In this document: piece by piece, positions 1 through 39,011 of the stretch | Position numbering within the stretch: position 1 is the stretch's first letter | Layout: each line of letters opens with the position of its first letter | IMG/VR virus record: IMGVR_UViG_3300021197_001495 | Location: 1-39,011 of that record | Length of the DNA: 39,011 nt | Strand: one strand, 5' to 3' | From: a virus | Position numbers and translations under genes: made by a program | Notes under the pieces: generated by a model | Told to the model about the DNA's origin: nothing | The model's database searches: none | Seen by the model: only the letters and a program-made list of their open reading frames with translations

Positions 1-2
1 TT

Positions 3-1196
3 AAATCCGGTCTTAAGAAGGTAAACGATTACCTAGATAAGATTTCTGTCAAGATCGAAGGCGATATGCTCGAATCTGTTAGTTCAATAAGTTGCAATAA
101 TGACGCGGAACTAGGTGAGATTATAGCGGAAGCTTATACTAAAGTAGGTAAAGATGGTGTGGTACTAATGGAAGAGTCTCCAACTGAAGAGACATACGTC
201 GAGATTGTAGACGGTGTTCAAATCGACTCAGGACTCACATCCCCACATTTTGTTACTGATAAAGATAAACAAGTCTGCGAGCTTGATAATCCGTTAGTGT
301 TAATCGTAGGGTCAGAAATCGCAAGCGTAAGGAAGATACAATCAATATTAGAGCATGTTATAAAAAATAAACGTTCTTTACTTATTGTCGCTCCAGTTGA
401 CCAACAAGTCAAAGCTGCCTTACTTATGAATAAAGTAAAAGGTAATATTAAAGTAAACATTGTTGACTTACCAGGCTTTGGTCCCACAAAAGAAGATACG
501 TGTGAAGATTTAGCATTATTAGTAGGTGCTACTATAATGAATGAAAATCTAGGTGATGATTTAGATCTAATTGATGTTAGTTGCTTAGGTGAGGCTTATA
601 CAGCTGTAACAGACGATAAAACAACAGTACTTACTATAGAGACTCCACAAGAGGCTATGGAGGAGAGAATTGCTAGTATTAAGAAAACTATAGATAAATG
701 GGAGAAAAACCCGTTTATACAAAAGAAACATAGAGAAAGGTTAGCCATGCTATCAGGTAGCGTAGGTATGGTGAAAGTTGGTGCTGATTCTAAGGTAGAG
801 CTTAAAGAAAAGAAAGATAGGATAGAAGATGCTATTTACGCTACTAAAGCCGCTTTGAAAGAAGGTATAGTTCCAGGTGGTGGAGTTGCGCTATTAAACG
901 CATCTCAAAAAATCCCCGCTAAAGCGGTGGGTGAAGAGATACTACTAAAAGCTATTCAAGCTCCTTTCTGGACAATACTAAGCAATGCTGGTATAGATCT
1001 ATTAAAAGGCTATGAAGATCACGAAGGTTATGGTATTGACTGTATAACTGGCGAAAGAGCTACAATGATCTCAGCTGGTATCATAGATCCGGTTTTGGTT
1101 ACAAAATCGGCCCTGAAAAATGCAGTGAGTGTAGTTGCAACTATTATATCTGCAGATTGTGTAATTTCAAACATGAGACACAATGAAGGCAATTAA
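3..1196 (+). CDS. groEL: Chaperonin GroEL, 60 kDa subunit (5' end outside window)
   Basis: ATP-driven folding chamber subunit. The frame is open from position 3, so the gene starts upstream; by eye the visible part begins near residue 119 of E. coli GroEL, with the apical, second intermediate and C-terminal equatorial segments present. Family signatures seen: KVGKDGVV, the apical PGFG, the EKKDRIEDA segment whose Asp (828-830) matches the catalytic Asp398 of E. coli, the GGGVALL segment, and GIIDP carrying the Asp that contacts ATP. The stretch between GGGVALL and GIIDP is several residues shorter than in E. coli, and there is no Gly-Gly-Met tail; the protein ends in RHNEGN. Several residues of the apical substrate/GroES-binding groove differ from E. 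coli (see findings). It overlaps groES by 14 bases, so the two are co-translated. Sure of the family; the missing N-terminus means completeness is unknown. Confidence 0.97.
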   Translation, partial: KSGLKKVNDYLDKISVKIEGDMLESVSSISCNNDAELGEIIAEAYTKVGKDGVVLMEESPTEETYVEIVDGVQIDSGLTSPHFVTDKDKQVCELDNPLVLIVGSEIASVRKIQSILEHVIKNKRSLLIVAPVDQQVKAALLMNKVKGNIKVNIVDLPGFGPTKEDTCEDLALLVGATIMNENLGDDLDLIDVSCLGEAYTAVTDDKTTVLTIETPQEAMEERIASIKKTIDKWEKNPFIQKKHRERLAMLSGSVGMVKVGADSKVELKEKKDRIEDAIYATKAALKEGIVPGGGVALLNASQKIPAKAVGEEILLKAIQAPFWTILSNAGIDLLKGYEDHEGYGIDCITGERATMISAGIIDPVLVTKSALKNAVSVVATIISADCVISNMRHNEGN

Positions 1197-1440
1197 TAGA
1201 TATATAATAGTAGATAGAATAAAGACAGAACCTAAAAAGGTTGCTGGTCTTATAATGACGGATGATACAGATGTAGACAACCGTTATATAAAAGCAAAAA
1301 TAATATCGTGTGGAAATCTTGTAGAAGGTTTAAAAGATGGAGATGTGATATATTACGATAAACATGCTGGACACGACATATCATGGAAAGACACTCTGTA
1401 TAGAGTCATCCGTGATGGCGACGTTGTTTTAGTGTGCTAG
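1183..1440 (+). CDS. groES: Co-chaperonin GroES (Cpn10)
   Basis: Lid of the chaperonin chamber, 85 residues, slightly shorter than the usual 95-100. It starts with the classic strand pattern (RYIIVDRIK), has a mobile loop with AGLIM at residues 21-25 in place of the bacterial GGIVL that docks on GroEL, then a KAKIISCGN strand, a DGDVIYYDKHAG segment matching the GD-V-F-(N/D) region, and a C-terminal strand VIRDGDVVLVC. The start lies inside groEL, 14 bases before its stop, with no Shine-Dalgarno sequence, which suggests translational coupling. The mobile-loop change should be read together with the altered apical groove of the phage GroEL: the pair may be matched to each other. Family assignment is firm; specificity is inferred. 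Confidence 0.93.
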   Translation: MKAINRYIIVDRIKTEPKKVAGLIMTDDTDVDNRYIKAKIISCGNLVEGLKDGDVIYYDKHAGHDISWKDTLYRVIRDGDVVLVC

Positions 1441-1470
1441 TCACTACAACCCGGTGGCGATTTAAACAAA

Positions 1471-1494
1471 TTTATTAATTAAAAAAAAACAAAA
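1471..1494 (+). promoter_or_regulatory. A-rich translation leader without Shine-Dalgarno
   Basis: The 24 bases before the ATG at 1495 are almost entirely A and T, with a run of nine A, and contain no GGAGG-like element. Similar leaders precede the genes at 2043, 3620, 5380, 12555 and 15255. Such leaders are typical of initiation in Bacteroidota and support that host group. Confidence 0.6.
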
Positions 1495-1911
1495 ATGGGA
1501 AGAGTATTTTTTGATACAAGAAAAAACATAGTGGACATTACGGCTGCTACAACAATTTTACCTAGTGATTCTGGTAATGTGTTTATGATCAACCAAGGTG
1601 CTGCTTACGCAATAACACTACCTGCTCCTGCTGACGCACAGAGAGGATGGAATGCTGAGTTTATTGTAGGAACAGTAGCCGCAAACGCACAAACAATTAC
1701 ATGCGTAGGTACAGACTTATTTCACGGTATTGGTTTAGACGGTGAAGATGGAGCTGCTCAAACAGTAACAGAAGGAACTGGTATTGATGTAATTACTATT
1801 ATTTCTGGTGCAACAAAAGGAGATAGAGTAGGAATAACTTGTGATGGTGTAAGTTACTACTTTGTTAGCTTTGCTGCTGATAAAGCGCATATCACAGTTG
1901 CTGCTGAGTAA
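1495..1911 (+). CDS. Putative virion surface (decoration-like) protein
   Basis: 138 residues, no signal peptide or membrane segment. Composition is beta-rich, Gly/Ala/Thr-rich with short hydrophobic strands: an ITLPAPADAQ segment, then AEFIVGT, a TITCVGTDLF strand and a C-terminal YYFVSFAAD segment. This pattern recalls small capsid-decoration or fibre-head proteins in marine phages, a resemblance from memory and not a search. It is the first gene after the chaperonins, has its own A-rich leader, and is followed by a strong hairpin, so it may be expressed as its own high-level unit, fitting an abundant virion protein. The start is chosen because the leader abuts this ATG. Exact role unknown. 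Confidence 0.6.
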   Translation: MGRVFFDTRKNIVDITAATTILPSDSGNVFMINQGAAYAITLPAPADAQRGWNAEFIVGTVAANAQTITCVGTDLFHGIGLDGEDGAAQTVTEGTGIDVITIISGATKGDRVGITCDGVSYYFVSFAADKAHITVAAE

Positions 1912-1930
1912 TTAGCTTAACAAAATATTA

Positions 1931-1960
1931 TGCCACGCTATTCATTCGGGTAGCGTGGTA
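1931..1960 (+). terminator. Stem-loop after the decoration-like gene
   Basis: Perfect 8-base stem CCACGCTA/TAGCGTGG (1933-1940 and 1951-1958) around a 10-base loop; one more A-T and one G-T pair extend it to 10. No clean T-run follows, so it may be a weak terminator or a 3'-end stabilising and processing structure. Confidence 0.55.
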
Positions 1961-2020
1961 CTAATAGATTAACCTAAACCGAAAACCGCAAACCTTAAAC
2001 TTAGAAACGAAAACAAATTA

Positions 2021-2042
2021 TTAATAAAAAAAAAGAAAGATT
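2021..2042 (+). promoter_or_regulatory. A-rich translation leader
   Basis: Nine consecutive A followed by GAAAGATT immediately before the ATG at 2043, with no Shine-Dalgarno sequence. It is the second copy of the leader style seen at 1471-1494 and fixes the start of the downstream gene. Confidence 0.5.
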
Positions 2043-2405
2043 ATGAAAATGATGAAAATTGAAACTGTTGGCTCTGATGTAATTACAGCTAACACTGGTT
2101 TCATTGTAAACGTAGATGTTGACAATTTAGAAATCAACATTGGTGCATCAGGAACAACGACAACTGTAGTGGGTCCTTTTGGAACTATTACATTCACTGT
2201 TGACGGTGCTGATTCAGCTGAAAAACTAGTAAACTGTAAAAAAATAGGTGACTATTTTGCATTATCGGTTCAACAAATTTGTAGTAGAGCTAGCTCTAAA
2301 GTTTTTGAATTGATTCCTTCTATTGCAGATTTTCACTCTGCTACAGGTATTGTACATACTGGTGGCACAGCTAACACTGCACTAGTTACTTGCGCGCTAT
2401 CATAG
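2043..2405 (+). CDS. Putative small virion structural protein
   Basis: 120 residues. The N-terminal 75 residues alternate hydrophobic and polar/Thr-Gly residues (TGFIVNVDV, LEINIGASG, ITFTVDGAD), as in a compact beta-sandwich; the middle has a more helical ALSVQQICSRASSKVFELI segment. No known motif, signal peptide or membrane helix. It stands between two probable late genes and has a strong A-rich leader, suggesting high expression. ATG codons occur at residues 1, 3 and 4; the first is taken because it directly follows the leader. I do not recognise the family; a virion component is inferred from context only. Confidence 0.6.
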   Translation: MKMMKIETVGSDVITANTGFIVNVDVDNLEINIGASGTTTTVVGPFGTITFTVDGADSAEKLVNCKKIGDYFALSVQQICSRASSKVFELIPSIADFHSATGIVHTGGTANTALVTCALS

Positions 2406-2408
2406 TAA

Positions 2409-2849
2409 GTGAGACTAACCGCGCAGGATCTGCGTGAATTAAATATCCTTAAGTATTACAGGCTCACTAGAAAGTGGGTCTGTAAAACTTACGGGTTAAA
2501 AGATGCAGATTTAGAATTATTAATTTATTTAGATTGTAAAGGAAGATTTACACGAAACGATTTTATCAACGGAGTTTACACATACTCGTGGGATAAAAAC
2601 AGATGGGAGAGATTAAAACGCCAAGGTTGGATCGAAACCTGGAGACACAGGAATAGAACGACGATTAAATACTCAGTATTTAAAACCTCATGGAAATGCT
2701 CTCAAATGATTAGTAGGATATATAGAATCCTATTAGGTGAGGAAGACTTACCCACTTCAGAGAGAAGTGTATTTTATAAGAATAAATCATATACAGATAA
2801 AGTTTACAATAAAGCTATAGACGATATGATAAAAGATAAAGACAGGTAA
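2409..2849 (+). CDS. Winged helix-turn-helix (MarR-like) protein
   Basis: 146 residues, basic. Residues about 28-105 follow the layout of a winged helix domain: helix (DADLELLIYLD), GRFTRNDF as the entry to the second helix, a recognition-helix-like DKNRWERLKRQGWI, then a basic wing (RHRNRTTIKYSV) and a trailing helix (SQMISRIYRILLG). This matches the MarR-type arrangement in order and spacing, judged by eye. The C-terminal 30 residues are charged and probably flexible. It begins with GTG three bases after the stop codons of the gene upstream and lacks the A-rich leader seen elsewhere, suggesting weaker, coupled expression. A DNA-binding late-gene regulator is plausible, but a structural or packaging DNA-binding role cannot be excluded. 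Confidence 0.65.
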   Translation: MRLTAQDLRELNILKYYRLTRKWVCKTYGLKDADLELLIYLDCKGRFTRNDFINGVYTYSWDKNRWERLKRQGWIETWRHRNRTTIKYSVFKTSWKCSQMISRIYRILLGEEDLPTSERSVFYKNKSYTDKVYNKAIDDMIKDKDR

Positions 2850-2850
2850 T

Positions 2851-3231
2851 ATGCCAGAATTTGAAAAAAGCACAGGATACAAAATGAAAGGGTCTACTTT
2901 TTATGGTCATGGTAAATCATCGCCAGCAAAAGTTAGTGATGACAAGGTAGTTGAAGCACAAGCGAACCTTGATAAAATTCAAGATGGTTGGAATGAACCA
3001 GGATGGAGTAAAGCAGCTAAAAAGGTTTTTAGTCCTATGGGTGCCGGAAGCATTGGCGGTGGTGGTGATGGTAATGGCGGTGGTGGTGGTGGAGGTGGTG
3101 GAAAAGGTAAAGAAAAATCTACCAAAGTTAAAACAGATCATGTAATTAACGAAGCACCAGAGGGTACTACTTCAACCGAAAGCTCCTCGCATGCTCCTGA
3201 TTCCGAATGGAAGAGTTATTATCCAGAATAA
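2851..3231 (+). CDS. Small Gly-rich protein with YKMKG...KSSPAK motif
   Basis: 126 residues. Residues 10-27 hold YKMKG, a short spacer with G-x-G, then KSSPAK; the same motif opens the protein encoded at 3620. Residues 69-84 are almost all glycine (16 residues, 14 of them Gly) followed by a Lys-rich stretch, and the C-terminus is Ser/Thr/Glu-rich, so most of the chain is probably disordered. No enzyme motif. Its stop codon overlaps the start of the metallopeptidase-like gene by one base (TAATG), so the two are coupled. I do not recognise a function; the shared motif suggests both small proteins bind or are processed by the same partner. Confidence 0.65.
   Translation: MPEFEKSTGYKMKGSTFYGHGKSSPAKVSDDKVVEAQANLDKIQDGWNEPGWSKAAKKVFSPMGAGSIGGGGDGNGGGGGGGGGKGKEKSTKVKTDHVINEAPEGTTSTESSSHAPDSEWKSYYPE
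3055..3102 (+). repeat. Poly-glycine codon repeat
   Basis: Sixteen codons, fourteen of them GGN, encode the glycine tract. Both GGT and GGC/GGA are used and the tract is broken by GAT and AAT, so it is a low-complexity tract, potentially prone to length variation by slippage. Confidence 0.8.
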
Positions 3232-3596
3232 TGTTTAAATTACCAAATCAAAATCACAAAAAAGTAGCTAAAGGACGTTTCTCGCATTCTACTGAGGAAG
3301 CGTGTCCTGGCACACCTTTATACAGAAAAAAACTAGGCGAAGGTATTCAGGCCGAAGCTAACAATGATGGTACTATATTTATAGCCGAATCAGTAGAACC
3401 TGGAAGCGCAGAAGAAAGACAAATTTTGACTCATGAAGTAAAGCATTTAACTGATATGAAAATTGGTAAAATGAAATATGACGACAATTGGATAAAATAT
3501 AACGGGATGGAATATCCGCGAGCAGAAGGCAAAATATTATACGAGGGTGAATGGATAGACGAAGGAAGTAAAGAATTCCCTTGGGAAAAACATTAA
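3231..3596 (+). CDS. Small HEVKH metallopeptidase-like protein
   Basis: 121 residues. HEVKH at residues 68-72 matches the zinc-peptidase HExxH signature and sits in a helix-like context (RQILTHEVKHLTDMKIG). The N-terminus has a conserved-looking FKLPNQN and an EACPGTPLYRKKL segment; the C-terminus ends FPWEKH. The third zinc ligand is not obvious; acidic residues downstream of the helix are candidates. A longer in-frame start exists at 3207, but the ATG at 3231 overlaps the upstream stop as TAATG, a junction used four times in this cluster, so it is preferred. It lies between two KSSPAK-motif proteins and close to the holin, so roles in virion protein maturation or in wall lysis are both possible. 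Enzymatic activity is inferred from the motif only. Confidence 0.65.
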   Translation: MFKLPNQNHKKVAKGRFSHSTEEACPGTPLYRKKLGEGIQAEANNDGTIFIAESVEPGSAEERQILTHEVKHLTDMKIGKMKYDDNWIKYNGMEYPRAEGKILYEGEWIDEGSKEFPWEKH

Positions 3597-3610
3597 ACAA
3601 ACAAACAAAC
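3595..3610 (+). repeat. AAAC tetranucleotide repeat in a translation leader
   Basis: Four exact AAAC units start within the stop codon of the metallopeptidase-like gene and lead into an A-rich stretch before the ATG at 3620. Slippage here could alter leader length; it also supports 3620 over the in-frame ATG at 3581. Confidence 0.7.
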
Positions 3611-3619
3611 AAAAATAAA

Positions 3620-3940
3620 ATGGCATATAAAATGAAAGGCTTTGGTGGATTCAAAAGTTCTCCAGCTAAACAAGAAGGACCAGTAGATAAAAATCAGCTT
3701 AAAGTACAACCAGGTGAAAATATGGATCAAAGTAGTGTATACAATCCAAAAGAAGACAAAACTGAGAGCAAAAGGTTTGTTAGGAATGAAAGAATTAATG
3801 ACTTAGAAGATAGAGCTGAATTTGCAAGATCAGATGCTGAATCTGCTGAAGGCGAAGAAAAGAAGAAATACTTAGCTATTGCTAAAAAACTTCAACAAGA
3901 AGCTGATATTCTTAGAAACAGAAAACCAAATAAAAAATAA
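3620..3940 (+). CDS. Small coiled-coil protein with YKMKG...KSSPAK motif
   Basis: 106 residues. Residues 3-17 carry YKMKG, a Gly/Phe spacer and KSSPAK, closely matching residues 10-27 of the protein encoded at 2851. The rest is highly charged; residues about 50-100 form a Glu/Lys/Ala-rich helix (DLEDRAEFARSDAESAEGEE onwards) likely to be a coiled coil. An upstream in-frame ATG at 3581 would add 13 residues read out of the AAAC repeat, so the start after the A-rich leader is chosen. It is followed directly by the holin gene (stop TAA, then ATG). No function recognised; small virion or assembly-associated protein is a guess. Confidence 0.7.
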   Translation: MAYKMKGFGGFKSSPAKQEGPVDKNQLKVQPGENMDQSSVYNPKEDKTESKRFVRNERINDLEDRAEFARSDAESAEGEEKKKYLAIAKKLQQEADILRNRKPNKK

Positions 3941-4333
3941 ATGAGTATTCTAACTAAAATACTTTCTGGCGGTGCTGCGGATTTAGTAAAAAGCATAGGT
4001 GGTGTTGTAGACAACTTACACACGTCTAAAGAAGAAAAGCTTGCTGCTGAGCTTAAAATCAAGGAAATGATTATGAGCTATGAGGCAGAGATGCAAAAGC
4101 AAGTAACTGAGCGTTGGAAGATGGATATGCAGTCTGACTCTTGGTTAAGTAAAAACATAAGACCATTAGTTCTGATATTTCTAGTAGTATCTACAGTGTT
4201 GTTAGTTTTTATCGATGCTGGTGTTATTGCTTTTGAAGTTAAGGCTTCTTGGGTAGACTTATTGCAATTAGTATTAATAACCGTGATCGGTGCTTACTTT
4301 GGTGGACGATCATTAGAAAAAGTAAAAAAATAA
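3941..4333 (+). CDS. Holin (GTA/3TM holin family-like)
   Basis: 130 residues. An amphipathic, charged N-terminal half (helical, residues 29-66) is followed by DSWLSKNIRP, a signature of the GTA-type 3TM holin family (Pfam PF11351 as I know it), then a hydrophobic helix at about 75-95 (LVLIFLVVSTVLLVFIDAG) and a second at about 104-121 ending in AYFGGRSLEK. The protein would sit in the inner membrane and time lysis by forming lesions. Two membrane helices are clear; the third of the family name would be the amphipathic N-terminal part. No endolysin of a familiar class lies next to it; the HEVKH protein one gene upstream is the only candidate wall-acting enzyme nearby. Confidence 0.85.
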   Translation: MSILTKILSGGAADLVKSIGGVVDNLHTSKEEKLAAELKIKEMIMSYEAEMQKQVTERWKMDMQSDSWLSKNIRPLVLIFLVVSTVLLVFIDAGVIAFEVKASWVDLLQLVLITVIGAYFGGRSLEKVKK

Positions 4334-4336
4334 ATT

Positions 4337-4990
4337 ATGGGACAAAATTCAACAGGTACAGCTTATAACTTTGGTCAACTAGGTAGTGCTTACACGGACT
4401 TAGAAAAACTAATCGTACCACCTCAAGGAATGGTTATAGTAGCTATAACGTTTTTAGCGGAGAGCACACCAACAGTATTAACACCAGAAAAACTAGATGA
4501 TAAGGGTCCTGGTTATGTTTCAATTAGTGGAACTGCTACGGACGTTGTTGGTACAGCTGACGACTACATGAACTTTCACGGTTTAACAAGCTCAGCTTGC
4601 ACCGGTTCTAATTCAGGTAACGATGTTACAATAAGTGCACTTAACACAAAAATTCAGTTAGGACAATATGTCTTAATAGTAAATGACGCAGATCATGAAG
4701 GCGCTGGTATAACTATTGATTCAGAGACGCCAACACCAATATATTCTGGGCCAAATCAACAGGGTGTTTATGTAACAGCATATGACAAAGTAAACACGCC
4801 AACAGTGGTAACTTTATCAGAACCTACAACCCCAACATCTTCTCAATCATTAATATTTTTAGGACCTCAACAAGGTGCGGGTGGGATAACGGCTGCTGCT
4901 GCGGTATATCCAGCTGGTCTTACAATATATGGTAGATGGACGGAATTCCAAAATAGTGCTCATGGAGTAATCTGTTATTTCGGATACTAA
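4337..4990 (+). CDS. Putative virion structural protein
   Basis: 217 residues, acidic to neutral, rich in Thr/Ser/Gly/Pro, without signal peptide or membrane helix. Short hydrophobic strands such as GMVIVAITFLA, GQYVLIVND and GVYVTAYD point to a beta-sandwich. The C-terminus (LTIYGRWTEFQ, then a short hydrophobic end VICYFGY) resembles the closing strand of small phage surface proteins, from memory. It directly follows the holin and overlaps the next gene by one base (TAATG). An abundant head or fibre protein is the likeliest reading, by composition and context only. Confidence 0.6.
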   Translation: MGQNSTGTAYNFGQLGSAYTDLEKLIVPPQGMVIVAITFLAESTPTVLTPEKLDDKGPGYVSISGTATDVVGTADDYMNFHGLTSSACTGSNSGNDVTISALNTKIQLGQYVLIVNDADHEGAGITIDSETPTPIYSGPNQQGVYVTAYDKVNTPTVVTLSEPTTPTSSQSLIFLGPQQGAGGITAAAAVYPAGLTIYGRWTEFQNSAHGVICYFGY

Positions 4991-5346
4991 TGGCATTAGG
5001 TAACGCAAACACATCAGCTCAAGCTAGAGGTAAAAACAAACCCGTTGCAGTAAAAAGACGTAAAGAAGTTGTTCGAGCTAAAGACTATCAATCTTTTGAA
5101 ATCGTAAAAGATAGCTTTGCAGGAGTTCGATACGCTTGTGAGAGCTCGGCCAGTGTCAATACAACTGTTTATCACAATGGCTCGTCAGCTGCACCAGGAA
5201 AAACTGATTTAATATATACTAGAGCTAGGAAAAATGAAAAATTTTTATTAGAAGATGGTTTTTACAAAGCAAGTATTGGTGGTGCAAATAACTACTTGAC
5301 TATAGTGGGAGGAAGCGGACAAGGTAAAGTTGGTACGTGTAGATAA
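4990..5346 (+). CDS. Hypothetical protein, probable virion component
   Basis: 118 residues. A basic, probably flexible N-terminus (residues 1-30, including VAVKRRKEVVRAK) precedes a compact beta-rich part with YACESSASVNTTVYHNG and TIVGGSGQG. Its start overlaps the stop of the gene upstream by one base, so translation is probably coupled, and the ratio of the two products may be fixed. No motif recognised. It could be a partner of the 217-residue protein encoded just before it. Confidence 0.6.
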   Translation: MALGNANTSAQARGKNKPVAVKRRKEVVRAKDYQSFEIVKDSFAGVRYACESSASVNTTVYHNGSSAAPGKTDLIYTRARKNEKFLLEDGFYKASIGGANNYLTIVGGSGQGKVGTCR

Positions 5347-5379
5347 AAATAAAATAAATTAACTTAAATTAAATAAAAA

Positions 5380-5691
5380 ATGGCAACAACAAAAACAAAA
5401 GGTACAAGTAAAAAAATCAAAGAACTTAAGGGTGTTAAACCTGAAAATATTTCTGAAGCAGAATTAACAGGTTTACAAACAACAATTAGAACTATGGATA
5501 GATTAACATCTGATGTAGGTAGACTTGAGTTACAAAAACAAACTATTTTAGCTTCTGTGCAAGAAGTACAAGCGCAAATACAAGGTCTAAGAGAGAACTT
5601 TATGAAAACATATGGTACTGATAATGTTAACATTCAGACAGGTGAGCTAGCTTACCCTAATAAAGAAGAAAATGTCGAAGCTAATTCGTAA
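5380..5691 (+). CDS. Small coiled-coil protein
   Basis: 103 residues with a typical A-rich leader before the ATG. A Lys-rich start is followed by a long helix, residues about 28-75, with heptad-like spacing of Leu, Ile and Val (LTGLQTTIRTMDRL, then LELQKQTILASVQEVQAQI), consistent with a coiled coil. The end is acidic. Its last 20 bases overlap the next gene in another frame. No family recognised; coiled-coil proteins in this position may be assembly factors or chaperones, but that is not shown here. Confidence 0.65.
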   Translation: MATTKTKGTSKKIKELKGVKPENISEAELTGLQTTIRTMDRLTSDVGRLELQKQTILASVQEVQAQIQGLRENFMKTYGTDNVNIQTGELAYPNKEENVEANS

Positions 5692-5893
5692 GATAAGTAT
5701 CGGTAAAGATTATAAGAATGACGCTATGCACTATGCCGTGGGGCAAGAAGTGTATGGTGGTCATACTATCTGCGATATTATAGAGGAAGATGACAAGTTC
5801 TCTGTCTATATTAAAAAAAATAAAGACGTATTACCTTGGAAGGACTTTAACAAGAATATGGCTGTATCTGTAGAATACAATCTACAATACTAA
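5672..5893 (+). CDS. Small conserved-looking hypothetical protein
   Basis: 73 residues, beginning inside the previous gene (20-base overlap) and ending in a one-base TAATG overlap with the next, so it is embedded in a tightly coupled cassette. The chain alternates strands and turns: a basic start, MHYAVGQEVYGGHTICDI, a VYIKKN strand and a C-terminal MAVSVEYNLQY. It looks like a small beta-barrel or SH3-like fold, which is a guess. It could cooperate with the tandem GroES-like protein encoded directly downstream. Confidence 0.6.
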   Translation: MSKLIRKISIGKDYKNDAMHYAVGQEVYGGHTICDIIEEDDKFSVYIKKNKDVLPWKDFNKNMAVSVEYNLQY

Positions 5894-6483
5894 TGAAGAG
5901 CGTTTACAACTTTGTTGTAAAGCCAAAAGGAGAAAGATATAACAATACTAAAAAGCTAGACGGTGGAGAGCTAATCCTTAACACCGATATCTACCAACAT
6001 AAGTACGTTAATAGAGAAGCTATTGTAATATCAACACCTATCATTGGTGATACAGATATAAAACCAGGTGACACGGTTATAGTACACCACAATGTTTTTA
6101 GAAGATGGAATGACGTTAAGGGCGTGGAAAGAAACAGTAAAGCCTATTTCAATGAAGACACTTACCTTATAAACCACGAGCAAATATTTTTATACAAACA
6201 AGAGGACAAGTGGATAGCTCCAAAAGGATATTGCTTCATAATGCCTTTAAAAGCTACAGATCAATTTAACATTGAATCTGAAAAACCTTTGCAAGGTATT
6301 GTTAAATATTCTGACGGTACGGTTAAGGTTGACGAACTAATTGGTTTTAGACCAAGTAGTGAATATGAGTTTATCGTTGATGGCGAGAGACTATTTCGAG
6401 TTTTATCTAATTTTATTACAATCAAATATGAACATCAAGGAAACGAAGAAACGTATAATCCAAGCTGGGCACAAAGCAGTTGA
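5893..6483 (+). CDS. Tandem GroES-like protein (two Cpn10-type barrels)
   Basis: 196 residues. Residues 1-103 follow the GroES plan: an opening strand FVVKPKGERY, a loop with DGGELIL at 23-29 resembling the GroEL-docking GGIVL of GroES, an EAIVIS strand, KPGDTVIVHH matching the VGD-V-F segment, and a closing strand EQIFLYK at 96-102. Residues 107-180 repeat the plan more loosely: KGYCFIMPL, then QGIVKY, then DELIGFRPSSEYEFIVDGER and a closing NFITIKYE. I infer two fused Cpn10-type domains, which would be a second co-chaperonin alongside the separate groES, or a T4 gp31-like capsid-specific lid. The alternative is a duplicated barrel with an unrelated virion role. It sits directly before the terminase genes and has a one-base overlap with the gene upstream. 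Confidence 0.6.
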   Translation: MKSVYNFVVKPKGERYNNTKKLDGGELILNTDIYQHKYVNREAIVISTPIIGDTDIKPGDTVIVHHNVFRRWNDVKGVERNSKAYFNEDTYLINHEQIFLYKQEDKWIAPKGYCFIMPLKATDQFNIESEKPLQGIVKYSDGTVKVDELIGFRPSSEYEFIVDGERLFRVLSNFITIKYEHQGNEETYNPSWAQSS

Positions 6484-6706
6484 AGAACTTATTAAAGTAG
6501 GTGAAGAAGCTATTGTTACTGACTCTGAAGATGATTTAACAGCTGATAAGTTAAAGAACGCCGCGGCTTCTAAAAAATTAGCTATATTTGACGCATTTGA
6601 GATACTTAACAGAATTGAAGAAGAAGAAAACCTGCTTGAGGGTAAAACACCTGAAGAGGCAAAGGAAAAAACTTTTAAAGGATTCGCAGAAAGTAGATCT
6701 AAATAA
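6428..6706 (+). CDS. Small protein in the small-terminase position
   Basis: 92 residues, highly charged and almost wholly helical: KKRIIQAGHKAVEELIKVGEE, then DDLTADKLKNAAASKKLAI and an acidic EILNRIEEEENLLEG helix. It overlaps the preceding gene by 56 bases in another frame and its stop overlaps the large terminase start as TAATG. Position and helical character fit a small terminase subunit, but no DNA-binding helix-turn-helix is evident at the N-terminus, so that name is only a positional guess. A longer frame upstream to 6341 is rejected because the extra 29 residues would lie entirely in the other gene. Confidence 0.55.
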   Translation: MNIKETKKRIIQAGHKAVEELIKVGEEAIVTDSEDDLTADKLKNAAASKKLAIFDAFEILNRIEEEENLLEGKTPEEAKEKTFKGFAESRSK

Positions 6707-8922
6707 TGTACGAGCAAAGTTTAGTTAATACAGTTGAGCCTGTAAAAAAGACCACTATCAGTCGTCTTAACAAAGGCAAGAAGTGGAAATACGGTTACGA
6801 TAAAGAACACGATATTATAGTGTTATCTCAAAACGGACAAATAGGTGAGATAATAGAAATACAAGGGCTAGTTATTGCGCTACCAAAAGCTCCTAAAGAA
6901 GTATACAAAGATCCGAAGAACAAATGGGTGAAATTCGAGTATCCCAAGGAGTTGCAGAGAATTAAAAATATATTCGATTGGAGAAACTATCCGGAAAGCA
7001 GTAAAGAAAAATGGTACGATTATATAGACGAAGAGTTCAGAAGAAGGGAAGAGGGGTTCTGGTTCACGAATAATGGTAAACCAACCTGGATAACGGGTAC
7101 GCAGTACATGTACTTGCAATGGAGTAAGATTGATGTAGGTGCTCCAGATTTTAGAGAAGCAAACAGATTATTTTATATATTCTGGGAAGCTTGCAAGGCA
7201 GATAAAAGATGTTATGGAATGTGCTACCTTAAAAATAGACGTTCTGGATTTTCTTTCATGTCATCGGCAGAAACAGTTAATTTAGCCACTCTTGCAAGTG
7301 ATAGTAGATTTGGTATATTATCTAAAACTGGATCAGATGCGAAAAAGATGTTCACAGACAAAGTTGTACCAATATCAATCAACTACCCTTTCTTTTTTAA
7401 ACCTATTCAAGATGGTATGGATAGACCAAAGTCAGAGTTAGCGTATAGAGTGCCAGCTAGTAAGTTTACAAGGAAAAAGATGTCAGCTACTGACGGTATG
7501 GAAGAGATGGAAGGCTTGGATACAACTATTGACTGGAAGAACACTGGAGACAATAGTTATGATGGTGAAAAGCTAGCTTTATTAGTTCATGATGAAAGTG
7601 GTAAATGGGAGAGACCTGATAATATTTTAAATAACTGGAGAGTTACAAAAACATGTTTACGGTTAGGTAGTAGAATTATTGGTAAATGTATGATGGGCTC
7701 AACTTCAAATGCTTTAGATAAAGGTGGAGAAAACTTTAAAAAACTATACAATGCCTCAGATGTCACAAACCGAAATAGAAATGGTCAGACAAAGTCTGGT
7801 TTATACTCTTTGTTTATCCCAATGGAGTGGAACTACGAGGGATTTATTGATGAGCATGGAGTTCCAGTCTTTACTACTCCTGATATCGATAGATTCGCAC
7901 CAGACGGTGAATTAATAGATGTAGGTGTAATAGATAGTTGGCAAAACGAGGTTGATGGTTTAAAAAGTGATCACGATGCTTTAAACGAGTTTTACCGTCA
8001 GTTTCCAAGAACTACAGAACACGCTTTTAGAGATGAATCTAAAAACAGTATATTTAATCTTGTTAAAATATACGAGCAAATAGATTACAATGAAGAGATG
8101 TCTAGAACTCTAGGAGTTACAACAGGTAATTTTCAGTGGGTGAATGGCGTTAAAGATTCTCAAGTTATATTTTATCCAGATCCAAAAGGTAGATTTAAAG
8201 TTAGTTGGGTACCACCGGTGCACTTGCAAAATAAAATAGTGTTAAAAAACGGTATTAAATATCCTGGCAACGAGCACATGGGTGCTTTTGGTTGTGATAG
8301 TTATGATATATCTGGAACGGTAGACGGTAAGGGATCTAAAGGCGCTTTGCATGGTTTAACCAAGTTTAGTATGGAAGACGCACCCGCAAACAGTTTCTTT
8401 TTAGAATACCTATCAAGACCACCAACAGCTGAAATGTTTTTTGAAGATATGTTAATGGCTATAGTTTTTTACGGTATGCCTATACTTGCTGAGAATAATA
8501 AACCTAGATTATTATACTATTTAAGAAGAAGAGGTTATAGAGGGTTTAGCATGAACAGGCCTGATAAAGTTTGGAACAAGTTATCTGTTGCAGAAAAAGA
8601 AGTAGGTGGTATACCTAACTCTTCAGAGGATATTAAACAAGCTCACGCAGCCGCAATTGAAATGTATATACAAAGTCACGTTGGATTGCAACAAGATGGT
8701 AGTGTTGGAGATTTGTATTTTAATGAATTGCTCAACGATTGGAGTAGGTTTGATATAAACAAAAGAACAAAGTTTGATGCAACAATAAGTTCTGGTTTAG
8801 CTATTATGGCTAACAATAGGCATTTATACGCACCAAATGCAAAAATAGAAAAACCAAAATTAAACATACATATATCTAAGTATTCAAATAAAGGTGGTAT
8901 GTCTAAAATAATAGAAAAATAA
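6706..8922 (+). CDS. terL: Terminase large subunit
   Basis: DNA-packaging motor ATPase and headful nuclease, 738 residues. The ATPase half has a deviant P-loop, LKNRRSGFSF at about 175-184, where the usual Lys before Ser/Thr is absent and upstream basic residues probably substitute. Walker B is LALLVHDE with Asp296-Glu297, and a coupling motif MMGSTSN lies near 329-335. The nuclease half has the RNase H-like acidic cluster: Asp531 in GAFGCDSYD, an FFEDMLMAIVFYG strand region, and Asp691 in TKFDATISSG. The start is fixed by the TAATG junction. The portal gene follows after three bases. Length and motif order match terminases of large Bacteroidota podoviruses, from general knowledge. Function is secure. 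Confidence 0.95.
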   Translation: MYEQSLVNTVEPVKKTTISRLNKGKKWKYGYDKEHDIIVLSQNGQIGEIIEIQGLVIALPKAPKEVYKDPKNKWVKFEYPKELQRIKNIFDWRNYPESSKEKWYDYIDEEFRRREEGFWFTNNGKPTWITGTQYMYLQWSKIDVGAPDFREANRLFYIFWEACKADKRCYGMCYLKNRRSGFSFMSSAETVNLATLASDSRFGILSKTGSDAKKMFTDKVVPISINYPFFFKPIQDGMDRPKSELAYRVPASKFTRKKMSATDGMEEMEGLDTTIDWKNTGDNSYDGEKLALLVHDESGKWERPDNILNNWRVTKTCLRLGSRIIGKCMMGSTSNALDKGGENFKKLYNASDVTNRNRNGQTKSGLYSLFIPMEWNYEGFIDEHGVPVFTTPDIDRFAPDGELIDVGVIDSWQNEVDGLKSDHDALNEFYRQFPRTTEHAFRDESKNSIFNLVKIYEQIDYNEEMSRTLGVTTGNFQWVNGVKDSQVIFYPDPKGRFKVSWVPPVHLQNKIVLKNGIKYPGNEHMGAFGCDSYDISGTVDGKGSKGALHGLTKFSMEDAPANSFFLEYLSRPPTAEMFFEDMLMAIVFYGMPILAENNKPRLLYYLRRRGYRGFSMNRPDKVWNKLSVAEKEVGGIPNSSEDIKQAHAAAIEMYIQSHVGLQQDGSVGDLYFNELLNDWSRFDINKRTKFDATISSGLAIMANNRHLYAPNAKIEKPKLNIHISKYSNKGGMSKIIEK

Positions 8923-8925
8923 AAT

Positions 8926-11316
8926 ATGGCAATATATACAAACCGTCAATTTCCTAGTCAAGTAGTAAGCGATGTTGAAAAAACTAGCTACGAGTATGGT
9001 TTAAAAGTTGGAAAAGCTATTGAATCAGAGTGGTTTGATGGTGCTTCTAGTAGATGGTCTAGTAATAACAATAATTTTCACAATTTAAGACTATACGCTA
9101 GAGGCGAGCAGTCTATCCAAAAATATAAGGATGAGTTATCTATAAACGGTGATTTGTCCTATTTAAATTTAGACTGGAAACCAGTCCCAATTATACCTAA
9201 GTTTGTGGATATTTTAGTAAACGGAATGACACAGAGAAATTATGATATAAAAGCATATTCTCAAGATCCATTTGGTGTTAGCAAGAGAACTAAATATATG
9301 GAGTCTATATTAAAAGATATGCGTAGTAAAGAACTAAATGACTATGCCCAACAAGCTTTTGGTATTAATTTATATAGTAGTGATCCAGGAGACCTTCCAG
9401 AAACAGAAGAAGAACTAAAACTACACATGCAGCTTACTTACAAGCAAGGTATTGAGCTAGCGGAAGAGCAAGCGTTAAACACTTTATTTGAGGGTAATAA
9501 CTATGACTTAATAAGAAAACGTTATTACTATGATTTAGCTACTATTGGTATTGGAGCTGTTAAAACTTCTTTTAACACTTCTGAGGGTGTTGTTATAGAC
9601 TACGTAGATCCTGTTAATTTAGTGTACTCTCACACTGATTCCCCTTATTTTGACGATATATATTATGTTGGTGAAGTTAAAACTATTCCTATAAACGAGT
9701 TAGTTAAGCAATTTCCGTTTTTAGAACAGGAAGACCTTGAAGAGATATTAAGTAAAAAAACTTTAAAGAGAAATAATTACAATACTAGACAAGAAGAAGA
9801 TAACAACGCTGTTCAAGTGTTATATTTTAACTATAAAACTTACATGAACGAAGTTTACAAAGTTAAAGAAACTGGCAGCGGTGCAGAGAAGACAATAGAA
9901 AAAAATGATCAATTCAACCCACCGGAAGGAATGGAAGGCGGATACAGTAAGGTAGCTAGATCTATAGAGTGTCTTTATGACGGTGCTATGATTCTTGGTA
10001 CCGATAGATTGTTAAAGTGGGAGATGGCTAAAAACATGATGCGATCTAAAAGCGATTACACTAAAGTTAAAATGAATTACTCTATTGTAGCTCCAAGAAT
10101 GTACGAGGGGCGCATAGAATCACTTGTAAGCAGGATAACTGGTTTTGCTGACATGATACAACTAACTCATTTAAAGCTTCAACAGGTGTTGTCTAGAATG
10201 GTTCCTGATGGTGTTTACTTAGATGCTGATGGTTTAGCTGAAATTGATTTAGGTAACGGAACAAACTACAACCCGCAAGAAGCACTTAACATGTACTTTC
10301 AAACAGGTTCTGTAATTGGAAGAAGTTTTACTTCTGAAGGTGATCAAAACCCAGGTAAAATACCTATTCAAGAAATACATGGTGGAGGTGGTGCTGGTAA
10401 CAAAATGCAAGCTTTAATAGGTAATTATAATTATTATCTACAAATGATAAGGGATACCACTGGTTTAAATGAAGCTAGAGATGGAAGTGTTCCAGATAAA
10501 TACTCTTTAGTTGGTGTTCAAAAGTTAGCGGCTGCAAATTCAAATGTAGCAACAAGACACATATTGCAAAGCGGTTTGTTTTTAACAGCAGAGGTTGCGG
10601 AGTGTTTATCACTTAGAATATCTGATATATTAGAATACTCTCCTACTGCAAATGCCTTTAAACAAAGTATTGGCGTTCACAATGTGGCAACTTTAAAAGA
10701 AGTAAGTGATTTGTATTTGTATGATTTTGGTATATTTATAGAGTTAGCTCCAGATGAAGAAGAAAAACAATTACTTGAAAATAACATACAGGTAGCGTTA
10801 CAACAAGGTTCTGTTGATCTTGAAGATGCAATTGATATAAGGGAAATTAAAAGCGTAAAACTTGCTAATCAAGTACTGAAGATTAGAAGAAAGAAAAAAA
10901 TGGCACGGGATCAACAAATGCAACAAGAGAACATTCAAGCTCAAGCCCAAGCAAATGCACAGCAGCAACAAGCTGCAGCACAAGCCGAAGTTCAAAAACA
11001 ACAAGCTTTAACTCAAAGTCAAATCCAACTAGAGCAAGCAAAATCTCAAATGAAAACTCAAGCTGTATCACACGAAGGTGAAGTAAAGAAACAGTTAATG
11101 GAGTTAGAGTTCCAATACAACATGCAGTTAAAGAGTCAAGAGGTTCAAAGCACACAAGGAAGAGATAGTGAAAAAGAAAACAGAAAAGACGAAAGAACAA
11201 AAATACAAGCAACTCAACAGTCCGAGTTGATTGACCAAAGAAACAATCAAAAACCACCTAAAAACTTTGAGTCTACAGGTAATGATACATTAGGAGGATT
11301 TGGTTTAGGACTATAG
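8926..11316 (+). CDS. Portal protein
   Basis: 796 residues; forms the dodecameric channel at one head vertex. It follows the large terminase, the usual neighbour. The N-terminal part is alpha/beta and Tyr-rich; the segment RDTTGLNEARDGS at 509-521 with following VGVQKLAAANSN is a signature I associate with portals of this phage type. Residues about 665-712 are a Gln/Ala-rich helix that could form the barrel or crown inside the head, and the last 70 residues are charged and disordered-looking before a short GGFGLGL end. Length exceeds that of small podovirus portals, consistent with a long barrel. An A/T-only gap of 27 bases separates it from the next gene. Confidence 0.9.
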   Translation: MAIYTNRQFPSQVVSDVEKTSYEYGLKVGKAIESEWFDGASSRWSSNNNNFHNLRLYARGEQSIQKYKDELSINGDLSYLNLDWKPVPIIPKFVDILVNGMTQRNYDIKAYSQDPFGVSKRTKYMESILKDMRSKELNDYAQQAFGINLYSSDPGDLPETEEELKLHMQLTYKQGIELAEEQALNTLFEGNNYDLIRKRYYYDLATIGIGAVKTSFNTSEGVVIDYVDPVNLVYSHTDSPYFDDIYYVGEVKTIPINELVKQFPFLEQEDLEEILSKKTLKRNNYNTRQEEDNNAVQVLYFNYKTYMNEVYKVKETGSGAEKTIEKNDQFNPPEGMEGGYSKVARSIECLYDGAMILGTDRLLKWEMAKNMMRSKSDYTKVKMNYSIVAPRMYEGRIESLVSRITGFADMIQLTHLKLQQVLSRMVPDGVYLDADGLAEIDLGNGTNYNPQEALNMYFQTGSVIGRSFTSEGDQNPGKIPIQEIHGGGGAGNKMQALIGNYNYYLQMIRDTTGLNEARDGSVPDKYSLVGVQKLAAANSNVATRHILQSGLFLTAEVAECLSLRISDILEYSPTANAFKQSIGVHNVATLKEVSDLYLYDFGIFIELAPDEEEKQLLENNIQVALQQGSVDLEDAIDIREIKSVKLANQVLKIRRKKKMARDQQMQQENIQAQAQANAQQQQAAAQAEVQKQQALTQSQIQLEQAKSQMKTQAVSHEGEVKKQLMELEFQYNMQLKSQEVQSTQGRDSEKENRKDERTKIQATQQSELIDQRNNQKPPKNFESTGNDTLGGFGLGL

Positions 11317-11330
11317 AATTATTAATTATT

Positions 11331-11345
11331 ATTATATTATATTAT
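11331..11345 (+). promoter_or_regulatory. (ATTAT)x3 translation leader
   Basis: Three ATTAT units run directly into the start codon (…ATTATGG) of the scaffold-like gene. The same arrangement recurs at 14126-14140 before the gene after the capsid protein. No Shine-Dalgarno sequence is present. Confidence 0.5.
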
Positions 11346-12534
11346 GGCAGAAGAACAAAAAGAAGAGCCAGTCGTGGATAACGAAACTGGTTCGTTAAAA
11401 GTAAAAGAAAAACAAGAAGTACAACCTACAGGAAATGAAACTAAAGGTAATGTTACTAAGGTTAAAGAAAAGATGACAAAGAAACCTATGGTTGAAGAGC
11501 AGTCTATAACTAAAGTTAGTTTAGATGAACCAGCAAGCGTAGAAGAAAGTGTTACTCAAGAACCCACCGCTCAGCAAGCAGAAACTGAAGAGCCAGTTAA
11601 AGAAGAGTCGCCTGCTTTAGAAGAAGTAACTAATGAAGAAAAAACAGAAGAGATAGTAGAAACTGTTAAAGAAGTAGTAAAAGAGTCTATAGAGAAAGGA
11701 GAGCCACTTCCGGATGGAATACAAAAGCTAGTTAGTTTTATGGACGAAACTGGTGGTGATATTAACGACTACGTAAAGCTTAATCAAGATTATTCAGAAT
11801 TAGACAATCAAGATCTGTTACGAGAATACTACACTCAATCAAAACCTCATTTAAATGGTGAAGAAATTAACTTCTTAATGGAAGATCAATTTTCTTACGA
11901 TGAGGATATGGATGATGAAAAAGAAATTAAAAGAAAAAAATTAGCGTTAAAAGAGCAAGTTGCCAACGCTAAAACTCAACTGGAAGAGAACAAATCCAAA
12001 TACTATGAAGACATCAAAAGCGGTTCAAAGCTCACGAAAGAGCAACAAGAAGCAATTGATTTCTTTAATAGATACAACAAGGAAGAAGCAGAAAACAAGC
12101 AAGGCGCAGAAGAGCGTATTTCTATTTTTAAAGAAAAAACTAATAATGTTTTTAACGACGATTTCAAAGGTTTTGAATACAACGTCGGTGATAAAAAGTA
12201 TAGATATAATGTTCAGGATGCTGGAAAAATTGTGGAGGACCAAAGTAGCATAAGTAATTTTATCGGAAAGTTTCTAGATGAAAATAACACTATGCAAGAT
12301 GCTGAAGGTTATCATAAATCACTTTTTACAGCAAATAATGCTGATGCAATTGCTAAGCATTTTTACGAACAAGGAAAATCAGACGCTATCAGGCAGAGTG
12401 TTGAAAAGGGGAAAAACATTAGTATGGAACCCAGACAAGCGCATGGCGAGGTACAAGCTGGTGGAATTAAAGTAAGAGTGTTAGGTGATAATACTGCCGA
12501 TTTCAAGTTTAAAATCAAAAACAAAAACAAATAA
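11344..12534 (+). CDS. Putative scaffolding protein
   Basis: 396 residues, very rich in Glu and Lys. Residues 1-130 are acidic and low in complexity (repeated EEP/EEV patterns); 185-220 form a charged helix beginning EIKRKKLALKEQVANAKTQL, likely a coiled coil; the C-terminus is basic (RVLGDNTADFKFKIKNKNK), as expected for a scaffold tail that binds the capsid protein. It lies between portal and major capsid genes, the standard scaffold position. No protease domain is seen, so how the scaffold would be removed is open. Assignment rests on position and composition. Confidence 0.7.
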   Translation: MAEEQKEEPVVDNETGSLKVKEKQEVQPTGNETKGNVTKVKEKMTKKPMVEEQSITKVSLDEPASVEESVTQEPTAQQAETEEPVKEESPALEEVTNEEKTEEIVETVKEVVKESIEKGEPLPDGIQKLVSFMDETGGDINDYVKLNQDYSELDNQDLLREYYTQSKPHLNGEEINFLMEDQFSYDEDMDDEKEIKRKKLALKEQVANAKTQLEENKSKYYEDIKSGSKLTKEQQEAIDFFNRYNKEEAENKQGAEERISIFKEKTNNVFNDDFKGFEYNVGDKKYRYNVQDAGKIVEDQSSISNFIGKFLDENNTMQDAEGYHKSLFTANNADAIAKHFYEQGKSDAIRQSVEKGKNISMEPRQAHGEVQAGGIKVRVLGDNTADFKFKIKNKNK

Positions 12535-12554
12535 CAATTTAAAATTTAAAAATT

Positions 12555-14063
12555 ATGGCAATTACTGCAGGAAATAATTTGAATAGTGTTCCAGCTTCAG
12601 TGCAACAAACACTATCTACAAATTACTTAGATCTTGCGTCTACAGCAAATCAAGGCTGGGCGCAACAATATTTACCAGATCTAATGGAGAAAGAAGCGGA
12701 GGTATTTGGTCCTAGGACTATATCTGGTTTTCTTTCACAAGTTGGAGCTGAAGAGGCTATGCAAGCTGATCAAGTTGTATGGTCTGAGCAATCAAGATTA
12801 CACTTATCTTACACGGGTACGATAGATTTAGACGGTGACACAAACGGTACGTTTGCTGTTGTTAAAGATATCGATGGTGATACAGCTGTAGGTGCTACAG
12901 CAAGTAGAGTTCATGGTATCAGAGTTAATGACATGGTACTTTTAGCTACTGATGGAAAAGTTTCTAAATGTTTGGTAGTAGAAACTCCAAACTCAAACGT
13001 TGTTTCACTTGAGTCTTATGGTGAAGCTGTTTTAACGGCTCACTCTGAAACTGCTGAAGCAGCTACTTTATTAGTTATAGGTTCTGAGTACGGTAAAGGA
13101 GCTTCTTACGCTGATGAAACTGGTACATACAAAACTGATACAAGAGGTGCTAACGAACCTACGTTCAAGTCGTTCCACAACAAACCGATCATTATGAAGG
13201 ATTACTACGAGATATCAGGTTCTGATGTTTCTAGAGTTGGTTGGGTTGAAGTTGCTTCTGAAGGTGGTCAGTCAGGTTACTTATGGTACTTAAAAGCTGA
13301 AGCTGATACAAGAGCTCGTTTTAACGATTACTTAGAGATGACTATGCTTGAAGCTGAGAAAACTGCTGCTGCATCTATTATTGGTTTTGGTGCTAATAGT
13401 CAAGTTAGAGGCGCTGCTGATGCTGGATTAAACGGAGCTGGTACTGAAGGTTTATTTGCAGCTATCGAAGATAGAGGTAATATTACTTCTGGTGTTACTG
13501 GTGTTAATGCTGCTACTGATTTAGCTGAGTTTGATGCTATCTTAGCTGAGTTTGACAAGCAAGGTGCTATTGAAGAAAACATGATGTTTGTAAACAGAGC
13601 TACTTCGTTAGCAATGGATGACATGTTGGCTTCTATGAATTCTTACGGAGCTGGTGGTACTTCTTATGGAGTGTTTAATAACTCTGAAGATATGGCTTTA
13701 AACTTAGGTTTCTCTGGTTTCAGAAGAGGTTCTTATGACTTCTACAAGTCTGACATGAGATACTTAAATGACAAAGCTACAAGAGGTGGTATTAATACTG
13801 CTGCTGGTAGTGAAGCTATTAGAGGGGTTATGGTTCCAGCTGGAACTTCAACTGTTTATGACCAACAATTAGGAAAGAATCTTAAGAGACCTTTCTTACA
13901 TGTTCGTTATAGAGCTTCTCAAACTGATGATAGAAGAATGAAATCATGGGTTACTGGTTCTGTTGGAGCTGCTACATCTGCTTTAGATGCGATGCAAATC
14001 CACATGTTATCAGAAAGATGTTTAGTTACACAAGGTGCTAACAATTTCATGTTAATGAAATAA
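12555..14063 (+). CDS. Major capsid protein
   Basis: 502 residues. It follows the scaffold-like gene, is preceded by an A/T-only leader and followed by a strong intrinsic terminator, both expected for the most abundant virion protein. The chain is Ala/Gly/Thr-rich with balanced charge; an N-terminal helical stretch (NYLDLASTANQGWAQQYLP, residues about 20-38) resembles the N-arm of HK97-fold capsids. An inserted segment around 90-145 is strand-rich and could be a surface domain. A long helix at about 255-275 (TRARFNDYLEMTMLEAEKT) would match the spine helix. HK97 fold is assumed from family knowledge; the position-based call is strong. Confidence 0.85.
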   Translation: MAITAGNNLNSVPASVQQTLSTNYLDLASTANQGWAQQYLPDLMEKEAEVFGPRTISGFLSQVGAEEAMQADQVVWSEQSRLHLSYTGTIDLDGDTNGTFAVVKDIDGDTAVGATASRVHGIRVNDMVLLATDGKVSKCLVVETPNSNVVSLESYGEAVLTAHSETAEAATLLVIGSEYGKGASYADETGTYKTDTRGANEPTFKSFHNKPIIMKDYYEISGSDVSRVGWVEVASEGGQSGYLWYLKAEADTRARFNDYLEMTMLEAEKTAAASIIGFGANSQVRGAADAGLNGAGTEGLFAAIEDRGNITSGVTGVNAATDLAEFDAILAEFDKQGAIEENMMFVNRATSLAMDDMLASMNSYGAGGTSYGVFNNSEDMALNLGFSGFRRGSYDFYKSDMRYLNDKATRGGINTAAGSEAIRGVMVPAGTSTVYDQQLGKNLKRPFLHVRYRASQTDDRRMKSWVTGSVGAATSALDAMQIHMLSERCLVTQGANNFMLMK

Positions 14064-14075
14064 GCATTTATATTT

Positions 14076-14115
14076 AAAGAGACTGGGATTAATTTCCCAG
14101 TCCCTTTTATTTTTT
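14076..14115 (+). terminator. Intrinsic terminator after the major capsid gene
   Basis: Stem GACTGGGA/TCCCAGTC (14081-14088 and 14095-14102) around a TTAATT loop, extended after one mismatch by an AAAG/CTTT pairing, and followed by a T-rich tract. A strong factor-independent terminator that would give the capsid gene a defined 3' end. Confidence 0.9.
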
Positions 14116-14125
14116 ATTAATTTAT

Positions 14126-14140
14126 ATTATATTATATTAT
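14126..14140 (+). promoter_or_regulatory. (ATTAT)x3 translation leader
   Basis: Three ATTAT units lead into the ATG at 14139, as before the scaffold-like gene at 11344. The match continues through GGC after the ATTAT run, so the two leaders share the same 18 bases. No Shine-Dalgarno sequence. Confidence 0.5.
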
Positions 14141-14999
14141 GGCTAAAAAAGCTAAAAAAACAGAGAAGGTTGAGGTAGAACCTCAAATCGAAACAATGGA
14201 AGAAGTAGTTACAGAGTATTTTGAAGAACCTGTAATTGAAGAACCAAAAACAAGAGAAAGAAAAGTATCTTCTAATGAGTGGGAAATTAAAGATAGATTA
14301 TATCTTTTAAGAGATGGTAAAAAACCATTATCAAGATCTATTAAGTCTGCAAATATTTATCATTTTGACAAAGAAAAGGGTTACGAAAGAGAACTTAAAT
14401 ATTGTCAAAATCAAAAAACTCCATTTGTAGATGAGATGAAAGGCGATCAAAGATTAGAACACATCGTATTTAGATCTGGCAGTTTGTTTGTAGGAAAAGA
14501 AAAAACAACCTTACAGAAACTATTAAGCTTATACCACCCAGATAGAAAAACTATCTTTGAAGAATATAAACCAGCAGCATTAGCAGCTGAAGAGATAGAC
14601 GTTTTAGAACTTCAAGTTGAAGCGTTGGTTGCTGCTAGAAATATTGAAATTGATTTAGCAGAAGCTATCATGAGGGTTGAGCAAGGTTCTAAGGTATCAG
14701 AGTTAAGTTCTAAGGAGCTTAGAAGAGATTTGTTAGTATTTGCTCGTAATAATCCTAAATTGTTCTTAGAGTTAGCGGATGACGAGAATGTAATGTTAAG
14801 AAATTTTGGTATTAAAGCTGTTGAAGCTGGAATACTAAGATTATCCTCTGATCAAAGAAACTTTTTGTGGGGTAGTAACGGGAGAAAGCTAATGGTTATA
14901 CCATTTGATGAGCATCCATATACTGCTTTAGCACACTGGTTTAAAACTGATGAAGGTATGGAAATCTACTCTAACATAGAGAAAAGATTAAATCAATAA
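14139..14999 (+). CDS. Hypothetical protein of the head-neck module
   Basis: 286 residues. Residues 1-45 are Lys/Glu-rich and low-complexity; 48-140 contain NEWEIKDRLYLLRDGKKPL and a SGSLFVGKEKTTLQKLL segment; 145-235 are helical with many Glu/Leu/Ala (EEIDVLELQVEALVAARNIE). The end is a compact mixed region (NFLWGSNGRKLMVIPFDEHP). No enzyme motif or membrane helix. It is the first gene after the capsid terminator and carries a strong leader, so it is expressed separately and probably well. Its place between capsid and connector genes suggests a head-completion or internal head role, unproven. Confidence 0.65.
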   Translation: MAKKAKKTEKVEVEPQIETMEEVVTEYFEEPVIEEPKTRERKVSSNEWEIKDRLYLLRDGKKPLSRSIKSANIYHFDKEKGYERELKYCQNQKTPFVDEMKGDQRLEHIVFRSGSLFVGKEKTTLQKLLSLYHPDRKTIFEEYKPAALAAEEIDVLELQVEALVAARNIEIDLAEAIMRVEQGSKVSELSSKELRRDLLVFARNNPKLFLELADDENVMLRNFGIKAVEAGILRLSSDQRNFLWGSNGRKLMVIPFDEHPYTALAHWFKTDEGMEIYSNIEKRLNQ

Positions 15000-15008
15000 C
15001 AAAATAAT

Positions 15009-15032
15009 ATGGTTGTCCTTCGGGGCAACCAT
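15009..15032 (+). terminator. UUCG-tetraloop hairpin terminator
   Basis: Ten paired bases (ATGGTTGTCC with GGGCAACCAT, one G-U pair) closed by a C(UUCG)G tetraloop and followed by an A/T-rich stretch ending in TTTT. An exceptionally stable stem. It contains an ATG in frame with the next gene, which is therefore not used as its start. Confidence 0.88.
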
Positions 15033-15050
15033 TTATTAAAATTTAATTTT

Positions 15051-15242
15051 ATGACAAATAAATCAAAGGGTTTAGGAGACTCAATAGAAAAATTTACAAA
15101 AGCAACGGGAATAAAAAAAGTTGTAGACACAGTAAGCAAAGCAACTGGTAAGGATTGTGGATGTGGTGCAAGAAAAAATGCTTTAAATAAAAAATTCCCT
15201 TATAACCCAAATGGATCTTGGTTAAGCCAAAGATTTCGTTAA
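15051..15242 (+). CDS. Small CGC-motif protein
   Basis: 63 residues. An N-terminal helix with repeated Lys (IEKFTKATGIKKVVDTVSKA) is followed by DCGCGARKNALNKKFPY at about 35-51. The CxCxxRK...LN..FPY pattern recurs in small proteins of many tailed phages, from memory; its role is unknown. The two Cys could bind metal or form part of a zinc site in an oligomer. An in-frame ATG at 15009 is inside the terminator stem, so the ATG after the A/T-rich stretch at 15051 is chosen. It precedes the connector genes and may be a minor neck or head component. Confidence 0.7.
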   Translation: MTNKSKGLGDSIEKFTKATGIKKVVDTVSKATGKDCGCGARKNALNKKFPYNPNGSWLSQRFR

Positions 15243-15254
15243 AAAAAATAAACA

Positions 15255-15983
15255 ATGGTAAATATAGATACTGTATATCAGAGAGTTTTAGCTATAGCAA
15301 ACAAGGAGCAGCGTGGTTATATAACTCCATTAGAATATAATCTTTTAGCTAATCAAGCGCAACTCATCGTGTTTGAACAGTATTTTTATGACAGACACGC
15401 GACGGCTCAAATGCCTGGTAGTAAAATTAATCACTCTGATGTTGATTCGATGTTAACGGAGAAGATATCTATTTTTGAGCGTAGAAACATTTCGTTTAGC
15501 GTTAACTTACCAGACGATCTATATAGATTAGATTCAATTATATATGCGTTAGAAGATCCATATAAGTGTGGAGATCAAACAAAGGTTTATAAAAGTTACG
15601 AGTGCGTTGAGGTAAGCGCAAAGGAGTGGCTTTATGTTCAACACGCTCCATTGTTACAACCAAAAGATATTAGACCTATTTACATTAGAGATGAAAACAA
15701 CAGAGTTTTTGCTCACGGTACTAATAATGAGGTGTTAACTAATTTAACGTGTAATTATATTAAACAACCTGATAAGGTAGAGTGGGGATATGACGTTATT
15801 GGAGAAAAAGCCCTACACAACGGCTCGCCTAACAAGACCACACATTTTCAACATCACCCATCAGAAGAAACAGAATTAGTAATGAGAATATTAGAATTAG
15901 CTGGAGTTATAATAGAAGACCCTAATTTAGTACAGTATGCTAATCAAAAAGTCAACACGCAAATTCAACAAGAAAAATCATAA
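15255..15983 (+). CDS. Putative head-tail connector protein 1
   Basis: 242 residues with a poly-A leader and no Shine-Dalgarno sequence. The N-terminus, VYQRVLAIANKEQRGYITP, is a helix-turn segment I have seen in connector or ring proteins of Bacteroidota podoviruses; the following EYNLLANQAQLIVFEQYFYD is a second helix. The middle is strand-rich with several Tyr/Asp (NLPDDLYRLDSIIY), and the end is a helix (LVMRILELAGVIIED). It lies three bases before a second connector-like gene. Placement after the capsid and before the tail genes supports an adaptor role; the family name is from memory and not from a search. Confidence 0.65.
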   Translation: MVNIDTVYQRVLAIANKEQRGYITPLEYNLLANQAQLIVFEQYFYDRHATAQMPGSKINHSDVDSMLTEKISIFERRNISFSVNLPDDLYRLDSIIYALEDPYKCGDQTKVYKSYECVEVSAKEWLYVQHAPLLQPKDIRPIYIRDENNRVFAHGTNNEVLTNLTCNYIKQPDKVEWGYDVIGEKALHNGSPNKTTHFQHHPSEETELVMRILELAGVIIEDPNLVQYANQKVNTQIQQEKS

Positions 15984-15986
15984 TAA

Positions 15987-17198
15987 ATGGGATTACTATC
16001 GCAAGAAGAAATAGATTACTATATAGGACGTAAGGAGTTTACTGGAGATGGTGTTACAACCATTTTTACTGTAACAAAAATTGAAGAAGCACTTCACTGT
16101 CATTTAGATGTAGTGGGTGGATCGCATAATGCTAGAGTAAAACTATTTATTGATGGCGCTCTATATCCTCAGTTTTATGCAGACGCATCTGGTACCGTAA
16201 CAATTAACTACTCTTTTGAATACGACTCTATTAATGGATGGGCCATAATGTTTATTACGCCTCCGATTAGTGGTGCTAAGATATCGTTAGACATAAAAGT
16301 AGATTTAGACGCAAACACAGCTGCTTCTGGTCCAAACGTAGGTACTACTAATATAGTCGAGCAATACCACGTGACTCCACTTAGAGACGTTATTAACAAT
16401 TTTATGATAGCTTACACTGGGGAAGACAAAATAATAAGTAAAGTAAGTAGAACAGACGTTCAATTTCATGCCATGAGAACTTTACAGGAGTTGTCTTTTG
16501 ACACTTTTAAATCTTCAAAAGCTCAAGAGATAGAGGTTCCACCTTCTTTAGTTATGCAACTACCTCAAGATTATGTTAATTACGTTAAATTAACTTACAA
16601 AGATAGTTCTGGTATAGAGCATTTGTTATATCCAGAATTGAAGTCATCTAATCCAAACGCTATAAAACAATCAGCGATCGGAGAGTACGTTTTTGACATA
16701 AACGACGATGGCGTTGAAGATACTACAATGCTAATACACCCTCAGTATTCTGATACTTGGTCTAGTTTTTCTAGTTCTAATAACAGTAATCAGCAAGTAG
16801 ATTTTGATGATGATACTTTCGTACCATACCTAGGTCAAAGATATGGTTTAAGTGCACAACGCGCTCAAGCAAATGGTAATTTCTACATAGATGAAGTAGC
16901 GGGTTTAATACACTTTAGTTCAAATCTATCAGGAACAACTATTACTCTGAGATATATTAGTGATAGTTTAGGTACAGACGAGGAGATGGTTGTACATAAG
17001 TTTGCTGAAGAGGCGATGTACAAGAGTTTAATGTATGCTATACTATCTACTCGTAGTAATGTATCAGAGAACATAGTGCAAAGATACAAAAGAGAAAGAT
17101 TTGCTTCTGTTAGAACAGCAAAATTAAGATTATCAAATATTAAACTAGAAGAATTAACTCAAATATTAAGAGGTAAATCTAAATTTATAAAACACTAG
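15987..17198 (+). CDS. Putative head-tail connector or neck protein 2
   Basis: 403 residues. Residues 1-110 look like a small beta domain (GRKEFTGDGVTTIFTVTKI, then VKLFIDGALYPQFY); 125-205 hold a helical segment (VINNFMIAYTGEDKIISKV) followed by an EVPPSLVMQLPQDYVNYVKL stretch typical of neck proteins; an acidic loop with VDFDDDTFVP lies near 270; the final 80 residues are long basic helices (EEAMYKSLMYAILSTRSN, KRERFASVRTAKLRL). An extra N-terminal domain fused to a connector core is the best reading. It ends three bases before the giant tail gene. Confidence 0.65.
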   Translation: MGLLSQEEIDYYIGRKEFTGDGVTTIFTVTKIEEALHCHLDVVGGSHNARVKLFIDGALYPQFYADASGTVTINYSFEYDSINGWAIMFITPPISGAKISLDIKVDLDANTAASGPNVGTTNIVEQYHVTPLRDVINNFMIAYTGEDKIISKVSRTDVQFHAMRTLQELSFDTFKSSKAQEIEVPPSLVMQLPQDYVNYVKLTYKDSSGIEHLLYPELKSSNPNAIKQSAIGEYVFDINDDGVEDTTMLIHPQYSDTWSSFSSSNNSNQQVDFDDDTFVPYLGQRYGLSAQRAQANGNFYIDEVAGLIHFSSNLSGTTITLRYISDSLGTDEEMVVHKFAEEAMYKSLMYAILSTRSNVSENIVQRYKRERFASVRTAKLRLSNIKLEELTQILRGKSKFIKH

Positions 17199-17201
17199 AA
17201 T

Positions 17202-20200
17202 ATGCCGGAAATGAAGAACAACTTTCAGGGAGGTAAAATGAACAAGGACCTTGATGAAAGATTAGTGCCAAGTGGTGAGTACAGAGATGCTTTAAACGTA
17301 GAAATAGCAACGACTAGTTCCTCTGATCTTGGTACTTTACGAACTCTAAAAGGTAACTTGCTTCTCGGTGGATCATGGCAAGGTACTAATGGTGTTCCTG
17401 AAAGTGGCACTTGTGTTGGATCTATATCTGACGATAAGAACGATAAGCTTTACTTTATGATAGCCGGTGAAGACACGGATTTTATAATAGAATACGACTA
17501 TGGCACTCAGTTGTTTTTTCCTGTATGTGTAGATAATCACACTGCCAACGCGCATAGAGCTCTAAACTTTAACAAAGATTTCTTAATAACAGGTGTAAAT
17601 ATTATTGAAGATTTATTGTTTTGGACAGACAACAATTCCGAGCCAAAAAGAATAAACATAACAAGGGGTAAAGCTTTTGGCGCTACATTAAGTGCTGCCA
17701 ACTACTATACAACTCATACAAGTTTAATGGTAAAAGACGTCTCTACTGGAGCTGCGCCAAATACATTTGTTAATTCAGGAAAGCTTATAGAAGAAGAACA
17801 CTTAACAGTTATAAGAAAAGGGCCACCAGCCGCACCTGTTCTCGAAATGTTAGATACACTTTCAACAGATGATTGGGATGGTGATGGTGATTTAGGTGGT
17901 GTTGAGCTAAGAAGAGAGGTGGCAAGCTTAAGTGGAAGCTGGTTAGATGTTAATACTGGAGATTTTGTTAGCACTCTAGTTATCAGTATGTCTCCAGATC
18001 CAGATGGTGACACTGGTTATCAAGCTGGTACCGATTTTAGTGCTGGAGATATTTTAAACGTTTATCAGTTTGATGATAGAACAGTAAAGGTTAGAGTAAA
18101 AGTTATTAGTGGTGGTTCGATTGGGTACACGTGCGAGATACTATCAGGTAACAAAGACATTACAAGTGCCGATAAGTTAATTGCTGAACTAGAACAAAGA
18201 GATGCTCTTTTTCAATTTAAATTTCCAAGATTTGCATGTAGATACAAATATGAAGATGGTGAGTACTCTGCGTTTTCTCCATTTACAGAGCCAGCATTTT
18301 TACCTGGTCCATTTAATTACGTTCCTAAAGAAGGTTACAACCTTGGGATGCTTAATAACCTACGAAAACTAGCAATAAAAGATTTTGTTCATGATAGACA
18401 GATACCAGACGATGTTACTGCCATCGATATTCTATACAAAGAATCAAACTCCACAAATATATACTCCGTAAAAACAATCAAAAAAAGAGAGTACAACTCT
18501 AGCGTGTGGAACGAGTGGAATGCTCTATCTAGTGACACTAGTTGGAACCCAGCATTAAACAATTTTAACAATACAAAAGCTAGGGTTATGGGATACATGC
18601 CTATAACAACAGAAATGATTCACGCTGTTTTACCAGCAAATCAATTGTTAAGACCATGGGATAATGTTCCAAGAAAAGCGTTAGCACAAGAGGTTATTGG
18701 TAATAGACTAGTTTATGGGAATTATTTACAAAACTATAATTTACAAAACTCTATAAATAGCAATATAAAAGTAGACTTACAAGCGGGTGTGCTGTCTACT
18801 AGCGTGGGAGATGTGGCTCCAGAAGAAATCCACGCGGGACTTAAAAGACATTTAGATTATTACCCAGCAAAATCACTTAAATCATTAAGAACATATCAAG
18901 TTGGAGTTGTTTATTTAGATCAATATGGAAGAGAAACTCCAGTTTTTTCTGAAGATAAAAGGGGTGCTAACTATGGCGCAACAACCTCAGAGGCATCTGT
19001 TTATATTGATAAAGATAGGGCACCAAAAAGAAACGCTCTACAAGTGACAATGAAAAATAATCCACCAAGTTGGGCTACTCACATGAAGTTTTTTGTTAAA
19101 GAAACTTCTAACGAGTACTACAACTTATCTATGGACCGCTGGTATGACGCGGAAGATGGTAATATATGGTTGTCATTTCCTAGCGCCGACAGAAACAAGG
19201 TTGACGAAGAGACGTTTATAATTCTAAAGAAAGAGCATGACAATAACACTCCTATTGACGATCCTGCTAGATACAAAATTATTGCGATTGAAAATGAAGC
19301 TCCTAGGTTTATAAAGCTACAAAACATATCCATGGGCGCTGTTGTAGATGGGAATTTTGATGCTGATGGGACTGGTGGCGCTCACTTTCAATTAGGTCCA
19401 AATTCAAACGGCTTTCCAGGCGAACAAGGAAGTGGTTTGCATTCGTTCCAAGTAAACGTACATAAAGACGCTTTTGAATTAGCTGGATGGAAAGAGTCTT
19501 TAATAAACCAAGATATTTCACAATGTTTTTTTAGAATAACTTCTGCTGGAACTGGTACTAGTAATTACTATAGAGTAAAACAAGTAACTTGGGATGGTGG
19601 TGATGGTACGTATGCTATAAAATCTGGTAAACAGTTTGGAGGAGATATGGCTTTTACATCAGTTGACGGAACTTATCTTAACAGAAACCCTAATTGTGAG
19701 TTACAAATAATGAAAAAAATACCTGAAGATAGAGCAGAGTTTGAGGGTAGATTTTTTGTAAAAGTATTAAAAGATCACACTTTAATAGAAAGGCTAGGTA
19801 TTAGCTCCACGGTACAAGACAACCTAGTTGTAACAGCTAGTATGAAAGTTCAATACATAAATCCAACTGGTATACAAGCTCCAGGTGGGTGGGATGGATA
19901 CGGTACTAGTGCTAAGAAAATATCTATTGATTCAAAAACTGGGTCACATTCTTTCCGTCCTCCAGGTTATAGTAGTGGGCATGGTGATAAATTTTGGAAG
20001 ATGGCTGGTGACGACGAGAATACTAATAGTACTAGCGCTTCTTCTGGATGGTTTATAGATAAAGTTGAAGCTTTCAGACCTTTTAAGGGTCAAGTTAGAC
20101 AGTTTGTTTCTAACAAAGATAACAACGTTAAGTTTACCAATGAAACTAGTTGTCACGGAACGTTTTCAGATTGTTTATTTTCAAGTTCATACAACAACCC

Positions 20201-23200
20201 TTTGCCTAGGTTACTTCAAGCTATAGGTCTTGATACGTATAACCACGGTAATTCAACAAACTATTTGGGTATGGGAATTAAAGGCCCTGGTAGAAGTAGT
20301 GATTTCATGAGACCAAAACACAACGTCTCACGTAGTTTAGGTATAGACACGAGCATCAATTTAGTTCATCTTTCTTACGCTGGATTAAATACTGGGACTG
20401 GTGGAGGAGCATACTCAGGAGCTGGAGATGGTTATAGTAACGATGATTGGGACTTTAAACAAGGAAATAAGCACGCAGAAGATCTTAGTTTTATTGACAA
20501 AATAAAAGCGCCAGGCACACTGTGGAGGTGGAGAGAAGATCCAGATAAAGTTTTGTATAGAACTGTAGTTGGAACAGCAGTAAATCAAAATTCTGAATAC
20601 ACAGCTGCTTACATGGGTAGGGAGAAACTAGATAGAGATGGGAACGCTGGTGTTTTTGTTTATAATTATGCTAGTTTTAATGATTACTTTATCAAAGAGC
20701 ATCACCAACACACTGGTTGCGGTTGTTTTGGGTGCGGCGCATATAGTTGGACACATGGCTTTGTTGATTTTGCTAGTAGAGGTATAGGAAATACTAATTT
20801 CGGTAGTTGTTCTGGGCAAGAAATCCCAGATCTTTTAAGAGTTTCGTTTAATGCTACGGCTGCAGGGCATTGGCATAGCGGCGCTAGTGATTGGGAAACA
20901 GGTGGTCCTTTTTACGTTGGAGGTTATTGGGATTCGCACAAGAAGTTCCCTATGGGAATATGGAACTGGAAAAATTGCTATAACAGACGTAGAAGATTTG
21001 CTATTTTTGTTGAAGTTGTTGAAGACCCTACCGCGCAGATTGGTTCATATGGCCCGCACAAGTACTTACCGACTAATGACCCTAATTTACCACCGCATTT
21101 TGATCATCATGCAAACCCTATAACAACTTTTCCCGCAGGGCATGCTATGGAAGGTGGTCCTATTTTAACTCCAGCTCCTGGTATTAGGCCAGATGGGATG
21201 TACTCAGGGCACAATGACCACCCAAACGGCCCTTATTTATTTGATAAAGGCGATGGGAACGGGGCAGTAAATATAGATCAAATCCCACAGTACAAACGTT
21301 GGGATGCTAACTACACGACTAATGGTGCTGCACCTAGAGAGTCTGGTGTACCTGGTAGTGTGACTTTTGAAGTAGTGGAGCATTTTGAAGAGGATTCAGA
21401 AAAATTTACTAGCACAAACCCAGCTATTTGGGAGACAGAACCTAAAGAAGACGTTGGCTTAGATATATACCACGAAGTAGGGCAAATATATCCTATAGAA
21501 TTAAATGACAAAACAATAGAACAGTTTGTAGGACCTGTTCACGTGGATATTACTAGAAACTCATATGTACAATGTTGGGATCCACCATATGCTCCGGGAA
21601 GTGGAGCCGGCACAATCTCTTTAATGGCGGGCGGTATTCGTGATGTTAGAGTTTTAGCAGCCAAAGACAATTATGTGAGACTAGGTGTAGATACATCTAC
21701 TGCTTCAGAGCTAGCGTTAGATAGCAACAATGCGCTTCACACTACTCCTACGGTTGGATCTTATCTAATGTTCCATAGAGCGGATGGTAGTAGAACAGAG
21801 GCTCACGTTGGGCCTAACACATATAACGTGGCAGGTAGTGGAACTTGGTACGAGTTAGTTGGTATATCGGGAGAAACAGGTGTTCACAATAAACAAATAG
21901 TATTACCTTGGTTTAATTGCTACTCATTCGGTAACGGTGTTGAATCAGATAGAATTAGAGACGACTTCAATCAAGTAACAATAGACAATGGACCAAAAGC
22001 ATCTACAACATTAGAAGAACCTTATTTAGAGGAAAGAAGAAGCAATGGTTTTATATGGTCTGGATTATACAACTCTACGAGTGGTGTTAATGATTTAAAT
22101 CAATTCATACAAGCTGAAGCTATAACAAAAGACACAAACCCTTCTTATGGTAGTATTCAAAAGCTACACGCTAGAGATTCCGACTTAGTTGCTTTTTGTG
22201 AAGATAGAGTTTTAAAAGTTTTAGCAAACAAAGATGCTTTGTTTAATGCTAACGGTAATACTAATCTAGTATCTACGAATAGAGTTTTAGGAAATATTAA
22301 GCCTTTCTCGGGTGATTATGGTATATCTTTAAACCCTGAATCTTTTGCATCTGATTCTCATAGAGCTTATTTTGCTGATTCGAGTAGAGGTGCAGTGTTA
22401 AGATTATCTCAAGATGGTATTACAGCAATATCCAGCGTTGGAATGCATGCTTTTTTTGCTGGTACTTTAGCTAGAACAGGTGATTACAATATTATTGGTA
22501 GTTTTGATGATAATAAAGCAGAGTATAATATGACTCTTGAGTCAATAACTTACGAGCCATCATACTTACTTCCACTAGGAGTTACACAAACATCTCCTTG
22601 TGGCGGCGGTACTGTGGTATCAACTGGCGTTGGATCTACCACTGTTGAAGAGAGAGCTAGTTACAATACTTTATCTTATAGTGAAAAAAGTAAAGGGTGG
22701 GTTTCTTTTAAATCATGGAACCATGAAAACGGTATTAGTTTAAACAATAGTTACTATACGTTTAAAAATGGTAACATGTATAGGCATCATGTCAACGAAA
22801 CCCACAATAATTTTTATGGGAACCAATTTGATTCTTACGTAGATGTACTGTTTAATAAAGCGCCAGGTGTTATAAAGAGTTATTCTACATTTAATTATGA
22901 AGGTTCTCAAGCAAGAATTACACCAGGGGTAAACAACAGCCCTGATTACTACGATGATCTACCTAAAACAGGTTGGTATATTGGTAGCGCTGTCTCAAAC
23001 GCTCAAGAACTAGGTGAGTTAGAGTTCTGGGACAAAGAAGATAAATGGTTTAGTCAAATAAAAGGAGTAACAACAGAGTGGTTAAACGATGGTACTGCTG
23101 GTAACATAGATCCTAGAGAGTTTTCTTTTCAAGGTATAGGTGATTCAATTAGTGTAACTTGCCCTGACTGCCCACCTACTACAAGTTGGAACTGCGTTGG

Positions 23201-25871
23201 TAGTCCATGTGAATGTGAGCAAGTGTCTGGCTCGCAAGGTACGTACCCCACTGAAATGGCGTGTAAAAATGACATTAACTCTTGTTGTGGTTCTAATGAA
23301 ACTTGGTGTTGTACTGACAATGGCTGTATAGACCCAGGTGATGGAAGCGGTGGTTTTGCAACTTTATGCGATTGTGTTGCTAACTGTTGTGAAGACGGTT
23401 ACACGTATTTATATAACTGTATGGGAGTACAACCAGTTCCAGTAGCACCTTATGTATACGGGTGTATGGATGATGGTATTACAACGGATCCATTTATAAC
23501 TCAAGATAGACCCTCTGGATGGGTTGGATCCGCGACAACTTATTCTTCGCAAGCTAACGTTCCAAACTGTGATTGCGAATACAGAAGTAGCATAGCTACG
23601 TACGATTGTCACCACGGAAACTGTGTGGGAGCTATAGGTGGAACAGGTATGTATGCTACATATCAAGATTGTCTTGACAACTGTATTTCCGTTCGTGGAG
23701 AAAACACATACGATTGTGTTAACGGGAACTGTGTAGGAAACGCATATGGAACGGGGCAGTATGCTACATACCAAGACTGTAATGACAATTGCGGTATTTA
23801 TAAACCACCTACATACGACTGCGTAAATGGAAATTGTGTTGGAAGCGCGTGGGGAACAGGACAGTATACTACATACCAAGATTGCCTTGATAATTGTGTA
23901 GATGATAGCAACGAATATACGTCTTCATATAGTTGTAGTACTTATTCTGGAGTGTACACTGGTTTCCCACAGCAATATATTCAACCTTACACTTGTTATG
24001 AAAATTTAAATCAATCTACCAATCAACCTGTTCCATATGGAACTCCTGGAGCTGGTATTTATCCTACTATGTTAGATTGTATAAATGACACTAATAACTC
24101 TTGTAGCAACGTTAACGTCGGAGAGGATCCTTGTGAAAATCAAAACATGATGTTAGAATCTATTGTGGTTGAACCGACACCTTCAGGTCCAAGTAACAAT
24201 CCTTGTGAATCAACGTTAAGTGATGGTTCTGTACAAGTAATGGTTACTAATCAATTTTCAACAGCAACCACGCCGTTTACTAGTTGGACTTATGAGCTTT
24301 ATGATGCTATCATCTCACCAACAAGCGCACCAAGTATTGGTAATCTTATATACTCTGATCCAACAGTATATTCTGTTGGTGCATATTCTAACGCTTACGT
24401 TGGGTTAACAACAACACAAGCTGGCACAACTGCTTATGGTATTTATTATGTTGTTATAACGGATGAAAACGGATGTGAATACGGACCTTTTACAATAACA
24501 GTTAATTGTGTTCAAGAGCAGTGTGTAGGATTTGGAACTGATCCAGGTTGGGATTGGAGTTGTTGTGGTAAATGTGGCCCAGGGAATACTGGTTCAATCC
24601 CTGGAAGTCCTTGTTATGATTTTTGTCAAGAATGGTGGAGCGAAAACTCTTGGGAAAATTGCTGCGAGGACTATGACGAAGGTCCTTGTGATGATTATCC
24701 TGGTGATTTAGTTTATGACGCAGCGGGACAAACGTGCTGTGGTAAATGTGATCAATGGATAGCTGGTGACCCACTTCATCCTTGTCACAATTTCTGTGTA
24801 GAATGGGGAGATTGTTGTGACGGTGATGATGATGGCGATGATAATGGTGTAGTTTCCTACGACTGTCTTCAAGGGAACTGCGTTGGAAGTGCTGATGGAA
24901 CAGGGCAATACTCTACATATCAAGATTGTGTAGATAATTGTGTTGGTGTTGATTGTGAGCCAAACTGCGATTTAGCCCTAGCAATTCCTTATGGATTAGG
25001 TGTTGGTACTTATCTTCCCGGAGCTATGGTAGAATACAATGGTAGTTTCTACTTAATGTCATCTAGTGGGTTAAACGGAACACCAGGCGACCCATTGAAT
25101 GGCTGGGAGTTATGCTGCTCTTTAACTGGTACTTACCCTGGCAATGACGCTTACGAGTGTGATTTCCCGCTTGGTACAAACTTAAGCGCATACACTCCAA
25201 TGATAAGTGGTATAGGTTTTGGTGATGAGTTTTGTTGTGATTGGGAAGCGGTTGTTTTCCAACAAGTAAATCCTTCTTGTCCTGGGTCATATGACGGAGT
25301 GGTAGAGGCGTTTCTTCCATACGGGCCTCAGTTTGGTACTACAGCTTTTTCTGTACTTGCAAACCTAGCTTTCCAACAAGGGACTTTAACTCCTTCTCCT
25401 TATATAGTTTGGTACAACACTAACGGTGACCCAATAGGAAATGGGGCAAGTACAACTTATCCTAGCTCTAGTGACACGCTTACTGGTATGCCAGCGGGTA
25501 CTTATACAGCTGAAGTTTGGAATTGTGATAGCGGTGACGTACAGCAAGGTACACAATGGAATGCTCCTTATTATGGTTGTTCTCAACCTGGTTGTAGCTA
25601 CACCGTGACAGTCACACTGGTAGATCCTGATCCAATGAGTGTTGTTGGTACCGTTACAGATGCAACTCCAAATGTCTCTACGGGGGTTGGTAATTCAGAT
25701 GGATCAATAAGTTTAAGTGTTTCTGGCGGAGTTGCTCCTTATACCTACGCTTGGAGTAATGGTGCTTCAACTCAAACCGCAAGTGGTTTGTCATTAGGGC
25801 CATACAATGTGACGGTTACTGACGCTGGTGGTTGCACTGCGACTGGAGCTTGGTTTGTTTTAGTAAACTAA
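17202..25871 (+). CDS. Giant tail / receptor-binding protein with Cys-rich and SprB-like C-terminus
   Basis: 2889 residues. The N-terminus, QGGKMNKDLDERLVPSGEY at about 9-27, is a hallmark I associate with tail hub or nozzle proteins of marine podoviruses; residues about 1650-1790 (IQKLHARDSDLVAF, DYGISLNPESFA, SRGAVLRLSQDG) read like beta-propeller blades of the same family. From about residue 1985 the character changes: over 600 residues are crowded with Cys. Four near-identical repeats of the form YDC-x2-GNCVG-x-GTG-Y-TYQDC-x-DNC start at residues 2134, 2170, 2205 and 2553, with weaker relatives earlier; two CCGKC modules start at 2454 and 2512. Residues about 2592-2641 resemble a CBM5/12 carbohydrate-binding domain, and about 2807-2889 resemble a SprB repeat (GGVAPYTYAWSNG, GPYNVTVTDAGGC). 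It probably forms tail hub plus adhesin. Confidence 0.85.
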   Translation: MPEMKNNFQGGKMNKDLDERLVPSGEYRDALNVEIATTSSSDLGTLRTLKGNLLLGGSWQGTNGVPESGTCVGSISDDKNDKLYFMIAGEDTDFIIEYDYGTQLFFPVCVDNHTANAHRALNFNKDFLITGVNIIEDLLFWTDNNSEPKRINITRGKAFGATLSAANYYTTHTSLMVKDVSTGAAPNTFVNSGKLIEEEHLTVIRKGPPAAPVLEMLDTLSTDDWDGDGDLGGVELRREVASLSGSWLDVNTGDFVSTLVISMSPDPDGDTGYQAGTDFSAGDILNVYQFDDRTVKVRVKVISGGSIGYTCEILSGNKDITSADKLIAELEQRDALFQFKFPRFACRYKYEDGEYSAFSPFTEPAFLPGPFNYVPKEGYNLGMLNNLRKLAIKDFVHDRQIPDDVTAIDILYKESNSTNIYSVKTIKKREYNSSVWNEWNALSSDTSWNPALNNFNNTKARVMGYMPITTEMIHAVLPANQLLRPWDNVPRKALAQEVIGNRLVYGNYLQNYNLQNSINSNIKVDLQAGVLSTSVGDVAPEEIHAGLKRHLDYYPAKSLKSLRTYQVGVVYLDQYGRETPVFSEDKRGANYGATTSEASVYIDKDRAPKRNALQVTMKNNPPSWATHMKFFVKETSNEYYNLSMDRWYDAEDGNIWLSFPSADRNKVDEETFIILKKEHDNNTPIDDPARYKIIAIENEAPRFIKLQNISMGAVVDGNFDADGTGGAHFQLGPNSNGFPGEQGSGLHSFQVNVHKDAFELAGWKESLINQDISQCFFRITSAGTGTSNYYRVKQVTWDGGDGTYAIKSGKQFGGDMAFTSVDGTYLNRNPNCELQIMKKIPEDRAEFEGRFFVKVLKDHTLIERLGISSTVQDNLVVTASMKVQYINPTGIQAPGGWDGYGTSAKKISIDSKTGSHSFRPPGYSSGHGDKFWKMAGDDENTNSTSASSGWFIDKVEAFRPFKGQVRQFVSNKDNNVKFTNETSCHGTFSDCLFSSSYNNPLPRLLQAIGLDTYNHGNSTNYLGMGIKGPGRSSDFMRPKHNVSRSLGIDTSINLVHLSYAGLNTGTGGGAYSGAGDGYSNDDWDFKQGNKHAEDLSFIDKIKAPGTLWRWREDPDKVLYRTVVGTAVNQNSEYTAAYMGREKLDRDGNAGVFVYNYASFNDYFIKEHHQHTGCGCFGCGAYSWTHGFVDFASRGIGNTNFGSCSGQEIPDLLRVSFNATAAGHWHSGASDWETGGPFYVGGYWDSHKKFPMGIWNWKNCYNRRRRFAIFVEVVEDPTAQIGSYGPHKYLPTNDPNLPPHFDHHANPITTFPAGHAMEGGPILTPAPGIRPDGMYSGHNDHPNGPYLFDKGDGNGAVNIDQIPQYKRWDANYTTNGAAPRESGVPGSVTFEVVEHFEEDSEKFTSTNPAIWETEPKEDVGLDIYHEVGQIYPIELNDKTIEQFVGPVHVDITRNSYVQCWDPPYAPGSGAGTISLMAGGIRDVRVLAAKDNYVRLGVDTSTASELALDSNNALHTTPTVGSYLMFHRADGSRTEAHVGPNTYNVAGSGTWYELVGISGETGVHNKQIVLPWFNCYSFGNGVESDRIRDDFNQVTIDNGPKASTTLEEPYLEERRSNGFIWSGLYNSTSGVNDLNQFIQAEAITKDTNPSYGSIQKLHARDSDLVAFCEDRVLKVLANKDALFNANGNTNLVSTNRVLGNIKPFSGDYGISLNPESFASDSHRAYFADSSRGAVLRLSQDGITAISSVGMHAFFAGTLARTGDYNIIGSFDDNKAEYNMTLESITYEPSYLLPLGVTQTSPCGGGTVVSTGVGSTTVEERASYNTLSYSEKSKGWVSFKSWNHENGISLNNSYYTFKNGNMYRHHVNETHNNFYGNQFDSYVDVLFNKAPGVIKSYSTFNYEGSQARITPGVNNSPDYYDDLPKTGWYIGSAVSNAQELGELEFWDKEDKWFSQIKGVTTEWLNDGTAGNIDPREFSFQGIGDSISVTCPDCPPTTSWNCVGSPCECEQVSGSQGTYPTEMACKNDINSCCGSNETWCCTDNGCIDPGDGSGGFATLCDCVANCCEDGYTYLYNCMGVQPVPVAPYVYGCMDDGITTDPFITQDRPSGWVGSATTYSSQANVPNCDCEYRSSIATYDCHHGNCVGAIGGTGMYATYQDCLDNCISVRGENTYDCVNGNCVGNAYGTGQYATYQDCNDNCGIYKPPTYDCVNGNCVGSAWGTGQYTTYQDCLDNCVDDSNEYTSSYSCSTYSGVYTGFPQQYIQPYTCYENLNQSTNQPVPYGTPGAGIYPTMLDCINDTNNSCSNVNVGEDPCENQNMMLESIVVEPTPSGPSNNPCESTLSDGSVQVMVTNQFSTATTPFTSWTYELYDAIISPTSAPSIGNLIYSDPTVYSVGAYSNAYVGLTTTQAGTTAYGIYYVVITDENGCEYGPFTITVNCVQEQCVGFGTDPGWDWSCCGKCGPGNTGSIPGSPCYDFCQEWWSENSWENCCEDYDEGPCDDYPGDLVYDAAGQTCCGKCDQWIAGDPLHPCHNFCVEWGDCCDGDDDGDDNGVVSYDCLQGNCVGSADGTGQYSTYQDCVDNCVGVDCEPNCDLALAIPYGLGVGTYLPGAMVEYNGSFYLMSSSGLNGTPGDPLNGWELCCSLTGTYPGNDAYECDFPLGTNLSAYTPMISGIGFGDEFCCDWEAVVFQQVNPSCPGSYDGVVEAFLPYGPQFGTTAFSVLANLAFQQGTLTPSPYIVWYNTNGDPIGNGASTTYPSSSDTLTGMPAGTYTAEVWNCDSGDVQQGTQWNAPYYGCSQPGCSYTVTVTLVDPDPMSVVGTVTDATPNVSTGVGNSDGSISLSVSGGVAPYTYAWSNGASTQTASGLSLGPYNVTVTDAGGCTATGAWFVLVN
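23598..23897 (+). repeat. Three Cys-rich repeats in the giant tail gene
   Basis: Units at 23598-23684, 23706-23792 and 23811-23897 encode 29 residues each, spaced 36 and 35 codons apart, with conserved YDC, GNCVG, GTG and TYQDC...DNC. Synonymous differences between units show they are not a very recent copy event, while protein identity stays high. Confidence 0.9.
24561..24818 (+). repeat. Two CCGKC modules in the giant tail gene
   Basis: Each module begins CCGKC, then a Gly/Pro spacer, PC-x2-FC-x-EW and a closing CC. Starts are at residues 2454 and 2512. They interrupt the Cys-rich repeat array between its third and fourth close copies. Confidence 0.85.
24855..24941 (+). repeat. Fourth close copy of the Cys-rich repeat
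   Basis: Same 29-residue pattern as the three units at 23598-23897 but about 350 residues away, beyond a SprB-like domain and the CCGKC pair. It lies just before the carbohydrate-binding-like segment. Confidence 0.9.
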
Positions 25872-25885
25872 TAAATAAATAATAA

Positions 25886-28330
25886 ATGGCTGAATATAGG
25901 CAAGTAAAAAGGAAATATACAAGTGTAGTAACAAAACCAACTCCATCAAGGTCAGACCCATCTACAGAGGCTGTTCAAAGTGGTCCTCGTGGTCCAGCAA
26001 CATCTGGTTTTAGCGAAGGAATGTCTGATGAACCATTAAGTGGTTATGGAGAGAGTGTTATTAGTGGTTCATCACAGGGTGTGGTGGTTTCGCAGGACGA
26101 TTGGATTACTGACGATCATGGTCACGATCACGGCGATGGAGTGTATGGGGGTTTAAAAGAAACGCCTACTAATGTTGAGTTGTTTTACAACACGATGTCT
26201 TGTCCTTGTGATACAAAGGTAGTTGGGTTAGGCACTGGTCTTGTTGGTTGTGAAAGAAATAATTTTGGTGTTATTGATATCATTAATCCTATATCGGTGT
26301 ATAATCATAAGATTAACAGTTTAGCGCCTAAGATAAACGACAAATGGAGGTGTGTTGGCGTTAAGTGTAAAAAAGGTGACTTTAAGTGGGATACTTTACA
26401 TGTGGTAAGTGTTATTGAAAGCACTACCAACTATAATAATAGCTCTTTACTTAACTCGATAACATCAACATCAAATTGTTATATTCCAAAATCTGATAAT
26501 TACACTGTAAACAACGAGCGTGTTTGGACAGAAGATCTTTTAAGAGAGTATTCTGACTTGATGACAGCGGCTGGTATTCCAAATCCAGGACATAGTGGTT
26601 TTAACATTCAAGAAAATTTAGGTCACATCAATGGCAATCCAATTTTTGAAACCTCAGATCAAGCGTGGTGGTACAATAAAACCGCAAGATTATCACCTGA
26701 TCCAAATAGCATTATACATTATAGTGGCAACGGTATAACTGGTTTTGTTGCGGGTAATTTAACTGGTGAAGAAAAACTTATAAAATCTTTTGTGTTAAAT
26801 AAAAAAGATTTACTAAAAAATATTATAGGTGACTTTGAAACCATGAACAAAAATTCCTCCGCGGCTTACAACTCCACTATAGACTCTAATGGAGGGTTTT
26901 TAAATGTTGAAATAAAAGGTATTAACAAACCTACATTTACATTGAAAATAGAAGATAGCTCCAATTGTAGTGTTGTAAAAGAAAAAATAAAAAATATTAC
27001 TAATAACAACTATAATATTAAAGTAGAAATACCAGCCTTGGCGTTAGGTAAAGTTAGCGAAACATACACTGTTGAGTTGTCTTTAGCAGGGGACACTAAA
27101 TTTGACTTAATAGACGGAGTTCCTACGGTTGGAATAGTAAAAACAAAGATTTATCAGTATAAAAGACCAACATTTACTATCGCAAATACCGCTTCAACCA
27201 TAACAGACGCAGCTACAACATCAAACACAACAGCTTTTAGTGGTAATGTTATGTCAGAGGTTTCTTCACCAAAAACATTTACTCCAGAAACACACGTAAC
27301 AACTATAACTAGATCAAGTGGGACTAGAAATTATTACATTAAACAACTTCCTAAATTTGAAGATTTAATAACCAAGGGCAATATAATAAGAAAAACCATT
27401 GTGGAAAACAATGGTAAAGAATTATTGATTGCGCCAAACCCAGAAACGTTAGATGGAACACTAACTGTACCATTGTATGATGGTGACGTTGCCGTAGGCA
27501 TGAGTATGGAAGGAAAAATAGTTAAAACAAAAGAAGTAAGGGCTGTTATAGATATAGATAAAAATGATGACCCTTGTTATGATTGTGATGAAGATATCTA
27601 TACTAATAAATTTGAAATAATAAACAGTCCTAATGATATTTTTGAAAATATGGTTGTTACTGGCGTGGACGTTGATGGAAATAGTTTTACTACTGTTTTA
27701 GAGTCTATAGACGCTACGGTAGAAGGTTTCTCCTGCATAACACTAGCAAATAAATATATTTTAAAGAAAAGCACGATTTTAACTTTCACTTACGAAATAA
27801 AAACCGAGGTCACAGACGTTGTAGACAATGGGCAGGGACAGGTAATTAGACTTAGCAGTGGCGTTTTGTTGCCCGCTAAAACCGATATCACTTTTGAAAA
27901 TGGAGATACATCTTACATTGAAGGAACTATTAAACACACTATTAGTGGTAGAGAAGAAATAACCATAACAACAACTATAGACGAAGTGAAGTTTGGAAGA
28001 GAAGACGTAACGTTTACTTTAAATGTAGATGATTTTGTAACCGACACACCAATAGTTAAAGATATAAACTTAGTCATTGGTAAGGACACCCCAAGATCTA
28101 TTAACTTTGCCGAGAACAGCGGTGGATACACTGACGCCTTAACAGTTACTGTAGTAAATGGTCCTAAAAATGGAGGTTTATCAGATAAACGTCCTGGTGG
28201 ATCACTATACCAATCCACTTTAATTTATGTCCCAAACCCTAGTTTTACTGGAAAAGACCAAATAGAGTTTACTATAGGGGATGGTGTCGTAACTAGTGAG
28301 TCAAAAACAGCTTTTATAACAATAAAATAA
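25886..28330 (+). CDS. Putative tail fibre or tail-associated protein with C-terminal Ig-like domain
   Basis: 814 residues, 14 bases after the giant tail gene. The N-terminal 100 residues are Ser/Gly/Pro-rich and end in a His/Asp cluster (DDHGHDHGDG) that could bind metal. CPC at about 108 and CYDCDED near 570 are Cys features reminiscent of the neighbour protein. The body is Asn/Thr-rich and strand-rich. The C-terminal 90 residues (VNGPKNGGLSD, LIYVPNPSFTGKDQIEFTI) match the cadherin-like/Big_9 type of Ig domain common in bacterial adhesins. No enzymatic motif. Likely a fibre or baseplate-like partner of the 2889-residue protein; which end attaches to the virion is unknown. Confidence 0.7.
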   Translation: MAEYRQVKRKYTSVVTKPTPSRSDPSTEAVQSGPRGPATSGFSEGMSDEPLSGYGESVISGSSQGVVVSQDDWITDDHGHDHGDGVYGGLKETPTNVELFYNTMSCPCDTKVVGLGTGLVGCERNNFGVIDIINPISVYNHKINSLAPKINDKWRCVGVKCKKGDFKWDTLHVVSVIESTTNYNNSSLLNSITSTSNCYIPKSDNYTVNNERVWTEDLLREYSDLMTAAGIPNPGHSGFNIQENLGHINGNPIFETSDQAWWYNKTARLSPDPNSIIHYSGNGITGFVAGNLTGEEKLIKSFVLNKKDLLKNIIGDFETMNKNSSAAYNSTIDSNGGFLNVEIKGINKPTFTLKIEDSSNCSVVKEKIKNITNNNYNIKVEIPALALGKVSETYTVELSLAGDTKFDLIDGVPTVGIVKTKIYQYKRPTFTIANTASTITDAATTSNTTAFSGNVMSEVSSPKTFTPETHVTTITRSSGTRNYYIKQLPKFEDLITKGNIIRKTIVENNGKELLIAPNPETLDGTLTVPLYDGDVAVGMSMEGKIVKTKEVRAVIDIDKNDDPCYDCDEDIYTNKFEIINSPNDIFENMVVTGVDVDGNSFTTVLESIDATVEGFSCITLANKYILKKSTILTFTYEIKTEVTDVVDNGQGQVIRLSSGVLLPAKTDITFENGDTSYIEGTIKHTISGREEITITTTIDEVKFGREDVTFTLNVDDFVTDTPIVKDINLVIGKDTPRSINFAENSGGYTDALTVTVVNGPKNGGLSDKRPGGSLYQSTLIYVPNPSFTGKDQIEFTIGDGVVTSESKTAFITIK

Positions 28331-28336
28331 TAACAA

Positions 28337-28744
28337 ATGCCAAATGTAACTTTAAGTTTTAATCACGATATAAATGCGTCTGTTCAAGTTGGAGATATTG
28401 CCTACTACACGTTTACGCCTCCTTTTCCAGGTCAAACACCTGGAACTAACGGAAACTGGGCAGCAGCAACAACTCCACACGAAACTAACACTAGGGAAAG
28501 CGTTAGAATGATTGGGCCAATAATATCTATAACGCAAACAACAATAACTTGTAACATGCCAAGTAGTCTAGCTGCTCAATACGGTCCACCAGAAGACAAC
28601 GATTTTATCATGTTTAGTAAAGACAACAAAGTTAATTTAAGTAGTTTGTTAGGTTATTACTGTTTAACTCAATTTAGAAATAATTCTACTGAAAAATCAG
28701 AATTGTTTACAGTTGCTGCTGATTTTATAGAAAGTAGTAAATAA
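28337..28744 (+). CDS. Small tail-region protein
   Basis: 135 residues, six bases after the gene upstream. The N-terminal half carries VGDIAYYTFTPPFPGQTPGTN and a strand RMIGPIISITQTTITC; the C-terminal half has DNDFIMFSKDNKVNLSSLLGYY, a pattern I recall in small proteins beside giant tail genes of marine phages. No signal peptide, membrane helix or enzyme motif. Probably a beta-barrel accessory piece of the tail or an assembly chaperone for the fibre proteins. Confidence 0.6.
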   Translation: MPNVTLSFNHDINASVQVGDIAYYTFTPPFPGQTPGTNGNWAAATTPHETNTRESVRMIGPIISITQTTITCNMPSSLAAQYGPPEDNDFIMFSKDNKVNLSSLLGYYCLTQFRNNSTEKSELFTVAADFIESSK

Positions 28745-28785
28745 TTCATAAAAAATGTAACTATAATTATACAAAACAACACATT

Positions 28786-29463
28786 ATGTCAAAAAATATA
28801 AAACACAGTCCTGTAAAATTTATTGGTGGAGCTATACAAGCTCTAGGAGCTTACGATTGGGGAGGTAAAAGAAAGAAAGGAATAGCGGAAGCACAGGGAG
28901 AATATGATAAAATGAAAGAGCAATTCATGGGGTTAGATACTAGTAATCTATACGGTGATGTGTCTAATCCATACGCAAACATGCAAAACACAATGGAGGA
29001 TTTAACAGTCAACCAGCAGCAAGCGCAGTTCCAAGCACAACAAGGTGCTCAGACAAGAGCTAATGTTATGGGTCAAATGAGAGGTGCTGCCGGTGGATCT
29101 GGTGTTGCTGGTCTAGCTCAAGCAATGGCTAATCAAGGTCAACAAGCAGCACAACAAGCTTCGGCTTCTATTGGCCAACAAGAAGCGGCTAATCAAAAAG
29201 CTGCAGCACAACAAGCTGGTCAATTACAAACAATGGAAAGACAAGGTGATTGGAAAGCTGATATGACAAGAAGATCAGGTGCTGAACAATCAAGAGAATT
29301 GGAAAAAGATAAAGTAAACACGCTATTCACTATGTCTGCTAATCAGCTCGGTACTCGTAAGCAAGCACATCAACAAGCTCAAGACGCAATGTGGAGTGGT
29401 ATTGGTAGTGCACTTAGCCCAACCGGGGGACTTGAAGATAAACTAAAAAGCGTTATAACATAA
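28786..29463 (+). CDS. Gln/Ala-rich internal virion (ejection-like) protein
   Basis: 225 residues. N-terminal KHSPVKFIGGAIQALGAYDWG has a hydrophobic, Gly-rich patch; residues about 75-190 are dominated by Gln and Ala with few prolines, predicted as long amphipathic helices (NQQQAQFQAQQGAQ, GQQAAQQASASIGQQ). This composition resembles internal core or ejected proteins of podoviruses such as T7 gp14, though no sequence match is claimed. It precedes two further probable internal proteins. The N-terminal HSPVK vaguely recalls the KSSPAK motif of the small proteins at 2851 and 3620. A 41-base A/T-rich gap sits upstream. Confidence 0.65.
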   Translation: MSKNIKHSPVKFIGGAIQALGAYDWGGKRKKGIAEAQGEYDKMKEQFMGLDTSNLYGDVSNPYANMQNTMEDLTVNQQQAQFQAQQGAQTRANVMGQMRGAAGGSGVAGLAQAMANQGQQAAQQASASIGQQEAANQKAAAQQAGQLQTMERQGDWKADMTRRSGAEQSRELEKDKVNTLFTMSANQLGTRKQAHQQAQDAMWSGIGSALSPTGGLEDKLKSVIT

Positions 29464-29469
29464 ATAACT

Positions 29470-30534
29470 ATGGCGAAAAAACAAAAAAAGAAAGAAAGAG
29501 TTTTTGATGGAGGTCAAATGAGGACTGTAGACGTTGTTGATCAAAAGACAAACAACGGATATGAGTTTATAAAAAACATGGACATAGAAGAGGTGAGCGC
29601 TCCTAATTATATACCTGGGCACATACAAACAGTTGTAAATCCATGGGTAAGAAAAAAACGAGCAGAGTTTGATGTTTTTACAGAAGCAATGGAAACCTTA
29701 GACAAAGGCAGCGATGAATACATGGCGGCTAGCAAAGGTAGAGAGAGTATAGCTACTTCTTTTGGCGCGTTAAGAAAACAACTTGACAAACACAATGCGG
29801 GCTCTATTAAAATGAAAGATGCTTTAGGTGCACTAAGCCAAGGAACACAAGATTCTAGCTTGCTTGTCAACATGATGGTTTATGGTGGTCAATCAGATGG
29901 TGTTCATGTTGATGATGGCGGTAAGCTAAGTTTTGGTAGTGCTAAGCCTTCAGTGCAAGGTGCTTATAAAAGTGATGTCCAAGAACAAGACGCTTATAAT
30001 AGTGATGTCCAAGAACAAGACGATATGGATATATTTCATTTAGATGACGTAGGCGATCCGGTAGAAGGTGGTTCTTCTATAATAATTGAGCCTTATGAGA
30101 GTAAAGCTTATGTTTGGGGTTTAGCAGAAGAAACTAACAGAAAGAAAGAACAAGGAGATGAGTTTGATGAGGAGTGGGTGGCAAAGCGAATTGCATATGA
30201 GTTAACAGAAAGAGGTGACAAAAATACTATAGGTATGGCTTTTGCGGATTTAGCTGGAGACAATAAATCAAAATCTTTTGCTGATCAATGGAAAGATGGG
30301 TTGGCTGATCCTTATTTTTACATAAACCCAGAAACCGGACAACCACTTCCACCTGGGGATAATTCCTGGATGAAAGACCCAGCTAACTATGCTGTTTTGC
30401 AAAAATACTTAGCAAAATATATAACAAACATAATGAGAGATGTTCACGGCCCAACTATCAATGAAGATACAGGACAAGTGAAGAAAACCCAAGCACAGAT
30501 CGCTCAAGACATCGTAAAAAAATATAGTAAATAA
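29470..30534 (+). CDS. Putative internal virion protein with a fresh 10-codon duplication
   Basis: 354 residues, acidic and mostly helical. The N-terminus is Lys-rich (MAKKQKKKERVFDGGQM), then helical segments such as RKKRAEFDVFTEAMETLDKG. Residues 165-184 are two copies of AY(K/N)SDVQEQD arising from a 30-base tandem duplication. After an acidic stretch come VAKRIAYELTERGDKN and a compact NPETGQPLPPGDNSW loop. It ends six bases before the giant frame at 30541. No family recognised. Position between the Gln/Ala-rich protein and the giant multidomain protein suggests a component of the ejected core or a partner of the giant protein. Confidence 0.65.
   Translation: MAKKQKKKERVFDGGQMRTVDVVDQKTNNGYEFIKNMDIEEVSAPNYIPGHIQTVVNPWVRKKRAEFDVFTEAMETLDKGSDEYMAASKGRESIATSFGALRKQLDKHNAGSIKMKDALGALSQGTQDSSLLVNMMVYGGQSDGVHVDDGGKLSFGSAKPSVQGAYKSDVQEQDAYNSDVQEQDDMDIFHLDDVGDPVEGGSSIIIEPYESKAYVWGLAEETNRKKEQGDEFDEEWVAKRIAYELTERGDKNTIGMAFADLAGDNKSKSFADQWKDGLADPYFYINPETGQPLPPGDNSWMKDPANYAVLQKYLAKYITNIMRDVHGPTINEDTGQVKKTQAQIAQDIVKKYSK
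29962..30021 (+). repeat. 30-base tandem duplication
   Basis: Units 29962-29991 and 29992-30021 differ only at position 9 of the unit (A versus T), giving Lys in the first copy and Asn in the second. The near identity at the DNA level shows a recent in-frame duplication. Confidence 0.95.
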
Positions 30535-30540
30535 AATTAT

Positions 30541-33500
30541 ATGGTTGAAACAAAAGCAGAACTAATTGCCGACTTAGTAGCTAAAAACGCTAGCAAAGAA
30601 GAGGTTGCAGAAATAAAAGGTATGACTTCAGAGGAACTTGTAAACGCTGGTTTAATAGAGGGAAAGACAGTAGACGTTGCATCAAAGGGTGTGAATGTAG
30701 CGTCGGAAAATACAACACCCAAGAATACGGATTCAGATTCGGAAAGTACTTCTTCGGCTTTAGAAAATCCTGTTAATACAAAACCGACTGTTAAGGACTT
30801 AGAAAAACCAGAGGAAGTTAAAAAAGATCCATACGAAGATTTTTATATAAAGCCTAGTTTTTTTGGTGAACCCACTAAAGATGGTGGTACAAAAAACAAG
30901 CCGTCCGAAGAGCAGGCAGCTAAAGAGTTAAACGAAAAACTAAGTGGATTAGGCATAAAAGTAATAGAATCAAAACCAGGTTTTAACGCTATAACGCTAA
31001 TAGGAGGAGATGGAGAAGAAGATATAGATCTAGGTTTGTGGAAAGGGTTTATGACAGCTGATGACGAAACTCCAACTGAGAAAGCGGAAAGGATAAATGG
31101 TGTTATAAACGACGTTATAGCTTACAAAACAGAGCAAAACCCACTGTTTGATATAGATACATATGTAAACGCGATGTCAGATGCTAAGGCTGATTTACCT
31201 GAAGTATACTCTGCTAGTGAAGATGGTGGTAGGTTTTTAAATGTTGACGAGCTCGATTCAGAACAATTAAATGATCACACGCATAGAGTTCATTTGAATT
31301 TAATGAACAAATATTGGGAGAGTGACGAGGGAAAAGAAAACATTAAACTTATAACTGATCAACGAAAAGAACAGCAGTTAATCCTTTGGGAGCAAGCTGT
31401 TGATGAGATTCAAGCCGGCACAGATGTTTACACGGTTATAGCGGGTTATACAGAGAAGCTAGACAACGCTTACGACGAGGTGTTTAACAATAACGCTAGT
31501 TACAAACAAATGTTAACTAACACAACGGCTGTTATTAATAGTTTATTTAAAGATAAAATCCAAAACAAGAGAGTTGAAGAAAAAATAACAGAAGAGTTTG
31601 GTGGTTTTGTTGCTAGTAGCGATATATTAACGGCTTTCGCAAAAGGAAGTACAGTTGTTTTTCCAAAAGAAATACAAGAGTTTACGGCAATGCAGGCGGG
31701 TAATAAAATCCGAAATCTAAAAGAAAAATACGATGCTTTAAAGGGTTATGATAGCGAAAGTCTTCAAACTGGTTCTCATTTTAAAAGTGGAAATCCAGAA
31801 ATAAGTTTTCCATTAAAAAAATATAAAGTATCAGAATTAAGACAAAAGTATTTAGAAGCCATAACGCTTGAAGAAATGTCAATGATTGGTAATTTATTAA
31901 AATCCCAACAGTACCAAGAGACTTTAGATAAAATATCCAAACCTAACTCTGAACTATTTACTAAAGATGGTAAATTAAATATAACTTCTGACAATTGGCA
32001 GTTAGCGCTAGGTGATCAGGCTTTTAGAATGCTATCAAGTATATTTTCAGCTGGAACTTCAACTTTAGTTTCTGAAGCTTCTGGTGCTTGGTCTCAAATA
32101 TTACAAACCAAAGCTCAACAAAAAGCAGATGCTGCTGGTAAGAACTGGGGAGCGATGTCAAAGGAGGAAAAGATAATATACATGCTAGATGTCATCGATT
32201 CTGGAGAAGATGGTTATAAGGAAGCTATGGCAGTTGGTGGTGTTAACGCTGCTCTTGAAAACGTTAGTAATGTATTTTTTGTTGGTAAAATGGCTAAGTT
32301 TGTTCCATCAAATATAACTGGTTATTTTAAGTTATTTATGAAAGGTAAGTATAGAAAAATACTAACCGACATAGCTAAGAATGTGAACGTAAAAAATACA
32401 GTTGATATATTAACGACTTCTGGTGTAGAAATAATAACAGAAGGACTTCAAGAAGAAGTAACTCAATATGGCGTAGGTACCGCTTTAGACAATTACAACC
32501 ATAGTTGGAACGGTACTTTAAATTCAATGTTAACAGCTGCTGTAACAACACCATTTATTGGTGGTGGTGCTAAAGCTACTAGTGCTATATACTCTGAAGT
32601 AAGCTCTAAAATTGCTGCTATAAAAAACCCAGAAGGAATAATTGCCTACGTTCGGGAACAAAAAGGACAGTATAAATTAGAAGAAGAAAGTGGAGAGATA
32701 ACAACGGAAAAGTACGAAGAGTTAATGATACAACTCGATGCTGCTGAAAAGATGTTTAGCGAAACAGACAAGGTTGTAACAGATACTGAGTCTGTAAAAA
32801 TGATATTAGAAGCTCAAGTTGAAATAGAAAAACAACTCGTTAAAGTTAGAGATTTAAACGCTGCTCAAAAAAAGGCAAAAAACGAAAACCCTAACTATGA
32901 TGAAAAAATAGATGGTGCTGAAACAAAAGCTGAACTTGATCTTGTTATACAAGAAATAGTTAAGCTAGAAAACACAAAGAAAAAAGCTAAAAGAGCAGAT
33001 TCTTACAGAACACAAGCTAGAGATAGGGCTAATGAAATAAACAATGACCCTGTTAAAAGTCAAGATTTTGACGCTAAAGTTTTTAACACAACTCAAGAAG
33101 CCATAAGTACTTTAGAAAAACAATACGGCATAACTATAGAGAACGCTAGTAATTTAAGTATATTCGCTGAAGGTAAGGGTAACGGTATCGTTATGTCTAG
33201 AGAGGATATTCAAAAAATAATACCAGGCTATGAAGGTAAAGGTATTTGTTTTTGGTCAGATGAAGCTATAAATAAAAACATCAACGAGGGTGATAGATTT
33301 GCCGCAAACGCTATAACGCATGAAGACAAGCACTTAGATTTTTATTACAAATCTGACGAGGAGTTATCTAACGCTCAAAACACGGTGTTGACTATACTAA
33401 AAGATTCTAAAAGTCCTCAAATGCAGGAAATTAGAACTTTGATCGGTCAAAGACTAATGCAATACGAAAAAGAATTTGGTAAAGATTTCTTAAAAACACG

Positions 33501-36500
33501 AGCAGGCATTGAAGAGTTCTTTACGTCTATTAGTGACGCTACTAGTGTTTTAGCTATAGATGCTCTAACATTGGAAGATAGAAAAACTATACTTGCTATA
33601 GGAAAAGAGCTTACTAGTCTAATCGATGTTAGTGTCGTAGACGGATTTAGACCTATGAGTGAAATGAACGTTGATAATGCGGTTGAGTTTTTGCAAAACC
33701 TTCCCGGAGGATCAACCGACATTGTAAGTGAAACTTACTTTGATAGAAACGGTAACATTGTAACTTCTATCGATACTGATGGTGATGTCACGCAAAACGT
33801 TTTAAATAGTATAAAAGACGGTAAAGTATCTGACTTAGTACTTATCGAACAGTCTAATCCATATCCTAAAGGTCGAACATCTGGAGAGGGTGGGCAGATA
33901 GACACTGAGAATAAAAGACTTTACGCACTAATAAAAAAGCACGAAACTTATATTGATCCAAATGGTGATTTAGAAATGCAGGCTAGAGTAAGAGCTGGTG
34001 GTAAGAGGTATAGAGATATGCTTATGTATAATAATTATGGAGCGTTTATGGATAAGGTGTTAAGAAAGTATGATGACACTAAACCTGGTCATAGTGACGA
34101 AAGAAAAGAGTTTTTTATTGGCGAGTCTATAGAGCAATTTGCTAAAGCTTTACAAACTTATAATAGAAAAAAAGATCCTGAAACTGGAGAGTACGTATTT
34201 GACGATGTAAGTGATTCTTTTAGTGCTTATTATTTCTTTAACCCAGTGCAAGGTGGTCAAAGTATTGCTGAAGTTCGTTTAGCGGATATTTGGGATAAAA
34301 TGCAAATGGATTTTAAACTAGATCTTGAGACTTTAACTGGAGAAGAGATTATGAATACTGAAGACGCTATTAGTGATTATAATCAAGATTATGTTTTAGA
34401 CATTGAAACTAAGCTTAATGATTTTAACGAAAGATCTGCACTTAGAGAAAGTTTAGCCGGTGTTATGGAGTTTGAGGTTGATGGTGAAAATTACAAAAAT
34501 TGGATTAAAAAACAATCGGACTTATTGAAAGATTTTAATTTTTCAGAAATATATGGTCCTAATGCTACTAAGGACATGAAGAAGATAGGACAATCTTTGT
34601 GGAAAAACCTTAGAGACCTTACTAAAAAAGATGGTAAGCTAAATAAACTTGGTAGACCTACTCAGTTGTACATAGACATGATAACGGAAACTGTGGAGAC
34701 GTTCTATAACAGTATGAACCAAAAAACTTTTAATAAAGTTTTCCCTGAGTTCGTTGATATTATTGAAGAGAGAGGTAGTGTAGACGCATCTAAAGGATTA
34801 AAAGGAAAAGCAAAACCTAAAGATACTGAAGCTGGTAATACAATTACGAAAAAGAAAGAATTTACTGAAGAAATTAGAGAGCAAATTTTAGAAAGGCTTT
34901 TAAAGACAGATGAAATAGCAGAATTAGAAGCTCAGGGATTGTCAAATGCCGAGATACACAAGAAAATCAGAATGGACATGCTACAAGAGTCTACGCTAAA
35001 ACATTATTCTGAAATACTTTTTGATGACGCTGCAATGCAAATTGTTTCTAGCGAAGAATTTAAAAAAGAAAATGGCGTTGCTCAAAGTGAGGTATTGCAA
35101 GTTGGTATACTTTTAGACAAAGGACAAGACGTTAAGTTTAGTTTACGCGATGGCGGAGAACAAACATTAAGCGCTTCAACATTAAATTCTGAAGTTTTTC
35201 AACAAGAAACTAGTAGGTTAATTCGTTTAGTAGAAGACTACGAGGATTCAAATAACTGGGATGATATCATAGATATTATACAAGCTGATCCAACTGCTCC
35301 AAGAGAGATTAAAGACTGGGTTTCTAGTATGTACGATAAGGGTATGATTGAGAGTGCTGGAGAAAAAAGATTTAAAGCATTTACTGTAGATTATTTAAGA
35401 AGCACTGGTCAAAATAAACTAGCAGACGAGTTTAATAAAGGTGGTAATATAAGATTCAACAAAGACGCTAGAGATAACATGATTAAAAATGCAGCTGTAT
35501 TTACCAAGATATTTGGTAAAGAGTTTATGGAGTCAGCTGGATTCGATTGGTTAGGGTTTAAAAGTGGTAATAGGTATTTAGACATAAAAGGTAAAAAAGA
35601 AGGTAGTGTAAAAGGTGAAGCTTACGAGGCACACCAGCAGTTGGTTAACGATTTAAAAAGCATACCAGAAGAAGATTTGCCTGGCAATCTTACATACGAA
35701 GACCTTGCTAATGTTCGTATGATGAACAAAATGTCTGGTAAAAAAGACACTGGTATATTTAAAAGAATAATAACTATACTAGAGAGTGATAAAACTAAAG
35801 CTCAAAAACTAAAAGAAATACAAGAGAGCGGTTTGCAAGCTGATATTGATGCGGCAAACGATGCTAATGAAAAAGTATTTAAGACTATAATAACAGAGAT
35901 AGCAGAGCAAGTAAAAGAGGGTAATGTTGACGAGGTTGCTGTTTTAGAAATGTTTAAAATGCAATCTAATTTAGTGGAAGGTTTTAGAGGTATGTCTAGA
36001 CTAGATGGCTACTTAGTTCTTAATGGATCTCAAAAAGGTACTAACTGGAAAGGTGAACACATGAAACCTATGTCTGTAGTTAGTTCTGAAATAATAGAGT
36101 TAATTCAAAGATATAAAACAGATCCTAGTGTTGACTTAAGTTCTGAAATTGATTTAATATTATCTGACTACACACAGATACTTGGTGACCCTGAGACTTT
36201 TGATGTTTTAGATGTTTATGGTAAAGCTAACGTTGGTGGTATAAATAGATTTGCCGCTTTAAGTAACGCTCAACTAAGAGGTATAACTAACGCTAATGGT
36301 TCAAACGCTAGGGCAATACAAGCTGAGATTTTAAGAAGAAAATCAATAAAAGAAAACGTTGTAAAAGCTAAAAAGAAAGCCGAAGCTATTGAAAACATAA
36401 ACCTTAAAGCTACCTCTGGAGATATTCAAGGGGGTACTGTTATGGATTTTGATGAAACAGTTGGTGTTAGTGAAAACTATATAATAGCTACTAAAGACGG

Positions 36501-39011
36501 TAAAACAGTGAAAATAGCTTCTGCTGATTGGCCTAATGTTGGTGAAGGTATGATAGAAGAAGGTTGGACAATGGATTTTACTGATTTTAACAAAGTTACA
36601 GATGGGAAACCAGGTCCTTTGTTTGATAAACTAAAAAATCAAATAGATAAATATGGCGTTGATAACGTTTATATATTAACCGCTAGAGCAGCTGAGAGCG
36701 CCCCAGCAATACAAGCTTGGTTACAATCTCAAGGAATAAATCTACCGCTAGAAAACATAACTGGATTAGGTAATTCTACCGGAGAGGCAAAAGCTGATTG
36801 GATAGAAAATAATTTAATACTTAACGGTTTCAACGATATTTATTTTGTTGACGATGCGCATCAAAATGTAGATGCTGTTCAAAACATGTTTAATGAGTAT
36901 CCTTCTGGGTTGTTAGTGGATGGTGGTAAGTCTGTTTTAGTTAATCCAATTGAGTACAACGACAAAGGAGTTAAGCTATCTTTAAGTGACACGTTTAACA
37001 CAGTGTTAGAAGAAACGGAGGGTATAAAAGCTGAAGCTGTATTTTCTGAAGCACAGGGAAAGATTAGAGGAGCTAGCGCTGGTGGTATTTTAGATATTGT
37101 ATATCCACCTTCGGCTTATGATTTTGAAATGTTCACTTACAAATACATGGCTAAAGGTGAAAAAGGAGAGCAACAAGCGTTGTTTTTTAAAGAAAAATTA
37201 TTTGATCCTTATGAAAAAGCAATACAACAAGTAGATCAGCAAAAACAAGCTGTAAGAGATGATTATACAGCTTTAGTTAAAGAATTACCTCAAGTTAAAA
37301 AGAATTTAAAAAAGAATGTAGAGGGAACAAATTATACTGTAGAACAAGCCGTAAGAGTTTATACTTGGGTTAAAAACGGTATAGAAGTTCCTGGTTTGTC
37401 AAAAAGAGATCAAAAAGCTTTAATTAAAGTTGTTGAAGCTGATCAAGAGTTGGTAGAGTTTTCTGATAGACTTTCTACTATTTCTAGGCAAAAAGAAGGT
37501 TACGTGACTCCTAGTGAGTATTGGACGGTAGAGGGTATATCTTACGATTTAACAGAGATGACTGGAAAAGTTGGTAGAGAAAAAGCTTTGGCTGGTTGGA
37601 AGCAAAACGCTGAAGAAATATTTTCTAAAGAAAATAAAAACAAACTAAGAGCTTTATATGGCAACAAGCATGTTGAGGCTTTAGAGGACATGTTATATCG
37701 TATGGAGTACGGCACGAAAAAAGGTGGCACAGGTAGAATAGAAAGAAACTGGAATAACTGGGTTAACAACTCTGTTGGTGCGGTGATGTTTTTTAATATG
37801 AGATCTGCCGCTTTGCAAACTATATCAGCTGCTAACTACATGGATTGGGAAAACAATAGCCCACTAAAAGCTGGTATGGCTTTTGCTAATCAACCACAAT
37901 ATTGGAAAGATTTTAGTTATATATTTAACTCTGATTATTTAAAAGAGAGAAGATCTGGTAATAAAAGAACTATTAATGAAGCTGAATTATCAGCTCACCT
38001 AAAAGGATCTGATAATAAAGCAAAAGCTGCTCTAGCTTGGTTGTTAGAAAAAGGATTTACACCAACACAAATTGCAGATAGTTTTGCTATTTCTTCGGGT
38101 GGTGCTAGTTTTTACAGAAACCAAGTAAAAGCATATGAAAAATCAGGTATGTCTACTCAAGAAGCCGAGGCACAAGCTTGGACTGATTTTAGAGATAAAA
38201 CAGAAAAAGGCCAACAGTCTTCTAGACCAGATTTAATATCACAGCAGCAAGCTGGAGGTTTAGGTAGACTAATATTAGCATTTAAGAATACTCCAATGCA
38301 ATACAACAGGTTAATAATAAAAGCTGTTGCTGATTTAAAAAATGGAAGAGGTAGCACTAAAGCAAATTTATCTAAAATAGCTTATTATGGTGCGGTTCAA
38401 AATGTAATATTTAGTTCTTTGCAAACAGCATTGTTTTCAGCTCTTGGAGACGAAGACGAGTGGGATACTAAGAAGGAGAGAGTTGCCAATGGAATGATTG
38501 ATAGTATTTTAAATGGTATGGGATTAACCGGTGCTATAGCTGTTACCATAAAAAATGGTTACTTACAGTATAGCAAACAAAAAGAAAGAGGATTTAACGC
38601 GGATCACACTCGTACCATTCTTGAATTCGCTAACTTGTCACCAACCATTGGGTCTAAGTTAAGAAAGTTGTATGGAGGAATAAGAACAGAACAATTAAAC
38701 CAAGGTGCTATTGAGGAAATGGGCTTCAATATTAACAACCCAGCGTTTAATTCTTTAGCAAATGTTATTTCAGCTACAACAAATATACCACTAGATAGAG
38801 CTGTTAACAAGATACAAAACATACTACTAGCTTCTAAAAGTGAAACCGAGGCTGCTGATAAAATCGCTTTGGTTTTAGGTTGGAATCCTTGGGATTTAAA
38901 TTTAGAAACTGAATCAAGAAAGGTGAACGTTGAGGTTAAAGAAAAGAAAAAAGAAGAAAAGAAAGTACAAAAGAAAATAGAGAAAGAAGAAAAAAAGAAA
39001 GAAGTAGAAAA
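30541..39011 (+). CDS. Giant multidomain virion protein with HEDKH peptidase-like and HAD phosphatase domains (3' end outside window)
   Basis: At least 2823 codons without a stop, running off the right edge. Residues 1-120 are charged and low-complexity. About 480-700 contains hydrophobic, Gly/Ala-rich helices (ENVSNVFFVGKMAKFVP, TTPFIGGGAKATS). A coiled-coil stretch at 705-840 leads to a domain with HEDKH at 927-931. Residues 1965-2120 hold all four HAD motifs: DFDET at 1969-1973, LTAR with Thr2047, Lys2084 and Asp2104-Asp2105. Motifs VKFSLRD (1531-1537) and VKLSLSD (2144-2150) recur at apparent domain borders. The C-terminal part (NNSVGAVMFFNMRSA; SRPDLISQQQAGGLGRLI; NTPMQYNR) is a family I recognise as recurring in marine phages but without a name. 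The end is Lys/Glu-rich. I read it as a polyvalent-type protein delivered with the DNA. Confidence 0.85.
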   Translation, partial: MVETKAELIADLVAKNASKEEVAEIKGMTSEELVNAGLIEGKTVDVASKGVNVASENTTPKNTDSDSESTSSALENPVNTKPTVKDLEKPEEVKKDPYEDFYIKPSFFGEPTKDGGTKNKPSEEQAAKELNEKLSGLGIKVIESKPGFNAITLIGGDGEEDIDLGLWKGFMTADDETPTEKAERINGVINDVIAYKTEQNPLFDIDTYVNAMSDAKADLPEVYSASEDGGRFLNVDELDSEQLNDHTHRVHLNLMNKYWESDEGKENIKLITDQRKEQQLILWEQAVDEIQAGTDVYTVIAGYTEKLDNAYDEVFNNNASYKQMLTNTTAVINSLFKDKIQNKRVEEKITEEFGGFVASSDILTAFAKGSTVVFPKEIQEFTAMQAGNKIRNLKEKYDALKGYDSESLQTGSHFKSGNPEISFPLKKYKVSELRQKYLEAITLEEMSMIGNLLKSQQYQETLDKISKPNSELFTKDGKLNITSDNWQLALGDQAFRMLSSIFSAGTSTLVSEASGAWSQILQTKAQQKADAAGKNWGAMSKEEKIIYMLDVIDSGEDGYKEAMAVGGVNAALENVSNVFFVGKMAKFVPSNITGYFKLFMKGKYRKILTDIAKNVNVKNTVDILTTSGVEIITEGLQEEVTQYGVGTALDNYNHSWNGTLNSMLTAAVTTPFIGGGAKATSAIYSEVSSKIAAIKNPEGIIAYVREQKGQYKLEEESGEITTEKYEELMIQLDAAEKMFSETDKVVTDTESVKMILEAQVEIEKQLVKVRDLNAAQKKAKNENPNYDEKIDGAETKAELDLVIQEIVKLENTKKKAKRADSYRTQARDRANEINNDPVKSQDFDAKVFNTTQEAISTLEKQYGITIENASNLSIFAEGKGNGIVMSREDIQKIIPGYEGKGICFWSDEAINKNINEGDRFAANAITHEDKHLDFYYKSDEELSNAQNTVLTILKDSKSPQMQEIRTLIGQRLMQYEKEFGKDFLKTRAGIEEFFTSISDATSVLAIDALTLEDRKTILAIGKELTSLIDVSVVDGFRPMSEMNVDNAVEFLQNLPGGSTDIVSETYFDRNGNIVTSIDTDGDVTQNVLNSIKDGKVSDLVLIEQSNPYPKGRTSGEGGQIDTENKRLYALIKKHETYIDPNGDLEMQARVRAGGKRYRDMLMYNNYGAFMDKVLRKYDDTKPGHSDERKEFFIGESIEQFAKALQTYNRKKDPETGEYVFDDVSDSFSAYYFFNPVQGGQSIAEVRLADIWDKMQMDFKLDLETLTGEEIMNTEDAISDYNQDYVLDIETKLNDFNERSALRESLAGVMEFEVDGENYKNWIKKQSDLLKDFNFSEIYGPNATKDMKKIGQSLWKNLRDLTKKDGKLNKLGRPTQLYIDMITETVETFYNSMNQKTFNKVFPEFVDIIEERGSVDASKGLKGKAKPKDTEAGNTITKKKEFTEEIREQILERLLKTDEIAELEAQGLSNAEIHKKIRMDMLQESTLKHYSEILFDDAAMQIVSSEEFKKENGVAQSEVLQVGILLDKGQDVKFSLRDGGEQTLSASTLNSEVFQQETSRLIRLVEDYEDSNNWDDIIDIIQADPTAPREIKDWVSSMYDKGMIESAGEKRFKAFTVDYLRSTGQNKLADEFNKGGNIRFNKDARDNMIKNAAVFTKIFGKEFMESAGFDWLGFKSGNRYLDIKGKKEGSVKGEAYEAHQQLVNDLKSIPEEDLPGNLTYEDLANVRMMNKMSGKKDTGIFKRIITILESDKTKAQKLKEIQESGLQADIDAANDANEKVFKTIITEIAEQVKEGNVDEVAVLEMFKMQSNLVEGFRGMSRLDGYLVLNGSQKGTNWKGEHMKPMSVVSSEIIELIQRYKTDPSVDLSSEIDLILSDYTQILGDPETFDVLDVYGKANVGGINRFAALSNAQLRGITNANGSNARAIQAEILRRKSIKENVVKAKKKAEAIENINLKATSGDIQGGTVMDFDETVGVSENYIIATKDGKTVKIASADWPNVGEGMIEEGWTMDFTDFNKVTDGKPGPLFDKLKNQIDKYGVDNVYILTARAAESAPAIQAWLQSQGINLPLENITGLGNSTGEAKADWIENNLILNGFNDIYFVDDAHQNVDAVQNMFNEYPSGLLVDGGKSVLVNPIEYNDKGVKLSLSDTFNTVLEETEGIKAEAVFSEAQGKIRGASAGGILDIVYPPSAYDFEMFTYKYMAKGEKGEQQALFFKEKLFDPYEKAIQQVDQQKQAVRDDYTALVKELPQVKKNLKKNVEGTNYTVEQAVRVYTWVKNGIEVPGLSKRDQKALIKVVEADQELVEFSDRLSTISRQKEGYVTPSEYWTVEGISYDLTEMTGKVGREKALAGWKQNAEEIFSKENKNKLRALYGNKHVEALEDMLYRMEYGTKKGGTGRIERNWNNWVNNSVGAVMFFNMRSAALQTISAANYMDWENNSPLKAGMAFANQPQYWKDFSYIFNSDYLKERRSGNKRTINEAELSAHLKGSDNKAKAALAWLLEKGFTPTQIADSFAISSGGASFYRNQVKAYEKSGMSTQEAEAQAWTDFRDKTEKGQQSSRPDLISQQQAGGLGRLILAFKNTPMQYNRLIIKAVADLKNGRGSTKANLSKIAYYGAVQNVIFSSLQTALFSALGDEDEWDTKKERVANGMIDSILNGMGLTGAIAVTIKNGYLQYSKQKERGFNADHTRTILEFANLSPTIGSKLRKLYGGIRTEQLNQGAIEEMGFNINNPAFNSLANVISATTNIPLDRAVNKIQNILLASKSETEAADKIALVLGWNPWDLNLETESRKVNVEVKEKKKEEKKVQKKIEKEEKKKEVE

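Follow-up and report, generated by a model that had tools for sequence, protein, structure and literature searches.

Lids that carry two GroES domains in tandem are possessed by chloroplasts and also by apicoplasts, which are degenerate chloroplasts. In chloroplasts, Cpn10 and Cpn20 form hetero-oligomers with seven GroES domains, and the tandem lid has been termed chloroplast-specific in a review (PMC5780408); in Arabidopsis, Cpn10(1) is functional only with Cpn20 (PMC4242682). Among phages, the GroEL of phiEL showed no functional interaction with the GroES of E. coli (PMC7185714), and chaperonin cpn10 is one of the core genes of Pervagoviridae (PMC8776804). In the portion of the text used here, Nishimura 2017 reports GroEL homologues in 36 of the 78 group-2 marine phi38:1-like environmental genomes, ascribed to Flavobacteriaceae phages, and that portion treats chaperonin phylogeny, not lids or groove (PMC5332604). 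The original prediction for the locus described below held that GroEL in phages is uncommon. This is outdated: the gene is present in 231 phage records and in at least 596 matching IMG/VR stretches, and has been reported since 2017. A phage GroEL of this general kind is already known; less expected are a Cpn20-like second lid and an unusually polar groove. Our search of the open-access literature found no description of a tandem GroES in phages.

The window analyzed here is the whole of a linear IMG/VR virus record of 39,011 bases. We propose that it encodes a phage group I chaperonin whose probable task is to fold late proteins of the phage and which is capped by a single-domain GroES (ES1), possibly together with a tandem GroES (ES2). 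The features on which this proposal draws, with their profile matches, are as follows.

3..1196, plus strand: 3' part of groEL, 397 amino acids, about E. coli residues 121-527 (PF00118, 1.5e-29; phrog_5725, 8.5e-93)
1183..1440, plus strand: ES1, a single-domain GroES of 85 amino acids (PF00166, 1.1e-7; phrog_3188, GroES)
5893..6483, plus strand: ES2, a tandem two-domain GroES-like protein of 196 amino acids (phrog_13932, co-chaperonin GroES, 6.4e-17)
6428..6706, plus strand: small open reading frame between ES2 and terminase, possibly a packaging gene, with its start codon picked by eye
6706..8922, plus strand: terminase large subunit (phrog_6681, 1e-169)
8926..11316, plus strand: portal protein (phrog_6547, 2.9e-152)
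12555..14063, plus strand: virion structural protein, probably the major capsid protein (phrog_13704, 1.3e-95)

The chaperonin genes share their region with genes for packaging and the head: downstream come the terminase, the portal, and head proteins, as well as a very long protein that matches the muzzle family. With terminase and head genes as neighbors, the chaperonin may have proteins of the head or tail as its clients; the probable major capsid protein is one candidate. The terminase is 63% identical to that of ctfjg026, 45% to Elemovirus (elemo), 38% to Baltivirus phi13:2, and 37% to Cellulophaga phi38:1. By this gene, the window phage is nearest to ctfjg026 and is kin to phages of marine and brackish flavobacteria.

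Several other genes of the window deserve mention. The muzzle-family protein (17202-25871) has 2889 residues and contains the N-terminal region and C-terminal domain of the crAss-phage muzzle (PF25731, PF25729). Beyond these it continues for about 900 more residues, in which a Cys-rich repeat, YDCxxGNCVG...GTGQYxTYQDCxDNC, occurs four times, and has a Hoc-like end. A second giant protein is encoded by an open-ended frame of at least 2823 codons (30541-39009) that leaves the contig; it has no PHROG match and a weak match to AfaD. Finally, a 129-residue protein (3207-3596) matches eCIS_core below threshold, features an HEVKH motif, and may be a small metallopeptidase.

The 5' end of the record falls inside groEL, and residues 1 to ~120, D52 and D87 among them, lie off the contig. 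Breaks in or near groEL are common in the clade (window position 1, L028, L029, L037, L040, and others) and perhaps reflect flanks that are hypervariable between strains. The reading frame accordingly has an open 5' end. It covers profile positions 97-488 of Cpn60_TCP1 (PF00118), with 103.5 bits against a cut-off of 34.3; the best PDB matches are GroEL. For comparison, we took 55 complete GroELs, 69-92% identical, from 80 IMG/VR loci of the clade and 80 GroELs from many bacterial phyla, and numbered residues after E. coli K-12 GroEL. Loss or breakage of the N-terminal equatorial domain, which had been named beforehand as contrary evidence, is not seen in the relatives: the domain is intact in 55/55 complete sequences, the corresponding part of the window gene being off contig.

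The four groove substitutions that the original prediction had read by eye are all correct. Alignment with bacterial and phage GroELs does not restore the canonical hydrophobic residues at 199, 203, 234, or 259. Y199L (codon 234-236) recurs as L199 in 50/55 complete relatives, where 78/80 bacteria have tyrosine; Y203H (codon 246-248) recurs in 53/55, against Y203 in 79/80 bacteria; L234Q (codon 339-341) is present in 55/55, against L234 in 74/80; and L259K (codon 411-413) is present in 55/55, against leucine in 80/80. Judged by this recurrence, the substitutions are features of the clade rather than sequencing noise. F204 and L237 are retained, as is the ATPase residue D398 (codon 828-830). 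Two further changes, V263L and V264M, were absent from the earlier reading and remain hydrophobic, such that the window GroEL keeps hydrophobic groove residues at L199, F204, L237, L263, and M264. Five of the eight canonical groove positions are therefore hydrophobic in the window clade, compared with eight in 79/80 bacteria and six to eight in ten other phage GroELs; the other three substrate/GroES contact residues are polar or charged. The C-terminal GGM tail is indeed missing, as claimed, and this is not distinctive, being common to all ten other phage GroELs examined.

Outside the groove, D52, D87, T89-T91, S151, D398, G414, G415, and D495 are invariant across the 55 complete relatives, and the visible part of the window gene agrees. 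The allosteric salt bridges R197-E386 and D83-K327 are lost in the clade. The clade also varies at R452 and E461, which form inter-ring contacts; the ring architecture is therefore uncertain, and a double ring cannot be taken for granted.

Was the groove specifically rewritten for its own lid and for particular clients, as had been suggested? We considered sites conserved in at least 90% of bacteria, counted clade differences per domain, and compared counts by Fisher's test. Differences affect 32% of such sites in the equatorial domain, 29% in the intermediate domain, and 52% in the apical domain. Within the latter, 6/9 groove sites are changed versus 40/79 remaining apical sites (p=0.49). A targeted rewrite is rejected on this count, with no excess of change in the groove, and no client is recognizable from sequence. 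The apical domain has instead diverged as a whole, along a very long branch: the clade is monophyletic and lies outside the bacterial GroELs at 1.88 changes per column, a length that calls for long-branch caution. With the same caution, recent acquisition from a host is not supported, since the clade falls outside bacterial GroELs while those of DAC19 and Va1 fall inside. A pairing of K259 with an acidic ES1 loop was also considered and dropped, as acidic loop residues occur in phages that are hydrophobic at 259 as well.

The alternative that the groove substitutions reflect general apical divergence without client specialization is compatible with the proposed chaperonin system, runs counter to the original prediction, and has in our estimation about an even chance of being correct. 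The length of the branch, the higher proportion of change in the apical than in the equatorial domain, and the lack of groove excess all favor it. On the other hand, the four substitutions are almost invariant in a clade of 69-92% identity and hence constrained now, and in hydrophobicity the clade groove scores below those of E. coli, the 80 bacteria, and the ten other phages alike.

ES1, encoded next to groEL, scores 32.2 bits against the Cpn10 profile (PF00166; cut-off 21.1), matches Cpn20 (7ekq_R, 1.7e-7) and Thermus Cpn10 by profile, and yields an AF2 model with pLDDT 84 whose best fold matches are Cpn10/GroES. In alignment, the roof hairpin of E. coli GroES is missing from ES1; that of T4 gp31 is reduced. 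In the window, the last 14 nt of groEL are shared with the start of ES1. ES1 directly follows groEL in 78/80 loci, usually with an overlap of 14 or 17 nt, and in the remaining two the contig ends within 71 bases of groEL. At one locus (L063:2209-3936), GroEL and ES1 form a single 575-residue frame, possibly a sequencing frameshift or a true fusion.

The ES1 mobile loop reads AGLIM(T) in 59/78 copies, and in all copies listed the glycine is followed by three hydrophobic residues (LIM, LIV, LIL, or similar). AGLIM was thus read correctly, but it is rejected as the mark of a special lid because bacterial loops are equally varied and include SGIIIP, GGIVLP, GGLYIP, and others. With no excess change in the groove and AGLIMT within bacterial variation, a groove matched to a lid or clients of its own is possible but unsupported as stated.

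The second GroES-like gene, ES2, lies 4.5 kb downstream, immediately before terminase; among relatives, 205-241 nt separate its stop from the terminase start. It had been flagged as a GroES-like candidate, rightly, while its tandem two-domain nature was missed. All 57 relatives tested match phrog_13932 (co-chaperonin GroES), and homologues in phi38:1 (gp089), Elemovirus, and phi13:2 (gp096) are annotated as co-chaperonin GroES. Among PDB structures, chloroplast Cpn20 (7ekq_R) fits the AlphaFold2 model (pLDDT 75) best, with 204 aligned columns across both domains at E 2.1e-5. The model also matches 7ekq chain Q, which we take to be Cpn23 (E 1.8e-3). The C-half is GroES-like by profile: hhalign gives a probability of 96.7% versus 74 bacterial GroES and that of E. 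coli, where the highest value from 20 column shuffles is 4.7%. The C-halves of the phi13:2 and phi38:1 homologues exceed the Pfam Cpn10 cut-off (PF00166). The N-half is weaker, with 49% versus ES1 at a score of 28.1, where shuffled N-halves reach up to 13.7 versus bacterial GroES. Two GroES folds per chain are therefore indicated by the fold match over both Cpn20 domains and by the C-half profile, with weaker indication for the N-half. By sequence profile, similarity between ES2 and Cpn20 is too low for a match; direct profile comparison of the clade ES2 and ES1 alignments is weak, as is Pfam on ES2, and more diverse relatives were required.

The N-domain loop of ES2 ends in LIL in the window and in L-I-(L/I/V) in relatives. 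A mobile loop was not found in both domains: in the clade and in most relatives, the C-domain loop is short and has no hydrophobic tripeptide. With the N-domain tripeptide kept and the C-domain loop lost, ES2 is a tandem GroES whose two domains have a single GroEL-binding loop between them. The tandem protein of phi13:2 (L089, gp096) retains a second-domain loop, SLIYIP, that is lost in GroEL-bearing relatives.

ES2 was found in 75/75 testable GroEL-bearing records, i.e., 61 loci and 14/14 further records searched whole. The trio of GroEL, ES1, and tandem GroES also occurs in ctfjg026, Elemovirus (elemo), phi38:1, and Maribacter phage Panino. Other phages have different combinations: immuto, DAC19, and Va1 encode GroEL and GroES without the tandem form; phi14:2 (Crassvirales) encodes GroEL alone; Gundel has none of the three genes; and phi13:2 (Baltivirus) encodes a single-domain GroES (gp079) and the tandem GroES without a detectable GroEL. 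Lids and GroEL are therefore separable, and a perfect co-occurrence of ES2 with phage GroEL, first suggested by tblastn, was rejected by the profile search that found only lids in phi13:2. Within the phages sampled, ES2 never occurs without a single-domain GroES (6/6 informative phage lineages). Among contigs seeded with ES2, GroEL is present on 3/11, but most end close upstream of ES2, so this count carries no weight. Correlation between distance matrices is highest for ES1-ES2 (rho 0.74; partial 0.60 given TerL) in a set where every pair correlates; this fits a shared lid and is only suggestive, not decisive.

All three genes are intact across dozens of independent contigs, and pairwise dN/dS is 0.095-0.14 for GroEL, 0.04-0.085 for ES1, and 0.06-0.13 for ES2. 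What can be stated at the level of sequence is that a large group of uncultured phages, kin to those of marine flavobacteria, carries a conserved GroEL/GroES system, as judged from gene identities, ATPase residues, the tripeptides of ES1 and the ES2 N-domain, purifying selection, and the near-universal trio. From these features we infer ATPase and refolding activity for GroEL and a role for ES1 as its cognate lid; ES2 may act in the same complex. To this extent the earlier claim, that the chaperonin is active and has its own lid, is likely, given the invariant ATP-site residues, dN/dS of 0.04-0.14, and the overlap of ES1 with groEL, while tuning to lid or clients does not follow. In the proposed mechanism, GroEL would capture unfolded phage proteins through its diverged, less hydrophobic apical groove, would bind and hydrolyze ATP in the usual way, and would be capped by co-expressed, single-domain ES1. 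ES2 could form a mixed ring with ES1, cap GroEL on its own, or serve host GroEL. Several points count against the proposed system: three of eight groove positions are polar or charged, the allosteric pairs are lost as in phiEL, ring contacts are not conserved, the first part of groEL lies outside the window, and phi13:2 has both lids with no detectable GroEL.

By analogy with plastids, ES1 and ES2 might co-assemble to cap the phage GroEL, an idea that we hold tentatively and regard as possible rather than probable. For example, three ES2 and one ES1 would provide seven GroES domains and four mobile loops. If correct, a hetero-oligomeric lid of the plastid kind would exist outside plastids, and some of its domains would not touch GroEL.

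Alternatively, the lids could serve host GroEL and retarget it to phage proteins, as T4 gp31 does, leaving the phage GroEL separate or redundant. The canonical hydrophobic tripeptide of the ES1 loop would suit this role, and phi13:2 with both lids and no detectable GroEL is the one relative in which the gp31-type arrangement, lids in a phage without its own GroEL, is found. In the window, however, groEL overlaps ES1, as it does in nearly all clade copies, ES2 always stands alongside GroEL, and Gundel is devoid of all three genes; we consider service to the host chaperonin unlikely. ES2 could also be a GroES-derived head or packaging protein with no co-chaperonin function. Its fixed position directly before terminase, the listing of "chaperonin cpn10" beside structural proteins in the Pervagoviridae core (PMC8776804), the lost C-domain loop, and the weakly GroES-like N-half sequence would accommodate such a role. 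Set against them, the N-domain retains an invariant LI pair in a low-confidence and probably mobile loop, the fold match covers both Cpn20 domains, and a single-domain GroES accompanies ES2 in each informative phage lineage, which makes a purely structural role improbable. Finally, a lid-independent holdase that does not encapsulate, with other roles for the GroES genes, would parallel phiEL in the loss of R197-E386, D83-K327, and hydrophobic groove residues (PMC7185714), but is very unlikely for a GroEL that is 38-42% similar to bacterial GroEL, against 22% for phiEL (PMC7185714), and whose gene, unlike that of phiEL, is overlapped by the gene of a genuine GroES that keeps its mobile loop and is under strong purifying selection.

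A phage group I chaperonin capped by ES1, the reading we prefer, matters modestly for GroEL itself: it represents an abundant, old phage lineage whose groove is strikingly less hydrophobic and in part charged, yet seems to function, a natural experiment on the degree of groove hydrophobicity that group I chaperonins require. The trio carries more weight. If tandem and single GroES jointly cap the phage GroEL, the seven-fold symmetry puzzle of chloroplast Cpn20 could be put to the test in a small phage system, of which elemo and phi38:1 are cultured examples.

Relative to known systems, the window GroEL resembles that of phiEL (gp146) in its altered groove and in the loss of the R197-E386 and D83-K327 pairs (PMC7185714); phiEL has diverged much further and no GroES is known for it, whereas the window lid gene overlaps groEL. 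Like T4 gp31 and RB49 CocO, the window lids are phage-encoded and of GroES fold, but T4 relies on host GroEL, the window phage carries its own, and gp31 is only a weak fold match. The closest systems are those of phi38:1/Calle (Pervagoviridae), Elemovirus, Panino, and ctfjg026, which likewise encode GroEL, a single GroES, and a tandem GroES beside terminase, with homologous head and terminase genes. Their GroELs are 35-40% identical to the window clade, and their grooves keep Y199 and a hydrophobic residue at 259, with different substitutions at 203 and, for the most part, at 234. Similar to chloroplasts with Cpn10 and Cpn20, each such system combines one single-domain and one tandem two-domain GroES. 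Unlike Cpn20, the C-domain of ES2 has no mobile loop; the hetero-oligomer is known for chloroplasts and hypothetical for the phage. The likeness between ES2 and Cpn20 is likely convergent or the product of an independent duplication.
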